From Flavivirga jejuensis (GTDB taxonomy: Bacteria; Bacteroidota; Bacteroidia; Flavobacteriales; Flavobacteriaceae), in assembly GCF_030540765.1 (NCBI RefSeq), contig NZ_JAUOEL010000003.1:310001-374000 (forward strand): a stretch of 64,000 nucleotides of DNA, in the 5' to 3' direction. This document shows positions 1 to 64,000 of this stretch, piece after piece (within the stretch, counting starts at the first letter, position 1; every line of letters starts with the position of its first letter). The translations under genes were made by a program, and so were the position numbers. Under the pieces are notes generated by a model. That model was not told the origin of the DNA. It did not search any database and saw only the letters and a list, made by a program, of their open reading frames with translations.

Positions 1-551
1 CCAGGAACCATATTAGCTTTAGTGACCTCTTTTACCCATTTAGGCTTTAAATCTTTTAAAAGCACTGGTGTTGGAGACAACAATGTTAATTGCATGCCTC
101 CTGGTAAAGTTATTTTTGGAAGTATATCGGAGTCTACAACGACTGCTTTATTATTAAAATCACCATTCCACGAAATCTCGTGTTTTAAAATAGCTTGTGT
201 TAGGTGTTCGCCTTGTTTAGCACCAAAATCCTCATCATTTTCGTCGACAACTTCTTCTACTTCCGTTAAATGCTTAAACCCGTTATACCAAAAATCACGT
301 ACTTTAAACCCGAGGTCATTTTCTTCAAGAAGCCCAAGAATACCTGCTATATGATCTTTATCAATATGTGTTACTACCATAAGCTCAAAATACCTATCCT
401 CTTCGGGAAGACTTTCTATCATCTCTTTAATGTCGTGTCTGGTTCCAGCAGTTCCGCCATCAATTAGGATACGATTACGATCTTCCCCATCACCGTACTC
501 TATCCAAATACAGTCTCCAAACCTTGCGGGTAAAAATTTTAGTTTTATCAT
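1..551 (-). CDS. MBL-fold metallo-hydrolase, ComEC-like (partial)
   Basis: The N-terminal 183 codons are present and the rest lies beyond the left window edge. Reading from the ATG at 551-549, the protein begins MIKLKFLPARFGDCIWIEYG, then ILIDGG, and near residue 60 has THIDKDHIAG. These are the first strand and the metal-binding loop of the metallo-beta-lactamase fold, in the ComEC/Rec2-like variant where the usual HxHxDH reads H-x-D-x-D-H. There is no signal peptide, so it is probably cytoplasmic. Its start overlaps the stop of the upstream gene by one base (TAATG), which suggests translational coupling. Family knowledge: such domains hydrolyse phosphodiesters or nucleotides, or act as effectors or regulators next to caspase-like proteins. 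The substrate here is unknown. Confidence 0.8.
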   Translation of the reverse strand, partial: MIKLKFLPARFGDCIWIEYGDGEDRNRILIDGGTAGTRHDIKEMIESLPEEDRYFELMVVTHIDKDHIAGILGLLEENDLGFKVRDFWYNGFKHLTEVEEVVDENDEDFGAKQGEHLTQAILKHEISWNGDFNNKAVVVDSDILPKITLPGGMQLTLLSPTPVLLKDLKPKWVKEVTKANMVP

Positions 552-2023
552 TATCCTAAATATTTATCTCCCTTCCTGAATTTTCTTATTTCGCTTTCCA
601 AATCTATATTAGAGGATTTAATATTAAATTTTTTTAAATTCTTTTTAGAGCGTTTTAACTGATTTGCCGCTTTATAAATAGACTTATATTTCCCTCCTTT
701 TTCAGATACAAATCCCCCTTCTTTAGCAGCTTTGAATGTTACTGATTCATTGGCGTCTGTAATAACTTCGATCATATCATTTTGAGTTAAGTCTGTCATA
801 TCTATAATAGCCTTAGCTGGAACATCATAAATAAAAGCCAGATTATCTGTGTGCCGCGGTGCCCCTTTTCGTGATTTTTTATTTGGCTTTTCAGGATGTT
901 CTCCATTAAACATAGTTACTGTAGAATTCCAATTTGCAGATTCTGTATATGCGCTTACTTTTAGTAGTGCCTTTTTAATGGCTTCATCTTCTCTGTTTGT
1001 ATAGTTTAATAATTTAAGACCTTCTAAAAGTAATTTTAAACCTTCTGTATAAATAGGAATGCCTCGCTCCACTGCTTGTAAAAGTCTAGATCGAATTTCT
1101 TCCAAATCTATATTTCCAGTCTTCCTACCTTTTTTTATTAATTGCCACGCCCAAATAACAGATCCATCTGGCATCCATTCTTTCCAATTGGCAAGATTTT
1201 TTGCCCAATTGTGAAGCCTATCAAATTTTTCCAACCTTAATAAATAATACGCCCCTATAGCTGCAGCACTAGGGTTTGTCATTTTTCCATATAATAAATC
1301 TTCTGCAGAAACTTCTTTTAAGTATGAGTGCTCATAAAGTTCTTCTGCTTTTTCATTAGCATTAGTACCAAGCAATGTGAGGATGGTTTCGGCTTCCCAA
1401 TTTTCTGTAGTGATAGTAATTTCGAGTGGGTGTACAAATTTTGTAGGACCGTCATTAGGTTTTATTAAACATTTTAGCTCTCTAGCTGGGGGTAAAGCAA
1501 TAAAACGCCAAGGAATATTAGGACCTCCGACTTGTAAAAATTGTAACTCTTCATTTATATGAAAAGTATAACTTACGCCATCTTGATCCCACGAACTTGA
1601 GTCTGTAATATTAAGTTTTTTTGTTGTCCATTGTTCATTACTTAAATGCCAAAGACGAATCCAAGAGCCTAAATATTTTGTATCATTCAAATTAACTTTG
1701 GATGTCGCAGCAACTTGTTTTGACATGTGTGCCCATTCATGAGTTTCGTGAGGACTTAATGTAGAAAGATCAAATTCTATTTTATACTCCGATTGCGAGT
1801 CAACTTTAACGACTTGCTCCATTTCTTTTCCAGAGGGAAGAACAAGGGAGATCACATACATGCCAGATTCCAATTCTATAGATTGGGAATCTTTACCTGT
1901 AAGCCAAAAGGATTTAACTTCTTTAAAAGCTGCATCAAATATTTTAACCTTTTTAGGAATTTGCTTTGCATCAAAACTATTAACAATAGTATGTATATCT
2001 AGAAGACTCATAACGGAAGACAT
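551..2023 (-). CDS. Hypothetical caspase-associated protein, beta-sandwich plus helical region
   Basis: I do not recognise a named family. Residues about 25-85 look like a small beta-sandwich of the carboxypeptidase-regulatory/PEGA type (ELESGMYVISLVLPSG followed by alternating strands). The middle, about residues 240-350, is helical and Trp-rich, with NPSAAAIGAYYLLR, then NLANWKEWMPDGSVIWAWQL. I have an impression, not checked, of similar segments next to bacterial caspases. The C-terminus is very basic (LKRSKKNLKKFNIKSS). There is no signal peptide or membrane segment. The start given is the longest. A second Met at 2011 forms an ATGA overlap with the stop of the caspase gene and is an equally good start. 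The gene is coupled on both sides (ATGA upstream, TAATG downstream), so the three proteins are probably made together and may interact. Confidence 0.7.
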   Translation of the reverse strand: MSSVMSLLDIHTIVNSFDAKQIPKKVKIFDAAFKEVKSFWLTGKDSQSIELESGMYVISLVLPSGKEMEQVVKVDSQSEYKIEFDLSTLSPHETHEWAHMSKQVAATSKVNLNDTKYLGSWIRLWHLSNEQWTTKKLNITDSSSWDQDGVSYTFHINEELQFLQVGGPNIPWRFIALPPARELKCLIKPNDGPTKFVHPLEITITTENWEAETILTLLGTNANEKAEELYEHSYLKEVSAEDLLYGKMTNPSAAAIGAYYLLRLEKFDRLHNWAKNLANWKEWMPDGSVIWAWQLIKKGRKTGNIDLEEIRSRLLQAVERGIPIYTEGLKLLLEGLKLLNYTNREDEAIKKALLKVSAYTESANWNSTVTMFNGEHPEKPNKKSRKGAPRHTDNLAFIYDVPAKAIIDMTDLTQNDMIEVITDANESVTFKAAKEGGFVSEKGGKYKSIYKAANQLKRSKKNLKKFNIKSSNIDLESEIRKFRKGDKYLG

Positions 2024-3177
2024 TTTAATTCTTTAAAGTTATCTAATGGTGTAATATTTTCATGTCTCCTACAGGGTTGAAATTCTGAGTTTTGAAATTC
2101 TGCTGTTAATTCATGTATCCCAGATATAACGTCTATTTCCCAAGACGCCATTCCATTTGGATTTCTGGTTTGCGTGTTAAATGTATTAAGATCTTTACAG
2201 CTTAAATTCGCTAAAGGTGTTGCATTTTCAGGGTTACAAGCTATCGACAATGCGACTAAAGGCGGATTATCAAAACGAATTAAATCTACAGGTGTTTTAA
2301 GGAAACTAGGGCAACGACCTACATGGTCTTGTCCTGGTTTTACAATTCCCATAACAGTTTGAATATGAACAGCAAGGTCTCCAGTAGTTACAGACCAGCC
2401 ATGTCTTCCTTTATTATCTGCAACAACACCATTCAGTGCTTTTAGAAGTGCTTGTGTAAAATAGGATGGTTTCCGTTTAGGACCGTGAGCTGCTTTAGTT
2501 TTTGCAGCAGCCTCGGTAGTAAGGTCATTTAAACAAGGCGTTGTAAGCAAATTAGGTGTATCTAAAGCATTTCCTAATACAACACTAGAAAGCATTTCTC
2601 CTGTAATCTGTCGACAGGCATCAACGAAAAAACATTGTGTATTTGCTTTACAGCTATGAAAACCACTTCGGGTCATATTAAAATTAATACTTTTCTGCCA
2701 GGGGTTATTTGGATTATCTCCAAAATCTTCTGCAAGAAGAAAGTGGTCCATTTTTTCGACCCCGTGTCCGCAAAAAAAGAAAATAGCGACATTATCTTCG
2801 TGAGAGTCACAACGCTTTTTCCAATCATTATAAGCAGCAGAAATATTATTAAAAGTAGCAGCCTCGAATACTTCGCCTGGAATCCCTGGTTCTGGATCGT
2901 CTGGTGATGGCGACAGTAATAATTCTATACTCCCTAAAGGCTTATTATGGTGTATGTTTGGATCACTTTCAATGGCTAGAAGTCCATCTCTAAAAGCTAA
3001 TGCAGATTTAGGGGGCGATGTTAGTTGTTTGAGAAGCCCAATATGTTCAATAACTTGTTGCTGCTCATGTATCCCTCCTAATAAAAATGGGTAACCTCCT
3101 ACTCCAATTATAAATGCATGTGTTTGGGGGGCTCCATCATTATTTTTAGAAAATATTAATGCCATATCTATAGTCAA
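2008..3177 (-). CDS. Caspase-like cysteine peptidase (C14 fold)
   Basis: This 389-residue protein has a caspase-hemoglobinase fold core. THAFIIGVGGYPFL at residues 19-32 is the first strand. IFFFCGHGVEKMDHFLLAED carries the catalytic His (His138), and CFFVDACRQITG carries the catalytic Cys (Cys188). Both residues of the dyad are intact. The C-terminal 100 residues (about 290-389) look like a separate beta-sandwich (WEIDVISGIHELTAEF), matching the N-terminal fold of the next protein. There is no signal peptide, so it is cytoplasmic. It is the first gene of a coupled three-gene cassette. Prokaryotic caspase homologues are often part of conflict or cell-death modules, activated by partner proteins and cleaving effectors. 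That role is inferred here. Met5 at 3165 is an alternative start. Confidence 0.85.
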   Translation of the reverse strand: MTIDMALIFSKNNDGAPQTHAFIIGVGGYPFLLGGIHEQQQVIEHIGLLKQLTSPPKSALAFRDGLLAIESDPNIHHNKPLGSIELLLSPSPDDPEPGIPGEVFEAATFNNISAAYNDWKKRCDSHEDNVAIFFFCGHGVEKMDHFLLAEDFGDNPNNPWQKSINFNMTRSGFHSCKANTQCFFVDACRQITGEMLSSVVLGNALDTPNLLTTPCLNDLTTEAAAKTKAAHGPKRKPSYFTQALLKALNGVVADNKGRHGWSVTTGDLAVHIQTVMGIVKPGQDHVGRCPSFLKTPVDLIRFDNPPLVALSIACNPENATPLANLSCKDLNTFNTQTRNPNGMASWEIDVISGIHELTAEFQNSEFQPCRRHENITPLDNFKELKCLPL

Positions 3178-3455
3178 ATAGTTATACTAAAAGTTAAAAA
3201 ACACCTAAAAGCAAGCTTCTTTAAGCCTTAAAGTTCTTTAGGTATTCTTATTCGAAATGTAGTTGCTATAATAATTCTAAGTGAGAGACTATACAGATTC
3301 ACACCTGCAAGTTATAAAGTTACAAAAATAATTTAACTGTAAAAATAATAAGGTACAAAATATAGAAGTCATTTAACCCTAAACTATAAGCAAGAATATA
3401 CCATTAAAGGCTTTGCTTTACTTTATTGTTTTGAAATTATATGAAAAACAAAAAA
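3178..3455. other. Intergenic leader upstream of the caspase cassette
   Basis: This AT-rich stretch separates the end of the large PUL from the caspase cassette and must hold the promoter of the cassette if it is transcribed on its own. I searched the minus strand for the Bacteroidota -7 element TAnnTTTG with an upstream TTTG. I found one TATTTTTG-like box near 3327-3334, but the spacing to the next TTTG-like element is too long (25 nt), so I do not call a promoter. No ORF of note is present. Confidence 0.3.
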
Positions 3456-3490
3456 GCCTCTACAAGAAAACTTGTGGAGGCTTTTTTACT
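3451..3490 (-). terminator. Intrinsic terminator at the end of the PUL
   Basis: An 11-bp stem (3456-3466 with 3471-3481, loop AAAA or TTTT) is followed on the minus strand by a run of six T. On the minus strand it reads GCCTCCACAAG, TTTT, CTTGTAGAGGC, then TTTTTT. One pair is a mismatch on the minus-strand RNA and a G-U wobble on the plus-strand RNA. The flanks are T-rich on both sides, so it could work in either direction. It lies about 115 bases past the stop of the last PUL gene (3604) and insulates the caspase cassette from PUL transcription. Confidence 0.85.
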
Positions 3491-3603
3491 GAAGATTGAC
3501 TTATTCTCAAACCATATATTGAAATTGTTTCAAGGTTTGACTATCTTTTAAGTTTACAGGTACATTGTCAGTCAACCATAGCTCTGTGAAATTAATAATA
3601 ACG

Positions 3604-5229
3604 TTAGTCAACTTCTAAACTGTGTTTGGCATAGTTAAGATTCATGGCATCATACATTTTCACCAAATGGTGTAAACGTTTTTGAAAATCGTTCCAGTTT
3701 CTGGACGCTTTAGAAGACCAAACCACTTCAGATAAAGCGGTTAACCTAGGCAGAACCATATATTCAACATATTCAGGTGTAGTCATATATTCTGTCCAAA
3801 CATTGCCTTGAGCTCCTAAAATATACTTTTTGTCAGCATCTGTTAATTCTTCTGGTGTTGGTTCGTAGTTATACACATCTTTAACGGTTGTTTTTCCGCC
3901 TATAGCAAGTGGTTCATTTTCTTTATCCTCAGTTTGATAATGATCAAAATAGCAAGAATGATGCGGTGTCATGACAACATTGTGTTTCTGTTTTGCAGCT
4001 TCAATACCTCCTTTTGTTCCTCGCCACGACATCACTGTAGCATTTGGTGCTAAACCACCTTCTAAAATTTCGTCCCAACCAATTATATTTCTTCCTTTTG
4101 AGTTTAAGAATTTTTCAATTCTTCTAATAAAATAACTTTGTAACTCATGCTCATCTTTTAGACCTTCGCGCTTAATAACTTCTTGTGCTAATGTACTTTC
4201 TTCCCATTGTGTTTTTGGTGCTTCATCACCTCCTATATGAATCAATTTACTTGGAAATAAATCTATAACTTCTTGCAGTACATTTTCTAAAAATTGAAAT
4301 GTTTCCTCACTAGGTGCATAAATTTCGGGAAATACCCCCCACCTTGTACCAACTTCATATTGCTCTCCAGTATTTCCTAATTCTGGATAAGCAGCAATCG
4401 CTGCCAATGAATGTCCTGGCAATTCAATTTCGGGTATAACAGTTACGTGTCTTTTTGCAGCATACGCTACAATATCTTTTATATCTTCTTGCGTATAATA
4501 ACCTCCATAGGGGGTACCATCATATTTAACATCTTTTGATTTCCATGTATTACCATGACCAACAATGGTTTCTTTTCTAATACTCCCCACACTGGTTAAC
4601 TTTGGGTATTTCTTTATTTCAATTCTCCAACCTTGATCTTCTGTTAAGTGCCAATGAAATGTATTCATTTTATGCATGGCAATTAAATCGATATACTTTT
4701 TTACAAATTCAACAGGAAAAAAATGACGCGCCACATCTAAATGCATCCCACGATAAACATATCTGGGACTATCATTTATTGTAACAGCAGGAATGGTTAA
4801 TTCATCTGTCTTATTGGTAGAAGACGACATTAATTGCTGCAAGGTCTGTATGCCATAAAAGACCCCTTGGGTTGTTTTTCCTGAAATTATAATCTGATTA
4901 TATGAAACCGATAATGTATAACCTTCATTATTTTCTATAGCAGCATCTAACTTTAAGATAATAGTACCCTCTGTACTTTCTCCTTTTCCAAAAGGAACCG
5001 AAACTCCTGTCGCTTTGCTCAATAAATCTGAGAGGTAATGCCCCTCATTCTCTAACTTAGAATCCCCACTTATTTTAGTGCTTTCATCTATTAAAAACCG
5101 TCCGTTAGACATTTCTAGTGCCGTTGGTTTTGGAATTATTTGATAATCTTCTTCTGAATTTACGGTGTTTTCGTACTTGTTAGAACAAGAAACAATTACA
5201 AGAGTTACTAAGAAAAATAGGGTTTTCAT
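3604..5229 (-). CDS. GH20 beta-N-acetylhexosaminidase, lipoprotein
   Basis: This 541-residue exo-enzyme would remove terminal beta-linked GlcNAc or GalNAc. The N-terminus (MKTLFFLVTLVIVSCSNK) is a lipoprotein signal with Cys15 as the likely lipidation site. The GH20b N-terminal domain spans about 28-150, and the catalytic TIM barrel starts at YRGMHLDVARHFF and runs to about 510. HIGGDEAPKTQW carries the catalytic pair Asp335-Glu336 of the substrate-assisted mechanism, and HWHLTEDQGWRIEI is a hallmark. It has the minimal two-domain size with no C-terminal module. It is the last gene of the operon, 21 bases after the next GH20, to which it is clearly paralogous. Likely role: trimming antennary GlcNAc from N-glycans in the periplasm or at the surface. 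Confidence 0.95.
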   Translation of the reverse strand: MKTLFFLVTLVIVSCSNKYENTVNSEEDYQIIPKPTALEMSNGRFLIDESTKISGDSKLENEGHYLSDLLSKATGVSVPFGKGESTEGTIILKLDAAIENNEGYTLSVSYNQIIISGKTTQGVFYGIQTLQQLMSSSTNKTDELTIPAVTINDSPRYVYRGMHLDVARHFFPVEFVKKYIDLIAMHKMNTFHWHLTEDQGWRIEIKKYPKLTSVGSIRKETIVGHGNTWKSKDVKYDGTPYGGYYTQEDIKDIVAYAAKRHVTVIPEIELPGHSLAAIAAYPELGNTGEQYEVGTRWGVFPEIYAPSEETFQFLENVLQEVIDLFPSKLIHIGGDEAPKTQWEESTLAQEVIKREGLKDEHELQSYFIRRIEKFLNSKGRNIIGWDEILEGGLAPNATVMSWRGTKGGIEAAKQKHNVVMTPHHSCYFDHYQTEDKENEPLAIGGKTTVKDVYNYEPTPEELTDADKKYILGAQGNVWTEYMTTPEYVEYMVLPRLTALSEVVWSSKASRNWNDFQKRLHHLVKMYDAMNLNYAKHSLEVD

Positions 5230-5250
5230 CTGTTATATATTTATTTTAAA

Positions 5251-7575
5251 TTAAAAAATCACCAATTCATCTAATAAAATTTTTGATGCAGTTCCAACCT
5301 TATGGTGTCCTTCGGGTATTGGATTGACTCTTCTCGCTTTTATTTTTAGAGCTTTTACCTTTGTTTTAGGGAAATCAAAAGTTGTTTTAACTTTATTGCG
5401 CCCTTGTGTATGGCTGGCTTCCATCTGATTTATTTCTGCTATTTTTTTAAATGACTTGCCATCTTCTGAAGCAGAAATCTCAACATATTCGGGAACATAA
5501 ATACCTGCAATGGTAAAACGTAAAAAATCTAATTCTACTTTGTTTATTTCTGTTATTTCTGGGAAATTTAATTCTACATCTAAATTATCATTAAAAGTTT
5601 TCCAGGGAGCATCCCATCTATTAAGTTTTCCATAATTCAAATCTATTAAAGCGTTTGTGGTGTCACTGATTTTTGGTGAATTGAAAACCAGAGAAGCTCC
5701 AAACCCTTTATGTACAGGAAAAAACTTTTGAGAGATATTACCAATTTGTTTTTCATTTAAAAATGTTGATGCTTTTAGTGTCGCCGTTTTATCAATTGAA
5801 AATTCATTCTCATATTTATTAGAGCTTAATGAAGGTGTGCTACCATCTAACGTATAATAAATATCTAGGTTCCCAACTTCCGATTTAAGCGTAATATCGA
5901 TACCGCCATTTTTATTCCCTTTATGGTCTATCCTAGCATTAAAAGCACTTGTAGCATATCTGGTGCCTCTTGCATCCAAACGTTCAAATTGAGTTAGTAA
6001 TCGTTTTGTAAAACCTTCCCAATCTTTTGATTTTTCAGTGATCCAACCATTCTCAGCAATGGCATAAAGCCTTGGAAAAGTCATGTAGGTTAACTTTCCA
6101 AAATCGCTAATAGACTCTGTCCATAAATTACCCTGTATGCCCATAACATGTTTACCTTGTTCTTCTGTTAAACTGTCTGAAATAATTTTATAATGATATG
6201 AATCTTTAAGAAAACTATAGCCGTACCCTAAATTTGGCTCCAAATCATCATCCCCTTGTTTCAAATCTAAATAACAATATTTAAAAGGCGTCATAATCAC
6301 ATCATGTCCTGCTCTGGCTGCAGTTATACCACCTTTTTCACCACGCCATGACATAACTGTTGCATTAGGTGCTAAACCTCCTTCTATAATTTCATCCCAA
6401 CCAATCATATTTTTACCTCGAGAATTAACCATTTTTTCTACACGCTTGATAAAATAACTCTGCAATTCATGCTCATTGGCTAAGTTTTCTTCTTTTATTC
6501 TTTGTTGACAATCGGGATCTATTTTCCAAGCTTCTTTATTACATTCGTCCCCTCCAATATGAATATATTCAAAGGGAAATAAATCTATGATCTCTTCAAG
6601 CACATCTTCAACAAACTCAAAAGTGACTTCTTTCCCAGGACAGTAAGTATTATTTTTAATAACGCCTCCTGTACCTACATAAAAAGGACCATCTGCACAT
6701 GCTATTTCGGGATAGGAAGCAATCGCCGCTAATGAATGCCCTGGCATATCAATTTCTGGAATTATTTCTATAAAACGCTCTTTGGCATAAGCGACAATTT
6801 CTTTAATATCATCTTGAGTATAAAATCCGCCATAAGTGGCTTTTTCTCCTTCTTTTTGAATGGGTCTTCCCCACCAATTAGATAAGCTTTCATCTGTAAT
6901 ATTATAATCAACGCGCCATGCACCAACTTCTGTTAACTTAGGATACTTTTTTATTTCAATCCGCCAACCCTGGTCGTCTGATAAATGCCAGTGAAATCGA
7001 TTTAATTTAATTTCTGCCATAAAATCAAGGGCATCTTTAACCTGCTCTTTATCAAAAAAATGACGAGACACATCTAACATATAACCACGCCACTTAAAAT
7101 TTGGTGCATCTTTAATACGAACAACGGGTACACCCCAAGAAACGTTAACCAATTGTTTTTTTGCATAAAACGAAGTGGGCAACAATTGTTTAAGTGATTG
7201 CAACGCGTAAAAGAAACCAGCTCCTGTGGCTGCTTTAATTTCTATTGTTGATTTTGTAACGTTTAGCTCATAAGCTTCCTCATGAAACGAACTATCGTTA
7301 ATTAATATGATATCACCTTTTTCTGTTCCTGTTTTCACTGAAGGTATCCAACCAGATACGACTTCAAATTGTTTAAAAAACCGATTAGCAATCATTGCTT
7401 GTGTTTCATTTTCTACAGATACTATCGTGTTTTTATTGATTTCAAAATAGCCTTCGCTAGGCGCGACCTCAACAGGCATTGGAATTAAAGAAACATCACC
7501 TAATTGTAGATTTTTTTTAGCGCATGAAACAAATATTAATAGACATACTAATATTAGGAATTTATGTATTTTCAT
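5251..7575 (-). CDS. GH20 beta-N-acetylhexosaminidase with C-terminal F5/8 type C-like module
   Basis: A lipoprotein signal (LLIFVSCAKK, Cys18) is followed by the GH20b domain and the GH20 barrel, with HWHLSDDQGWRIEI and the catalytic pair Asp343-Glu344 in HIGGDECNKEAW. After the barrel, residues about 545-615 form a chitobiase C-terminal-like beta-sandwich (IYYTLDGSTP). The last 150 residues look like a discoidin/F5/8 type C carbohydrate-binding fold (VELNFPEITEINKVELDFLR, ending VGTASKILLDELVIF). At 774 residues it is longer than its neighbour because of these modules, which probably hold it on a glycan or glycoprotein. Its ATG overlaps the stop of the upstream GH92 by four bases (ATGA), so translation is coupled. 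Confidence 0.95.
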   Translation of the reverse strand: MKIHKFLILVCLLIFVSCAKKNLQLGDVSLIPMPVEVAPSEGYFEINKNTIVSVENETQAMIANRFFKQFEVVSGWIPSVKTGTEKGDIILINDSSFHEEAYELNVTKSTIEIKAATGAGFFYALQSLKQLLPTSFYAKKQLVNVSWGVPVVRIKDAPNFKWRGYMLDVSRHFFDKEQVKDALDFMAEIKLNRFHWHLSDDQGWRIEIKKYPKLTEVGAWRVDYNITDESLSNWWGRPIQKEGEKATYGGFYTQDDIKEIVAYAKERFIEIIPEIDMPGHSLAAIASYPEIACADGPFYVGTGGVIKNNTYCPGKEVTFEFVEDVLEEIIDLFPFEYIHIGGDECNKEAWKIDPDCQQRIKEENLANEHELQSYFIKRVEKMVNSRGKNMIGWDEIIEGGLAPNATVMSWRGEKGGITAARAGHDVIMTPFKYCYLDLKQGDDDLEPNLGYGYSFLKDSYHYKIISDSLTEEQGKHVMGIQGNLWTESISDFGKLTYMTFPRLYAIAENGWITEKSKDWEGFTKRLLTQFERLDARGTRYATSAFNARIDHKGNKNGGIDITLKSEVGNLDIYYTLDGSTPSLSSNKYENEFSIDKTATLKASTFLNEKQIGNISQKFFPVHKGFGASLVFNSPKISDTTNALIDLNYGKLNRWDAPWKTFNDNLDVELNFPEITEINKVELDFLRFTIAGIYVPEYVEISASEDGKSFKKIAEINQMEASHTQGRNKVKTTFDFPKTKVKALKIKARRVNPIPEGHHKVGTASKILLDELVIF

Positions 7576-9800
7576 CTTTTTTGAAATAAATTTTTGTTCG
7601 GTTTATTGTCCAATATGAAATGAATTTCACCACCATCCAAAATTTGTTTGTGGCTTATAGTGGATTGATTATAAGGTGTTCCATTTAATAGTATTGCTTG
7701 TATATAACAGTTCTCTTTTGATTGGTTTTCTGTAGTTATTACAAACTGTTTTCCGTTTTCTAATTGAATAGTAGCTTCTTTTACAAAAGGAGATGTTAAA
7801 CTGTAAATACCATTGGCTGGATTTATAGGATACATTCCTATGGATGAAAATACTAACCATGCAGACATTTGTCCGCAATCTTCATTACCACAATACCCAT
7901 CAGGCTTAGTACTATATTGTGTGTTTATAATTCTACGAACCATTTCTTGGGTTTTCCATGGTTGCCCTATATTATTGTATAAATAAGACACATGATGACT
8001 TGGTTCATTACCATGAGCGTATTGTCCAATCATTCCCGTGCTGAATATTGGTAATTTATCTTCTGCTGTTGGATAATAAGTAAACATAGAGTCTAACTTT
8101 ACTGTAAATTGCTCTTCACCCAATGTATCTATCAAACCATCAATATCTTGCGGTACAAACCAGAAATATTGCCAGGCATTACTTTCACAAAATTCTCTGG
8201 TATACGCTTTCGCTGAAAAAGGATCACTAAACTTGCCTTCTTTACTTTTTGGTCGAAAAAATGTAGATTTAGAATCATACAAATTCTTCCAATTATTAGC
8301 TCTTTTTGAAAAAGTTTGCTTGATATCATCTTCACCTAAAGCCTCCGCTAATTGTGCAATACACCAATCGTTATAAGCATATTCCAATGTTTTTGAAACC
8401 GACCAACTTTCTCCTTCTTCAGACGTTGGCACGTATCCTAATTCCATATACAGATCTATTTGCCTCCCTTTTTCTGTTGCAGATGCAACACAAGCTTCCA
8501 ATGCTTTTTTAGCATCTAAAGGAATCCCTTTAAAATAAGCATCTACAATTACAGGAACAGCATGGTAACCAATCATCATATTGGTTTCGTTACCTGCTAA
8601 AGACCAAACGGGCAGTAAGCCTGTTTCATCGTAATGCGATAAAAAAGACTTGACCATATCCTCGGTTTCCTTAGGTGCTAAAATGGTATACAGGGGATGT
8701 GCAGCCCTAAACGTATCCCAAAGTGAAAAAGTATCGTATTTATTATAGCCTTCTGCTTTATGTACTTCGCCATCTGCTCCCTTGTAAAGTCCATCTACAT
8801 CACTATGTAATGACGGTGTTAAAAAAACATGGTACAAATTGGTGTAAAACAATTCTTTTTGTGATTTTGTTCCTTCAATCTTTATTTTAGAAAGATAGGT
8901 TTCCCAAACATTTTCTGCTTCTTGAATCGTTTGTTCAAAATTCCAATGTGGTAACTCTCTCTCTAAATTTTTACGAGCTCCAGCGATACTTACTGATGAT
9001 AAAGCTACTTTTACTTGTATTTTCTCTTGTTCTTGTGTTTTATAATTCGCAACAATACGAGTAAACTTTCCGTTTACTGTCTTAGCATCTTTTTCTTCTG
9101 AATTTTCAAATAGTTCTGCTTTATCAAAAGGTTTTGAGAATTTCATCACAAAATAAATACGTTGATCTCTTGCCCAACCTTTCGATTTTCTATACCCCGA
9201 AATGGTTTGGTTATCTTCAATCGTTATTTGTGTTGCTACTGGTGCATCCCAATTCAAGCTATACCCTAAATCAAGAATTATTTGACTTTTTTTATCTTCT
9301 GGAAACGTATATTGATGAAAGCCTACGCGTGCTGTTGTTGTTAATTCTGCTTTAATTCCTGAACTTAATAAATCAACCGAATAATACCCAGGACTTGCTT
9401 TTTCTTTATCGTGTGAAAATTTTGAGTAAGGCCTGTATGATCCCTCTGGAGTTAAACTCTCCGTAAATTTGCTGTTTAAAGGCATCACCAACAAGTCGTA
9501 CATATCACCCGCACCAGTACCCGAAAGGTGCGTATGGCTAAAACCTGCTATGGTAGAATCTGGCCAAAAATAGCCAGCTATTCTATCCCATCCTGGGAGT
9601 CCGTTATCTGGACTTAATTGTACCATTCCAAAGGGTAAAACAGCGCCTGGGTATGTATTACCTGGACCATCTGTTCCTGTAAAGGTATTTACATAACTAG
9701 TTAATCCCTTTATTTTTTTAGTTTCGGGTTTCTTTTCTGTTTTGCATGAAAAAAAACCTAAACATAATGTTAGTAATAATAGATAATTGTACCCCTTCAT
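7572..9800 (-). CDS. GH92 alpha-mannosidase, lipoprotein
   Basis: This is a 742-residue calcium-dependent exo-alpha-mannosidase of family GH92, which acts mostly on alpha-1,2, alpha-1,3 or alpha-1,6 mannose of N-glycans. The lipobox is LGFFSCKTEK. The family N-terminal beta-sandwich begins with YVNTFTGTDGPGNTYPGAVL and includes GFSHTHLSGTGAGD. The (alpha/alpha)6 domain has HGNEPSHH near residue 597 and GNEDCGQMSAW near 640, both hallmark catalytic-site loops. The linkage preference cannot be read with certainty. It shares the GNEPSHH loop with the GH92 at 51284, so the two may have the same specificity, while the GH92s at 19884 and 42957 differ. It sits between the GH67-like gene and two GH20 genes. 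Confidence 0.95.
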   Translation of the reverse strand: MKGYNYLLLLTLCLGFFSCKTEKKPETKKIKGLTSYVNTFTGTDGPGNTYPGAVLPFGMVQLSPDNGLPGWDRIAGYFWPDSTIAGFSHTHLSGTGAGDMYDLLVMPLNSKFTESLTPEGSYRPYSKFSHDKEKASPGYYSVDLLSSGIKAELTTTARVGFHQYTFPEDKKSQIILDLGYSLNWDAPVATQITIEDNQTISGYRKSKGWARDQRIYFVMKFSKPFDKAELFENSEEKDAKTVNGKFTRIVANYKTQEQEKIQVKVALSSVSIAGARKNLERELPHWNFEQTIQEAENVWETYLSKIKIEGTKSQKELFYTNLYHVFLTPSLHSDVDGLYKGADGEVHKAEGYNKYDTFSLWDTFRAAHPLYTILAPKETEDMVKSFLSHYDETGLLPVWSLAGNETNMMIGYHAVPVIVDAYFKGIPLDAKKALEACVASATEKGRQIDLYMELGYVPTSEEGESWSVSKTLEYAYNDWCIAQLAEALGEDDIKQTFSKRANNWKNLYDSKSTFFRPKSKEGKFSDPFSAKAYTREFCESNAWQYFWFVPQDIDGLIDTLGEEQFTVKLDSMFTYYPTAEDKLPIFSTGMIGQYAHGNEPSHHVSYLYNNIGQPWKTQEMVRRIINTQYSTKPDGYCGNEDCGQMSAWLVFSSIGMYPINPANGIYSLTSPFVKEATIQLENGKQFVITTENQSKENCYIQAILLNGTPYNQSTISHKQILDGGEIHFILDNKPNKNLFQKR

Positions 9801-9861
9801 TTTTATTTTATTTTCAGATTTAACATACTAGTATTTACAGTATGAAAATTCTATCTATCCT

Positions 9862-11505
9862 TTAATTACTTCTTAATTTATTCACTTTAAGGTGGGCGTT
9901 ATTTGCAATATGCCTCTTGTATTCTTGTGTATAAAGTGTTGCTATTGAACTATATTTTTTTGCAAGTTTGTTGTAATCTTTCCATGCCTTATCATACGCT
10001 TTAATCCACTTTTTAACTTTTTTAGTGTCTCCTTTACCTTCAGCATGTTTCATATAGACAAGCGTTCTATATATTTTATACAATCTTAATCCATAGTCTG
10101 CAGATCCTATGGCATGATTTTTAGTGTCATCATTTTGCCAATCAATTGATTTAGCCAACTTAACTATTTCTTTCCATTTTGCTATCGATTCATCTTTTTG
10201 AACCAAATTTCTATCTTGTTCCAAGTCACCTTTTACTACCATTGGCCATGCAATCCCCTGGTCTCTAGTCCACCAAGGGTTCATATCTCTATAAGTACTA
10301 TTTCTACCTCTAACTACTGCTTCTGCAGAAAGTAAGCATAGCTTTCTAAACTTAGCAATATCATCTCCTTTTAAATTTAAGCGCTCTGTTGCATATCTGT
10401 TAAAAATAAATGCTTCACTTTTATCGGTGTTTTGCCCCCATTGTGCCATAACCCAAGAATTTAAATCGCACCACAATTCGTCTTTTACATAAGGTCCATC
10501 CCAGCCACCGCCACGAGACCATGTCCAAACGCCTGCATATAATTCGGGTGTTGTTTCAACAAATTCTTTAATACTATTAATACGCTCTTCTGGCATTCTG
10601 GCATGTTCCTCAAAACCTTCAATAACACCATTCGCAATATAATTAGGATAAGCACCTTTTCCTTCGTATTCGCGTGCAGATTGAACCTCAATGATTTGAC
10701 GATGACGCCCTTGGCCAATAACTTTACTAAATTCGTTTGATCTATGGAAATCCCCTTCGCAATGTTTGATACTAATAATTAAATTTTCATGTGGTTCTAT
10801 AGCATTACTTACTTTCATGTAAGCTTTTAGATTCCTATCAAATGCTCCCCATGTACGGAAAATAAGTTGTTTATCCCTTTTCTCACAAATCTCTTCTTTT
10901 AAGATCTTAATTAAAGGAATAATGGTTTTTTCTGGATTCATTTTCTCATCAATTGCTCCAAGATGATATGGTGCATCGTGCAAGTAGGTTTCTCCAATAC
11001 GAACCACCAAACCATCAAGGTCTGGGAACTGATCGAACATTTCATTAATTTGAGCTCTGACCAGTTTTTCGGTTAATGTATCATTAGGATTCCCAAAACT
11101 TTCTTGAATACCATACTTTTCAATCAACCTTTTAGGAAACAAAACAAGATCAGACATAGCATAAATAGCCGTATTTTGCTCTTTACATGCTGCATGCATT
11201 TGTTTTATTTGTTTGGCTTTTTCATCTACCCATTTACGATCATCAGATCCTTTAGGTAAAATATCTGCATCTACAGATTCCCAATTAATAGCTAATGCTG
11301 GAGATTCAAAAAGAAAATAAACCTTACCATTATATCCCATTTCTTTTATAATAGCTGGATTATTATACTTAGATTCATATGGCGCTTCACCAGGGTTATG
11401 ATGTACCATATCTAAAATTAAAGGAGCGGCATTAGTCTGATTCTGACCAATCGCTTTTATTCCTAAAACACAAAAAAATACTAAAATTACATTTAATTTA
11501 TTCAT
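9862..11505 (-). CDS. GH67-like (alpha-glucuronidase superfamily) TIM-barrel protein
   Basis: This 547-residue secreted protein has a signal peptide MNKLNVILVFFCVLGIKAIG. It does not belong to a family common in N-glycan loci. Its middle section can be laid on the catalytic barrel of GH67 alpha-glucuronidases: GLVVRIGE (compare GFVVKANSEG), FRTWGAF, IISIKHCEGDFH (compare QIKNGPLDFQ) and IIEVQSAREYEG (compare FQITQEYLGQ). These align Glu172, Asp252 and Glu279 with the three catalytic carboxylates known in GH67. The N-terminal GH67 domain is missing and the C-terminus is all-helical and Lys-rich. The match is by eye. Activity could be an exo-glycosidase on a uronic or neutral sugar, or an endo-acting N-glycan enzyme. 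It has 61 bases to the next gene. Confidence 0.6.
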   Translation of the reverse strand: MNKLNVILVFFCVLGIKAIGQNQTNAAPLILDMVHHNPGEAPYESKYNNPAIIKEMGYNGKVYFLFESPALAINWESVDADILPKGSDDRKWVDEKAKQIKQMHAACKEQNTAIYAMSDLVLFPKRLIEKYGIQESFGNPNDTLTEKLVRAQINEMFDQFPDLDGLVVRIGETYLHDAPYHLGAIDEKMNPEKTIIPLIKILKEEICEKRDKQLIFRTWGAFDRNLKAYMKVSNAIEPHENLIISIKHCEGDFHRSNEFSKVIGQGRHRQIIEVQSAREYEGKGAYPNYIANGVIEGFEEHARMPEERINSIKEFVETTPELYAGVWTWSRGGGWDGPYVKDELWCDLNSWVMAQWGQNTDKSEAFIFNRYATERLNLKGDDIAKFRKLCLLSAEAVVRGRNSTYRDMNPWWTRDQGIAWPMVVKGDLEQDRNLVQKDESIAKWKEIVKLAKSIDWQNDDTKNHAIGSADYGLRLYKIYRTLVYMKHAEGKGDTKKVKKWIKAYDKAWKDYNKLAKKYSSIATLYTQEYKRHIANNAHLKVNKLRSN

Positions 11506-11610
11506 ACCTAATTTTTATCAATTGTATATTTTTACTTGTTTCTATGTAAAAAATACTTGTTTTTTTTATTGTTTGAAGTTTAGTTTAAAAGTTATATTAT
11601 ATATGTCTGC

Positions 11611-13911
11611 TTAATAATTTGTTACGGCATTACTAATTGGTGTTAATGGGGTGCCCTGTATGGCATAGCTAACATCAATCATTTTAGGTTTTGTACTAGG
11701 TTTGTAATGTATGGTTATGGGGTGTAATCCTTTTTTTAAGGCTACTTTTCCATACTTTTTACGTGGACCATGATACCCGCCATTGTCTACAATGATCTCA
11801 TCACCAATAAATAATAAATTTCCTCCATCCGAACGTGTTTCAAATTCGTAAATAGCATCTTTTTCCGCTTTAAAATAACCTTGGTAGATCATTGAAAAGT
11901 TTTTTTCATTTTTTAAATCTCCCAATGCAACACGATCTACTTTAGTAAAATTATTAGTGGTAGGCGTTTTAATAGCTTCAACCTTTTTGAACTGCCCTTT
12001 GGTTATCCATCTTTTTAACCCCGTTTCTTTAGGGTTAACATTTACAGCTTCCTTATAGTCTTTGCGAATCACTTTAGTCGTTTTTAAGTCGTTAAACTTG
12101 TCACCACGGTATGCACGAGCTTTGATTTCAACAGTATCTTTTACAGTAAATGGCGCTTCGTATTTTAAAGAGGTCTTCGTTGGTATACTTCCATCTAGTG
12201 TATAATATATTTCTACGCCATCTAACAAATATGCTAAGTTTAAATTCACGGATGTATTGTCTACAAAAGCAATATCTTTTTCTAAACCTTCAACGGCAGG
12301 AATGTAATAGTACACCCCTAAAACATCCAATCTATCGTACTGCTTTTCAACGCTATTGTTAAACAGTTCAAAATCTTTATTCCCCTTTGAAGTCCAAGCA
12401 TTTTCTGCTACTGCTAACATTCTAGGAAACGCTTGATACTGTAAACGTTTAAAACTTGGGATTCGTTCTGACCATAAGTTTGCTTGAATTCCTAAAACAT
12501 GCTCAGATTCTGCTTCTGTAAAATCTTCAGGAATGGGTTCATAGTTGTACACCCTTTCTAGCGTGGTTCCTTCATTTAAATAATCAAAATAATAAGCTGC
12601 TGTAGTCGTTACCACAACATTATTCCCGTTTGCTGCAGCTATTTTAGGAGCATCTGGAGCCCAATTTCTCCACCACATTACATTGGCATCTTTGGTTAAT
12701 CCGCCTCTTACAATTTCATCCCATCCCATAAATTGCTTTCCTTTGGATTGTAAAAACTGTTCTATATCTCTATTGAAAAATGACTGCAGTTCGTGTTCGT
12801 CTTTTAAACCATTATCTTTAATAGCTTTTTGGCAATGTGGGCATTTTTCCCAAGATTTAATATTGACTTCGTCGCCTCCAATGTGAATATATTCTGCAGG
12901 AAATAATTCTACCACTTCACTCAGTACATTTTTCATAAACTCATACGTCGTATCTTTTCCTAAACAGGTTGGATAAGTAAAAACAGTATCCCAACCCGAT
13001 TCTTCATTACAAGATAAAAACGGATAATTATCTATTGCCGATTTAAAATGACCAGGCATATCAATTTCGGGAATAACCGTGATACATCTATCATCTGCAT
13101 AAGCAATAATTTCTTTAATCTGGTCTTGAGTAAAAAAACCGCCATACTTACGTTCGCCATCAATCTCTTTAAAGTTTGATTCGTCTATGGTATAAAGCTT
13201 ATTTTCTTTTGCTCTATCCATACAAATAGTATCTTGATTGTTTGGAATTCTCCAAGCCCCTTTTTCTGTTAATAAAGGATATTTTTTTATTTCAATACGC
13301 CATCCTTGATCATCTGTCAAGTGCATGTGATAGGTATTTAACTTATACAATGCCATGTAATCTAAAAAATCTTTGACTTCATCTATATTGAAAAAATGAC
13401 GACTAAAATCCATATGCATCCCACGCCACTCAAAACGAGGTTCATCTTCAACAACGGCGCAAGGTACAAACCATTCTGAAGCTGTTTTTTCTTTACTTTC
13501 TATCGCTGTTGGTAATAACTGACGGATGGTTTGAACGGCATTAAAAAAACCATGTTCTTCTGAAGCTTTTATATGTATTGAATTCGGAGTTACTTCTAAT
13601 TTATAAGCGCCTTCTTTTAAACCTTCTACGGTTTCAAAAACTACAGCATCATCTGTTTTAGTATTTAAAACCTGTAAATCATACCCTGCCGCTTTTTTAA
13701 ATAATCCGATTAAATAATTAGCCGCTTTTTGTTGGCTTTCATCTTGAAGTACCATTTTTGTATCAGACTCAAACTGAAATGAGCTTTCTTTTAATTGAAA
13801 ACTCACGGGCTTAGGAAGCAATGAAATGTGTTCTTGTTTAAAAGTAGGTTTGGTGTTAGAGCATGCCCCTAACATGAATGTAATTAGTAATAAAACAGTA
13901 TATTTTTTCAT
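11611..13911 (-). CDS. GH20 beta-N-acetylhexosaminidase with C-terminal PA14-like module
   Basis: This is a 766-residue lipoprotein (FMLGACSNTK, Cys17). After the GH20b domain comes the barrel, with FEWRGMHMDFSRHFF, YHMHLTDDQGWRIEI and catalytic Asp347-Glu348 in HIGGDEVNIKSW. Where the paralogues have HWHL it has HMHL, a change in the substrate pocket. Residues about 545-615 form a chitobiase C-terminal-like sandwich (IYYTLDGSIPT). The last 100 residues (about 655-755) match a PA14 domain (YQGYFKAEKDAIYEFETRSD, LFIGDEIIVDNGG, HPITIHY), a likely glycan-binding module. It starts two bases after the stop of the beta-helix gene. The different pocket and module suggest a linkage or sulfation state not served by the other three GH20 enzymes. 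Confidence 0.93.
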   Translation of the reverse strand: MKKYTVLLLITFMLGACSNTKPTFKQEHISLLPKPVSFQLKESSFQFESDTKMVLQDESQQKAANYLIGLFKKAAGYDLQVLNTKTDDAVVFETVEGLKEGAYKLEVTPNSIHIKASEEHGFFNAVQTIRQLLPTAIESKEKTASEWFVPCAVVEDEPRFEWRGMHMDFSRHFFNIDEVKDFLDYMALYKLNTYHMHLTDDQGWRIEIKKYPLLTEKGAWRIPNNQDTICMDRAKENKLYTIDESNFKEIDGERKYGGFFTQDQIKEIIAYADDRCITVIPEIDMPGHFKSAIDNYPFLSCNEESGWDTVFTYPTCLGKDTTYEFMKNVLSEVVELFPAEYIHIGGDEVNIKSWEKCPHCQKAIKDNGLKDEHELQSFFNRDIEQFLQSKGKQFMGWDEIVRGGLTKDANVMWWRNWAPDAPKIAAANGNNVVVTTTAAYYFDYLNEGTTLERVYNYEPIPEDFTEAESEHVLGIQANLWSERIPSFKRLQYQAFPRMLAVAENAWTSKGNKDFELFNNSVEKQYDRLDVLGVYYYIPAVEGLEKDIAFVDNTSVNLNLAYLLDGVEIYYTLDGSIPTKTSLKYEAPFTVKDTVEIKARAYRGDKFNDLKTTKVIRKDYKEAVNVNPKETGLKRWITKGQFKKVEAIKTPTTNNFTKVDRVALGDLKNEKNFSMIYQGYFKAEKDAIYEFETRSDGGNLLFIGDEIIVDNGGYHGPRKKYGKVALKKGLHPITIHYKPSTKPKMIDVSYAIQGTPLTPISNAVTNY

Positions 13912-13913
13912 TA

Positions 13914-16022
13914 TTATTTTTTTAATTTCATGTTTTCCTGTACAGTATTATCAAAATTCTGAGTCACCGAAATTGGTAATTTGGCTTTTTCAACCCATTC
14001 GTTATCACCATAAACGCCAGATTTTGAATAGTCAAATGGAATGAAATTTATTTTAGTATAATTTTTTTTATTTATGAATCTAAAATCAGCATTCAAAGGA
14101 TCTTTGAAGTTTGGGTTGACTAATAAACTGTGTAAATCAAACTCTTTTTTTTGCCAATTTTTGAAAGTATGCCCATTAAAATCGTATTTCTTTCCATTGG
14201 AATTCCAATAAATATTTTGATCTATTCTCGCTATAACATCATTCCAACCCCCTTTTAAAACCATACCTTCATTAAATATTACGATGTTATTAGTAAAAGC
14301 AAAAGACTCGTGTTTCTCTGGAATATTGCATTGTAGTTGGTATCTTTTTGCATATGCCAATATGTTGTTTTTTACGATATTTTCTTTACCATAATTTTGT
14401 TGAAACCCACCCGTTTTGGTATGGTACACTAAATTATTTTTAAAAACAATTCCTGTTGAACCTTCATCGGCATACATGCCCCAACCTCCATAGGAATAAG
14501 CGTGGATATCGTGAATTACATTGTTTTCGATACGCGTTCCTTCAGATTCTCCAAGGGTATAAATACCTGCCATGTCGCTTAACAAATCCCATCCAATATG
14601 ATGGATATGATTGTAAGCTATGGTATTTCGTTTTGCAAGACTAGGTTTATAACCCCAAACCCAGCCTACTGAGACTCCCGTATAATAGAAGTTACCAATA
14701 TCGTTATGCGTTACCTTATTATCTGAACTATGCCCTACCCAAACACCTACAGCAGGTGGAAACTCCAGACCTCCAGACTGTATGATATTATTATTGATAT
14801 TGATGTGATGTGTGTGCTCTTTTCCTTTTAAAGGCTTAAAATCTCCCAGATAAACACCCCCACCACCAAGATCGTGCATATAAGTATTCTCTACTAGGGA
14901 GTTACTACATCCTTTACCAAACCACAAGGCATGCTGCCCCGTTTTAGAAATTTCACAATTAGAAAATGTTATATTTTTCACACCTTCTGCATAAATAGCC
15001 GCATTTAGTATGGCAGCTGCTTGGTTGGGTTCTGAACCTGTTTTTGGTATTTCGTAATGACAATACTCAAAGTTTAAACCTTCAAAATGAATATTCTTTA
15101 CATAATTATCCTGTAATGCGTTTCCTTTTATTAGTACCAGTTGTTCCAATACTGGAGCAACTACCGTGGTGTTCTCTAAAGTTTCGTTAGGTCTTGGCAC
15201 ATAATATAAGATTCCTTTTTTACTTAAAAACCACTCACCAGGTGTATCTAAAGCAGCCTTATAGTTTTCAAAAACAATGCGACCACCTTTCTTTATTTGG
15301 TTCCATGGCTTCATGCCTTTACCCGAAGTCGTTATTAACAAGCTGTCTTTATCTAGGGCATCAATGTGTCGTAACGTATAATCCCATTTGTGATATGCTT
15401 TAAACCTGACCTCACGCACTTCGTCTTCGGTAATTGGTGATAAAGATTCAAACATGTCTTTTTCAAAAAACAATTTTTGCTGAGCCTTTTTCGCTACTCT
15501 ACTATTACCTTTCTCCCATATATTTTGCTGTACGGAATCAATTTCTAAAAACCCCTCATTAGGGGTTCGAGCTAAAACAGCTCTTTTTCCATTCACATAT
15601 AATTGATCAAATTGCCATTTGTAATAAACACTTTCTGTAATTTTAACTTCCCAAATACCTTTTTCATTTACAGAAAATCCAGTGATTGTTTTTCCTCCGC
15701 TAAAAACAGGTGCTGCGTTTTTTGCAGCTTTATAGGTAATCGGGAATTTTTCGGTACCACTATCTTCGGGAGCTAATTCAAAAGGTTCTTTCATGGTATA
15801 ATTACCATTTTCGACAATTACCGTATAGGATTGCCGTTTGCTTGAAGTTATTTTATGCGCTCGTATGGTATTACGTGCACCATTCAAACTTGCTAAAGGT
15901 GCTTCTTTAGTACCAGAATTCATATCACTTCCTGTTGGTGAAACATAAAATCTCTGTTGAGCTTTTAAAGATAAGCTACAACAAAATAACAGACTTAGTA
16001 TATAAATATTTTTTATCAACAC
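13914..16022 (-). CDS. Right-handed parallel beta-helix protein, GH141-like
   Basis: This 702-residue secreted protein has the signal peptide MLIKNIYILSLLFCCSLSLKA. It opens with RFYVSPTGSDMNSGTKEAPL, the DUF1565-type start of many beta-helix polysaccharide enzymes. The centre consists of helix coils rich in Asn and Gly (NNIIQSGG, VTHNDIGNFYYTGVSVGW, NTIAYNHIHHIGWDLLSDMA, IENNVIHDIHAYSYGGWGMY). The overall plan of a signal, an N-terminal beta domain, the helix and a short tail is like GH141 (alpha-L-fucosidase and xylanase activities known), but GH120 and lyases share the fold, so the call is to the fold rather than the activity. In a locus with two GH29 and a GH95, a fucosidase role is plausible. 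Its stop lies 2 bases before the GH20 start. Confidence 0.7.
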   Translation of the reverse strand: MLIKNIYILSLLFCCSLSLKAQQRFYVSPTGSDMNSGTKEAPLASLNGARNTIRAHKITSSKRQSYTVIVENGNYTMKEPFELAPEDSGTEKFPITYKAAKNAAPVFSGGKTITGFSVNEKGIWEVKITESVYYKWQFDQLYVNGKRAVLARTPNEGFLEIDSVQQNIWEKGNSRVAKKAQQKLFFEKDMFESLSPITEDEVREVRFKAYHKWDYTLRHIDALDKDSLLITTSGKGMKPWNQIKKGGRIVFENYKAALDTPGEWFLSKKGILYYVPRPNETLENTTVVAPVLEQLVLIKGNALQDNYVKNIHFEGLNFEYCHYEIPKTGSEPNQAAAILNAAIYAEGVKNITFSNCEISKTGQHALWFGKGCSNSLVENTYMHDLGGGGVYLGDFKPLKGKEHTHHININNNIIQSGGLEFPPAVGVWVGHSSDNKVTHNDIGNFYYTGVSVGWVWGYKPSLAKRNTIAYNHIHHIGWDLLSDMAGIYTLGESEGTRIENNVIHDIHAYSYGGWGMYADEGSTGIVFKNNLVYHTKTGGFQQNYGKENIVKNNILAYAKRYQLQCNIPEKHESFAFTNNIVIFNEGMVLKGGWNDVIARIDQNIYWNSNGKKYDFNGHTFKNWQKKEFDLHSLLVNPNFKDPLNADFRFINKKNYTKINFIPFDYSKSGVYGDNEWVEKAKLPISVTQNFDNTVQENMKLKK

Positions 16023-16040
16023 TTTTATGCTTTACAACAT

Positions 16041-18512
16041 TTAATGATTTAGGCGCCACTCAATATCGCCGTTTTCAAGACTCCAATCATGACCAAAATA
16101 ACCAGCTACTTCTACATGCTCAATTCCGTTTTGGTATAATGATGGTGTAAAAATCATCATATCTGGAATATCAGCTCCAGATCCAAAATATTTGTTAGGT
16201 GTTACTGCTTTAAAGCCCAACATTCCAGAACCAGAAACAACTCCTACTAATGCTGTTTTGCTATCTTTTCTTGGATAAGTAAAATAGACTCCAAATTCCG
16301 TTCCTTTTAACTTTTTCTGTCCAATTTTAACCTCATTGCGTTTAACCTGAATGGGAGCTTTTGATAGAAGTGATTTCCAAGCAGCATTCGTTGTGGCATT
16401 ACCATAAAGAATAACCGACCTATCTTTAAATTTAGAAAGTGAAAATTCTTTATCTGAAATAATATCTATAGAACCATTGCCTCTATAATAAAAGGTTTCG
16501 GCATCAAACCGTGCTTTATTAAAAGCCCACTGGTTTTCTTCTTTTGTCCCTTTGGTAGCATACACAAAAAGCATATTGTTTTTAAAGGCTTCCTTGAAAT
16601 GGCCATATCTCAATGGATTTTTTTCAAAAGTATTTTCTGGTTTTTCAGTAAGTGCCCACACGCCGTTTTCTTTTTCGAACCAAACATCTTTTCCTTTATA
16701 AGATGCTAAATTAGCAAAAACGTTCTCATCAACTTTAATTTGAACAGTATCTGAACTTATACAATGTTTTAAATCGACTTTAAACTTCTTTAAATTTTCT
16801 GTTTCAATAGTAATTGATCTCTTTTTTAGAACGTCATTTTTTTTCTTTTGCTTATCAGTTCTAACATTTTGGCTCACTTTTACTCCACAAAACTCAAATT
16901 GCTTTTCTTGTTGATACACTGTCACATAGCGACTTTCTGAAGAAACTCCCGGACGTGCTGTACGAAACTCAAAATTTTTAACATCACCATTATCTGGAAT
17001 AGTATGCCATTTAAAATAATCGAATATGTTGCTAAAATCTATTCCAAACCAATGCTTTTTATCTTCATATTCATAGTATGCAAAATCGGGATGAAATTCG
17101 CTTAAATGCTTTCGCATAAATCTTGCTTGTTCTACAGATACGACATCATCTGCATCGCCATGCTGAATATAAACACCATGATGTAAATAATTTTTTGATA
17201 ATTCTAAAGTATAGCTTGCATGACTCGCACTAGCTAACATATTTTCCATTGGCGATGGATTTTCTTCTTTTTCTTTATTAGCATAAGAAAACAAAGAATA
17301 CCACCCTGCTATTGGAGAAATGGCGGCCCATTTGTTTGGGAATGTAGCGCCTATTTGCCAGGTCCCATGACCTCCCATAGAATGTCCTGTTAAATACGTA
17401 CGACTTGGATCTGTTCCATACATTTTTTCTGCTATTTCTTGTACTTCCATAGCATCCCATCGGCCCCAATCTTCCCAGTTAAAACCGTAGTCTCTTCTGT
17501 TGGTGGGTGCAATAACATGTCCCCAGTCTTTTGCTTTATATTGAACAGCCTGATTTCTTGCTTCTACATTAGCACCATGCAATGAAAGGAACATGGCTGG
17601 TTTTTTATCAGACGCTATAACGCCTTCTCTAACCGAAAAATATTGTAAACTTCCATCTATTTTTGATATAAATGTCCTTGAATAACGCTCTTGAGGTGTT
17701 CTTACATGATATAAAATAGCGCTTTCATCTAATAACTTTGAACCTTCATATAGTTTAACAGAAACTCTTACGGTGTCTTTTTCTGTGTAATTATCTTGTA
17801 CTTTATAAGGCACTTTTCGCATGGCTAACGGAATGATAGTTGGTACCTTTGTTTCTAGTACAGTTCCATTAGATTCTGATACTATCCTCAGGTTTTTTTG
17901 CGCTTTTCCTGTCGCATTTAATATTCGAATAGACCCCATTTTAACATCACTTTCAGTAGTGATAAAATCGGCTTTTGTCATATCTCTTTTTAATAAAGAA
18001 ATCGGTTTTTTAACAGGCAATAATGTCATGTTAACTTGCCCTCTGCCTCCTTTTACTAAAAAGGTGTTTTCTCCTTGTATTAATTCTATAGGATGAAAAA
18101 CCAAATGTTTGTTATATACATCTCCACCACGAGGAATACCATTTACAAATAGTTCTGAATGACCAGAGACTTCAAGGATTTTAATCCCTGCTTTTGGTGC
18201 ATTATAAGTAACATATAAATAGCCGCCGCGCAATTTTCTACTTCTAAAAACGTCCTTTTCATCAGCTTTTATCTTTTCCCACCGTTGTACATCTCCTTGT
18301 CTGTTAACGCCAACAGAATCATTTTCAATGGGTTTTGAAAAACTGTTTGTAATGAACTTATGAAACACAGGGTTTGTGAAAATAATAGAACGCCTACCTT
18401 TTTCTGTAGAACCAACCACTAAACCTTCTTTTAAAACAATAGTATCCTGCGCGTTAAGTTCGATTCCAAAAAACGTAATGGCTATAAAAACTAAAAAACG
18501 GTACTTTACCAT
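16041..18512 (-). CDS. Prolyl-oligopeptidase-type alpha/beta hydrolase, probable carbohydrate esterase
   Basis: This 823-residue secreted enzyme has the signal MVKYRFLVFIAITFFGIELNA. The N-terminal 270 residues are beta-rich (LEVSGHSELFVNGIPRGGDV resembles a carbohydrate-binding sandwich). Residues about 300-520 form an alpha/beta hydrolase of the S9/esterase-D type: FLSLHGANVEAR, the nucleophile elbow GHSMGG with Ser378, IQHGDADDVVSVEQARFM for the acid, and KKHWFG for the His. The last 300 residues are beta-rich and unassigned. In polysaccharide loci such proteins are usually deacetylases or other esterases acting on decorated sugars, sometimes peptidases. Here it could remove O-acetyl groups that block the fucosidases or hexosaminidases. 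The substrate is inferred. Confidence 0.75.
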   Translation of the reverse strand: MVKYRFLVFIAITFFGIELNAQDTIVLKEGLVVGSTEKGRRSIIFTNPVFHKFITNSFSKPIENDSVGVNRQGDVQRWEKIKADEKDVFRSRKLRGGYLYVTYNAPKAGIKILEVSGHSELFVNGIPRGGDVYNKHLVFHPIELIQGENTFLVKGGRGQVNMTLLPVKKPISLLKRDMTKADFITTESDVKMGSIRILNATGKAQKNLRIVSESNGTVLETKVPTIIPLAMRKVPYKVQDNYTEKDTVRVSVKLYEGSKLLDESAILYHVRTPQERYSRTFISKIDGSLQYFSVREGVIASDKKPAMFLSLHGANVEARNQAVQYKAKDWGHVIAPTNRRDYGFNWEDWGRWDAMEVQEIAEKMYGTDPSRTYLTGHSMGGHGTWQIGATFPNKWAAISPIAGWYSLFSYANKEKEENPSPMENMLASASHASYTLELSKNYLHHGVYIQHGDADDVVSVEQARFMRKHLSEFHPDFAYYEYEDKKHWFGIDFSNIFDYFKWHTIPDNGDVKNFEFRTARPGVSSESRYVTVYQQEKQFEFCGVKVSQNVRTDKQKKKNDVLKKRSITIETENLKKFKVDLKHCISSDTVQIKVDENVFANLASYKGKDVWFEKENGVWALTEKPENTFEKNPLRYGHFKEAFKNNMLFVYATKGTKEENQWAFNKARFDAETFYYRGNGSIDIISDKEFSLSKFKDRSVILYGNATTNAAWKSLLSKAPIQVKRNEVKIGQKKLKGTEFGVYFTYPRKDSKTALVGVVSGSGMLGFKAVTPNKYFGSGADIPDMMIFTPSLYQNGIEHVEVAGYFGHDWSLENGDIEWRLNH

Positions 18513-18533
18513 AAGACATTCTATTCTAATTAT

Positions 18534-19847
18534 TTATTTGATTTTAAGCTTCAAAACGGTGTCTATTGTATCGTTTGAATCCATTTTTGTGTAAAGAAAA
18601 GTGCCTTCTTTTAACTGTTTAAACTTAATTTTTGTTTTACCATCAAAAGATGTTGCAGAAGTAATTTTTTCTTTTAGCTCTGGTATAAAAATGTAAGGTT
18701 CTTTGGTAGGGTTTAATATATGTACATACAATACCTTATCTTTTTTTGTTATGGTGCCCCATTTTTGAGTTTTAATAACATTTCCTCTTGTTCCGTATAC
18801 GCTTTCCCCATATTTAGTTGTCCATGCTCCAACTTCTTTTAATGTTTGCACAAATTCAGGTTGAATTTCGCCATTAGGCATCGGGCCAACATTTAATAGT
18901 AAATTGCCATTTTTCCCTGCAGCATTCACTAAAAAATGAATAAGCTGTTTTGTGGATTTGTATTTTTTATCATTCAAATTAAAACCCCACGATTTAGCCA
19001 TGGTCGCACAAGATTCTAATGGCAGTTGACTTACTTTAACGCCTTTGCTATATCCGCCTTTATTCTCACCTGGTAAATCTCTTTCAAAAGTTTGAATATC
19101 TTCTCCAGGAATAGGTGTTAAATGGTGGTTGTTTGCTATTAAAGTACTTGGGCTTAATTCGTGAATTAATGAATAGATCTCATTATAGCGCCAATCTGCT
19201 TTTTTTCGTTCCCAATGGCCATCAAACCAAATACAGCCAATTTCACCATAATTAGTAAGCAATTCTGTTAATTGCGCTTTCATAAACGCGATATATTTAT
19301 CCCAATCTGCATCAACAGGCTTCCCGTCTACTATTTTATGTCCGAAACCATAATCTTCTCTGGCCCAATCTAACAAAGAGTAATAAAAATTTAATTTGAT
19401 GCCTTCTTTTTTACAGGCTTCGGCTAATTCTTTTAAAGGGTCTCTATCAAATCGTGTGGCATCTATAATATCATAATCTGTAGCCTTAGAGTCAAACATG
19501 CTAAAACTATCATGATGACGCGAGGTAATGGTAATGTATTTCATGCCCGCAGATTTTGCTATTTGTACCCATTCTTCGGCATTAAAATCTTGAGGATTAA
19601 AAAACTTAGTCAGTTTTTTATAAGTATCATTCTTAATTTTTTGCTGATACATCACCCATTCTCCATCACCTAAAACACTATAGATTCCCCAGTGAATAAA
19701 CATACCAAATTTCATGTCTTGAAATTCCTGACGGCTTTCTAGGTTACCAGCAGTTGGTGTATACTCTGGCATGGGATAAGCATAATCTTGAGCATTAGCG
19801 CTAAAGAATATTAAACTCAATAAGCATAGTAGTCCTAATTTCTTCAT
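18534..19847 (-). CDS. GH29 alpha-L-fucosidase
   Basis: This 437-residue secreted retaining fucosidase has the signal peptide MKKLGLLCLLSLIFFSANA. Hallmarks are KFGMFIHWGIYSV at about 47-58, ITSRHHDSFSMFDS at about 108-121, NFYYSLLDW and WFDGHW, with Asp209 as the probable nucleophile. The barrel is followed by a short C-terminal sandwich; the LLLNVGPMPNGEI segment is a family marker. The compact size matches GH29 members without extra modules. Specificity could be alpha-1,3/1,4 branches or core fucose of N-glycans. It lies 21 bases from the esterase gene and 36 bases from the GH92 gene. The GH29 at 38059 is quite different in sequence, so the two probably serve different fucose linkages. Confidence 0.93.
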   Translation of the reverse strand: MKKLGLLCLLSLIFFSANAQDYAYPMPEYTPTAGNLESRQEFQDMKFGMFIHWGIYSVLGDGEWVMYQQKIKNDTYKKLTKFFNPQDFNAEEWVQIAKSAGMKYITITSRHHDSFSMFDSKATDYDIIDATRFDRDPLKELAEACKKEGIKLNFYYSLLDWAREDYGFGHKIVDGKPVDADWDKYIAFMKAQLTELLTNYGEIGCIWFDGHWERKKADWRYNEIYSLIHELSPSTLIANNHHLTPIPGEDIQTFERDLPGENKGGYSKGVKVSQLPLESCATMAKSWGFNLNDKKYKSTKQLIHFLVNAAGKNGNLLLNVGPMPNGEIQPEFVQTLKEVGAWTTKYGESVYGTRGNVIKTQKWGTITKKDKVLYVHILNPTKEPYIFIPELKEKITSATSFDGKTKIKFKQLKEGTFLYTKMDSNDTIDTVLKLKIK

Positions 19848-19883
19848 CTTCTTTTTATTTTAAATTTTTTATTAATTGTTTTT

Positions 19884-22214
19884 TTAATTTATTACAGGTT
19901 CAGGACCCATTTGCATTTCTAAAATTCCGCCTTTGGTAATTTCTTGGTGTGAGATCCAAAAACGGTTTAAAGCTTTGCCATTCAATTTTATAGATTGTAT
20001 ATAAATATTCGTATTTGAATTATTATTGGCAATAATTTTAAAAGTCTTTCCTGTGTAATAATTACGATCTAAATTAATTTCGATTTCATTAAAAACAGGG
20101 CTTGTTATCTGGTATTTATTATCACCTGGAGCAATAGGGTGTATGCCTATTGAAGCCAATACATACCAAGCAGACATTTGTCCAACATCTTCATTACCAC
20201 ATAATCCGTAGGCATCAGTTCCGTAAGCGTCACTACAAATTTGTCGTGTTATTTTTTGAGTTAAATGTGGCACACCTGCTTCGTTAAGCATAAAAGGAAC
20301 ATGATGTACAGGCTCATTTGGGTGGTTATAATAATTATTCCACAGAAAATCATCTGGTGTATTTTCAAAGAAAGAAATTAATTCGTTTTTAAAAGCTTCT
20401 TCACCTCCCATTAGCGTTTTTAACCCCTCAATATCATGTGGTACAAACCAGCCTTGTTGGTAAGGATTACTTTCAATACAACCTTGTCCGTGAACCGTTT
20501 TTCCTTTCCATTCCAACCAAGTTCCTGTGCTGTCTTTGGCTCTAAACCAATTCACCTCATCGTTCCAAATATTCTTATAGTTTTCACTTTTCTTTAAATA
20601 GTCTTCTGCGATGTCATTTTTACCTAAAGACTTTGCCATAGTCGCTAAAGCCCAATCGGAATACGCATATTCAAGTGTTTTTGAAATATGCTTTTGTGTA
20701 TAACCTAATGTGCCATTACCTGTATTGTCCACGGTATTTTTAGAATAGGTGAAGGCCTTTTCGATATCATAATTACGAATGCCTTTTTCGTAAGCATCAA
20801 CAATTACAGAAACGGCTGGATTGCCTAACATACAACCAGAGTAAGAGTTTAGCATTTCCCAACGTGGTAAATACCCATTACCACTTAGCTCTGCCATTTG
20901 TAATAGCGAATTAATTTCATCATTCACCAACGTGGGATTTATGATGGTTTGTAAAGGGAACTGCGAACGAAACACATCCCAACCACTAAAAATGGTACGA
21001 TAGGTAAAATCTTTTGTTTGATGTATTTTTTTATCGGCTCCTATATAATTCCCATTAACATCGGAAAATGTGCGCGGGTCAATCATAGTATGGTAAAGTG
21101 CCGTATAAAAAATAGTTTTCTCAGTATCGCTAGCACCTGTAACCTTTATGCCTTTTAAGGATTCACTCCAAAGGTTACGAGCTTCTTGTTGGGTTTTCTC
21201 AAAGTCCCAATGATTGATATCGTGTTCTAAGTTTTCTTTTGCACCTGCAACACTTACAAATGAAATTCCGCTTTTCACTAAAACTTGTTCCCCTGCATTC
21301 GTACTAAAATTGGTATAAAAACCTAAATGCTTACCCTGCATTTCATTTTTGCCTTCAAATATTTCGGCATTTTTTACGGCTAATTGATAATCATCTTGTC
21401 TTATAAAACGCATTTTCCTGGGAACATCTGGAATATCGGCACTCCAAATACCATAGTCTTTTAATGGCTTGCTAAATTCACAGTAGAAATACACAATATA
21501 ATCGGCTTTACCAGCACCAGCACCCCAACCACCACCTTCTGGAGGGCATTTCATCCACCCAGAAATCGTGTTTTCATTCACTACTTTTATATATTGTTCT
21601 GTTGACGTACCACCGACTCTACGTGATAAATCGATTTGAATTCTTGAACGGTCATTTTCAGGGTATGTAAACCGAATAATCCCTGCTCTTGGTGCCGAAG
21701 TAAGTTCTGCTTTAACCTTATAATCATCTAAAGTTACGGCGTAATACCCCGCTTTTGTAACTTCAGTATCATGTGAAAATCTGGAACGATAACCGCTTTC
21801 AGGATTATCAGGAATACCACGATTTGTTTGTAACTTACCAGTTGTTGGGGTGACTAAAAAATTCCCTAAATCGCCAAACCAACCCACGCCACTCATGTGT
21901 GTAAAACTAAAACCTTCAAGTGTTGGGTGCGCGTATGAATAGCCAGAACCATTATCGCCACCAGAAAAGGTATCAGGACTTAATTGTACCAGTCCAAAAG
22001 GTGTTGCAGCACCTGGAAATGTTTTACCAAAACCATGCGCATCTTTAGACTTTTTACCATAAGTAATGGCTCCAATTATAGGATCTATATAATCTACTGG
22101 TTGCTTTTCAGCTTGTGCTAATTCTTTTTTAGTTTTTGAAGAACAAGAAACCACAACTAAGACACTTAGTGCTAGACAAAAATAAAATGATATTTCTCTT
22201 TTTTTAATTCTCAT
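19884..22214 (-). CDS. GH92 alpha-mannosidase, lipoprotein
   Basis: This is a 776-residue family GH92 exo-mannosidase. The lipobox is LVVVSCSSKT. The N-terminal sandwich carries YIDPIIGAITYG, then FGKTFPGAATPFGLVQLSPD and GFSFTHMSGVGWFGD. The helical domain has the loop HPNEPVHHVPFM near residue 632 and CGNEDVGQMSAW near 675. The NEPVHH loop differs from the NEPSHH of the paralogues at 7572 and 51284, hinting at a different linkage or leaving group. The chain is somewhat longer, with an insertion around residues 255-285. It follows a sulfatase gene by 25 bases, and a sulfatase beside a mannosidase would fit 6-sulfo-mannose or sulfated antennae. Periplasmic or surface location by lipid anchor is expected. 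Confidence 0.94.
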   Translation of the reverse strand: MRIKKREISFYFCLALSVLVVVSCSSKTKKELAQAEKQPVDYIDPIIGAITYGKKSKDAHGFGKTFPGAATPFGLVQLSPDTFSGGDNGSGYSYAHPTLEGFSFTHMSGVGWFGDLGNFLVTPTTGKLQTNRGIPDNPESGYRSRFSHDTEVTKAGYYAVTLDDYKVKAELTSAPRAGIIRFTYPENDRSRIQIDLSRRVGGTSTEQYIKVVNENTISGWMKCPPEGGGWGAGAGKADYIVYFYCEFSKPLKDYGIWSADIPDVPRKMRFIRQDDYQLAVKNAEIFEGKNEMQGKHLGFYTNFSTNAGEQVLVKSGISFVSVAGAKENLEHDINHWDFEKTQQEARNLWSESLKGIKVTGASDTEKTIFYTALYHTMIDPRTFSDVNGNYIGADKKIHQTKDFTYRTIFSGWDVFRSQFPLQTIINPTLVNDEINSLLQMAELSGNGYLPRWEMLNSYSGCMLGNPAVSVIVDAYEKGIRNYDIEKAFTYSKNTVDNTGNGTLGYTQKHISKTLEYAYSDWALATMAKSLGKNDIAEDYLKKSENYKNIWNDEVNWFRAKDSTGTWLEWKGKTVHGQGCIESNPYQQGWFVPHDIEGLKTLMGGEEAFKNELISFFENTPDDFLWNNYYNHPNEPVHHVPFMLNEAGVPHLTQKITRQICSDAYGTDAYGLCGNEDVGQMSAWYVLASIGIHPIAPGDNKYQITSPVFNEIEINLDRNYYTGKTFKIIANNNSNTNIYIQSIKLNGKALNRFWISHQEITKGGILEMQMGPEPVIN

Positions 22215-22239
22215 ATAGGCATCTTATTCTTTTATGATA

Positions 22240-23727
22240 TTAATGTGCTGATTCTTTTTGGATCGTTCTTGTTTTATAGATATCTACAGGCACATCATTC
22301 TCGAGTAATTTCCCAGATGTTGTTCTTCCGTTTTCGACAATCTGCTTTAATTCTTTTGTTAGTTTCTTTACAACTCTTGGGTGTTTTTTATAAACATTGG
22401 TTGTCTCTTCTTCATCGCAATTCATATTATATAGTTGAATTTCTGGAAGATTTTTTTTTCTCGCTGCATTATCCTTTGGATTTGTCCAACCACCAGAACC
22501 TGGTGTAAGTTCTAGTTTCCATTTTTTATTTCGAATAGAAAACTTTCCGTTTATTGAATGATGGATTACAAGATTATAGTCTGTTTTTGCTTTTTTATTC
22601 TTTAACATGGATAAAATGCTATACGAGTCAACTCCTGTATTTTCAGATACATTCATACCTATAATTTCTGCACAAGTAGCCATTAAACTCGTTTGACAAA
22701 TTAGTTTATCGTTTATTGTATTTGCTTCTATTTTTTCTGGCCACCTCACCATAAACGGTATTCTATGGCCGCCTTCCCAAATATCAGATTTAGAACCTCG
22801 AAAATTGGCGCTTGGGTAATGCCCGAACTCTTTTTCTAGTTTTTTACCTTTTGCTACAGGGTAAGAGCATCCGTTATCACTAGTAAAAAATACAAGCGTA
22901 TTATCTGCTATTCCGTTTTTCTTTAAAGCATCGAGAACACGACCAATAACGCCATCGGTTTCCATTACAAAATCGGCATAATCGCCCATGCCACTTTTAC
23001 CTTTCCATTCTTCTGAAGGAACCACAGGGCTATGTGGAGAATTAAGTGCTAAGTATAAAAAGAAAGGTTCTTTTTGTTGAGACGCCTTAGCAATGTAATC
23101 TGTAGTATGGTCTCCTAAAAATTGCAACATTTTAATGGGTGGCATTTTATCAACCACTTTATCATCTTTAATTACGGTTTGCATAACTCTAGAATGGTGA
23201 AACCCAATATAGGAATCAAAACCACGTGTTATTGGTCCATTCGGTACAGTAGCTCCAATAGGAGCTCCTAATATTTTTTTACCATCATATATTTCATAAG
23301 GCACTCCTTGATCATTTACAAAACTAAATCCTAAATGCCATTTACCAATGGCTGCTGTATTGTAACCTGATTTTTTTAGCATTGCAGGAACTGTTTCTTG
23401 ATTTTCCGCAATTAAAGGCTCTAATTCACCACCACCACTTAAAACGCCTTTTTGCAATCTTGAACGCCATGCATAACGACCTGTTAAAATAGCATATCGA
23501 GACGGTGTACACACTGCAGATGCGGAGTGCGCATCGGTAAACGTCATAGATTCTTTGGCAAAAGCATCTATTTTTGGAGTCAAGATTTTTCCCTTTTCAG
23601 GATTTAATACCTGTACGTCACCATAGCCTAAATCATCACAAATAATATATACAATATTTGGTTTCTCTTGGGCAGAAGCAAAGCCTGCAATTAACATAAA
23701 TAGTGTTACCAATTTTGAAATTCTCAT
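22240..23727 (-). CDS. S1-family sulfatase (arylsulfatase A type)
   Basis: This 495-residue type I sulfatase has the signal MRISKLVTLFMLIAGFASA. The metal site begins IVYIICDDLGYGD. VCTPSRYAILTGR holds Cys73, to be converted to formylglycine, so the enzyme depends on a maturase (not in the window). GKWHLGF, SPHSPVVP and FFTSDNG are further S1 hallmarks. The segment GAPIGATVPNGPITRGFDSY is like sulfatases that act on 6-sulfated galactose or GalNAc (S1_15-like), but I cannot fix the subfamily by eye. It sits 4 bases after the GH20 stop and 25 before the GH92 start, so it probably unmasks a residue for one of these. The C-terminal subdomain is complete. Confidence 0.92.
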   Translation of the reverse strand: MRISKLVTLFMLIAGFASAQEKPNIVYIICDDLGYGDVQVLNPEKGKILTPKIDAFAKESMTFTDAHSASAVCTPSRYAILTGRYAWRSRLQKGVLSGGGELEPLIAENQETVPAMLKKSGYNTAAIGKWHLGFSFVNDQGVPYEIYDGKKILGAPIGATVPNGPITRGFDSYIGFHHSRVMQTVIKDDKVVDKMPPIKMLQFLGDHTTDYIAKASQQKEPFFLYLALNSPHSPVVPSEEWKGKSGMGDYADFVMETDGVIGRVLDALKKNGIADNTLVFFTSDNGCSYPVAKGKKLEKEFGHYPSANFRGSKSDIWEGGHRIPFMVRWPEKIEANTINDKLICQTSLMATCAEIIGMNVSENTGVDSYSILSMLKNKKAKTDYNLVIHHSINGKFSIRNKKWKLELTPGSGGWTNPKDNAARKKNLPEIQLYNMNCDEEETTNVYKKHPRVVKKLTKELKQIVENGRTTSGKLLENDVPVDIYKTRTIQKESAH

Positions 23728-23731
23728 CTTC

Positions 23732-25603
23732 TTATTTTAATCTTATTTCTGTTATGTTACTCAACAATTCGCCATTTTCATTAAACAACCCTGCTTTTAA
23801 AAGCGTTTTAGGTGTTGTTTTAAAATCACCCTCGTATTTAATTGCATTTGTTGTTGGATCGCTACCATCGAGCGTATAATAAATAGTATAGCCCACTGTT
23901 TCTGTTTTTAAAAACACAATGGCTTCCGTATTTAATTGATCGATTGCAAACGCTGGATACACTGTAAACATACTTTTTGCATAATTGACCTCATCTCTTT
24001 CTAAGCGTTTAAAATGATCCGTTTCTAAGGCATTCTGAAAACGTTCCCAATTTTTAACTTTTGGAGTACTCCAAGATACTTCGGCACTTGCCAATGTTCT
24101 TGGATATAACATATACTCAAAGTGTTCTTCGGTTGGTGTAAACTCTCCCCATAAACAGGTTTGATTTCCTAAAACTCTACTAGCCTCCTCTGCTGTTAAT
24201 TCTGATGGAATAGGCTCATGATTATAGACTTTAGATAAAGGCAATACGGAATTTGGACCTTCTGGTTCCATAAATGTTGGTCCCTGAACTCTACTAATAT
24301 AAGAATACAAATAGGACGTCATAATTGTTGGATAGCCTTCTCTTGGTGCTTGTAATTCTGGGGTATGTTTTCCTCTGCGCCAAGCCATAATCGTTGCGCC
24401 TTTTGCGCCTTTGCCACTCAAAATTTCATCCCAGCCTATCATTAATTTATTTTGAGCTGTAACTATTTTGTTTACTTTCTGAATAAAATGACTTTGCAAT
24501 TCTTCTTCATCTTTAAGGTTATTTTCTGCCTTTACTTTCTGACAGTGTGGACATTTTTTCCAATTGCCTTTATTGCATTCATCACCACCAATATGGATGT
24601 ATTTTGAAGGAAATAAATCGGCAACTTCTTTAATAACATTTTTTAAAAACGCATAAGTTGTTTCTTTGCCAGCGCATAATGCATTATCTGGAGCTTTACC
24701 ACCTACGGCAACTTCAAAATTAGCATCCGTTTCACCATCAAAACAAAATAACTCAGGATACGACGCTACTAATGCTTTACTGTGTCCAGGCACATCAATT
24801 TCTGGTATAATTTCAACATTTCTAGTTTTGGCATAAGCTATAACTTCTTTTATCTCTTCTTGTGTATAAAAACCACCTACTGTTTTTGGTTCTTCTGCTG
24901 TAGCTGGCTCGCGAGACCACCATGCTATCCCTGTTCTATCTGCTCTCCAAGCGCCTTTTTTTGTTAGGTTGGGATATTTTTTAATTTCAATTCTCCAACC
25001 TTGATCATCCACCAAATGCCAATGAAATTTGTTTATTTTATAAGATGATAACACATCTATTTGCTTTAAAATAAATGCTTTGGTTTGAAAATGACGTGAT
25101 ACATCTAACAAAACGCCTCTCCAATGAAACCTTGGGTTATCAGTAATAGTCATGTTTGGTATTGCTGTAGGTCCCTTTGTTCCTATAGGAATTGCTTGTC
25201 TTAAGGTTTGAAAACCATTAAACATACCTGCGTAATCGGTTGCTTTTATGGTAATTTTTGATGTATTAATTTCTAAAATATAACCTTCGGAATCTATGGA
25301 AGCATCTTTAACTTTCTCAAAAACAATATAATTAGAGCTAGCTGAGGCACGACCCGATTTAATAGTAAGCGATAATCCTGTGTCATTTGTGATTTTTGAT
25401 GCTACAATTGGTTTTAAATCTGCGTTATATTTTTTAGGAATAAAAATTTGTGTGTCTTTATCTAATTTAAACCCTCCTGAAACTAACACTACAGATTCTG
25501 GTTGCGGAATAAATGTATTTTGAATTTCTTGCGCATTAATAACACCCGAAAATATAAGAAGCAACAAAAACAATAAAGTTGTTTTTTTGCTATAAATATT
25601 CAT
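23732..25603 (-). CDS. GH20 beta-N-acetylhexosaminidase, secreted
   Basis: This GH20 hexosaminidase has the GH20b domain at about 30-155, barrel hallmarks FHWRGVLLDVSRHF and FHWHLVDDQGWRIEI, and catalytic Asp-Glu in HIGGDECNKGNW (Asp350-Glu351 of the longest frame). The C-terminus has one chitobiase-like beta-sandwich (VGYTIYYTLDGSDPT) and no further module. I prefer the ATG at 25603 (MNIYSKKTTLLFLLLLIFSG) because it gives a good Sec signal. The frame is open to a Met at 25630. Unlike the other three GH20s it lacks a lipobox Cys and has a plain signal peptide, so it may be soluble in the periplasm or secreted. It shares CPHCQK and GGDECNK features with the paralogues. Confidence 0.94.
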   Translation of the reverse strand: MNIYSKKTTLLFLLLLIFSGVINAQEIQNTFIPQPESVVLVSGGFKLDKDTQIFIPKKYNADLKPIVASKITNDTGLSLTIKSGRASASSNYIVFEKVKDASIDSEGYILEINTSKITIKATDYAGMFNGFQTLRQAIPIGTKGPTAIPNMTITDNPRFHWRGVLLDVSRHFQTKAFILKQIDVLSSYKINKFHWHLVDDQGWRIEIKKYPNLTKKGAWRADRTGIAWWSREPATAEEPKTVGGFYTQEEIKEVIAYAKTRNVEIIPEIDVPGHSKALVASYPELFCFDGETDANFEVAVGGKAPDNALCAGKETTYAFLKNVIKEVADLFPSKYIHIGGDECNKGNWKKCPHCQKVKAENNLKDEEELQSHFIQKVNKIVTAQNKLMIGWDEILSGKGAKGATIMAWRRGKHTPELQAPREGYPTIMTSYLYSYISRVQGPTFMEPEGPNSVLPLSKVYNHEPIPSELTAEEASRVLGNQTCLWGEFTPTEEHFEYMLYPRTLASAEVSWSTPKVKNWERFQNALETDHFKRLERDEVNYAKSMFTVYPAFAIDQLNTEAIVFLKTETVGYTIYYTLDGSDPTTNAIKYEGDFKTTPKTLLKAGLFNENGELLSNITEIRLK

Positions 25604-25644
25604 TTGATTTATTTTCTGAAGGCATTTCATGTATTATTCTTTTT

Positions 25645-27075
25645 CTAATTTAAACGTATAGCAAGGGTGTTAAAAGACTTTCCTTCTAAGGGAGCTTTTA
25701 CAATCTCGTTATTGATGTTTAATTGTAATTCTTGTGTTTTATCGGTATTGTTATATGCAAGAACCGTTACTTCATTATTTACTTTGTTATAAAACGCCAA
25801 AGCATTATTAGTATCTCCCGAAGTTGTTAATTTCACCGATCCTGGAGCTACAAAAGCACTTAAATGTTTCATTAAATAAAACTCAGGGTTGTATTTAATG
25901 GCTTTGGTATTACTATCAATAGAAATCATAGAATTCTGTTTCCATCCCCATTGGCTTTTTCCTGTTTCATCTAACACCATATTCCAATACATGTAAGCAT
26001 TTGCACCATTTTCAAAATAATGTTTCATTAAGTTGAATGTGTATTCTGCCGCCTTCCAGTCGTTAGAACCATCACCACATTCTGTTTCTGTTTGCATTAA
26101 TTGCATCTCAGGATATGTAGCATGCACATCTTTAATAACACCCTTACCAGCCCATTGAAAACCGACACCTTTTACGTAATCTTTTGTGTTTTTATATTCT
26201 AACACATCTTGTACACGTTCTATTTGCGGACGCTCAACAGTACCCAACCAGATATCAGTATTTAGATTTTCAGCTTTAAATTTAGGTCCTAAATAATCTG
26301 CTATAAAAATCCCTAAATCTTGAGGTTTCCATACACAAGACGGAAAATTCTGTGCTGAATTAGGTTCGTTTTGAACGTGAACTGCGCTAATTTCAATGCC
26401 TTCTTTTTTGTAGGCTTTCACAAATTTTGAAAAGTATAATGCGTAAGATTCTAAATATTCTGGTTCCATGATGAAACGAGACACCAACTCTTCTGTAGAA
26501 CTAAGTTCTAAAGGCAAATCGTTAAACTTTGGATTCGCTTTACAAGCATAGTGTTTGCTGTGTTTCATCCATGAAGGTGGACACCAAGGTGATGCCCAAA
26601 CTTTGATTTCTGAGTTGATTTTTTGTGCTTCTTTTATGTATGGAATTAAACGTTTTTTATCACGATCGATAGAAAAATTAGTCATTGCGAAATCCTCTGG
26701 TGTTTCATTATGGCTATACCAATCTACGGCATAATCATTCGCACCAATAGGCATTCTGCAAATGTTGAATTTACAACCCATTTCCTGGCTAAATAAATCG
26801 TTTAAAATTTGCTGCTTTTCTTCTGGAGTTACCATTCCCAAAGCATCCCATCCTAATTCATTAAAACAACCTCCAAATCCAGTAATTTCTTGTTCCTGTT
26901 TATTGGTATCTATTAAAATTGATAGATCTGGAGTTGATTCTCCTTGTGCTGGGTGATATGTTTTTTCTACCCAAACATTATTATCAGTACTACTTACCCA
27001 AGCTACTTGGGGTTGTTTTTTACATGCTGTAAAAGCAACTAAAAACATTAATACTGAATACTTAAAAACTTTCAT
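25645..27075 (-). CDS. GH30 glycoside hydrolase, lipoprotein
   Basis: This 476-residue retaining glycosidase of family GH30 has the lipobox VAFTACKKQP. The barrel begins at ITGFGGCFNELGWDAL. VWASPWCPPSWM is a family marker, AVHVQNEPNSAQ holds the acid/base Glu237, and LMQTETECGDG holds the nucleophile (Glu330 or Glu332). A beta-sandwich closes the chain. Family activities include beta-glucosidase, beta-1,6-glucanase and beta-xylosidase; the subfamily is probably GH30_1 or GH30_3. In an N-glycan locus it could take off a beta-linked xylose or glucose, or a fucosylated branch remnant. Its start lies 6 bases past the GH3 stop, and with that GH3 it looks like a functional pair. Confidence 0.9.
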   Translation of the reverse strand: MKVFKYSVLMFLVAFTACKKQPQVAWVSSTDNNVWVEKTYHPAQGESTPDLSILIDTNKQEQEITGFGGCFNELGWDALGMVTPEEKQQILNDLFSQEMGCKFNICRMPIGANDYAVDWYSHNETPEDFAMTNFSIDRDKKRLIPYIKEAQKINSEIKVWASPWCPPSWMKHSKHYACKANPKFNDLPLELSSTEELVSRFIMEPEYLESYALYFSKFVKAYKKEGIEISAVHVQNEPNSAQNFPSCVWKPQDLGIFIADYLGPKFKAENLNTDIWLGTVERPQIERVQDVLEYKNTKDYVKGVGFQWAGKGVIKDVHATYPEMQLMQTETECGDGSNDWKAAEYTFNLMKHYFENGANAYMYWNMVLDETGKSQWGWKQNSMISIDSNTKAIKYNPEFYLMKHLSAFVAPGSVKLTTSGDTNNALAFYNKVNNEVTVLAYNNTDKTQELQLNINNEIVKAPLEGKSFNTLAIRLN

Positions 27076-27081
27076 AATGTA

Positions 27082-29763
27082 TTATTTTACTGTTAAAATT
27101 TTTCTTAAACGAATATCTTTTGATGAAGCTCCAATCATAATTCTAAAATCGCCTGCTTCAACTAATCTATGCATGTCTTTATCTAACATTGATAATGCTT
27201 CAGGGTCTAATTCAAATGATACGTTTTGTGCCTCCCCAGCTTTTAAAGAGATCCGTTTAAAGCCTTTTAATTCTTTTATTGGACGAGAAACAGAAGCCAA
27301 CTCATCACGGATATAAAGTTGAACAACCTCATCACCTGTAACTGTTCCAGTATTTTTAATAGTACATGTAATTTGTACCGTTTCGTCTGCTCCTATATTG
27401 TTTTTACTGAATTCTATATTAGAATATTCAAATGAAGTATAGCTTAATCCGAAACCAAAAGGGAATAAAGGTTGCCCTGTTAGATTATGATAATTATCGC
27501 CTCTACCTGTTGGTTTGTTGTTATAATACAAAGGACATTGTGCTTCATCTACAGGAAATGTTATTGGTAATCTTCCTGCAGGATTTTCATCACCAAAAAG
27601 AATATCGGCAAAACCATTTCCTCCGTTTTCACCAGCATACCATGCCATTAAAACGCCATCAACATCGTTAATCCAATTTGACATCGTAATGGCGCTACCT
27701 CCAACCAATACTACCACTGTTGGTTTGCCTGTTTTAGCTACCGCTTTAATTAATGCTTCTTGGTGACCTGGCAATGCTAATAATGCGCGATCTCTAAATT
27801 CGCCTTCATGAATCCCAGCGAATACTACCGCAACATCACTTTTTTTGGCAGCTTTAACGGCTTCTGCTATTTGTTGTTCCCATTCATTTTGAATTGTGGC
27901 ATCCCAAACTAATTTGAATTTTGCATTTCCTGCTGCTTCAAAAAATTCGATTTTGATATCGTATTCTTTTCCTGCTTCAAAAGAAAATTCTTTTAAAATG
28001 GTTTTATAGGATTGTTTTTGCCAGTTATCAATAATCAACTTACCATCTAAATACATGCGGTAACCATCATTACCTTCAATACCAACATTAAAAACGCCCG
28101 TTTTTGGTGCTTTTAATTTTCCTGTCCATCGTACAGAAAACCAATCGTATGGTAAATCTTCATGTGGAGAGAAAAGGGTCCAGCCAAACTTAATTTGCTT
28201 ATCTATACGTTCTACTTTTGGTTGACCGCTTAGTTTTATATTATCAAAATAGTTCCCTTTTAAACCTGCCACTTTTTTACCGTTTTCGGAAGTCGACAAA
28301 TAAGATGCTCCTATTGGTTTATAATGTTCTTCAACTAGAGCAACACCTGGAGCATATAAAATATGTTCTTCTCCTATTTTATTTGATATGCCTTGATGCA
28401 TAGAAATAAGATTGTTTCCAGGACCACTATATCCACCTAATCGAACTGTTTTAACATCGTGACCAATAAGTGCCACTTTTTTAACAGCCTTATTAATGGG
28501 TAAAACTTCTTTTTCGTTTTTAAGCAAAACCATCGCTTTAGAAGCTGTTTTTCTAGCTAATTCGCGGTGTGTTTTATGACCATTCCAAACGGCTGCTGCT
28601 TCAACATCTACATAAGGGTTTTCGAATAGCCCTAATTCAAATTTTGCTTTTAAGATGCGTCTAACGGCTTCATCAATCGCTTTTTCATCAACCATTCCTT
28701 TTTCGTAAGCTTCCCAAAACAATGGTTTATGATTGTAATTGGTTTGAAACATAACATCTAATCCTGCTTCTACAGCATCTTCGGTGGCTTCGGCATAATC
28801 TTTAGCTGTAAAATGTAACACATTGGCGCCTCCTGTAGCTCCTGCATCTGAAATAACAAAACCATCAAATCCCCATTCTTCTTTCAGTTTTTTACGTAGT
28901 AACCATTCGTTTGATGTACATGGTGTGCCATTAACAGAGTTATACGACGTCATTACAGACCTTGCTCCTGTTTTTTGAAACACCGTTTTAAATGCTGGAA
29001 AATATATTTCTTCTAACAATCGTTCGTTAAAACTAATCGGGTAACTATCACGCCCTCCTGCGCCTACATTGGCTACAAAGTGTTTGGGTGTGGTTATTAC
29101 GCCTTCTCTTTCGAAAGCACCAATAAATGCTGATGCCATTTGCGTTGTTAAATACGGGTCTTCTCCATACGTTTCTTCTACACGCCCCCAACGTACATCG
29201 CGCGCAATGTTTAATACTGGTGATAGAATTTGACGTATCCCCCTGGTTTTTGTTTCTTTAGTAATTGCCTTTGCAACATTAGCAACTAAAGTAGTATCCC
29301 AAGTTGCTGCTAATGCTATAGCTTGTGGATATACGGTTGCACCATCTCGTGCTAAACCGTGTAAGGCTTCATTAAATGGAATTATGGGAATCCCTAAACG
29401 AGATTCTTCTAAAAAATAACGTTGAATATCGTTTATCTCTTCTGCCATTTGTTTGGCACTGCCTGTTGACCCGTAGTCCATGATTTGTTCTGCGGCATTA
29501 TCATTCTTTCCTTTTGAAGAAATTTGAAATCCGAAAATACCATGCGTAAGCTTATCTTTTCCAATACTTAAATCTCCAGGAATCATGAACATTTGCCAGA
29601 ACTTTTCTTCTAAAGTCATTCGGCTCATTAAATCATTGACACGTTCTTCAACAGAAAGTTCTGGATTCTTGTATGCTGGGTTTTCATCATTTGATTTCTT
29701 GGAACATGACCATATTGATATTCCAAATACTGCTATTAATATTATTTTTTTTGAGTACTTCAA
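27082..29763 (-). CDS. GH3 glycoside hydrolase with internal PA14 domain
   Basis: This is an 893-residue lipoprotein (GISIWSCSKK). The GH3 N-terminal barrel has GIPIIPFNEALHG, RWGRVEETYGEDPYLT and the nucleophile Asp near residue 303 in GFVISDAGATGG. The GH3 C-terminal sandwich is interrupted by a PA14 insertion at about 500-625 (GLKGNYFDN, FSVRWTGKL, GVFNVGIEGNDGYRMYLDGK), and then an FN3-like domain ends the chain. This domain order is typical of beta-glucosidases and related enzymes with PA14 in the pocket. Its specificity (glucose, xylose or GlcNAc) is not readable. It is 8 bases from the sulfatase stop and 6 from GH30. The other GH3 at 35431 has the same architecture but a distinct, xylosidase-like active-site motif. 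Confidence 0.92.
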   Translation of the reverse strand: MKYSKKIILIAVFGISIWSCSKKSNDENPAYKNPELSVEERVNDLMSRMTLEEKFWQMFMIPGDLSIGKDKLTHGIFGFQISSKGKNDNAAEQIMDYGSTGSAKQMAEEINDIQRYFLEESRLGIPIIPFNEALHGLARDGATVYPQAIALAATWDTTLVANVAKAITKETKTRGIRQILSPVLNIARDVRWGRVEETYGEDPYLTTQMASAFIGAFEREGVITTPKHFVANVGAGGRDSYPISFNERLLEEIYFPAFKTVFQKTGARSVMTSYNSVNGTPCTSNEWLLRKKLKEEWGFDGFVISDAGATGGANVLHFTAKDYAEATEDAVEAGLDVMFQTNYNHKPLFWEAYEKGMVDEKAIDEAVRRILKAKFELGLFENPYVDVEAAAVWNGHKTHRELARKTASKAMVLLKNEKEVLPINKAVKKVALIGHDVKTVRLGGYSGPGNNLISMHQGISNKIGEEHILYAPGVALVEEHYKPIGASYLSTSENGKKVAGLKGNYFDNIKLSGQPKVERIDKQIKFGWTLFSPHEDLPYDWFSVRWTGKLKAPKTGVFNVGIEGNDGYRMYLDGKLIIDNWQKQSYKTILKEFSFEAGKEYDIKIEFFEAAGNAKFKLVWDATIQNEWEQQIAEAVKAAKKSDVAVVFAGIHEGEFRDRALLALPGHQEALIKAVAKTGKPTVVVLVGGSAITMSNWINDVDGVLMAWYAGENGGNGFADILFGDENPAGRLPITFPVDEAQCPLYYNNKPTGRGDNYHNLTGQPLFPFGFGLSYTSFEYSNIEFSKNNIGADETVQITCTIKNTGTVTGDEVVQLYIRDELASVSRPIKELKGFKRISLKAGEAQNVSFELDPEALSMLDKDMHRLVEAGDFRIMIGASSKDIRLRKILTVK

Positions 29764-29771
29764 CCGTCTTA

Positions 29772-31142
29772 TTAATTAAATTGATGTTTATTTTGCTTTA
29801 AATCTTTATCGAAAGCATTTATTTTCTTTCGTAACTTTTTTACTATTTTCGGATTGTTTTCTGCAACATTATTTTTTTCTGAAATATCGCTTACAAGATT
29901 GTAAAGTTCTACTTTATCTTCTACTATGCGCAGCTTCCAATCGCCATATCTTACTGCTTCTAAAGTTGATTCTTTATAATAATAAAACCCTTCTTTTTTA
30001 TATGGTGATTTAGATTTTTTACCTAATAATAACTTCCAGATATTTTTCCCGTCTATAGGTTTGTCAGACATTTCACTATCTGTTACATGTGCTATGGTTG
30101 GTAGAAAATCGATGGTTGATGCCACTTCTTTACAAACACTACCTGCTTCTATTTCTCCTTTCCATTGGGCTATCATAGGAACACGCATGCCTCCTTCGTA
30201 AGTTTGAAATTTGAACCCTCGCAGTGGTAAAGCACTGCCTCCATTTCCATCTTTTAAATTCCATGGACCATTATCAGACGTATAAATAACCAGCGTATTA
30301 TCATCAATACCTAAGGTTTCTAAAGTCTTTAAAATTTTACCAACGCTCCAATCTATTTCTTCAATAACATCACCATATAAACCACGTTTACTTTTTCCTT
30401 TAAAATCTCCTGAAGCATAAAGTGGAATGTGAGGCATGTTGTGTGCCAAGTATAAAAAGAAGGGAGCGTCTTTGTTTTCTGTAATAAAATTAACGGCTTC
30501 TGAAGTATAGCGCTGTGTTAATGTTGTTTGATCTACAGGATATTCTATAACTTCATCTTGTTTCATTAAAGGGACTCTTCTTCCTCGCCATTTTTCTTGA
30601 CGAAGACTATCTATAGTCATGCCTTCTCTAAAAATAATATTTTCTGAAACTTTAGATTTTGGATTAACCGACATATCGTTACTAAAAGGGATGCCATAAT
30701 AGTAATCGAACCCTTGTGTTGTTGGTAAATATTGAGGCTGATCTCCAAGATGCCATTTCCCGACGCAAGCTGTTGCATAGTTTTTAGTTTTTAACATGTC
30801 TGCAATTGTCAATTCTTGATTTGACAAACCTCCGTCTAAATTTGGCCATAATACCTTAGGCACACCTACTCTTGGTGGATATGATCCTGTTAATAAAGCT
30901 GCTCTTGATGGTGAACATACAGATGATGCTGAATAGAAATCTGTAAAGCGTATTCCGTTTGCTGCCATGGTATCTAGATTAGGCGTACTTATTAATGGCG
31001 AACCATATACACCTACATCTTGATACCCTTGATCGTCTGTAAAAACAATAATGATGTTAGGTTTAGAAGTCCTGTTTTGTGCTTTAACTGAAACATTCCA
31101 ATTAAAAAAAACAAATATTATTATTACTAATAATTTATTCAT
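29772..31142 (-). CDS. S1-family sulfatase
   Basis: This 456-residue secreted sulfatase has the signal peptide MNKLLVIIIFVFFNWNVSVKA. Features are IIIVFTDDQGYQDVG (metal Asp pair), VCSPSRAALLTGSYPPRVG with the formylglycine precursor Cys76, GKWHLGD and YTSDNGPW. The segment YYGIPFSNDM is seen in arylsulfatase A/GALNS-like enzymes that act on galactose or GalNAc sulfates, a weak hint at substrate. It lies between a GH95 fucosidase (6 bases upstream) and a GH3 (8 bases downstream), suggesting removal of a sulfate that blocks a fucose- or galactose-capped branch. Of the five sulfatases, this and the one at 22240 are the pair with plain signal peptides, while the other three carry a lipobox. Confidence 0.92.
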   Translation of the reverse strand: MNKLLVIIIFVFFNWNVSVKAQNRTSKPNIIIVFTDDQGYQDVGVYGSPLISTPNLDTMAANGIRFTDFYSASSVCSPSRAALLTGSYPPRVGVPKVLWPNLDGGLSNQELTIADMLKTKNYATACVGKWHLGDQPQYLPTTQGFDYYYGIPFSNDMSVNPKSKVSENIIFREGMTIDSLRQEKWRGRRVPLMKQDEVIEYPVDQTTLTQRYTSEAVNFITENKDAPFFLYLAHNMPHIPLYASGDFKGKSKRGLYGDVIEEIDWSVGKILKTLETLGIDDNTLVIYTSDNGPWNLKDGNGGSALPLRGFKFQTYEGGMRVPMIAQWKGEIEAGSVCKEVASTIDFLPTIAHVTDSEMSDKPIDGKNIWKLLLGKKSKSPYKKEGFYYYKESTLEAVRYGDWKLRIVEDKVELYNLVSDISEKNNVAENNPKIVKKLRKKINAFDKDLKQNKHQFN

Positions 31143-31148
31143 ACTGCT

Positions 31149-33476
31149 TTATTCTTTTGCCTTTAACTCACTATCAAATTGATATGTTTCCCCTTTTGCT
31201 GTATCAAATTCAACACGTTTATCTTTATAAACTAATGTACATGTACCGCCACTTTTTGATAAAACTTCAACACTTGTTAACGCTGCGTTTTCCCAAGTGA
31301 AACTAAGTTCAAAACCGCCTCTTGCACATACTCCTGAAATGCTTCCTTTTGGAAGTGCACCAGGTAATGCTGGCAATAGTTCTATTTTATCTAAATGACT
31401 TTGAATGAGCATTTCTACCATACCTGCTGCGCCACCAAAATTCCCATCTATTTGAAACGGCGGGTGTGCATCAAATAAATTTGGGTATGAACCGCCTCTA
31501 ATCTTACGTTCTGGTATTTCTGCTGGACTCAATAACATATGGACTAATTTATAAGCTCTATCTCCATCTCTAAATCGAGACCAAAAGTTTATTTTCCAGG
31601 CTAAGCTCCAACCTGTACCTTTATCGCCTCTATACTCTAAAGATTGTTTAGCAGCTTTCATTAAGTCTGGCGTATCTTCATAATTAATTTCGTTCCAGGG
31701 ATGAACAGCCCACAAATGCGATACATGTCTATGTTTAACTTCTGGATTGTCTTTATCTTCTAACCATTCTTGTAATTGTCCATGTTGCCCAATTTGGTTT
31801 GGAGCTATTTGTGGCACCATGATTTTTAACTTTTCTGCAAATTCCGCATCTTCGCCTAAAACCTGAGACGCTTCTATTGTAATATTGAATAATGCTCTTA
31901 TAATTTGGTGATCCATCGTTGGTCCTGCAACCAAACCTCCTATTTCGGGTGAATTTGATGGCGTACTTATCAAGTAACCTGTATTGGGATCTTTGTATAA
32001 AAACTGAGAATAAAACAATGCTGCATCTCTAAGTAATGGGTATTTTTCTTTTAAAAATGCTTTGTCTTGTGTAAAGAGGTAGTGTTCCCAAATATGCGTA
32101 CACAACCATCCGCCACCTCCTAGCCAAATACCATGGTTAGATGCATTTACTGGGGCTGCGCCTCGCCAGATATCAACGTTATGATGCATAATCCATCCGT
32201 CTGCATTGTAATGCTCTTTTGCTACTATTTTTCCTGTTTTTGAAACGTCTTCAATAAAATCGAATAATGGTTCATGACATTCGCTTAAATTCGTCATTTC
32301 AACCGCCCAATAATTCATTTCTAAATTGATATTGGTGGTATAACTACTAAACCATGGTGGTTTTATTTTATGGTTCCAAATACCTTGAAGAGTTCCGGGT
32401 TTGGTTCCCGGACGACTTGAAGCTATTGTTAAATAACGCGCGTATTGTATGTATAACGCCAATAATTGTGGGTCGTCTGGGTTTTTCCAGAAATCATAAA
32501 CTCTTTGGTTGGTTACTAATTCTGATTTTCCGTTATCTCCAAAATCTATGCTGAAACGACTATATAAGGATTGATAATCTTTAATATGCGTTTCTTTTAC
32601 TTTATCATAGCTTTTATTTTCTATGTTTTTTAGTGTTTCAGCAACTATTACATTTGGTTCTCCCGATACGTCTTTGAAATTTTTATAGTTTGTTGCTGCC
32701 GATAAATAAAGGGTTGCTTTAGAAGCCTCATTTATTTGCAATTGACCGTTTAAAATGGCTACTTTTCCATCTGTTTCTATTTTTATGGTGGCTACTCCCC
32801 ATAACACACCGTCTTTTACTTTTACTACGATGGTTTGCGAATCGTTATCGGTTTTAAGGGTTTTATCTTCATGAAGGGCATCTAAAAATAAATTAAAATG
32901 CAACGCTTTTGATTGGCTTGCTGATAGATTGACAACGATAACCTTATCTGGATGGCTCGAAAATGCCTGACGATTATAGGTTACATCTCCTACTTTGTAT
33001 GAGACTTCGCTAATAGCGCTATCTAAATTAAGGCTTCTAGAATAATCTGTAAAGTTTTCATGCCCAGGAAAATCAATATAGATATCTGCAAATGGTTGAT
33101 AGTGTACTTGTCTTAAAGGGTTGCTCATAAACTCTTTTGTTGCCAAATTTTGAGCTTCTCTTTGTTTTCCTGCTGTGAGCAGTGTTCTTATTTCTGATAA
33201 ATATTTGCCAGCACCTTTATTTGAATAATCGTGTGGTTGCCCTCTCCAAAGCGTTTCTTCATTAAATTGAATGTGCTCTTGTTGTACACCGCCAAAAATC
33301 ATGGCTCCCAGGTTGCCATTACCAATAGGTAAGGCTTCTGTCCATTTTTCGGCTGGTTGATTGTAAAATAACTTAAAATGATCTTGGGCTTCTTTTTGGG
33401 CTTCTGTACAACTTAATGAAAGGAAAAGCAGCATATATCCCAAAAGTAGTTTTAAGCTTCTCCGCTCATTAATCAT
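31149..33476 (-). CDS. GH95 alpha-L-fucosidase/alpha-galactosidase family
   Basis: This inverting exo-enzyme belongs to GH95, most often an alpha-1,2-L-fucosidase and sometimes an alpha-L-galactosidase. I take the ATG at 33476 (MINERRSLKLLLGYMLLF, lipobox LSLSC) rather than the longer frame opening at 33512, because it gives a normal lipoprotein signal. Hallmarks are WTEALPIGNGNLGAMIFGG near the N-terminus, TNINLEMNYW with the two catalytic-site Asn residues, and FQIDGNFGGAAGM near the C-terminus with the catalytic Asp. The chain is of full family length. It is the first gene of a roughly 30-kb transcription unit ending at 3604, so regulation may focus on the gap upstream of it. A substrate of terminal alpha-1,2-fucose on galactose is likely. 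Confidence 0.93.
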   Translation of the reverse strand: MINERRSLKLLLGYMLLFLSLSCTEAQKEAQDHFKLFYNQPAEKWTEALPIGNGNLGAMIFGGVQQEHIQFNEETLWRGQPHDYSNKGAGKYLSEIRTLLTAGKQREAQNLATKEFMSNPLRQVHYQPFADIYIDFPGHENFTDYSRSLNLDSAISEVSYKVGDVTYNRQAFSSHPDKVIVVNLSASQSKALHFNLFLDALHEDKTLKTDNDSQTIVVKVKDGVLWGVATIKIETDGKVAILNGQLQINEASKATLYLSAATNYKNFKDVSGEPNVIVAETLKNIENKSYDKVKETHIKDYQSLYSRFSIDFGDNGKSELVTNQRVYDFWKNPDDPQLLALYIQYARYLTIASSRPGTKPGTLQGIWNHKIKPPWFSSYTTNINLEMNYWAVEMTNLSECHEPLFDFIEDVSKTGKIVAKEHYNADGWIMHHNVDIWRGAAPVNASNHGIWLGGGGWLCTHIWEHYLFTQDKAFLKEKYPLLRDAALFYSQFLYKDPNTGYLISTPSNSPEIGGLVAGPTMDHQIIRALFNITIEASQVLGEDAEFAEKLKIMVPQIAPNQIGQHGQLQEWLEDKDNPEVKHRHVSHLWAVHPWNEINYEDTPDLMKAAKQSLEYRGDKGTGWSLAWKINFWSRFRDGDRAYKLVHMLLSPAEIPERKIRGGSYPNLFDAHPPFQIDGNFGGAAGMVEMLIQSHLDKIELLPALPGALPKGSISGVCARGGFELSFTWENAALTSVEVLSKSGGTCTLVYKDKRVEFDTAKGETYQFDSELKAKE

Positions 33477-33581
33477 TCCCGTATTCTGTATTAATTTTAT
33501 GAATTTGTTCATTTATCGGTATCAATTAATTTTAATAGTTCCCTTAGTTTATAATCTTTTATTTGATTAATAATGATGACC

Positions 33582-33657
33582 TAAAATTTTCTTGAGCCTA
33601 TATACAACTTCACTTAGTTAATAAAGTAGTATAAGATTTAGCTCAAGAATAATTTTA
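33582..33657. repeat. Long imperfect inverted repeat (hairpin)
   Basis: The outer arms TAAAATTTTCTTGAGC (33582-33597) and GCTCAAGAATAATTTTA (33641-33657) are complementary apart from one extra base. Inside, TATACAACTT and AAGTAGTATA pair with one mismatch around a short loop. The whole 76 bases would fold as a single bulged hairpin. It has no T-run and is not a standard terminator. It could be a structured leader RNA element, a processing site or a small repeat element. Confidence 0.6.
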
Positions 33658-33789
33658 AGTTCTTCTGGATAGCTATTAATCAATTCCAGTTTTATTATAT
33701 TATTAATGTTCTCTTTAGAGTGTAACGAACTGTCTTTAAGGCTGCCCTAGTAGGAGCGCAAACCAATGGTACTAAAAACAGATTAATAG

Positions 33790-33812
33790 TTAAATGTTTT
33801 TAAAACATTTAA
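33790..33812. repeat. Palindrome after sulfatase stop
   Basis: An 11-base arm TTAAATGTTTT is followed by one T and AAAACATTTAA, a near-perfect palindrome that starts about 5 bases after the sulfatase stop on the minus strand. The T-run (TTTTTT) lies on the wrong side for a minus-strand terminator, and the stem is all A/T except two pairs. It may be a weak terminator or 3'-end stabilising hairpin for the 53539-33817 transcript. Confidence 0.4.
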
Positions 33813-33816
33813 TTTT

Positions 33817-35412
33817 TTAACTTTCCCAATAATCTGCAATAATTTGCAGCACTTCTTCATTATCCTGATCTGTATCACCAAGCAAGTCACGTTGCTTTAA
33901 AATTTCTGCTTTCATTTCCTTTATAATCTCTTGATATTCGGCATCATTATATGCATTGTGTATTTCATTAGGGTCTTTTTCTAAATCGAAGAAATCCCAA
34001 TATTTTTTTGGTGCGTTTGCTTTTGTATAGCCATTTTCTTTAAGTCCGTTACCATAATAAAATGCTAGTTTGTAACGTGCTCCTCTAATTCCAAAATGTC
34101 CTGGGCGGTCTATAGAATGATCCCAATAGCGATAATACCCGTGTTTACGCCAATCGCTAGGTGTATTGCCTTTTAAGTTTTCGCGAAAACTACGTCCTTG
34201 CATTGTTTCGGGATAGTCTAAACCTGCATAGTCTGCAAAAAGTGCTGAGAAATCGACATTCTCTATTAAATCGGAATTACGCTTGCCAGCAGGTATTTCT
34301 TTTGGATATCGAATTACAAAAGGCATGTGTATAGATTCTTCATAAATTAAGCGCTTATCGAACCAACCATGTTCTCCTAGAAAGTAACCTTGATCTGCCG
34401 TGTAGATTACAATGGTATTTTCTGCTAGTCCAGATTTTTCAAGATAATCCAGAAGCTTACCTATATTATCGTCTATTGCTGCACCACAACGCATAAAATC
34501 CTTCACATATTTTTGATATGTTTTATAACGCGCTTCTTTATGCGTTAAGCCATCAACAGAAAGTGGTAATTCTGGATACTTCATATAACCTGGCACATTA
34601 TCAGGGTCTTTAGACGCTAACAAATAACGCTCCTTTAAATTATCTACAGATTGCCCTTTAAAAGAACGTCCTGTAGTTTCTGCACCATCATCATAAAAGG
34701 AAGCAGGAATTGGAATATCTTCATCTCTATATAAATGACTAAAACGTTCTGGATAATCAAACGGCTCGTGTGTTGCTTTAAAATGACACATGGTTATAAA
34801 CGGCTTAGATTTATCACGGTTTTCAATCCAATCAATCGTCATATCTGCAATAACATCTGTACTAAATCCTTTATAAGGTTTACCGCCATCTTCATAATCT
34901 TGCCAATTTTCTTTGGTTTTTAAAACAGGATCCCAATAGCGTCCTTGACCAGGCAATACGCAGTAATAATCGAATTCTGAAGTAGGTTCTTGCTTCATAT
35001 GCCATTTTCCTATTACAGATGTTTGATAACCGCCTCTTTGCATAACACCTGCTATAGTTGGGTGGTTTGTTGGTAAGCCAGCTCCTAAAGTCGTTACACC
35101 ATTAACATGACTATATTGTCCTGTAAGCACAGTTGCACGACTGGGTGTACATATGGAATTAGACACCAAACAATTGTCTAATACCATACCTTCTTCTGCT
35201 AGCCGTTGTATGTTTGGCGTATGTACATAATCTTTTAAAATACCTCCATAAATCCCCCATGCTTGTGAGGTATGGTCATCTGACATTATATAAAGAATAT
35301 TAGGTCTTTCCAGGGTGTTTTTTTCTACTTTTTCTTCAACTTTATTTTTGCAACCCGTTGTAGTAAAAGAAATAAAAATAACTAAACCGCATAGCCATAA
35401 TACTTTTTTCAT
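33817..35412 (-). CDS. S1-family sulfatase, lipoprotein, probable GlcNAc-6-sulfatase type
   Basis: This 531-residue sulfatase has a lipoprotein signal (FTTTGCKNK, Cys21). ILYIMSDDHTSQAWG binds the metal, and ICTPSRATVLTGQYSHVNG has the formylglycine precursor Cys88. The segment VLPGQGRYWDPVL, together with FDKRLIYEESIHMPFVIRYP, resembles Bacteroidota sulfatases acting on 6-O-sulfated GlcNAc (S1_11-like). The subfamily is my inference. A close relative at 41327 shares PGQG-x-Y, the EHGWFDKR stretch and the overall plan. Desulfation of 6-sulfo-GlcNAc would allow the GH20 enzymes to act. It is the last gene of the run that begins at 53539, and a GH3 gene precedes it by 18 bases. Confidence 0.9.
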   Translation of the reverse strand: MKKVLWLCGLVIFISFTTTGCKNKVEEKVEKNTLERPNILYIMSDDHTSQAWGIYGGILKDYVHTPNIQRLAEEGMVLDNCLVSNSICTPSRATVLTGQYSHVNGVTTLGAGLPTNHPTIAGVMQRGGYQTSVIGKWHMKQEPTSEFDYYCVLPGQGRYWDPVLKTKENWQDYEDGGKPYKGFSTDVIADMTIDWIENRDKSKPFITMCHFKATHEPFDYPERFSHLYRDEDIPIPASFYDDGAETTGRSFKGQSVDNLKERYLLASKDPDNVPGYMKYPELPLSVDGLTHKEARYKTYQKYVKDFMRCGAAIDDNIGKLLDYLEKSGLAENTIVIYTADQGYFLGEHGWFDKRLIYEESIHMPFVIRYPKEIPAGKRNSDLIENVDFSALFADYAGLDYPETMQGRSFRENLKGNTPSDWRKHGYYRYWDHSIDRPGHFGIRGARYKLAFYYGNGLKENGYTKANAPKKYWDFFDLEKDPNEIHNAYNDAEYQEIIKEMKAEILKQRDLLGDTDQDNEEVLQIIADYWES

Positions 35413-35430
35413 TTTAAATATTTTTTAAGT

Positions 35431-38022
35431 TTATTTTATTATTTGCAACTTGAGTGTTTTATAATTATCTGATGCAGGACCAATCCCAATCTCAAAAACT
35501 CCAGGTTCAACTATTTTTTTATGTTCTTCTGTATCGAAAAAAGATAAATCTTCTGGAGTTATATCAAATTTTATGGTGCGTGACTCTTTAGGTTTTAAAG
35601 ACACTCTTTTTATTCCTCTTAAACTTTTTAAAGGTCTTATTTCTGAACTTTCTAAATCTTTCACATACAGTTGCACCACTTCGTCGCCTGTATAATTACC
35701 ATTATTAGTAACGACAACAGATGCTTTACAAGAATCTGTTGTGCTCATTTTTGACTTAGATAGTTTTAATTTTTTGTATTCAAAATTGGTATAACTTAAT
35801 CCATATCCAAAAGGGTACAATGCATCTCCTTTATAGTATCTATACGTTCTACCTTTCATACTATAATTTACAAAAGGTGATAACTCCTTAACAGATTTAT
35901 AGAACGTTACTGGTAATCTTCCTGAAGGATTATAATCGCCAAACAAAACATTTGCAATGGCATTACCTCCAAGTTCTCCTGGATACCATGCTTCTAGAAT
36001 TGCTTCCAGGTTTTCATTTTCCCAGTTAACCGCCAGAGCACTTCCATTGAGTAATACCAAAACCACGGGAGTTCCTGTTTCGTGTAATGCTTTTAACAGT
36101 TCTGTTTGTATTTCTGGAAGCTTAATATTGGTCTTGTCTCCTCCATCAAAACCTTTTTGATTCACTGGCATTTGCTCTCCTTCTACACCAGGAGAAATAC
36201 CACCTACAAAAACTACCACGTCAGACTTTTTTGCTAACTCAATGGCTTTTTCAAATGATGTTTTATCTGGTGAAGCCCATAAAAATTTTAATTTAGCTGG
36301 ATACCCCTGGTGGAAATATTTAATTTTTACTTGATGTGATTTTCCTTTTTCTAAATAAATAGATTCTTTTATAATTCTTCTTTTTGGGCGATCGGTATTA
36401 TCTACAATTACTTTGCCATCAATTTCTAAAGTATATCCTTTGTGGTGGCCTTGAAGTCCCAATTCATATTTACCTGAAACATTCACTTTAATTGCTCCAG
36501 TATATTCTACGGCAAATTTTGCTTCGTTTAAACCCGCCACTGGATTAGAATTCCAATTAGAATTAATCACATCTTCTATTCTGGTAACAACTGGTGTTCC
36601 TGAAAAATCGTGATTATTGTAATACTTAGCTTGTAAACCTGAGCTGCTTTCAAAACTTAGAAATTCAGCAGAAACTAAAGACATCACTGAACTTTTAGCT
36701 ATTAGTTCTGTACCAGCTTCATAATATACTTTTGTGTTTTTTGAAACTTTATTTTTAATACCTTCTAATGGTGTAAAATATTGTGAAGGAAACCCGTTAT
36801 AATTTCCTAAAAGAACTTCCAAATTATTAGCATTTGGTCCTATAACAGCTATGGATTGTGTCTCTTTTTTTAATGGCAATATGCTGTTTTCGTTCTTTAA
36901 TAGCACTATAGATTTTTGCGCTGTTTCTAAAGCCAATTCTCTGTGTTTCTCAGAACTTACCACACTCATAGGAATACTTGCATATGGAACAACCTCAGCG
37001 GGATCAAACATGCCTAATTTAAATCGGGCGTTAAAGATTCTTTTTAAAGACACATCAATTTCATTTTCCGTAATTTCTCCAATTTTAACGGCATTGGTTA
37101 AATAGGAATATCTATTTCCGCAATTTAAATCGCATCCTGCTTTAACAGCTACAGCTGCAGCTTCTTCTTTAGAATCTACGTAATTATGATAATCATGAAT
37201 ATCGCGAATAGCATTACAATCTGAAACTACATAGCCTTCAAATCCCCAGTCTTTACGTAAAATATCATCTAATAACTGATGACTTGCACAACATGGTTTC
37301 CCCATATATCTGTTGTACGCAGCCATTACGGAATAGGCTTTTCCTTCTACTACAGTAGCTTCAAAAGCTGGCAAATAGGTATCGTATAAATCGCGCTCTG
37401 TAGTAGTAGCATCAAAAAAGTGTCTTTCTGGTTCTGGACCGCTATGTACAGCAAAATGTTTTGGCGTTGCTACTAATTTTAAATATTTAGGGTCATCACC
37501 TTGCAAACCTTTTACAAAATTAACTCCCATACGTGACGTTAAATAAGGATCTTCTCCGTATGTTTCTTGTCCGCGTCCCCAACGTGGATCACGAAAGATA
37601 TTTACATTTGGAGTCCAATACGTTAATCCCTCATATCTCTTAAACGAAGAATTACGTAAGGCTTCATGGTGTTTTGCACGAGCTTCATCAGAAATTACTG
37701 TTGCAGAGCGAAAAATTAAATTGGTATCAAATGTCGCCGCTAAACCAATAGCTTGTGGAAAAACGGTTGCTTTTCCTGCTCTTGCTACACCATGTAAACA
37801 TTCGTTCCAATATTCATGAGCAGGTATTTTAAGACGAGGAATAGCAGGTGCATCATTCATCATTTGCCCTACTTTTTCTTCCAAAGTCATCCTAGAAACT
37901 AAATCATTTACGCGTTCTTCTGTAGAAAGTTTGTGATTTTCAAAAGGGAATTGAGCATCTTGAGAATAACTTAAACTAACAATTAAAAGCATAAAAGTTA
38001 ACAGTAAATTACTTGATTTCAT
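35431..38022 (-). CDS. GH3 beta-xylosidase-type hydrolase with PA14 domain
   Basis: This GH3 enzyme of about 863 residues starts preferably at the ATG at 38022 (MKSSNLLLTFMLLIVSLSYS, a Sec signal); the frame is open to 38046. TYWTPNVNIFRDPRWGRGQE and TYGEDPYLTSRMG are typical of the GH3 branch with beta-xylosidase activity. The nucleophile Asp lies in GYVVSDCNAIRDI near residue 270. A PA14 insertion occupies about 460-580 (GLQAKYYNNHDFSG, IKVNSGKYELGLQGH-like strands), then an FN3-like C-terminus. Family knowledge: GH3 enzymes of this kind remove the core beta-1,2-xylose of plant complex N-glycans in gut Bacteroides. By analogy this could do the same for plant or algal glycoproteins. That link is inferred. 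Confidence 0.9.
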   Translation of the reverse strand: MKSSNLLLTFMLLIVSLSYSQDAQFPFENHKLSTEERVNDLVSRMTLEEKVGQMMNDAPAIPRLKIPAHEYWNECLHGVARAGKATVFPQAIGLAATFDTNLIFRSATVISDEARAKHHEALRNSSFKRYEGLTYWTPNVNIFRDPRWGRGQETYGEDPYLTSRMGVNFVKGLQGDDPKYLKLVATPKHFAVHSGPEPERHFFDATTTERDLYDTYLPAFEATVVEGKAYSVMAAYNRYMGKPCCASHQLLDDILRKDWGFEGYVVSDCNAIRDIHDYHNYVDSKEEAAAVAVKAGCDLNCGNRYSYLTNAVKIGEITENEIDVSLKRIFNARFKLGMFDPAEVVPYASIPMSVVSSEKHRELALETAQKSIVLLKNENSILPLKKETQSIAVIGPNANNLEVLLGNYNGFPSQYFTPLEGIKNKVSKNTKVYYEAGTELIAKSSVMSLVSAEFLSFESSSGLQAKYYNNHDFSGTPVVTRIEDVINSNWNSNPVAGLNEAKFAVEYTGAIKVNVSGKYELGLQGHHKGYTLEIDGKVIVDNTDRPKRRIIKESIYLEKGKSHQVKIKYFHQGYPAKLKFLWASPDKTSFEKAIELAKKSDVVVFVGGISPGVEGEQMPVNQKGFDGGDKTNIKLPEIQTELLKALHETGTPVVLVLLNGSALAVNWENENLEAILEAWYPGELGGNAIANVLFGDYNPSGRLPVTFYKSVKELSPFVNYSMKGRTYRYYKGDALYPFGYGLSYTNFEYKKLKLSKSKMSTTDSCKASVVVTNNGNYTGDEVVQLYVKDLESSEIRPLKSLRGIKRVSLKPKESRTIKFDITPEDLSFFDTEEHKKIVEPGVFEIGIGPASDNYKTLKLQIIK

Positions 38023-38058
38023 TGCTATTTGTTTTTGTTTTAACATCTTTTTTTCATG

Positions 38059-39717
38059 TTAATTTTTAAACTGTGTTTTTAAAACTATAGGGTAACTTCT
38101 TCCATTAATTACTGGAATTGTTACTGTTGTACCTGTCTTGGTTTGTGTAAATGTTACTTTATCACCTGTATCTAATCGATATAGTTTTTTTAATTTACCA
38201 GGATTCATTTCGTTATCAAGACCTAATGTTGGGATTAGAAACTCACCTTTAGCAGGATTCATAACAATAATGTAAAATGTGTTTCCTTTTGTGGTAAATC
38301 GAACCTCATCGCTTGCAAATGGTTGTGAAGCTGTTGTTCGCTGGTTGTAATGTTCTCCTTTTTTTGTTTTTTTAGCAATATCATCTCCTGCATTTCTTAT
38401 TTCCCCATGGCTCGTTATTTCACGCTCTCCACGTACACTTTTACCATCTCCATAAACTTTCCATGGTCGCGTTTCATATATGGCTTCACCATTTATTTTT
38501 AACCAATCGCCTACAGTGTTTATAATAACTTCTTGCTCTGCAGGAATGGTTCCATCTGGGTGTAATTCTATATTAAGTAATAAGTTTCCGTTTTTACTTA
38601 CTGCTTCAATAAGCATTTCTAAAATGGTTCTGGCATTATGGGTTAGGTGTCGGTCTTTTTTATAAAACCAATCTGTAAAAGTAATTTCCGATTGCCAAGG
38701 TTCTGCTCTAAGCGTATTACTTCCTCCCGATTCCACTTCGTTAACGGTTCCTTTTTCTTCCCTTTTTAATAGCATTACTGCATTAACAAAACCATTTTTA
38801 TTATAGCTGTTGTTATATAATTTACGAGCTACCTCTTGTCCGTATTTGCCATAGGAAAAATTAAAACCATCGTTGTATAATAAATCTGGCTTGTATTTAT
38901 TTACCAATTCAATATGACGTTTTTGCCAGTTCTTTTTAATTGCCTCAATAACTTCTGGGGTACGATCTTCTGGAGCAGGGCCATATAAATCTTTAGGATC
39001 TAAACCTTCCCACCATTTTCCTTTTCCATCTTCTTTAGTTAAACGAGCATCGTAAGAAACTCCTTTATAGATTCCTTCTTCATCAGCCCCAAATGCAGGT
39101 TTCCACCAGTTTAAAAAACGATCGTCATGACTGGTAACTCCAAATTTTAAATTCTCATTTCTAGTCGCTTTGGCAAATTCGCCTATAATATCTCTTTTCG
39201 GACCTATATTAACCGAATTCCATGGGTGGTGTGAAGAGTCAAACAAATCAAAATGATCATGATGGTTTGCTAAGGCTACAATATATTTTGCGCCATTTTT
39301 TTTTGAAAATTTAATTAATGCTTCTGCATCAAATTTTTCTGCTTTCCATAAATTAATGACATCTTTAAACCCAAATTCTGAAGGGTGTCCATAAGTTTGT
39401 ATATGATATGGATTAGCCATTTTTCCGAACTTCTGACGCCCCACATCTTTCATATACATATGTCTTGCATACCAACCACCACCTTGCTCTGGTTGACTTT
39501 GTGGTCCCCAATGAAACCAAATACCAAACTTCGCATCTCTAAACCATTCTGGGCATTCGTATTGGTCTGCTAGTGCTTCCCATGACAATTCTTTTTCTTG
39601 GGCAATCATAGTGTTAGTGCTAAAAAGGCATAAAATGCCAACAAAAAACAAGTTGACAATATCTCTTTTTTTAAGACTAAATTTTAGGTTATTCTTACCT
39701 GAGAAAATAAAAATCAT
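38059..39717 (-). CDS. GH29 alpha-L-fucosidase (second, divergent)
   Basis: This 552-residue fucosidase begins MIFIFSGKNNLKFSLKKR, and a hydrophobic stretch IVNLFFVGILCLF gives a long n-region signal ending near TMIAQ. Hallmarks are FRDAKFGIWFHWGPQS, VALANHHDHFDLFDS and LLYNDGFNFSYG, whose Asp is the probable nucleophile; NLLLNIELHPDGTIP is the C-terminal marker. The GPQS and GGGWYARHMYM segments set it apart from the 437-residue GH29 at 18534. It is longer, with a bigger C-terminal domain. The two are probably from different GH29 branches (core versus antennary fucose). It lies 36 bases from the GH3 start and 6 bases from the sulfatase stop. Confidence 0.92.
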   Translation of the reverse strand: MIFIFSGKNNLKFSLKKRDIVNLFFVGILCLFSTNTMIAQEKELSWEALADQYECPEWFRDAKFGIWFHWGPQSQPEQGGGWYARHMYMKDVGRQKFGKMANPYHIQTYGHPSEFGFKDVINLWKAEKFDAEALIKFSKKNGAKYIVALANHHDHFDLFDSSHHPWNSVNIGPKRDIIGEFAKATRNENLKFGVTSHDDRFLNWWKPAFGADEEGIYKGVSYDARLTKEDGKGKWWEGLDPKDLYGPAPEDRTPEVIEAIKKNWQKRHIELVNKYKPDLLYNDGFNFSYGKYGQEVARKLYNNSYNKNGFVNAVMLLKREEKGTVNEVESGGSNTLRAEPWQSEITFTDWFYKKDRHLTHNARTILEMLIEAVSKNGNLLLNIELHPDGTIPAEQEVIINTVGDWLKINGEAIYETRPWKVYGDGKSVRGEREITSHGEIRNAGDDIAKKTKKGEHYNQRTTASQPFASDEVRFTTKGNTFYIIVMNPAKGEFLIPTLGLDNEMNPGKLKKLYRLDTGDKVTFTQTKTGTTVTIPVINGRSYPIVLKTQFKN

Positions 39718-39723
39718 TATATA

Positions 39724-41244
39724 TTATTTTTTAAAATTAAAAGCTTCAAGGTTATCAAACAGTCCAAATTCTTTCTTATCTAATCGAGCAGGATCGCCTG
39801 TTTCGGTGATTAGTTTTTCTAACTCTGCAATTAAACCTTTCTTAATATCGTTATAAGCTTCATCTTCAACTAAATTATTAAGTTCCCAAGGATCTTTTTT
39901 TAAATCGAATAATGAATATGTAAACACATCGTGTTTTGCACTTACAATAAGTTTGTAATTATCTTTTCGAACAGCGCGGTGCCCCCCTCCAGGATTATGT
40001 TTCCTGTTTTTATTCAAAAGGTCTCCTGGCCATGAGTTATAAGCATAGTGCATGCTGTTTCTTACGCTTTCTTTTTCGCCCTTAATTACAGGGGTTAAAT
40101 CTTTAGTTTCAACAGATTCAGGAATTTCAAGCCCTGTTAAGCCACACAATGTTGGGAATACGTCATGCAAGTAAGCTAAAGCATTATTTTTTTTGTTTTT
40201 AGGAATATTGGGACCGCAAAAAATTAATGGGATATTTACACTGTGCTCATAAACATTTTGTTTGCCTAGTAAGCCATGTTGTCCTAGTGCCAATCCGTTG
40301 TCACCTGCAAAAACTATTATCGTATTTTCTGCTTGACCAGAAGCTTCTAAAGCCTTTAAAATTCTACCAATTTGTGTATCGGTAGCCGTTATCATGGCAT
40401 AGTAATCTGAGATTTCTTTTTTAACTATAGCTTCTGTTCTTGGGAAAGGAGCTAATACTTCATCTCTAATTTTATCGTCTGCAATTTCAAAAGGATGTTC
40501 TGGCATAAAATTATCTGGCAATACGATATTTTCAGAAGGATACATATCATGAAACTCTTGTGGTGCTGTACGTGGATCGTGTGGTGCTGTAAATGCTACA
40601 TACATTAAGAAAGGTTCTTCTTTTTTATAGGTATCTAAAAAACTTACTGCGGCATCGGCAAATACTTCGCTACTAAATTTTTCTTTATTTTGATAGGCAT
40701 CCGACCAACCAGTCTCGGGTGTATAATCTTTTACTTTGGTTCCAAAATGGGTGGTCATTCCGCCTAAAAAAGCAGACTTAATTTGTTTAAAACCTCGTTC
40801 TAACCAAATGGCTCCATTATGTTGTTTCCCTGTTGCAAAAGTCTCATAACCGTTTGCTTTAAAATATTCTGGAAACGTTAATAAATTACTTTTTCCTTTT
40901 TCTTCTTTTGGAAATGCAAATTGTGCATAAACATTGGGTTCTATATTAAAATAATGACGCCCCGTCATTAACATGGCTCTACTTGGAGAACAAACTGCCG
41001 CAGTTGTAGCTCCTAAAATATAGGAGTTTGTAAATGATGTCCCGTTTTGAACCAACTTATCCATATTGGTCGTTTTCACATCATACTTGTTCATTGCTTC
41101 TATGGTTCCTCCACGTTGGTCGTCTGTAAACAAGAAGAGTATGTTAGGCTTTTGAACTACTTTTTTTTCAGGTTTAGTTTCCTTGCATCCTGTAGCTAAT
41201 AAAGCAATAAAAGCAAAACAATAATATATATTTTTGTTAATCAT
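39724..41244 (-). CDS. S1-family sulfatase, lipoprotein
   Basis: This 506-residue lipoprotein (ALLATGCKETK) is a sulfatase of the iduronate-2-sulfatase/choline-sulfatase-like branch. Motifs are ILFLFTDDQRGGTIEA, AAVCSPSRAMLMTGRH with the formylglycine precursor Cys85, GKQHNGA in place of the usual GKWHLG, and FAGDNGLALGQHGLLGKQN. The Gln in GKQHNG is a change at a substrate-site Trp found in the paralogues. The specificity is unknown; the change suggests a substrate differing from those of the others. It follows the sulfatase at 41327 with an 82-base gap and precedes the GH29 by 6 bases, so it may unmask sulfated fucose or a neighbour of it. Confidence 0.9.
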   Translation of the reverse strand: MINKNIYYCFAFIALLATGCKETKPEKKVVQKPNILFLFTDDQRGGTIEAMNKYDVKTTNMDKLVQNGTSFTNSYILGATTAAVCSPSRAMLMTGRHYFNIEPNVYAQFAFPKEEKGKSNLLTFPEYFKANGYETFATGKQHNGAIWLERGFKQIKSAFLGGMTTHFGTKVKDYTPETGWSDAYQNKEKFSSEVFADAAVSFLDTYKKEEPFLMYVAFTAPHDPRTAPQEFHDMYPSENIVLPDNFMPEHPFEIADDKIRDEVLAPFPRTEAIVKKEISDYYAMITATDTQIGRILKALEASGQAENTIIVFAGDNGLALGQHGLLGKQNVYEHSVNIPLIFCGPNIPKNKKNNALAYLHDVFPTLCGLTGLEIPESVETKDLTPVIKGEKESVRNSMHYAYNSWPGDLLNKNRKHNPGGGHRAVRKDNYKLIVSAKHDVFTYSLFDLKKDPWELNNLVEDEAYNDIKKGLIAELEKLITETGDPARLDKKEFGLFDNLEAFNFKK

Positions 41245-41326
41245 CTTCAGTCTTTTTATAAAATAATCTTATTCTTCTTTAACTAATATTTTATCAACTT
41301 TCTTTAAAATTTCAGTTGATTCTTTA

Positions 41327-42937
41327 TTAATGGTCTATTTTTTTTGCTGTTAAATAGTGCTCTAGGCTTGATGCATTAAGCGCATCGCTATCGCCATATT
41401 TAGTTCTCATGTTTTCTAATTGTTTATGCATATCTGCTTTTACACTTGCATAAGCGGGATCGTTATAAACATTGCTCATTTCTGATGGATCTTTTTCTAA
41501 ATCGTATAACTCCCATTGGTCAACATCATAATAAAAATGTATTAATTTATAGCGATCTGTTCTTACTCCGTAATGACGTTTTACATGGTGTTCGCCTGGA
41601 AATTCATAATATGTATAATAAATAGCATGTCGCCATTCGCTTACTTCACCATTCACTAATTTTCTAAAAGATTCTCCTTGTATCTCTTTAGGAATTTCTA
41701 CTCCAGCATAATCTAAAAATGTTGGTGCGAAATCTAAATTCTGCACAAGACCATCAACAACCGTACCTGCTTTTATTTCTTTTGGATATTTAATTAAAAT
41801 TGGCGTTCTAAAAGATTCCTCGTACATAAAACGCTTATCAAACCAACCGTGTTCTCCTAAATAAAAGCCTTGGTCTGATGTGTAGACAACAATTGTATTT
41901 TTTTCTAATCCGTTTTCTTTTAAATAATCTAAAACTTCTCCAACGCCATCATCTACAGATTGAATGGTTCTTAGGTAATCATGCATATATCGGTTATACT
42001 TCCAAAGTGCGAGTTCTTTACCTTTTAGTTTTTTAGATTTAAAGTCGGCAATGATAGGGTCGTAATAAGCATCCCAAGCTGCTTTTTGATCGTCGGTCAT
42101 TCTGTTATAACGACCTTGAAAAACATTTCTATATTTGGTTTGAATTTCTTCTTCTTTGTCTAACATTTTTAGATCATACACAAGATCCATGTCTTTGAAG
42201 ATTCCCATTTCGTGAGCAGCAGCAGCAGGTCTTCCTTCGTAATCGTCGAAGAAATTTGCTGGTGGATCGAATGTTTTATCGTCGAATAGTGTTAAATATT
42301 TTTCTTCAGGCATCCAAGTTCTGTGTGGTGCTTTTTGATGGTATAGCATTAAAAAAGGCTTATCTTTTTCTCTCTTGTTTTCTAACCAGTTTAAAGCAAT
42401 ATCTGTAGTTACATTTGTTACGTAGCCAGGTAGTGTCTTCTTTACACCATTCTCAATGAATTCTGGAGAATAATACTGACCTTGCCCAGGTAATACATTG
42501 GAATAATCGAAACCTTGTGGCAAGCCATCTAAATGAATTTTACCAATTAATGCAGTTTGGTAACCCGATTTTTGTAGTGTTTTTGCAAAATTGTCTTGAT
42601 CCCAGTTAAACGGACTGATATTATCTACTTTACCGTTTACAAAACTGTGCTTCCCAGTTAGCATCACAGCTCTACTTGGTGCACAAATAGAGTTTGTAAC
42701 AAAACCTTTATTAAAAATAGCGCCTTCATTAGCAATTCTATCTATGTTTGGCGTGTTATTTAAGCCATATCCATAAGCGCTAATAGCTTGGTAGGCATGG
42801 TCATCACTCATTATAAAAATGATGTTTGGCCTTTGGTTTTTTTCCTCACTTATTTGTTTTTTCGATTCTTTACACCCTAAAAGTGTTAAAGCGAAACATG
42901 TAAGTATGCCAATTTGGTTCAAGTTTATTTTCATCAA
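41327..42937 (-). CDS. S1-family sulfatase, lipoprotein, probable GlcNAc-6-sulfatase type
   Basis: This 536-residue protein has the lipobox ALTLLGCKES. IIFIMSDDHAYQAISAYG begins the fold, and ICAPSRAVMLTGKHSFVNG has the formylglycine precursor Cys85. VLPGQGQYYSPEFI is the segment that makes it, like the one at 33817, resemble GlcNAc-6-O-sulfatases (S1_11-like). YTSDQGFYLGEHGWFDKRFM is almost shared with that paralogue. There is an extra helical insert (about residues 245-300, MDLVYDLKMLDKEEEIQTKY) not found in the other. Having two such enzymes suggests either two positional contexts of 6-sulfo-GlcNAc (internal and terminal) or endo-like versus exo-like action. It lies 19 bases after the GH92 stop. 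Confidence 0.9.
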   Translation of the reverse strand: MMKINLNQIGILTCFALTLLGCKESKKQISEEKNQRPNIIFIMSDDHAYQAISAYGYGLNNTPNIDRIANEGAIFNKGFVTNSICAPSRAVMLTGKHSFVNGKVDNISPFNWDQDNFAKTLQKSGYQTALIGKIHLDGLPQGFDYSNVLPGQGQYYSPEFIENGVKKTLPGYVTNVTTDIALNWLENKREKDKPFLMLYHQKAPHRTWMPEEKYLTLFDDKTFDPPANFFDDYEGRPAAAAHEMGIFKDMDLVYDLKMLDKEEEIQTKYRNVFQGRYNRMTDDQKAAWDAYYDPIIADFKSKKLKGKELALWKYNRYMHDYLRTIQSVDDGVGEVLDYLKENGLEKNTIVVYTSDQGFYLGEHGWFDKRFMYEESFRTPILIKYPKEIKAGTVVDGLVQNLDFAPTFLDYAGVEIPKEIQGESFRKLVNGEVSEWRHAIYYTYYEFPGEHHVKRHYGVRTDRYKLIHFYYDVDQWELYDLEKDPSEMSNVYNDPAYASVKADMHKQLENMRTKYGDSDALNASSLEHYLTAKKIDH

Positions 42938-42956
42938 TATAAATTTTAATAGTCTT

Positions 42957-45203
42957 TTATTTTTTGGGTTGATTTCCCATTTCTAATTCTAAAACAGCCC
43001 CGTTAACTAGCTCTTCATGCGTTACATAATATCTATTTAATGTTTTGTTATTGAGCTTAATCGATTGTATATATCTATTTTCTTTAGAATTGTTTTTCGT
43101 TGTAATTTTCAGGGTTTTTCCTGAGTAATATTTATTATCTAATTGAATTTCAATAGCATCAAAAACAGGACTTGTAATTTGGTACACATTATCTCCAATA
43201 GACGCTGGGTAAATCCCCATCATAGCATATACTAACCAAGCAGACATAGTTCCAGTATCGTCATTTCCTGGTAATCCAGCAGGTTTGTTTTGAAAATATT
43301 GATTGGATAATTCTCTAACCAACTTTTGACTTCTCCATGCTTCTCCTTTTACATAATTGAAAAGAAAAGGATACGCAATGTCTGGCTCGTTAGCCATATC
43401 AAATTGATTGTCGTCAAAAACTTTTTGTAATTGTTTTACAAAACTTTTATCACCGCCCATTAACTTTATAAGTCCGTTAATATCATGTGGCGCCATGAAT
43501 GCATATTGCCAGGCATTACCCTCTATAAAGCCAACGCTTTTAGTAAAATTAGCGCCTGCCAATGGATCAAATGGTTTATAGAAAGACCCATCTGAATTTC
43601 TTGGTCTTAATAATTTAAAACTCTTATCGAATAATTTCCTGTATGAAATAGATCGTTTTTTATAGGTTTTATAATCGTTTTTCTTTCCCAGTTTTTTTGC
43701 TAATACGGCAATAGCATAGTCTGAAGCATTGTATTCTTGCGTGGTTGATACCGAACCACCATCATCAGTTGTTAAATATCCTTTTTCTAGATAGTTTTTT
43801 AAACCAGGACGTAGTGGATTGTTATCTAATTGGTTCGCGCTTTTTAGCATCGCTTTGTAAGCTTTTTGCACGTCAAAATCTTGTATGCCTTTTAAATACG
43901 TGTCTGCTATAACAATGCCTGCAGGGTCTCCAACCATTGTAAAGGTTTCGGTTGAATTCAATTCCCATTTAGGTAACCAACCGTTTTCATCGTACATTGA
44001 CAACATGTTTTTTACCATATCGGATTGTTGCTCGGGATATACTAAAGACATTAATTGGTGTAGATTTCTATAGGTATCCCACAATGAAAATACGGTATAT
44101 CGCGTCCCCGAAGTATGGCCTGTTTTCCCTGTTTTAATTTCAGGATAATCACCATTACTATCGTTTAAGGTATTCGGATGAATTAAGGTATGATATAATG
44201 CTGTATAAAAATTAATTTTATCTTCTTCTGTACCTCCTTTTACTTTTACTCTAGAAAGTAGTGTATTCCATTCGTTAAACGTGTCTTTATAGATAGCATC
44301 AAAAGATTTGTTTGCCGTTTCTGTTTCTAAATTTTCTCTTGCATTTTTGATACTTACATACGAAACTCCAATTTTGACTTCAATAGTTTCTTCTTTATCA
44401 AAATGATATGAAAAATATGAACCGATACTATCGCCAACAACCATTTTAGTCGTTTGCTCCATTATTCGGGTTTTACCATTGTAAGTCATCCATTTGGCCT
44501 CTTCGCCCTCATAGGTTCTTGGTTTTTTCCATGCTCCAAATTTATCTGCAGGTTTAGAAAATTTAGCTACAAAATAAACAGGATAAGCATCTTCTGGACT
44601 GTTATAGCAAAAAGAACCAACGCTACGCATGCCTTCAATTTCGGTAGGAGAAATAATTTGTACCATGGCCCCTTCTTCATTAGTTAAGCCTAAACCTAAA
44701 TTTAAAAGGATGTTTGACTGCCCTTTTGGGAACGTAAATTTACTTACTCCAACACGTTTGGATGCTGTAAATTCGGTTTTAACTTGGTATTTATCTAATG
44801 TATTGCTGTAATAGCCTGCTTTAGCAATTTCGTTGGAATAGGTCGTGCCATATTTTAAATGATTGGTTTCAACTTCTCCTGTTGTTGGCATTACTAATAT
44901 TACGCCTAAATCTGGGCAACCAACACCACTTAAATTCACTTGACTAAAACCCGTTAAAAAGGTGTTTTCATTTACGTAAGGGGTAGAATGCCATCTGCTA
45001 TCTTTTTCTAGCTTGTTTTGTTTGCCTGCTACATTAAAAGGTGTAATACTTGCCATGCCTCTAGGTGTAATGGGACCTGGAAACGTAGCGCCGTAATTTG
45101 ACGTTCCAATAAAAGGGTTTACATACGTAGCATACTCTTGAGATACTACGGATGACATACTCAAACTAAACAAAGTTAAAAACAAAAAAAGTGTTCTATA
45201 CAT
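42957..45203 (-). CDS. GH92 alpha-mannosidase, divergent, secreted
   Basis: This 748-residue GH92 protein has the plain signal MYRTLFLFLTLFSLSMSSVVS and no lipobox. The N-terminal sandwich has YVNPFIGTSNYGATFPGPIT and FSQVNLSGVGCPDLG (compare FSHTHLSG in others). In the helical domain the usual loops read DMANEPDIAYPFLF near residue 606 and GLPGNDDTGTMSAW near 650, where the paralogues have NEPxHH and GNEDxGQMSAW. So the His pair is missing, Asp replaces Glu, and Thr replaces Gln. This suggests another linkage such as alpha-1,3, alpha-1,6 or a substituted mannose, or reduced activity. It lies 4 bases from the glycosylasparaginase gene and 19 from a sulfatase gene. Confidence 0.92.
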   Translation of the reverse strand: MYRTLFLFLTLFSLSMSSVVSQEYATYVNPFIGTSNYGATFPGPITPRGMASITPFNVAGKQNKLEKDSRWHSTPYVNENTFLTGFSQVNLSGVGCPDLGVILVMPTTGEVETNHLKYGTTYSNEIAKAGYYSNTLDKYQVKTEFTASKRVGVSKFTFPKGQSNILLNLGLGLTNEEGAMVQIISPTEIEGMRSVGSFCYNSPEDAYPVYFVAKFSKPADKFGAWKKPRTYEGEEAKWMTYNGKTRIMEQTTKMVVGDSIGSYFSYHFDKEETIEVKIGVSYVSIKNARENLETETANKSFDAIYKDTFNEWNTLLSRVKVKGGTEEDKINFYTALYHTLIHPNTLNDSNGDYPEIKTGKTGHTSGTRYTVFSLWDTYRNLHQLMSLVYPEQQSDMVKNMLSMYDENGWLPKWELNSTETFTMVGDPAGIVIADTYLKGIQDFDVQKAYKAMLKSANQLDNNPLRPGLKNYLEKGYLTTDDGGSVSTTQEYNASDYAIAVLAKKLGKKNDYKTYKKRSISYRKLFDKSFKLLRPRNSDGSFYKPFDPLAGANFTKSVGFIEGNAWQYAFMAPHDINGLIKLMGGDKSFVKQLQKVFDDNQFDMANEPDIAYPFLFNYVKGEAWRSQKLVRELSNQYFQNKPAGLPGNDDTGTMSAWLVYAMMGIYPASIGDNVYQITSPVFDAIEIQLDNKYYSGKTLKITTKNNSKENRYIQSIKLNNKTLNRYYVTHEELVNGAVLELEMGNQPKK

Positions 45204-45207
45204 TTAA

Positions 45208-46218
45208 TTATTTTTTAGTTATTTTAGAGGTTGCAGACTCCATTCTGTTTCCATCTATGTCGTCGCAAACAGCATAGTTAAAACCTGGTCTTATACTATA
45301 ACCTGCATGTTCTCCAGACTTGTTAACCGCAATAAAACCGACTTGAAGATATTCCATATCCTTATGGTTTTTATGCTTATTGTAAATGCGTTCTACAATT
45401 TCTTTACAAGCTTCTAAAGGGGATTTTCCTTGACGCATTAATTCAACCACCATCGCACTACCAGCTGTTCTAATAACTGCTTCACCTAAACCTGTTGCTG
45501 CAGCTGCTCCTACTTCATTATCTAAAAAAAGACCTGCTCCAATAATAGGAGAATCTCCCACTCTACCATGCATTTTCCATGCGGCACCACTCGTGGTACA
45601 CCCGCCAGACAAATGACCTTCTTCATCTAAAACCAGCATGCTAATAGTGTCGTGATTTTCGATATTGATAACGGGTTTATATTTTGAATCTTCTAACCAT
45701 TTCTTCCAAGCTATCTTAGATTTTTCTGTAAGTAAATTTTCTTCTTCAAAACCTTCGGATAAAGCAAACTGTAAAGCACCTTTACCTGATAGCATAACAT
45801 GTGGTGTGTTAGTAAGTACTTTTTTGGCAACGGCAATAGGATGCTTAATGCTTTGTAAAAAGGACACCGAACCACAATCGCTATTTTTATCCATGATACA
45901 GGCGTCTAGTGTTACCTTTCCTTCTCTGTCGGGTAAACCACCATAACCTACGCTTCTTACTTCTGGGTCTGCTTCGGGAATACCTACTCCTGCAACAATA
46001 GCATCTAAGGCAGATTTATTATTTTTTAATTGTTTCCAAGCTTCATCATTAGCCGCTAAACCATGTCGCCACGTAGATATAATCAATGGTTTTTTTTGAG
46101 GCTTTGTATTTTTAGTTACATCATCTTTGTTCGTTGCAGATCCTCCACAACTAAAGGTTGTAGTAATCCCAACTGTTCCTATAGCAGCTTTTTTTATAAA
46201 ACGTCTTCTGCTTGACAT
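45208..46218 (-). CDS. N4-(beta-N-acetylglucosaminyl)-L-asparaginase (glycosylasparaginase)
   Basis: This 336-residue Ntn-hydrolase cleaves the amide bond between GlcNAc and Asn, the last step of N-glycoprotein breakdown. Autoproteolysis before Thr191 in NHDTISMLVLD would yield alpha and beta chains, Thr191 being the nucleophile. GGCTTSGAAWKMHGRVGDSP and GAAAATGLGEAVIRT are family hallmarks. The N-terminus MSSRRRFIKKAAIG is a twin-arginine (Tat) signal, followed by a possible lipobox TTFSCGG, so it is probably exported folded to the periplasm. It is the gene that best points to N-glycans as substrate. It is separated by 4 bases from both neighbours, a GH92 and a GHL10-like gene. Related isoaspartyl peptidases lack this sequence context, so the call is firm. 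Confidence 0.93.
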   Translation of the reverse strand: MSSRRRFIKKAAIGTVGITTTFSCGGSATNKDDVTKNTKPQKKPLIISTWRHGLAANDEAWKQLKNNKSALDAIVAGVGIPEADPEVRSVGYGGLPDREGKVTLDACIMDKNSDCGSVSFLQSIKHPIAVAKKVLTNTPHVMLSGKGALQFALSEGFEEENLLTEKSKIAWKKWLEDSKYKPVINIENHDTISMLVLDEEGHLSGGCTTSGAAWKMHGRVGDSPIIGAGLFLDNEVGAAAATGLGEAVIRTAGSAMVVELMRQGKSPLEACKEIVERIYNKHKNHKDMEYLQVGFIAVNKSGEHAGYSIRPGFNYAVCDDIDGNRMESATSKITKK

Positions 46219-46222
46219 ATCT

Positions 46223-47329
46223 TTATTTTTTTGAAGCTTTTATAATTTCAAATTGTTCTTCTGTTAGTGTATAATCATCAAAAAAGGCAACTCCTTTTGC
46301 GCCATTATCTTTTGCTAGTTGAATGGCTTCTTTTAAATCAGGATTACTCAATTTAGGAGTGTATAATCCTGTGTGTAATTCTGTTTGTTTTTCTTCTAAA
46401 TCTTGTATACCTTGCTTTGTAGCGTAACCAATCCAATCTAATTCTTCATTATAAAAATTATAATAAATCATAGGTAATACCATGTCTACTTTCCATTTAT
46501 CCCAACGTTGGCGTACCATGTGGTCTGACATTTCTGGATAAGGAAATACGGCTGCACTTAATTTTTTATCATGTTTATGCACCACGTCGTATGCTTCGTC
46601 AACTAAAGATTTAATTTCGTTTAAACGGAAGTTTTTCCATTCTATATCTATGGCTGGATTTTCCATTTTTCGAGGGTCTTTATGATGAATTTTCATAAAC
46701 TTCTCTATGCTGGCATCAGAATAATCGAAATCGTAATCTGGTAATTCTTCTTCTTGCTTTAAATTGTACTTTGGCAATAAACCTATTGGCAAATACACAT
46801 CGGGGTAACGGATATAATCTAAATGCACACTTGCAACACCTTCAACTTTAGCTAAACCTTCTACTAAACTTAAAATATGTTTTCTGGCTTCGGGATGACT
46901 TGGGGATAACCATTGGTAATACCCTACATACGGGCGCTCATCAAAACAAGATTTTCCGCTACGGCTTACCATGTACCAATCTGGGTGTTGTAAAGCAATT
47001 GAATCTCCTGGTCTGTTGGTTGTAAACATCCAGGCGTGTACTTCCAATCCTGCTTTTTTAGCTATTGGTGTTAGTCTTTTTAATAGTTTAGGGTCTGCAC
47101 CTGTATTCATTAAAACAGCATCAATCCCGTTACTTTTTAATTTATTGAAATGTACCGTGTACGCCGAATCTGATTTTTTGTGACCAACAGTAATCCAGTT
47201 CCAGTACTTAAATTTTGTAGTATTTTCTACTTCCTCGTTATTAAGTTCTGCAACGGTATTCTGTTTTGTAGCCTTGTTACACGCTACCAAACTTAGTAAA
47301 AGGCTAAAAAATGCTATTTTTAATTTCAT
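46223..47329 (-). CDS. GHL10-like putative glycoside hydrolase, lipoprotein
   Basis: This 368-residue lipoprotein (LLLSLVACNKATK) is a TIM barrel of the glycosyl-hydrolase-like 10/DUF family. The run YWNWITVGHKKSD, GIDAVLMNTG, VHAWMFTTNRPGD, GVASVHLDYIRYPDVYLP and MVLPMIYYNFYNEE is the family pattern, with HLDYIRYPD carrying a likely catalytic Asp. The function of this group is not settled; members are predicted hydrolases in carbohydrate loci. It lies between the glycosylasparaginase and a CBM9-like protein and is probably part of the same step, for example cleavage near the protein-linked end of the glycan. No signs of damage are visible, and it is 9 bases from the next gene. Confidence 0.7.
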   Translation of the reverse strand: MKLKIAFFSLLLSLVACNKATKQNTVAELNNEEVENTTKFKYWNWITVGHKKSDSAYTVHFNKLKSNGIDAVLMNTGADPKLLKRLTPIAKKAGLEVHAWMFTTNRPGDSIALQHPDWYMVSRSGKSCFDERPYVGYYQWLSPSHPEARKHILSLVEGLAKVEGVASVHLDYIRYPDVYLPIGLLPKYNLKQEEELPDYDFDYSDASIEKFMKIHHKDPRKMENPAIDIEWKNFRLNEIKSLVDEAYDVVHKHDKKLSAAVFPYPEMSDHMVRQRWDKWKVDMVLPMIYYNFYNEELDWIGYATKQGIQDLEEKQTELHTGLYTPKLSNPDLKEAIQLAKDNGAKGVAFFDDYTLTEEQFEIIKASKK

Positions 47330-47338
47330 ATGAATATA

Positions 47339-48421
47339 TTATTTTTTTGATATAAATTTTCCATCTTCTTTAACAATTAATAGCTTATTCGTAAATGGGC
47401 TTTTAATTGATAAATTGAATCCTGTGCTATGGTTTTCTAATTTTGGTTTTACTATTTTCCCTTCAACTACGATATCTGATTTTGTTAAGCTATCTAATGA
47501 AGTAAAATATTTGTTATGAGCTTTGAATTCTGCATTTTGAATTCTATACATTTTATACAATTCCCATTTTATTTTTTCGTCTTCAGGAATTTTAAAATGG
47601 TTTTCTTTCTTTGGTGATTCTGATGAAAAATATACATAACCCCATTTTTCTGGTTCGTGCATATTAATGACTCCCATTGGCGACCACACCCAGTTGTATT
47701 CATGTAAAAGTTTACCGTTGGCACCTCTTTTTCTTTCATATTTACCGTCGGTTATCTGAAAATCCCAATTGACTCTTGAGAAATTGACTCTCCAATATGT
47801 ATCGGTAGGCACATTTTTTTGAAAATAACCTGTTTTGTATACAGCCCAAGGAATGGCTATTTCTAATGTCCAACCTTCGTCTTTATCTTCAGGATTATTA
47901 ATAGTTCCGTTAACTTTTACGGCAGACTTTAATCCTGTAATATTCCAATCGTTTAACACTGCATTATTATTTCTGTATGGTTTTGTAATGAATAAATCCC
48001 AAACGGTATTTAGTGCATTAATTTCTAATTCGTAATAATTATGGGTATCACCATCTGGTTCAATAAACACCTCAAAATCATTATCATAAAAAATAATAGT
48101 ATCCCTTTTAGTTAAATTAGCCCATACATGCGGGGCTTCCATTTTTGCTAGAATGTAATAATACGTGTCATCCCACAGCATTTTAACTTGCGTTTTATAT
48201 TTTGGCTGTTTTTCACCTTCTATATCTGTAAAAGGTTCAGACCAAGCCATGTTGCGCCATGCGGCATCTAAACCTTCGCCATCAATATTAATTTTTTGTG
48301 ATGTTTTGTAAGCCGTATACGTTTTAGGCACTATTTCTTCTATCTCCTCTGTAGTCTGAGCGCAGGCTACAGAAGAAACACCTATTAAGATAAACCATAA
48401 ATATTTACCTAAAAAATCCAT
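47339..48421 (-). CDS. CBM9-like carbohydrate-binding protein
   Basis: This 360-residue protein has the signal MDFLGKYLWFILIGVSSVAC, where the Cys before AQTTEE may be lipidated. The fold is a family 9-type sandwich (carbohydrate-binding family 9-like): INIDGEGLDAAWRNMAWSEP, VKMLWDDTYYYILAKMEAPH, DTIIFYDNDFEVFIEPDGD, YYELEINALNTVWDLF and IPWAVYKTG are all in order through about residue 230. The last 130 residues are Lys/Asn rich with no recognised domain. Such stand-alone proteins often follow enzymes in marine Bacteroidota loci, and they bind sugar chains or act in an unsettled way. The position between GHL10-like and GH130 genes suggests a role with mannose or GlcNAc chains. Confidence 0.8.
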   Translation of the reverse strand: MDFLGKYLWFILIGVSSVACAQTTEEIEEIVPKTYTAYKTSQKINIDGEGLDAAWRNMAWSEPFTDIEGEKQPKYKTQVKMLWDDTYYYILAKMEAPHVWANLTKRDTIIFYDNDFEVFIEPDGDTHNYYELEINALNTVWDLFITKPYRNNNAVLNDWNITGLKSAVKVNGTINNPEDKDEGWTLEIAIPWAVYKTGYFQKNVPTDTYWRVNFSRVNWDFQITDGKYERKRGANGKLLHEYNWVWSPMGVINMHEPEKWGYVYFSSESPKKENHFKIPEDEKIKWELYKMYRIQNAEFKAHNKYFTSLDSLTKSDIVVEGKIVKPKLENHSTGFNLSIKSPFTNKLLIVKEDGKFISKK

Positions 48422-48432
48422 CTATTGAGTTA

Positions 48433-49404
48433 TTATAAACTATTGTTTTTTGTAAAGCTAACAATTTCACTAATGCGCCCAAAAGCCAATGCTACTACAG
48501 TATCGGCGGCACCATAATATACGGCTAATTTATCTTCTTTTATATCATGTAAAGCGGCACATGGAAATACCACATTTGGTACATCGCCAATTTGTTCGTA
48601 AGTTTCTGCGGGTCCTAAGATATAAGGTTGCGTTCTGTATTTTAGTTCTTCAGGTTTGTTTTCATCTAAAATAGCGGCTCCCATAGCATATCTAAATCCA
48701 TTGCAAGTGTTAATAACACCGTGATACAACATCAGCCAACCTTCATCTGTAAGTATTGGAATTGGCCCTGCTCCCACTTTTGTACATTGCCAGGCACTGT
48801 CTTGAAATTTAGAGGCCTTCATAACGCATCGGTGTTCTCCCCAATACTTCATATCTGGGCTGTAGCTTATATATATGTCTCCAAATGGTGTATGACCATT
48901 ATCACTTGGTCGGCTCAACATAGCGTATTTGCCATTTATTTTTTTTGGAAATAAGACCCCATTTCTATTAAACGGTAAAAAGGCATTTTCGCACTGAAAG
49001 AATTCCTTAAAATCAAAAGTATAACCAATACCTATAGTTGGTCCGTTATAGCCATTACACCAAGTCACCCAAAAACGATCTTCTATAAACACAACGCGTG
49101 GGTCGTATTTATATTCAGAATCAATCATATTGGTATTTCCTGCTTTCATTTTAATGGGTTCGTGTTCAATATCCCAGTTAATGCCACCTTTACTAAAACC
49201 AGCGAAGATATTCATCTGCACTGCTTTATTATCGCATCTAAAAACACCTGCAAAACCATCTTTAAAAGGCACAACCGCACTATTAAAAACACTATTAGAT
49301 GTTGGTATGGCATACCTATCTATAATAGGATTTTGAGAATAACGCCACATAACATCGTTACAGTTTTCTGGCTTGTCTTGCCATGGCATAGCATTTATTT
49401 TCAT
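48433..49404 (-). CDS. GH130 mannoside phosphorylase, probably Man-beta-1,4-GlcNAc phosphorylase
   Basis: This 323-residue protein has no signal peptide, so it is cytoplasmic. It has the GH130 five-bladed propeller pattern: [40 protein letters not shown] with catalytic Asp101, and [23 protein letters not shown], plus the His and Arg phosphate-binding residues. The size and motifs match the GH130_2 branch, whose known members phosphorolyse beta-1,4-mannosyl-GlcNAc from the N-glycan core (UhgbMP type). The product would be mannose-1-phosphate and GlcNAc. Context supports it: the symporter gene starts 2 bases upstream, and GH92 and glycosylasparaginase are in the same run. The alternative, beta-1,4-mannosyl-glucose phosphorylase, is less likely here. 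Confidence 0.88.
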
Positions 49405-49406
49405 TC

Positions 49407-51284
49407 TTAATCTTTATATTTTTTAACTTTATCTAACCATGTGAATTTTAATATAATTGATGTTATTAAAAACACGAATAAGGTTATTAATGTTTTTGGA
49501 TAATCTCTAATCATAAAATATATTGGCAATAGAATCATACTGGATTGCCAAATAATCCCAATAACACAATTTAACATATCTCCTACAAAATCGGTGTTTT
49601 TGGTAATGGTATTGTTTTCAATTTTAAGGGCTTTATAAACTGGACTCCAAAACCCCCATGGACGGATATTAAAATAGAACTCTTTTAATGTATTCATGTT
49701 GGTTGCAGGTGTTAAAAGTGTCCCTAAAAACGACCCTAATAATGAAACTGTAAAAATAACAGGAAAAACATAAATAGCTGGAATTTGAGCTAAAAAATAC
49801 AAATTAGTATCTATATCAAAATTCGCTTTATTCTGGTCTAACAAAAATTGCAAGGTGGCAATAATCAACCCTGAAGTCATACCCCAGAAATACCCCCAAC
49901 CATTAAAACGCCACCAGATCCATTTTAAAAAATTAGCAGCGACATAACCTCCATAGAGGGCACTTGTAATCCAAAGGGTTAATGAATTAATTGAATCTGC
50001 AAAGAAGCCCATAATCACCCCTAAAGTAACTACTGAGAACGATGCAATATGACTCACTTTTATATAATGTTTATCTAAAGCTTTTGGTTTAAAATATTTT
50101 TTATAAATGTCATTTACTATATATGCAGGAGCCGAATTTACAAAGGCTGAAAATGTAGACATAAATGCCGCTAAAAGCCCCGCAAGCAATAATCCCTTTA
50201 TTCCTACAGGGATATGGAAATTGATAATTTTAGGCAAAATAATTTCTAAATCCCCTAAACATAATTGACCCGATAGCGCCATTTCTGGAGCTAAAAACAC
50301 TAAGCCAAGAACTACTATCCCTCCAATAAGCAAGTAACGCGGAATGAATAAAATTAAGTTTGTAAATCCACTCATATATGCTGCTTCTTTTACCGTTCTA
50401 GTCGATAAAATACGCTGCATATCAAAGCCAGGTGTCGGACCAGCAATACTTGCAAAAAACCCTTTAAAAAGAGACATTCCTATAAGAGCTCCAAACATTT
50501 TATAACCCTGAGTATCTATTAGATTATTAAATGCTTCGTACTTGCCCGTCCATGAACCTTCGAGTTCGCTTCTAAAGAAAATACTAGCCCATTCTGCTGA
50601 AATAACATTACTTATTTCAACATCAGTTACTGTAACAAAAGCATAAATGGCAACTAAAACTCCTGCAATCACCATAATACCATATTGCAATACTTCTGTA
50701 GCCACAACCGAAAACATACCGCCTTTAATGGTATAGATTGTTGTTAAAAATATAATTAATAATGCATAGCTTTGATCTGATGTTAAAAGAATGCTTTCAT
50801 TAAAAATGATTGACATATCCCAAGGTAAAATAATAGTCATAAACTTACCTACACCTTCAAAAAAATAAGCAATCCAACCTATCGCTGCTACTATAGCAAA
50901 AATAGCGACTATAAGATGTGAGGCTCTACCAGCTTTACCATCTCCAAAACGTGTTAAAATCCATTCCGACCCAGTCATAATGTTTGAACGCCTAATCCAA
51001 GCTGCTAAAAAAATCATGATGAAAATCTGATTCCAAACAGGCCACAGCCACATAAACATAAAGCTCTTAGCTCCATATAAAAACAGGACACCAACCATCC
51101 ACGCTGTTCCAGAAACATCAAACATTCCAGACCCGTTACTTAATCCTAGATAGTACCATTTAATTGTTTTTCCTCCAAGAAAATAAGAGGTTAATCCTTT
51201 TGAAGCACGTTTTGAAACCCATATACCAACACCTAGCGTTAATACAATATAAAATATTATTATTAAAACGTCTATAGTATCCAT
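49407..51284 (-). CDS. SSS-family sodium:solute symporter
   Basis: This is a 625-residue polytopic membrane protein with 13-14 predicted hydrophobic spans. [20 protein letters not shown] and [20 protein letters not shown] are the N-terminal signature of the solute:sodium symporter family (as in SglT/NanT-like proteins). A long hydrophilic loop precedes the last spans. In a locus with cytoplasmic GH130 it would import a mono- or disaccharide such as Man-GlcNAc, fucose, GlcNAc or mannose. Its start overlaps the GH92 stop by one base (TAATG), and its stop is 2 bases before GH130, so it is translated with both. The substrate is not readable from sequence. Confidence 0.88.
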
Positions 51285-53539
51285 TATTGGTGTATGTTTT
51301 TAGTAATACCCCAGTTTTTATTGGGTGTGTCTCCCATAACAAAATGAAGTGTTCCTCCATTTAATATTTGTTTATGCGAAATTGTAGTTTGGTTGAATAC
51401 CTTTTTGTTAAGTGTTGCAGATTGTATGTAAATATTTTTATTTGAAACATGTTCAGCTTCAATGGTGAATGTTTTTTCTTTTGAAACATTCATAGTCGTT
51501 TTCTCGAAAATGGGACTTCCTATTTCGTATTCGGTTGAAGCTGGATTCATAGCATATAAACCGATAGAGCTTAATGCATACCATGCACTCATTTGCCCAC
51601 AATCTTCATTACCACTTAAACCATTAGGTGTTGTATTGTATTGTGTGTCTAAAATATGTCTCGCCCAATATTGTGTGCGCCATGGTTTATTAGCACGGTT
51701 AAACATATAGGCTATATGGTGACTTGGTTCATTACCGTGTGCATACTGCCCGATTAAACCAGAAATATCAGCAGATGTGTTATCTCCAGTAATTTCTGAG
51801 CTCTCGGTAAATAATTGCTCCAATCGGTTTGTGAAAATTTCATTACCTCCATGTAAGGAAGCTATGTTTTCAACATCATGTGGTACAAACCAACTATGCT
51901 GCCATGCATTGCCTTCGGTGTAATCGGTATGTTCTCTATGGTTAGAATATTTAGCATCAAAAGGCTCATGCCACGATGCGCCATCTTCAGATTTACCACG
52001 CATAAAACCTGTTTCGGCATCGAATAAATGTTGATATGCTTTGGATCTGTTTAAAAAGAATTTATAATCTTCTTCTTTCCCCAGTGCTTTTGCCATTTGC
52101 GCCACACACCAATCATCATAAGCATATTCTAATGTAATAGTAACCGATTCATCTAACAAATTATAAGGAATGTAACCGTATTTTTTATAATGGTTTAGCC
52201 CACGTTCGTTTTGCATCATGGTAGCTTTCATGGCTTCATAAGCTTTTTCAGCATCAAAGCCTTTAATACCCTTTAAATAAGCTTCTACAATTACAGGAAT
52301 GGAATGATAGCCCGTCATCGTATTGGTTTCATTTCCATAAAGCGTCCAAACAGGTAATATGTTTTTGGTTTCGTAATATGCCAGCATGGTGTTTGTTATA
52401 TCGGCCACTTTATCTGGAGCTAATAACGTTAATAATGGATGTTCTGCTCTGAATGTATCCCACAACGATAATGTTGAATATGCGGTGTAATTTTCGGCAG
52501 TTACTATGCTATCATTTTCTTTTCTGAATTGCCCGTTTTTATCACTGAAAGTAACTGGTGCCAATTGCGCATGGTACATAGCGGTGTAAAAAATGGTTTT
52601 TAAAGAATCAATGGGCGTTTCTACTTTAATTTTAGACAATGCTTGATTCCATGTGCTTTCTGATTGTGCTTTTACAGCTTCAAAATCAAAACCTTCTTTA
52701 TCTAAATTTTCTTTAGCATTTTCTACGCTTACAGAAGATAATGCCACTTTTACTAACAATTGGCTGCCCTCGTTCTCATTAAAAAAGAATTGCGCCGCAG
52801 ATTTTATAGTATGTTCATCAATTTTTTCAACATTTTTTTCATCTGAAACCAAATTATTTTTAGTTATTGGTTTTGAAAATTTTGCAACAAAAAACACTTT
52901 TTGGTTTTTTGCCCAACCTGTGCTAAAACGATGGCCAATTATAGTGTAATCATCTTCAATTTTTATAGATGTATTTGTGGCTTTATCCCAATTGATGCCA
53001 AAACCTAAATCAACAATAACAGATTGCTTATCACCATCTTTAAAAGTGTATTTATGAAACGCAGTACGCAACGATGTTGTTAACTCTACATTTACATTAT
53101 GATCATTAAGAAAGACTTGATAGTATCCTGGACTCGCTTTTTCATTTGCATGGCTGTATGATGATTTATAAGTTAGTGAATCGCGAGACTTAGGCATTTT
53201 AGATAAATCTACCGCTTTGTTTATTGGCATAAATAACACATCGGCTAAATCTCCAATACCAGTTCCACTCAAACTTAAATGGCTAAAACCAATAGCAATT
53301 GAATCTGAGTAATGATAACCCGAACACCAATCCCAACTGCTTATACCATTTACAGGACTAACTTGAAGCATCCCAAATGGCACTGTTGCTCCTGGGTATG
53401 TATGTCCGTGACCGCCTGTACCTATAAAAGGGTCTACATAACTAATTAACCGTTCTGGTTTAGTCTTTTTTTTCTCAACGTTTTTATTACAACTAATAAT
53501 AAAAATTACGGACAAAAAAAGAAGGGTAGTATTCTTCAT
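51284..53539 (-). CDS. GH92 alpha-mannosidase, lipoprotein
   Basis: This is a 751-residue GH92 exo-mannosidase. The frame opens at 53623, but the ATG at 53539 (MKNTTLLFLSVIFIISCNKN) gives a proper lipoprotein signal and I take that as the start. The sandwich begins YVDPFIGTGGHGHTYPGATV, with GFSHLSLSGTGIGDLAD. HGNEPSHHIAYM near residue 600 and CGNEDCGQMSAWYA near 645 are the active-site loops, the same forms as in the GH92 at 7572. It is the first gene of the long transcription unit 53539-33817, so it is likely to be the most expressed mannosidase of the locus. The gene-free stretch upstream (53540-54535) is the natural place for its promoter. Confidence 0.94.
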   Translation of the reverse strand: MKNTTLLFLSVIFIISCNKNVEKKKTKPERLISYVDPFIGTGGHGHTYPGATVPFGMLQVSPVNGISSWDWCSGYHYSDSIAIGFSHLSLSGTGIGDLADVLFMPINKAVDLSKMPKSRDSLTYKSSYSHANEKASPGYYQVFLNDHNVNVELTTSLRTAFHKYTFKDGDKQSVIVDLGFGINWDKATNTSIKIEDDYTIIGHRFSTGWAKNQKVFFVAKFSKPITKNNLVSDEKNVEKIDEHTIKSAAQFFFNENEGSQLLVKVALSSVSVENAKENLDKEGFDFEAVKAQSESTWNQALSKIKVETPIDSLKTIFYTAMYHAQLAPVTFSDKNGQFRKENDSIVTAENYTAYSTLSLWDTFRAEHPLLTLLAPDKVADITNTMLAYYETKNILPVWTLYGNETNTMTGYHSIPVIVEAYLKGIKGFDAEKAYEAMKATMMQNERGLNHYKKYGYIPYNLLDESVTITLEYAYDDWCVAQMAKALGKEEDYKFFLNRSKAYQHLFDAETGFMRGKSEDGASWHEPFDAKYSNHREHTDYTEGNAWQHSWFVPHDVENIASLHGGNEIFTNRLEQLFTESSEITGDNTSADISGLIGQYAHGNEPSHHIAYMFNRANKPWRTQYWARHILDTQYNTTPNGLSGNEDCGQMSAWYALSSIGLYAMNPASTEYEIGSPIFEKTTMNVSKEKTFTIEAEHVSNKNIYIQSATLNKKVFNQTTISHKQILNGGTLHFVMGDTPNKNWGITKNIHQ

Positions 53540-54110
53540 AAAATGGTTTATCGATTTGACTATATAAAAATTAATAAATTTAACAATTATTAAAAGTAAT
53601 TTAGACGGACAACGCATTAACACAGCTAAACATCAAAAAAAAAGTTTGAAATCAATTTTTAAAATAGTCCTCTTTATTGAATATATTTAAAACATCATGT
53701 CATTTTTTGACCCATCTATTTTACTATCATTATTCCTTAAATGGGACGAAATTCATGAAAGCACTAAAATAAAAGTAAAAGGCATTAAACCTAGATCCAC
53801 TAAAAAGCGGAATTAGTCTACCTACTGGCAAAGCTACGGTGTACCCACATTCTTTTTTTAAAGAAGAGGTATATTTTATTATTTACTTTTAGTTCACAAA
53901 TCTTATTTGATAAAAATAGGAGTTCATGAATCTTCGATTTCTTTTTCTCGTCCAAAGAAAAGTAACAAACCTGTCTGCCGTTCAATGTCATTAAATTAAG
54001 GCTAAAACGTCAGTCTAAGATCTGTGTTAAAAATTTTAACTAGCGTATGAAATGACGTAATTGGGGTATCATCTTATGTTTGCAAAAGGTTCGTATCATT
54101 CAGAAGGAGG

Positions 54111-54153
54111 TACGACTGAAGAATCTATAGAAATTAATAATAAAGATTCTTCG
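54111..54153. repeat. Palindromic intergenic repeat, copy 1
   Basis: TACGACTGAAGAATCT is followed after about 16 bases by AAAGATTCTTCG, giving 9-base complementary arms GAAGAATC and GATTCTTC. The flanks (CATTCAGAAGGAGG to the left, ACTCCGAC to the right) resemble intergenic palindromes common in Flavobacteriia genomes (GAAGAATCT / AGATTCTTCGACTCCG). It aligns with a second degenerate copy at 54277-54319. Confidence 0.6.
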
Positions 54154-54276
54154 ACTCCGACAATTGCCGGAATGCTCTGAATTACAAACGATTGAAAATT
54201 AGGTATTTATAAAAAAAACATCAATAATAGGCTATCGAAAACAAAATATATTTTGTTTGAAGATATAAGCGAAGCT

Positions 54277-54319
54277 TACGACTAAAGAATCTTTATAATT
54301 AATCTCTAAAGATCTTACG
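54277..54319. repeat. Palindromic intergenic repeat, degenerate copy 2
   Basis: TTACGACTAAAGAATCTTTA, then AATTAATCTCTAAAGATCTT, matches copy 1 at 54111-54153 over most positions in the same orientation, about 166 bases away. The arms AAAGAATCTTTA and TAAAGATCTT are weaker than in copy 1. Two nearby copies suggest a once-mobile or amplified small element that is now decaying. Confidence 0.5.
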
Positions 54320-54377
54320 GCACAATTAAGGTTTCTTTGTCTAAGCCAATACTGCTTAAAGGAACTTACTGCGTTGT

Positions 54378-54401
54378 GCAGGTATCTTAGAATATACCTG
54401 C
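54378..54401. repeat. Small hairpin
   Basis: Eight-base arms GCAGGTAT (54378-54385) and ATACCTGC (54394-54401) enclose an 8-base loop, with TTTT after it on the plus strand. The flanks TTTCTTTGT and ACTAAGAAA are also nearly complementary and extend the fold. There is no gene on the plus strand to terminate, so the role is unclear; a structured RNA fragment is possible. Confidence 0.4.
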
Positions 54402-54435
54402 TTTTAACACTAAGAAACTATTTTTTTTGAAATAG

Positions 54436-54504
54436 GTTTAGTTAGCGGACTACTGTGATGTTAAACAACTACAAAAAACACCACTTAGTAGTCCCAACTA
54501 AACT
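54436..54504 (-). terminator. Large hairpin downstream of nagB
   Basis: The arms on the minus strand begin AGTTTAGTTGGGACTACTAA and end AGTAGTCCGCTAACTAAACC. They pair over about 20 bases with small bulges, around a loop that includes TTTTTTG. It starts about 31 bases past the nagB stop and is probably the 3'-end structure of the permease-nagB transcript. There is no T-run directly after the stem, so it may be a processing or stability hairpin more than a textbook terminator. Confidence 0.5.
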
Positions 54505-54535
54505 AATCAACTCGATTAACAAACTAAAATAACTT

Positions 54536-56464
54536 CTAATATTCCCACCTCACAAACGCTTCCATAGCGGCGTAGTGAGACAAGCCTAATTCATGGTATA
54601 AATGGGCTGTTTCTCTGTTTCTGTCTTCTGCTCGCTGCCAAAACTCTCTGCTATCTGTTCCCTGGAATACCACACCATCTTTTTGAGATTGATGCTTGAA
54701 AATACCTTTTCGCTTTTCTAATACTTGGTCAGGCCCCATAGGAACAGCCATTTCTATCTCATCAATGCCCCATTCTTGCCATGCGCCTCTGTACAACCAA
54801 ACCCAACAGTCTTTCATAAACTTTTTAGGTTTTAGTTGTTTTACGGCTTCAAAAACGGCATCTAAGCATACTTTGTGTGTCCCATGGGGGTCTGCCAAAT
54901 CACCAGCTGCATATATTTGATGTGGTTTGATTTGCTCAATAAGATTCATCGTTATTTCGATATCTTCTTCACCTAAAGGCTTTTTCTCTATAGCCCCTGT
55001 TTCATAAAAAGGCAGTTCCATAAAATGAATCTGGGCATCTGGAATACCAATAAAATAAGAGGTAGATTGGGCTTCTCCTTTTCTAATTAATCCTTTGATA
55101 TAGCGAACTTCTGGAATATCTATTTCGCTGGCTTTTTTGTTTTTAAGAAATGTTTCTGCTTTTTTGTAGATCGTTTCTGCTTCTGCGCTTTCTATTCCAA
55201 ATTTGGCATTATAATCGCATACAAAACTAGCGAAACGCAAGGCTTCATCATCTGCTACGGCTATGTTTCCTGAGGTTTGGTATCCTATGTGCACTTCGTG
55301 TCCTTGTTCATGTAAGCGTTTAAATGTGCCTCCCATACTTATGATATCATCATCTGGGTGCGGACTAAAAATAAGCACGCGTTTTTTTGCGGGTTCGGCA
55401 CGCTCTGGGCGTTTAGCATCATCGGCATTGGGCTTGCCTCCTGGCCATCCTGTAATCGTATTTTGTAGTTTGTTGAATATTTTAATGTTTATATCGTAAG
55501 CTGGACCTGAATCTGCCAATAAATCACTCATACCGTTTTCTATATAATCGGCATCGGTGAGCATTAGAATAGGTTTTTTTAAATGAAGTGCTAAGCCTAA
55601 TACTGCTTTTCTTATAAGTTTGTCTGTCCAGGTAATTTTTTCGACTAACCAAGGTGTATTTATACGGGTTAGTTTTGAGGATGCTTCTTTGTCTAATACA
55701 AAGGTGGCGTTATTATGTTCTTGTAAAAACGAGGCGGGTACCAGGTTGGTTACGGTGCCTTCAACGGATTCTTTTGTTATATGGGATTTGCTTTCGCCCC
55801 AAGCCATAAGGATCACTCTTTTGGCTTCCATTATCTTTTTGACTCCTAAAGTAATGGCTGTTCTTGGTGTGTTGTTTAAACCTGAAAAATCACCACTGGC
55901 GGCAACTCTGGTTATATGGTCTAATGCTACTAATCGGGTTTTTGAGTTTTGTAAGGAGCCTGATTCGTTAAATCCTATATGACCATTGCCTCCAATACCT
56001 AATATTTGTAAATCGATACCGCCGTAAGCTTCTATTTTTGATTCGTATTGACTGCAATATTCTGAAATAGCATCTTTGGATAAGGTGCCATCTGGAATAT
56101 GGTAGTTCTCTGGCAATATATCTACGTGGTTAAAGAGTAATTCTTTCATAAAACGCACATAACTATTTATAGAATCGGGTTCCATAGGGTAGTATTCATC
56201 TAGATTGAAGGCTATCACATTTTTAAAACTCAATCCTTCTTCTTTATGTAAGCGTACTAATTCGGCATATAAACCTTTAGGGGAGGAACCTGTGGCTAAA
56301 CCTAATATACAGGGTTGTTTTTGGGCTTGTTTTACCTTTATTAAATCTGCTATTTCTTTAGCTACTGCTTTGGAAGCGCTAGTGGAGTTTTCAAAAACAA
56401 TGGTTCCTACGTTTTCAAACCTTTTTTCAAAATCTGTAGATTTGTCTATACTACTCTGTAACAT
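54536..56464 (-). CDS. nagB: Glucosamine-6-phosphate deaminase fused to a PIG-L-type deacetylase domain
   Basis: This 642-residue cytoplasmic protein is in two parts. Residues about 20-290 are NagB, converting glucosamine-6-phosphate to fructose-6-phosphate and ammonia: LATGSSPKGLY, FNLDEYYPM with Asp89-Glu90, and GIGGNGHIGFNE with His162. After a linker of about 70 residues, residues about 360-640 form a PIG-L/LmbE-type zinc deacetylase domain, with SPHPDDDIISMGG (about 367-379) and GDLADPHGTHKVC. The long fused form is common in Bacteroidota nagB genes. The second domain may deacetylate GlcNAc-containing compounds, replacing a separate NagA-like step; that is inferred. It lies 46 bases after the permease stop and is the central step for the GlcNAc released by four GH20 enzymes and the asparaginase. 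Confidence 0.95.
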   Translation of the reverse strand: MLQSSIDKSTDFEKRFENVGTIVFENSTSASKAVAKEIADLIKVKQAQKQPCILGLATGSSPKGLYAELVRLHKEEGLSFKNVIAFNLDEYYPMEPDSINSYVRFMKELLFNHVDILPENYHIPDGTLSKDAISEYCSQYESKIEAYGGIDLQILGIGGNGHIGFNESGSLQNSKTRLVALDHITRVAASGDFSGLNNTPRTAITLGVKKIMEAKRVILMAWGESKSHITKESVEGTVTNLVPASFLQEHNNATFVLDKEASSKLTRINTPWLVEKITWTDKLIRKAVLGLALHLKKPILMLTDADYIENGMSDLLADSGPAYDINIKIFNKLQNTITGWPGGKPNADDAKRPERAEPAKKRVLIFSPHPDDDIISMGGTFKRLHEQGHEVHIGYQTSGNIAVADDEALRFASFVCDYNAKFGIESAEAETIYKKAETFLKNKKASEIDIPEVRYIKGLIRKGEAQSTSYFIGIPDAQIHFMELPFYETGAIEKKPLGEEDIEITMNLIEQIKPHQIYAAGDLADPHGTHKVCLDAVFEAVKQLKPKKFMKDCWVWLYRGAWQEWGIDEIEMAVPMGPDQVLEKRKGIFKHQSQKDGVVFQGTDSREFWQRAEDRNRETAHLYHELGLSHYAAMEAFVRWEY

Positions 56465-56510
56465 GGCGTTTTTGTTTATTTCTTAATTATAGATAGTTTC
56501 TTTTATTTAT

Positions 56511-57839
56511 TTATTTTCTTGTCCAACTTTTATACTTATGTCCTCGCATTGCAAAAAACAGGATCAATGCATAGCAAGGAATTAATAGCCAATAACTATG
56601 GGTAGAGGCTGTTGCTAAGGCATCTACTTCGTTGATACCGCTAGTAATAAGTTCCTCTTTATTGGCATCTACCATTCTGCCATATAGTGGTGGAATGATG
56701 GCACCTCCTGAGATAGCCATAATTAATAAGGCGGAGCCTGTTTTTGTGAACTTGCCTAATCCTTCCAGGGTTAATGGCCATACTGCTGGCCAAACCAAAG
56801 CGTTGGAAATTCCCAGTGCTGCCACAAATAAAATGGAAGTAAATCCTGTGGTACATAGGATGCAAATGCTATAGATGACCCCTAAGGTGGCACTGATTTT
56901 AAGTGCGGTGCCTTGCGTTAAATATTTGGGGATTAAAATAACACCTAGCCCATAGGTGCATACCATGGCTAATAATGTGAGGGTTGTAAAAAACTTAGCA
57001 TCTGTAGCAGGAAAGCCTAATGAAATACCGTATGCGATAATAGTATCGCCTGCTATAACTTCTGCTCCTACATAAACGAATAGGGTTAGTACGCCCAACC
57101 ATAAATGGGGGAATTGAAAAATACTGGTTTTTGTAGTCGTGCCATCTTTTGTGTCTTCTACTTCGGCGGCTTCTACATGAGGTAATGGGGCTTTTCTAAT
57201 TAATACTCCTAATATAAATAAAATGATAGCCATCACTAGATAGGGTGTAAAAACACTATCTGCCATGGTATCTAAAAGATGGCCTTTTTCTTCTATTGAG
57301 GCACTACTTAGTTTATCTTTTACTTCGTCTATTCCTGATAATAATAAGGCTCCAAATATTAAAGAGCCTAAAGCTCCTGCTACTTTGTTTGCTATGCCCA
57401 TAATAGCAATACGTTTGGCTCCACTTTCTATGGGTCCTAAAATGGTTATGTATGGGTTTGCTGCTGTTTGCAATATGGTCATACCGATGCCTTGAATAAA
57501 AATACCAGATAAAAACACCCAGTAGGTTCTTGCTTCGGCTGCAGGGATAAAAACTAAAGCTCCAATAGCCATAATTATTAAGCCTAAAGACATGCCTTTT
57601 TTATAGCCTATTTTATTTAAAATATAGGAAGCTGGCAGAGCCATCACTACAAATGAGATATAGGAAGCAGAGGCTACCAAGTAAGATTGGGCATCGGTTA
57701 ACTCATTAATGGTTTTCATAAAGGGGATTAGTGCTCCATTTATCCAGGTGACAAATCCGAAAATGAAAAATAAGCCTGCTATTATTAGTATGGGTGTTAA
57801 ATTATTTTTTGCTCCTGATACGTTTTGTGATTTTGCCAT
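56511..57839 (-). CDS. FHS-family sugar MFS permease, probable GlcNAc permease
   Basis: This 442-residue protein has 12 predicted membrane spans. LIIAGLFFIFGFVTWINGAL, then LVASASYISFVVMALPASYI, and LQTAANPYITILGP are typical of the FHS branch (FucP, GluP and NagP-type permeases). Being directly before nagB, it is probably NagP-like, bringing GlcNAc into the cytoplasm, but fucose is a fair alternative since the locus has three fucosidase families. Upstream of the ATG lies AGAGG, then six bases, one of the few Shine-Dalgarno-like sites in the window. The terminator at 58034-58067 separates it from SusD, so it probably has its own promoter in the 240-bp gap or lives on readthrough. Confidence 0.88.
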   Translation of the reverse strand: MAKSQNVSGAKNNLTPILIIAGLFFIFGFVTWINGALIPFMKTINELTDAQSYLVASASYISFVVMALPASYILNKIGYKKGMSLGLIIMAIGALVFIPAAEARTYWVFLSGIFIQGIGMTILQTAANPYITILGPIESGAKRIAIMGIANKVAGALGSLIFGALLLSGIDEVKDKLSSASIEEKGHLLDTMADSVFTPYLVMAIILFILGVLIRKAPLPHVEAAEVEDTKDGTTTKTSIFQFPHLWLGVLTLFVYVGAEVIAGDTIIAYGISLGFPATDAKFFTTLTLLAMVCTYGLGVILIPKYLTQGTALKISATLGVIYSICILCTTGFTSILFVAALGISNALVWPAVWPLTLEGLGKFTKTGSALLIMAISGGAIIPPLYGRMVDANKEELITSGINEVDALATASTHSYWLLIPCYALILFFAMRGHKYKSWTRK

Positions 57840-58079
57840 ATAATACCTCTTTTTAATATTTTAAGTTTTACTAATATCATTTTTGATACTTTCTAGATTT
57901 TTTTTCTAATCCTAGAGTAAAAAAACACTTTACATTTAGTAGGTATATATACTTTTAAAAATATAACAAAAGCAATTATTGTTGTGCTATCTACCTTAGC
58001 GATCAAATAAATTTATTGATTATCTAAAAAAAACTCACTGTACATTTATTAAAAAATGTACAGTGAGGAAATTTATTTA
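57840..58079. other. Gap between SusD and permease, with terminator and leader
   Basis: This 240-bp gap has no ORF of note. It starts, on the minus strand, with the SusD terminator and continues as AT-rich leader to the AGAGG ribosome-binding site before the permease. A GCTTTTG element followed by TATATATACC at about 57943-57976 could be part of a promoter, but it does not fit the TTTG/TAnnTTTG consensus well, so none is called. Confidence 0.5.
58026..58067 (-). terminator. Intrinsic terminator after SusD
   Basis: A perfect 14-bp stem, CTCACTGTACATTT with AAATGTACAGTGAG (58034-58047 and 58054-58067), encloses a six-base loop. On the minus strand it is followed by eight T. It begins 12 bases after the SusD stop and should end most SusC/SusD transcripts here. 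Confidence 0.93.
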
Positions 58080-59777
58080 TTACCACCCAGGGTTTTGGTC
58101 TAGATTAGGGTTTAGTTTAAGTTCATCCAAGGGTAGAGCTTTAAGGTAAGCTTTAGATTCATCAAAATCAAAAGCACCATAAGTTTGATAAGGGTCTAAG
58201 TAATCATCACCATCTAAAAGAATATTAGGATCGTTAGTTCCATTTTCAACAATGCCATCAAGAAAGTAAGCTCCTAATGGCGTATCTCCATTAAATAATT
58301 CATGAGCACGCCAACGCAATAAATCGTTTAATCTAAAACCTTCTGCCATCAATTCTACCGAGCGTTCACGTCTAACTTCATATAATATATCTGTTAGAGT
58401 ATAACCATAATTTGGCCAATCAGGATCTTGTGTAATAGAACCTAAGGTAATTCCAGGCATGCCTACACGTGCACGTAATAGGTTAATAGACTTATCTAAA
58501 TCTGCTTGAGTAATAGTTTCCAATTCAGCTTTAGCTTCAGCAAATATTAATAAAGCTTCAGCATAGCGCATAGCAATTTTAGATGTACTTCTAGTAAAGT
58601 TATCAGCATCTGTATCATCATAATTATAATCTCTATATTTTTGAGATTCATAACCACCAAATGCGTTATCAAGGAACGGAACGGTCCATAACGTAGCTGT
58701 CCCATTATCTAATCTGATAATATCTCCAGGAACCATTATTGTTGCTGCTAATCTTGGATCTCTATTGGTTTCAATGGTTGATAAATCTTGATCTCCTACA
58801 TATAGGGGGCTTACCGATATAGGATCGCCATCTGTACAAAGATAACTACGTATTGCAAATCTCGAATACGAACAATTGTTTGGCCATGAAATTTGTAAAT
58901 CATTTCCAATTCCTAAGTCTTGCCAGTTATAATCTCTCCATAAAATCATTTCACTATTACCACTTAATCCAGATGTGTTGAATAAAGATTCATAATCATT
59001 ATGAAGTGTAAAAACACCGCCATCAATAACACTTTCTGCTGCATTTGCCGCAATTTCCAGGTAAGAAGTCCCATCGGATCCAAGAACCCCAAAATCGGTA
59101 TCACTATGATATTTTTCCCAAGTACCTTCAAAAAGAGCAACTCTAGCTTTAAATAGCTGAGCAGCTTCCTTACTTACACGAGGCCAAGAACCTAAATCAG
59201 GAAAGGATTTCAATAGAGAAATAGCAGTATCTAAATCAGATAAGATAAAATCAGTAACTTCATTTCTTGGGTCTCTAGCAGCAAATACAAACTCTTCGTT
59301 CGTATTGTCAAAATATTGTTCAAATATTGGTAAATCTCCATAATCAACTAATAAATTAAAATAGTAATATGCTCTAAAAAAATAACCTTCACCAGTATAT
59401 TGATCTATATCGGTTTGATTTCCAGATGCTTGATTTGTATGATCTAAAAACCAATTAGCTTCTCTTACTTCGTCCCAACTCCATATTGCTGCAGTTGATG
59501 CTGTAGGAATAGTGTAGATCCCTAATAGTCTGTCAGAAGGTGTTTGGTTCATCACTAAATCGGTACCATTGTCTGGTAAAGCAGAAGAACCAACTCCTGC
59601 ATTAGCCCAAGTAGGTAAATCTCTATAAAAAGAATTAACAGCAACCCTTAATTCTGCAGGGGTTGAATAAAAGTCAGTTTCAGAAACTTCATCCAGGGGA
59701 GTTTTGTCTAAAAAATCTTCACAAGAAGTTAAAGAAATTACAAAACTCAATATAAATAATTTTAATATATTTTTCAT
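58080..59777 (-). CDS. SusD/RagB-family surface glycan-binding lipoprotein
   Basis: This 565-residue lipoprotein has the signal MKNILKLFILSFVISLTSC, with Cys19 as lipidation site, followed by EDFLDKTPLDEVSETDFY, the typical SusD start. The helical TPR-like core has YFFRAYYYFNLLVDYGDLPI and ISKEAAQLFKARVALFEGTW-like repeats. The C-terminus LKLNPNLDQNPGW is the family ending. It sits on the outer membrane over the SusC barrel as a lid that captures the oligosaccharide. It follows SusC by 18 bases and is closed by a strong terminator. The binding site cannot be matched to a sugar from sequence, but the neighbouring genes point to N-glycan fragments. Confidence 0.96.
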   Translation of the reverse strand: MKNILKLFILSFVISLTSCEDFLDKTPLDEVSETDFYSTPAELRVAVNSFYRDLPTWANAGVGSSALPDNGTDLVMNQTPSDRLLGIYTIPTASTAAIWSWDEVREANWFLDHTNQASGNQTDIDQYTGEGYFFRAYYYFNLLVDYGDLPIFEQYFDNTNEEFVFAARDPRNEVTDFILSDLDTAISLLKSFPDLGSWPRVSKEAAQLFKARVALFEGTWEKYHSDTDFGVLGSDGTSYLEIAANAAESVIDGGVFTLHNDYESLFNTSGLSGNSEMILWRDYNWQDLGIGNDLQISWPNNCSYSRFAIRSYLCTDGDPISVSPLYVGDQDLSTIETNRDPRLAATIMVPGDIIRLDNGTATLWTVPFLDNAFGGYESQKYRDYNYDDTDADNFTRSTSKIAMRYAEALLIFAEAKAELETITQADLDKSINLLRARVGMPGITLGSITQDPDWPNYGYTLTDILYEVRRERSVELMAEGFRLNDLLRWRAHELFNGDTPLGAYFLDGIVENGTNDPNILLDGDDYLDPYQTYGAFDFDESKAYLKALPLDELKLNPNLDQNPGW

Positions 59778-59795
59778 AATTCGTAATTTTTTTGA

Positions 59796-62700
59796 TTAGA
59801 ATGAGATGTTTACTCCTGTAGAGAATGTTGTTGATAACGGATAAGCTTGTGCACTACCAAAACTACCTGCTACAAATTCTGGGTCATAGAATAACATATC
59901 AGAAATAGTAAGGAGATTTTCACCAGAAATAAATATTCTAAAATTTTTAATTTTATATTTATCTGTAAGCTTTTTTGGAATAGTAAATCCAATTTGCATA
60001 TTCTTTAATCGAGCATAAGCACCATTTTGTAAGTAGCGATCTACTGCATACCTATAATTTTTATTATTGGCTCCAGGATTGTTTGAATACGGTGCAGGAA
60101 AATAGGCATCTGTATTTGGGCCTAAAGGGCTAGTAGTATTTTCTGGTCTAAAATAATCTAAATGTTCTTCATAAACCAAAGCATGTAATTCTCCTTGAGC
60201 TGGGCCTCTAAATCTTTGATGATTTGATACTAAAACATCTCGTTTACCAACACCTTGAATAAACATATTCATATCCCAGTTTTTATAATTTAAACCTATG
60301 TTAAATGAATATTGATAACGAGGTGTTGAGTTTCCAATAACGCTAAAATCACCAGTATCTCCAAGAACCCATTCACCTCTATCTATTACATTATCTTCAT
60401 TTAGATCTTTATATTTAGTATCTCCAGCATTCCAAGTACCTGAATTAGGTAAGAAAGATTGATCTATTGGATAAGTATCATATTCATCATCTGTCATAAA
60501 CCAGCCATCCCATTGTAGCCCCCAAATTTCACCTAAATCTTTCCCATTCCAATATGTTTGAGTAAAATCATTAGTTTCATTAGGATATTCAACTATGGTT
60601 CTTTTATAATCAGATAATACTGCTCTTATATTATAGCTAAAATCTCCTAATTGTTGTCTCCAAGAGGCTTCTATTTCCCAGCCTTGTACTCTAGATGTTC
60701 CAATATTAGTTAATGGAGAATCGGTTCCTAATTGTTCAGGTAAATCTATACCAGGTGCAGCCATACCTTCAATATCTGTTCTATACCAAGAGAAACCTAC
60801 GTTTAATTTGTTGTTAAAAGCTCCTAAATCAAAACCTATATCTGTCGTTTTTACGGTTTCCCATGTTAAACTCTCACTTTCTAAAATTGGAGTATTAGCA
60901 AAAAGTTCTTGACTACCATCAAATAAAAAGGTACCATTATTATCTGCATCTATAGACGAAATGTACAAATAGTTATCTACATTTTGGTTTCCTAAAGTAC
61001 CATAAGAACCTCTTAGTTTAAATGTATTTATTGCTTCAAAAGGCCAAAACTCTTCTTTAGCGATATTGTATCCTGCGGAATAAGAAGGGAATCCTGCCCA
61101 TCTGTTTTCTGGTTCAAATCTTGATGATCCATCTCTACGATAGCTAAATTCAAATAAGTATTTCTCATCAAAATTATATCTAAATCTACTAAATACACTT
61201 TGTATAGCCCAATGAGATAATGCATCATTTACAGTTGCATCATCTAAAGCTGAAGTGCTTATAGATACATAGTTGTCACTAATTAGACTAGATGTTGATG
61301 CAGAAATTTCATCGTAATTATATGATTCACTTTGATACCCAATGGTTGCATGAAAGTTGTGTTTATCAATTGATTTATCATATGAGGCAAATAAATTTGG
61401 AGAAAAATATTCATTATTTATATAGGTTGGCTCATAACTAGTTTCACTTTGAGAAGCATCAAATGCAACAGTTCCATCTGGTTGCGTATATTCTGTTGTA
61501 AGTATTTTATAGGCTCGAGAATTATTATTTCTTCTATAATTTAACTGAGCATTAAATCTCAAGTCTTTAATGGGTTCTATTATAAACCTTGGCGATAATA
61601 CTATTTGGTTATTTTCAGCTTGATAGCGCTGATTTTCCCATATTGGATACTGAGCTTGAAGTAAAGGATTTCCAAAATCATCAACTGTTGGTAAGGTAGG
61701 TTTTAATTTAGTTAATACATCTAATATTCTAGATGTATTTCTTAATACGCTTCCTCTGCCAGTATCTGTTGGGAAATCTGAATTGCTCTTTAAAAATTTA
61801 GAGACAAACTCTATGGTAAGCCAATCATTAGCTTTTGCAGAAAATTTTGCATCAACATTATAACGCTCAAATGACTCTTTTCCATGAACCAATAACCCTT
61901 CTTCTTCATAAGAACCAACAGAGAAATAATAGTTTAATTTTTGGTCACCACCTGAAATACTTAGGTTATGTTTGCGTTTTTCAGCAAAATCTTTAAACAG
62001 AAAATCTTGCCAATCTGTTGCAGATGTAGCACCTTGACCTATTGCACTAACATTCCACGAATTATTATTGTCAATATCTGCTATACCAGATGGAGCGCTT
62101 CCTGGGTTAGTCATATTTTGAATAATATAGCCATATTCTTCTTCTGTCCAGTAATCGGCTTCATTATTGTTACGTCTAGCATCTTGTATGGCATATGCAT
62201 AGTTAATTGGGCTTGCTGAATTTGGCCATACAGAAGGTCTTGAATATTGAAAATTATTACTATACGTAATTTTAACATCTCCATTCATATTTTTGCCGCT
62301 TTTTGTAGTCACTAAAAGGGCTCCACCTGCAGCTCGAGATCCATAAATAGATGCGGCGGCGGCATCTTTTAATACAGAAACAGATTCTACGTCTTCAGGG
62401 TCAATATCACCTAAACTCATTTCAATACCGTCAATTAAAACCAAAGGACCAGCATCTCCTATATCACCATCACCACCACTGGTAATAAAACCACGAATAT
62501 TTATATCTGGAGTAGCTCCTGGCTGACCACCTTCAGCGGTATTGGATATTACTAAACCAGGTACCGTTCCTTGCAAAGATTGTATGGCGTTAGCAGTTGG
62601 TCTATTTTCAAAAGCTTCAGAACCTATTACAGATACAGCAGCCGTTAAATTTACTTTTTTCTGTGTGCCATAACCAACTACAACTACTTCGTCAAGTGTC

Positions 62701-63083
62701 GATATATCTTCATCCAAAATGATGTTTATATTGGTTTTGGTTCCTACTGGGACTTCTTTGGTTATAAAACCAAGGTATGAAACCACTAGTATAGCATTTT
62801 GATTAGATAAAGTTAAAGAGTATTTACCATCAAAATCCACTTGAACACCATTGGTAGTTCCTTTTTCAAGAACATTTGCTCCAGCCAGAGGTTGTCCATT
62901 GGCATCTGATATAGTACCAGTAATTCGTTGTTGCATGTTAGAGTCATTAATGTTATTAGCAAAGACAACAGTTGGTGCTAAAGCGAAAAAAGTTGTCAAG
63001 CATAAGACTCCAACAACTTTTGTAATTTGATTTAACGGCTTTTTATTAAAATATAAAAAAGCGTTTTTTAATTTAATTTTCAT
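59796..63083 (-). CDS. SusC/RagA-family TonB-dependent outer-membrane transporter
   Basis: This 1095-residue protein has an N-terminal signal of about 43 residues (hydrophobic stretch VVGVLCLTTFFALAPTVVFA), then a carboxypeptidase-regulatory-like domain at about 52-138 (ITGTISDANGQPLAGANV, LVVSYLGF). A TonB box-like segment and plug follow at about 145-265 (DEVVVVGYGTQKKVNLTAAV, VSVLKDAAAASIYGSRAAGG), then the 22-strand barrel, which ends in TFSTGVNISF with a terminal Phe, the outer-membrane signature. It imports oligosaccharides by TonB energy together with SusD. It is the first gene of its unit; upstream is a 771-bp gap with a transposase remnant. The length is normal for the family and no damage is visible. 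Confidence 0.97.
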   Translation of the reverse strand: MKIKLKNAFLYFNKKPLNQITKVVGVLCLTTFFALAPTVVFANNINDSNMQQRITGTISDANGQPLAGANVLEKGTTNGVQVDFDGKYSLTLSNQNAILVVSYLGFITKEVPVGTKTNINIILDEDISTLDEVVVVGYGTQKKVNLTAAVSVIGSEAFENRPTANAIQSLQGTVPGLVISNTAEGGQPGATPDINIRGFITSGGDGDIGDAGPLVLIDGIEMSLGDIDPEDVESVSVLKDAAAASIYGSRAAGGALLVTTKSGKNMNGDVKITYSNNFQYSRPSVWPNSASPINYAYAIQDARRNNNEADYWTEEEYGYIIQNMTNPGSAPSGIADIDNNNSWNVSAIGQGATSATDWQDFLFKDFAEKRKHNLSISGGDQKLNYYFSVGSYEEEGLLVHGKESFERYNVDAKFSAKANDWLTIEFVSKFLKSNSDFPTDTGRGSVLRNTSRILDVLTKLKPTLPTVDDFGNPLLQAQYPIWENQRYQAENNQIVLSPRFIIEPIKDLRFNAQLNYRRNNNSRAYKILTTEYTQPDGTVAFDASQSETSYEPTYINNEYFSPNLFASYDKSIDKHNFHATIGYQSESYNYDEISASTSSLISDNYVSISTSALDDATVNDALSHWAIQSVFSRFRYNFDEKYLFEFSYRRDGSSRFEPENRWAGFPSYSAGYNIAKEEFWPFEAINTFKLRGSYGTLGNQNVDNYLYISSIDADNNGTFLFDGSQELFANTPILESESLTWETVKTTDIGFDLGAFNNKLNVGFSWYRTDIEGMAAPGIDLPEQLGTDSPLTNIGTSRVQGWEIEASWRQQLGDFSYNIRAVLSDYKRTIVEYPNETNDFTQTYWNGKDLGEIWGLQWDGWFMTDDEYDTYPIDQSFLPNSGTWNAGDTKYKDLNEDNVIDRGEWVLGDTGDFSVIGNSTPRYQYSFNIGLNYKNWDMNMFIQGVGKRDVLVSNHQRFRGPAQGELHALVYEEHLDYFRPENTTSPLGPNTDAYFPAPYSNNPGANNKNYRYAVDRYLQNGAYARLKNMQIGFTIPKKLTDKYKIKNFRIFISGENLLTISDMLFYDPEFVAGSFGSAQAYPLSTTFSTGVNISF

Positions 63084-63286
63084 AAACTTATTAGTTAAAT
63101 AGTTATTGAATACATTTTAATTTTTTTTGAGTACACTGTAACGTGTTAGAGGTGAGCAGTTTTTATTTCATATTTTTAATGTTTTTTATTAAACTTAATT
63201 ATTTATCTCAGTTATTAATGAAAAATTTCGACCAACAACTTCAGCGCTTCGACCAAGAATAGGTAACACATTAGATTAGAAATTAA

Positions 63287-63502
63287 CTGATTAGTCTTAT
63301 TAAGGAAGGCGTACAATGTAAGCCTAAAGACAAAAATTTAAAAAACCAAGTTCGAATTGCTAAGAAATGGCAGATTAGCAGTATTAGAACATACTTGCTC
63401 AAGGTAGGCGCAACTATCAAAAAGACTAAACGCAGAATATTTTATCGCTTCTCTAAAGCTTTTGTTTATCAAGATTTGTTTCTGGAGATTATAAAACAGT
63501 AA
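63287..63502 (+). pseudogene. Transposase C-terminal fragment, IS1380-like
   Basis: An open plus-strand frame of 71 codons with no start codon ends at TAA 63500-63502. It reads ISLIKEGVQCKPKD, then RIAKKWQISSIRTYLLKVGA, TIKKTKRRIFYRFSKAFVYQ and DLFLEIIKQ. The pattern SIRxYLLKVGAxIxxxxRRIxxxxSxAFxYQxLF is like the C-terminus of IS1380-type DDE transposases. The rest of the element is gone, and only a frame fragment and a small hairpin (63504-63531) remain. The family assignment is by eye and moderate at best. It is the only sign of a transposable element in the window and the only plus-strand coding trace. Confidence 0.5.
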
Positions 63503-63503
63503 A

Positions 63504-63531
63504 GGTTGTTACATTGAAAAATATAACAACC
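63504..63531. repeat. Short inverted repeat after the transposase fragment
   Basis: The arms GGTTGTTA and TAACAACC (63504-63511 and 63524-63531) form an 8-bp stem with a 12-base loop, directly after the stop of the transposase fragment. It may be a terminator of the lost element or part of its end. Confidence 0.4.
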
Positions 63532-63711
63532 ATGGGGTACCTATTTTTAACAATAAAGCAGCCCGTCAAAACCTGGAAAAGCAGATTGAAATCCTTAGAA
63601 AAGGACAAAATTTAAGAGCTAATCTGCTAATCAATTCTATAAACTCAAAAAATATGAAAATTGTACACTCGATGAATAGTGCGGGTTAAGAAATGTAACA
63701 TGTACTATATA

Positions 63712-63779
63712 AAAAAGGGTTGCCCGAAAATAAAATCAATACGTAAAACATATTGACTCTATTTTCGAGCAACCCATAA
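63712..63779 (-). terminator. Intrinsic terminator of the upstream SusD gene
   Basis: GGGTTGC/GCAACCC, CGAAAATA/TATTTTCG and TCAATA/TATTGA are three nested stems (63719-63779) that form one long hairpin with small bulges. On the minus strand TTTTTTATA follows it. It lies 76 bases past the stop of the SusD-like gene at the right edge and must end that transcript. Confidence 0.9.
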
Positions 63780-63854
63780 AAAATAAACTAGCTCTAATTT
63801 TTTAAACTAAATTTTATAGTTTATTTTTTAATTCTTAACCACATATTAATACTA

Positions 63855-64000
63855 TTAATAACCACCATTTTGGTCTAGGTTAGGATTTGCATCTCTAAAG
63901 GTTTGCCAAATAGGAAGTAGATAATAATCGTCATTCCATACTCTTTCAAAAAGTGTACTAGTTCCTCCACTAAATTTTGATCCTACCAAATCTCCTGGCT
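63855..64000 (-). CDS. SusD/RagB-family protein, C-terminus only (partial)
   Basis: Only the last 47 codons are inside the window. They read PGDLVGSKFSGGTSTLFERV, then WNDDYYLLPIWQTFRDANPN and LDQNGGY, with the stop at 63855-63857. The ending NPNLDQNGGY is the same type as the NPNLDQNPGW of the complete SusD at 58080, so this is a second SusD-like protein. It implies another SusC gene further right and a tandem SusCD arrangement in this locus. The start lies outside the window. Confidence 0.85.
   Translation of the reverse strand, partial: PGDLVGSKFSGGTSTLFERVWNDDYYLLPIWQTFRDANPNLDQNGGY

What the first reader, a model, noticed from the sequence alone, without database searches (positions are those of the whole stretch)
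9862..11505. GH67-like hydrolase inside an N-glycan-type locus
The central barrel aligns by eye with GH67 alpha-glucuronidases, including Glu172, Asp252 and Glu279 at the catalytic positions, yet the N-terminal GH67 domain is missing and no other gene points to glucuronoxylan. This may be a new family or a new activity, for example removal of a uronic acid or an endo-type cleavage of N-glycans.
Basis: partly seen in the sequence, partly recalled or inferred. Interest (0 to 1): 0.7.

Follow-up and report, generated by a model that had tools for sequence, protein, structure and literature searches.

The report
Divergent alpha-glucuronidase in marine glycan locus
A gene in a marine bacterium's glycan-digesting locus most likely makes an enzyme that snips a terminal sugar acid off sulfated, fucose-bearing glycans; it looks like a distant relative of a known xylan-trimming enzyme family, and its activity still has to be tested.

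Summary
The ORF at 9862-11505 (minus strand, 547 aa) is a (beta/alpha)8 protein whose nearest structural and profile relatives are GH67 alpha-glucuronidases. The three carboxylates (E172, D252, E279) are invariant in the family, as are three basic residues (R169, R217, K247) aligned with conserved GH67 positions that I recall as contacting glucuronate. The GH67 N-terminal domain is absent. I read it as an exo-acting, inverting alpha-uronidase of a divergent GH67-related family, not an endo-enzyme of N-glycans. One relative (37-40% identity) sits directly upstream of RraA-like, glucuronate isomerase (UxaC), SDR, Nramp-like and mannonate dehydratase (UxuA) genes. The family occurs in two settings: a GH20/GH92 glycoprotein-glycan locus (this window, with a glycosylasparaginase), and loci with GH95 and sulfatases. 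A strict screen found one position that separates the two groups, in the C-terminal region, so both probably cut the same bond. A review reports glucuronic acid on fucose in marine mollusc N-glycans, a plausible but unproven target. Not shown: activity, anomer, uronic acid identity, acceptor sugar, and whether CAZy already lists the family. Novelty: new variant of a known kind.

The parts
9862..11505 (-). GH67-related putative exo-alpha-uronidase, 547 aa
   Evidence: ORF; fold hits GH67; profile match to GH67
11443..11505 (-). hydrophobic N-terminal segment, probable signal peptide (about residues 1-21), by eye
   Evidence: sequence itself; beta-1 of the barrel starts at residue 29, so no room for a GH67 N-terminal domain
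10990..10992 (-). codon of E172, candidate general acid after beta-4
   Evidence: invariant in 31 rows; strand 165-169; one column off the GH67 Glu; loop of low confidence
10750..10752 (-). codon of D252, candidate general base after beta-6
   Evidence: aligned with GH67 Asp; strand 242-247
10669..10671 (-). codon of E279, candidate general base after beta-7
   Evidence: aligned with GH67 Glu; strand 269-275
10999..11001 (-). codon of R169, aligned with an invariant GH67 Lys, on beta-4
10855..10857 (-). codon of R217, aligned with an invariant GH67 Arg, on beta-5
10765..10767 (-). codon of K247, aligned with an invariant GH67 Lys, on beta-6
11611..13911 (-). GH20 with PA14; an orthologue lies in 14 of 14 type-A loci
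7572..9800 (-). GH92; an orthologue lies in 10 of 14 type-A loci
3604..7575 (-). two further GH20 genes (3604-5229, 5251-7575)
13914..19847 (-). beta-helix protein, S9/esterase-like protein, GH29
   Evidence: recurring upstream block in type-A loci
19884..45203 (-). rest of the degradation locus: GH92 x2, sulfatases x5, GH20, GH30, GH3 x2, GH95, GH29
45208..46218 (-). glycosylasparaginase (cleaves the GlcNAc-Asn bond of N-glycans)
   Evidence: PF01112; E about 1e-116 to solved bacterial glycosylasparaginases
46223..53623 (-). GHL10-like, CBM9-like, GH130, SSF symporter, GH92
54536..63083 (-). GlcN6P isomerase + PIG-L fusion, MFS transporter, SusD, SusC

Best explanation
The gene encodes a secreted (probably periplasmic) exo-alpha-uronidase of a divergent, GH67-related family. 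One sugar acid, most likely alpha-D-glucuronic acid, enters a pocket at the C-terminal face of the barrel, its carboxylate and hydroxyls held by R169, R217 and K247. E172, on a mobile loop after beta-4, protonates the leaving oxygen while D252 or E279 activates water for a single-displacement (inverting) attack. In this locus it uncaps terminal uronic acid from sulfated, fucosylated glycoprotein glycans so that GH29/GH95, GH20 and GH92 enzymes can proceed. A paralog does the same in a fucosidase/sulfatase-rich locus. Free glucuronate is used through the UxaC/UxuA pathway encoded elsewhere in the genome. Shown: homology, conserved residues, gene neighbourhoods. Inferred: activity, mechanism, export, uronic acid identity and acceptor.
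For: GH67 is the top fold match for the query (ranks 1-11, E 2.9e-13 to 2.8e-11) and for a distant member (37-40% identity) modelled separately (ranks 1-5; its 16 alignment rows are all among the 20 used for the query, so the two are not fully independent). hhalign E is 3.2e-4 for GH67 against at best 0.0076 for 11 other families. Aligned pairs are R169/Lys, R217/Arg, K247/Lys, D252/Asp, E279/Glu; all six query residues, E172 included, are invariant in 31 distinct family rows. E172, D252 and E279 follow beta-4, beta-6 and beta-7. The member in L041 is followed by RraA-like, UxaC (E 9.8e-192), SDR, Nramp-like and UxuA (E 1.4e-50) genes. The window's genome has a UxaC gene, in a block with UxuA-like and SDR genes, and no canonical GH67. 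The next fold match is GH138, which I recall as an alpha-galacturonidase. The window locus has a clear glycosylasparaginase with four GH20 and four GH92.
Against: Sequence identity to GH67 is only 19% over 278 columns, and hhalign's own probability is 39%. E172 is one column off the GH67 Glu in the alignment, and the loop at 171-180 is modelled at low confidence (pLDDT 52). TM-scores to GH67 are moderate (0.57-0.59) with large rmsd (6.7-8.9 A), and 0.48-0.49 for the second model. No UxaC or UxuA homologue was found in the DNA held (up to 10 kb a side) around 29 type-A and type-B loci, so that hint rests on one relative. No activity data were seen, and the glucuronate contacts of GH67 are recalled, not read. 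In the passages I read that state an anomer for glucuronic acid on invertebrate N-glycans, it is beta, which a GH67-type enzyme should not cut.
Confidence: 0.7

Rival explanations
1. Same scaffold and inverting exo mechanism, but a different terminal sugar: alpha-galacturonic acid (as GH138) or another alpha-linked acidic or sulfated sugar.
For: GH138 structures rank 12-14 in the fold search. The family is too far from GH67 for specificity to be carried over. Loci hold sulfatases (10 of 14 type A, 10 of 15 type B) and some hold rhamnosidase or GH43 genes.
Against: R169, R217 and K247 align with GH67; no such alignment to GH138 was made. The family profile finds GH67 but not GH138 among PDB sequences at E<=10. 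UxaC/UxuA next to L041 fits glucuronate; galacturonate also enters through UxaC (recalled), so this does not decide.
Confidence: 0.17
2. A hexosaminidase-like or endo-acting N-glycan enzyme (GH84/GH20/GH163-like, substrate-assisted).
For: GH84 and GH20 structures follow GH67 and GH138 in the fold list, and GH84 follows GH67 directly for the second model. Type-A members sit with a GH20 gene in 14 of 14 loci. GH20 is the second-best profile match (E 0.0076).
Against: No adjacent acid pair at the end of beta-4: the residue before E172 is an invariant glycine. No relation to GH163 (E 0.11). Type-B loci lack GH20 (0 of 15), yet the enzymes keep the same candidate active-site residues. GH84 was not compared by profile.
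Confidence: 0.05
3. An ordinary GH67 acting on xylan-derived aldouronic acids that merely lost its N-terminal domain.
For: Shared fold and catalytic residues. Two GH3 and one GH30 gene lie in the locus, and the GH30 has a weak match to a xylobiohydrolase (3.3e-17).
Against: No GH10, GH11, GH115 or UxaC match in the window. The query misses the Pfam GH67M cut-off and has no GH67N or GH67C match. Neighbours point to N-glycans or sulfated fucose-bearing glycans; a GH3 beta-xylosidase of plant N-glycans is known (PMC9522356, passages read), so GH3 does not imply xylan.
Confidence: 0.05
4. A catalytically dead binding protein.
For: Nothing positive.
Against: All six putative active-site residues are invariant across 31 distinct rows that come from several phyla.
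Confidence: 0.03

Closest known systems
GH67 alpha-glucuronidases (C. japonicus 1gqi/1h41, G. stearothermophilus 1mqq)
   Same: (beta/alpha)8 barrel; aligned Asp and Glu, a Glu at the end of beta-4, three aligned basic residues; top fold and profile match
   Different: no N-terminal domain, GH67C not recognised, 11-19% identity, no clear xylan setting, 547 aa against 677-767 in the ten canonical ORFs
GH138 (6hze/6hzf, rhamnogalacturonan II)
   Same: second-best fold match; recalled as an exo-alpha-galacturonidase
   Different: no sequence match; pectin substrate according to the PDB title
GH115 alpha-glucuronidases
   Same: same broad fold; alpha-uronidase activity (PMC3879575, passages read); one GH115 structure at rank 48 for the second model
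   Different: no profile relation (E 0.35); GH115 active-site residues are not those of GH67 according to PMC3879575, whereas here most are
GH84 / GH20 beta-hexosaminidases
   Same: related barrel; GH20 is a gene neighbour
   Different: no adjacent acid pair at beta-4 (recalled motif); GH20 profile match weaker than GH67; GH84 profile not tested
GH163 (DUF4838) endo-beta-N-acetylglucosaminidases
   Same: also act on N-glycans (recalled)
   Different: no profile relation (E 0.11); no DUF4838 match in the window's genome at E<=0.001

Membership tests
GH67 | Middle (beta/alpha)8 domain scoring over Pfam PF07488 cut-off | tested here: inconclusive
   query 17.4 of 23.5 bits; 16 of 20 members hit at E<=0.1; 3 of 9 scanned singly pass
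GH67 | N-terminal domain PF03648 | tested here: not met
   no match at E<=1; barrel starts at residue 29; control L046 matches
GH67 | C-terminal domain PF07477 | tested here: not met
   no match at E<=1, although helices 344-546 follow the barrel and the fold alignments to GH67 run over 570-595 columns, gaps included
GH67 | Catalytic Glu (beta-4), Asp (beta-6), Glu (beta-7); roles recalled | tested here: met
   invariant in 31 rows; Asp and second Glu aligned, first Glu off by one column; strand ends
GH67 | Three basic residues aligned with GH67 (role in glucuronate binding recalled) | tested here: met
   R169/K, R217/R, K247/K
GH67 | Release of (4-O-methyl-)glucuronic acid from aldouronic acids with inversion | not testable with these tools
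   needs assay
GH163 | DUF4838 domain | tested here: not met
   no Pfam match; hhalign E 0.11
GH115 | PF15979 domain | tested here: not met
   no Pfam match; hhalign E 0.35
GH84/GH20 | adjacent acid pair at the end of beta-4 (recalled) | tested here: not met
   invariant Gly171-Glu172-Thr173
GH138 | sequence relation to 6hze/6hzf | tested here: not met
   no match of the family profile at E<=10 in PDB sequences; fold similarity only

The most novel reading that the evidence does not exclude
A new glycoside hydrolase family whose members remove alpha-linked glucuronic acid from (sulfated) fucose, an epitope shared by mollusc-type marine N-glycans and glucuronated algal fucans. One duplicated enzyme would thus serve both an N-glycoprotein locus and a fucan-type locus in the same bacterium.
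Probability: 0.22. Interest if true: 0.7.

Novelty: new variant of a known kind. Interest (0 to 1): 0.47.

Why it matters
[quoted passage not shown] passages read). The search listings (titles and abstract starts) name no bacterial alpha-uronidase family tied to N-glycans; the library is open-access only. If the reading is right, this is a rare GH67-related family with a defined candidate active site and two natural settings. It would add a tool for anionic N-glycans and fucans, and would explain how bacteria get past uronic acid caps on such glycans.

Tried and rejected
Endo-type or hexosaminidase function: rejected on missing acid pair, profile scores and type-B settings. GH163 and GH115 membership: rejected on profile comparison. 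Canonical GH67 on xylan: disfavoured by setting and domain content. A subgroup-specific active-site signature that would tell type A from type B was looked for with a strict screen (at least 90% of A, at least 70% of B, at most 20% of B sharing the A residue); one position, 515, passed. Uronate catabolism genes close to types A and B: 0 of 29 loci for UxaC and UxuA homologues in the DNA held (L030 and L031 hold only 4.2 and 5.9 kb). The wider region of the L044 member showed nothing informative. PDB sequence search with the single query found nothing. The promoter/terminator scan gave no usable result: 19 promoter-like sites where shuffles give 9.9, no terminator. A heparinase-like lyase label for the type-B loci was dropped as a group feature: the 3 of 15 loci so labelled match a 910-aa reference with no Pfam match at 1e-5, and only another protein of the C12 locus scores PF07940. 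Literature on fucoidan linkage (passages) gave no anomer or branching detail, so glucuronic acid alpha-linked to fucose in fucoidan is recalled only. Two papers cited for the mollusc linkages are not held, so the anomer there stays unknown to me. The model coordinates are not exposed, so carboxylate distances were not measured.

Full report
What is there. The ORF 9862-11505 (minus strand, 547 aa) lies in a long same-strand gene cluster. 33 of the 34 ORFs of at least 150 aa were scanned with Pfam; the partial ORF at the left edge was left out. The cluster holds four GH20, four GH92, two GH29, one GH95, two GH3, one GH30, five sulfatases, GH130, a beta-helix protein, an S9/esterase-like protein, SusC/SusD, an SSF and an MFS transporter and a glucosamine-6-phosphate isomerase/PIG-L fusion. 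An Asparaginase_2 protein matches solved bacterial glycosylasparaginases at about 1e-116, which is strong support for N-glycoprotein glycans. No Pfam match to GH18, GH85, GH163, PNGase, GH10, GH11 or GH115 was seen (E<=1e-5 for most ORFs). The GH30 matches glucosylceramidases best and a xylobiohydrolase weakly. GH3 enzymes include a beta-xylosidase of plant N-glycans (PMC9522356, passages read). The window lies in a 6.0 Mb genome whose nearest named hit is Flavivirga aquimarina (93%).

The family. A scan of genome contigs gave 28 loci at 61-93% identity, mostly Flavobacteriaceae with one Marinifilaceae, and Kiritimatiellota, Verrucomicrobiota and a Lentisphaeria bin. The window's genome has a 77% paralog, and another genus of the same family has two distant members (37-46%). 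Members were found in 3 of 149 relatives and in 2 of 395 genomes drawn from the phylum (E<=1e-10), the window's own genome among them each time, so the family is rare.

Relation to GH67. The single query is sub-threshold for Pfam GH67M (E 0.0025) and finds nothing in the PDB. As a family the link is firmer. 16 of 20 members hit GH67M at E<=0.1, best 1.8e-6. Of 9 scanned singly, L025, L028 and L030 pass the curated cut-off, while L003, L044 and L006 have no hit. The family profile finds only GH67 in the PDB, weakly (E 0.048-0.062). Against an HMM of ten canonical GH67 proteins taken from relatives, all 20 members score above the best of 1000 shuffles, two of them only just. hhalign against GH67 gives E 3.2e-4 over 278 columns at 19% identity. 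The same comparison gives 0.0076 for GH20, 0.11 for GH163, 0.35 for GH115 and 0.037 or worse for eight other locus families (GH3, GH30, GH95, GHL10 and the S9-like protein were single sequences, so these controls are thin). The hhalign probability for GH67 is only 39%, so the sequence evidence alone is moderate.

Structure. The AlphaFold2 model (20-row alignment; mean pLDDT 82.4, pTM 0.84) is a complete (beta/alpha)8 barrel with strands at 29-34, 60-64, 113-118, 165-169, 213-217, 242-247, 269-275 and 323-331, followed by a helical C-terminal region. The barrel starts directly after the probable signal peptide, so the GH67 N-terminal domain is absent. Foldseek places GH67 at ranks 1-11 (E 2.9e-13 to 2.8e-11), then GH138, then GH84 and GH20 entries and a human N-acetyl-alpha-glucosaminidase. 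A second model, of the distant member L003 (mean pLDDT 74.0, pTM 0.74; all 16 alignment rows shared with the first), again has GH67 at ranks 1-5, followed by GH84. TM-scores to GH67 are moderate (0.57-0.59 and 0.48-0.49). E172, D252 and E279 lie just after strands 4, 6 and 7. The loop at 171-180 has mean pLDDT 52. In GH67 the catalytic acid also sits on a highly mobile loop (PMC3879575, passages read).

Active site. hhalign pairs R169/Lys, R217/Arg, K247/Lys, D252/Asp and E279/Glu with columns that are invariant in the ten canonical GH67 proteins; E172 falls one column from the invariant Glu. That these GH67 positions correspond to K288, R325, K360, D365, E393 and E292 of the C. japonicus enzyme, and that the basic ones contact glucuronate, is recalled; an E292A mutant in complex with aldotriuronic acid appears in a PDB title. 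All six query residues are invariant in 31 distinct family rows. The residue before E172 is an invariant glycine, so the adjacent acid pair that I recall for GH20/GH84 is missing.

Gene neighbourhoods. Among 14 type-A loci (L007-L018, L032, L034) an orthologue of the upstream GH20 occurs in 14 of 14, of the downstream GH92 in 10 of 14, of the GH29 in 8 of 14, of the beta-helix protein in 10 of 14, a sulfatase in 10 of 14 and a GH95 in 0 of 14. Among 15 type-B loci (L019-L031, L033, L039) GH20 occurs in 0, GH92 in 1, GH95 in 10, sulfatases in 10 and GH29 in 4. Labels come from blastp to window and C12-locus proteins, in the DNA held (up to 10 kb a side; L030 and L031 hold only 4.2 and 5.9 kb, and their proteins are near-copies), and were checked by Pfam for a sample only. 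The short loci L001, L002, L004, L005 and the distant members were not in these counts. Some loci of either type also carry alpha-rhamnosidase or DUF2961 genes, and some type-A loci a GH43 (a sample), so the glycan is not uniform. In a tree of 32 rows the type-A members form one group (97/94) among the type-B members (L006, L007 and L031 not included). Only position 515 separates the two types in a strict screen. The simplest reading is one activity used in two substrate settings.

The functional hint. The distant member in L041 (37-40% identity) follows SusC/SusD and directly precedes RraA-like, UxaC, SDR, Nramp-like and UxuA genes. UxaC and UxuA belong to the hexuronate pathway. L042, with the other distant member, has SDR genes, an enolase-superfamily gene and a GH3, which is compatible but not decisive. 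The window's genome has a UxaC gene next to UxuA-like and SDR genes, and a GH115 about 28 kb away, but no canonical GH67. No UxaC or UxuA homologue was found around the 29 type-A and type-B loci, so the hint rests on one relative.

Substrate. A review states that glucuronic acid modifies antennal fucose on N-glycans of the marine snail Volvarina rubella and the mussel Mytilus edulis, and that more sulfation seems to occur in marine settings (PMC6994554, passages read; snail and sulfation also in PMC7616688, passages). Fucosidase and sulfatase genes are the common features of the two locus types. I therefore rank a glucuronosyl-fucose or a similar uronic acid cap as the likeliest target. The anomer in those mollusc glycans was not in the passages read, and insect N-glycans in the same passages carry beta-linked glucuronic acid, which a GH67-type enzyme should not cut.

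Verdict. As to GH67 membership, catalytic and basic residues are met, but the N- and C-terminal Pfam domains are not and the curated score is met by few members, so I call it a GH67-related family and not a GH67 member. It works like GH67 with probability about 0.7. The listings in the held open-access papers showed no description of such a family. CAZy itself could not be consulted, so a family number may already exist.

Noticed in passing
window 46223-47329: GHL10/DUF4015 hydrolase-like protein with no convincing solved relative by sequence (best E 0.27); since no GH18, GH85, GH163 or PNGase match was seen in the window, it is a candidate for the missing endo- or core-cleaving enzyme.
   Followed up: partly
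window 54536-56464: Fusion of a glucosamine-6-phosphate isomerase domain with a PIG-L deacetylase domain in one ORF.
   Followed up: no
window 2008-3177: Caspase-domain (Peptidase_C14) protein at the end of the glycan locus.
   Followed up: no
window 551-2023: 490-aa ORF next to the caspase-like gene with no Pfam match at E<=0.001.
   Followed up: no
L039 8772-10718: 648-aa protein without a Pfam match at E<=1e-5 beside the paralog; it or a relative occurs in 4 of 15 type-B loci, L039 itself included.
   Followed up: partly
L011 679-2328, L032 11666-13360, L021 13603-15231: DUF2961 proteins recur near both type-A and type-B members; I recall GH172 as this domain.
   Followed up: partly
L010 7727-9937, L014 7719-9980, L026 11626-13410: Alpha-rhamnosidase genes beside the family gene; a rhamnose cap on a uronic acid would make a neat order of attack.
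   Followed up: no
L073 5525-8500 and L074 13244-19496 (own genome, contig C1): GH115 gene and, about 28 kb away, a uronate block: SDR, UxuA-like and UxaC, followed by three ORFs that look like a TRAP-type transporter (by eye).
   Followed up: partly
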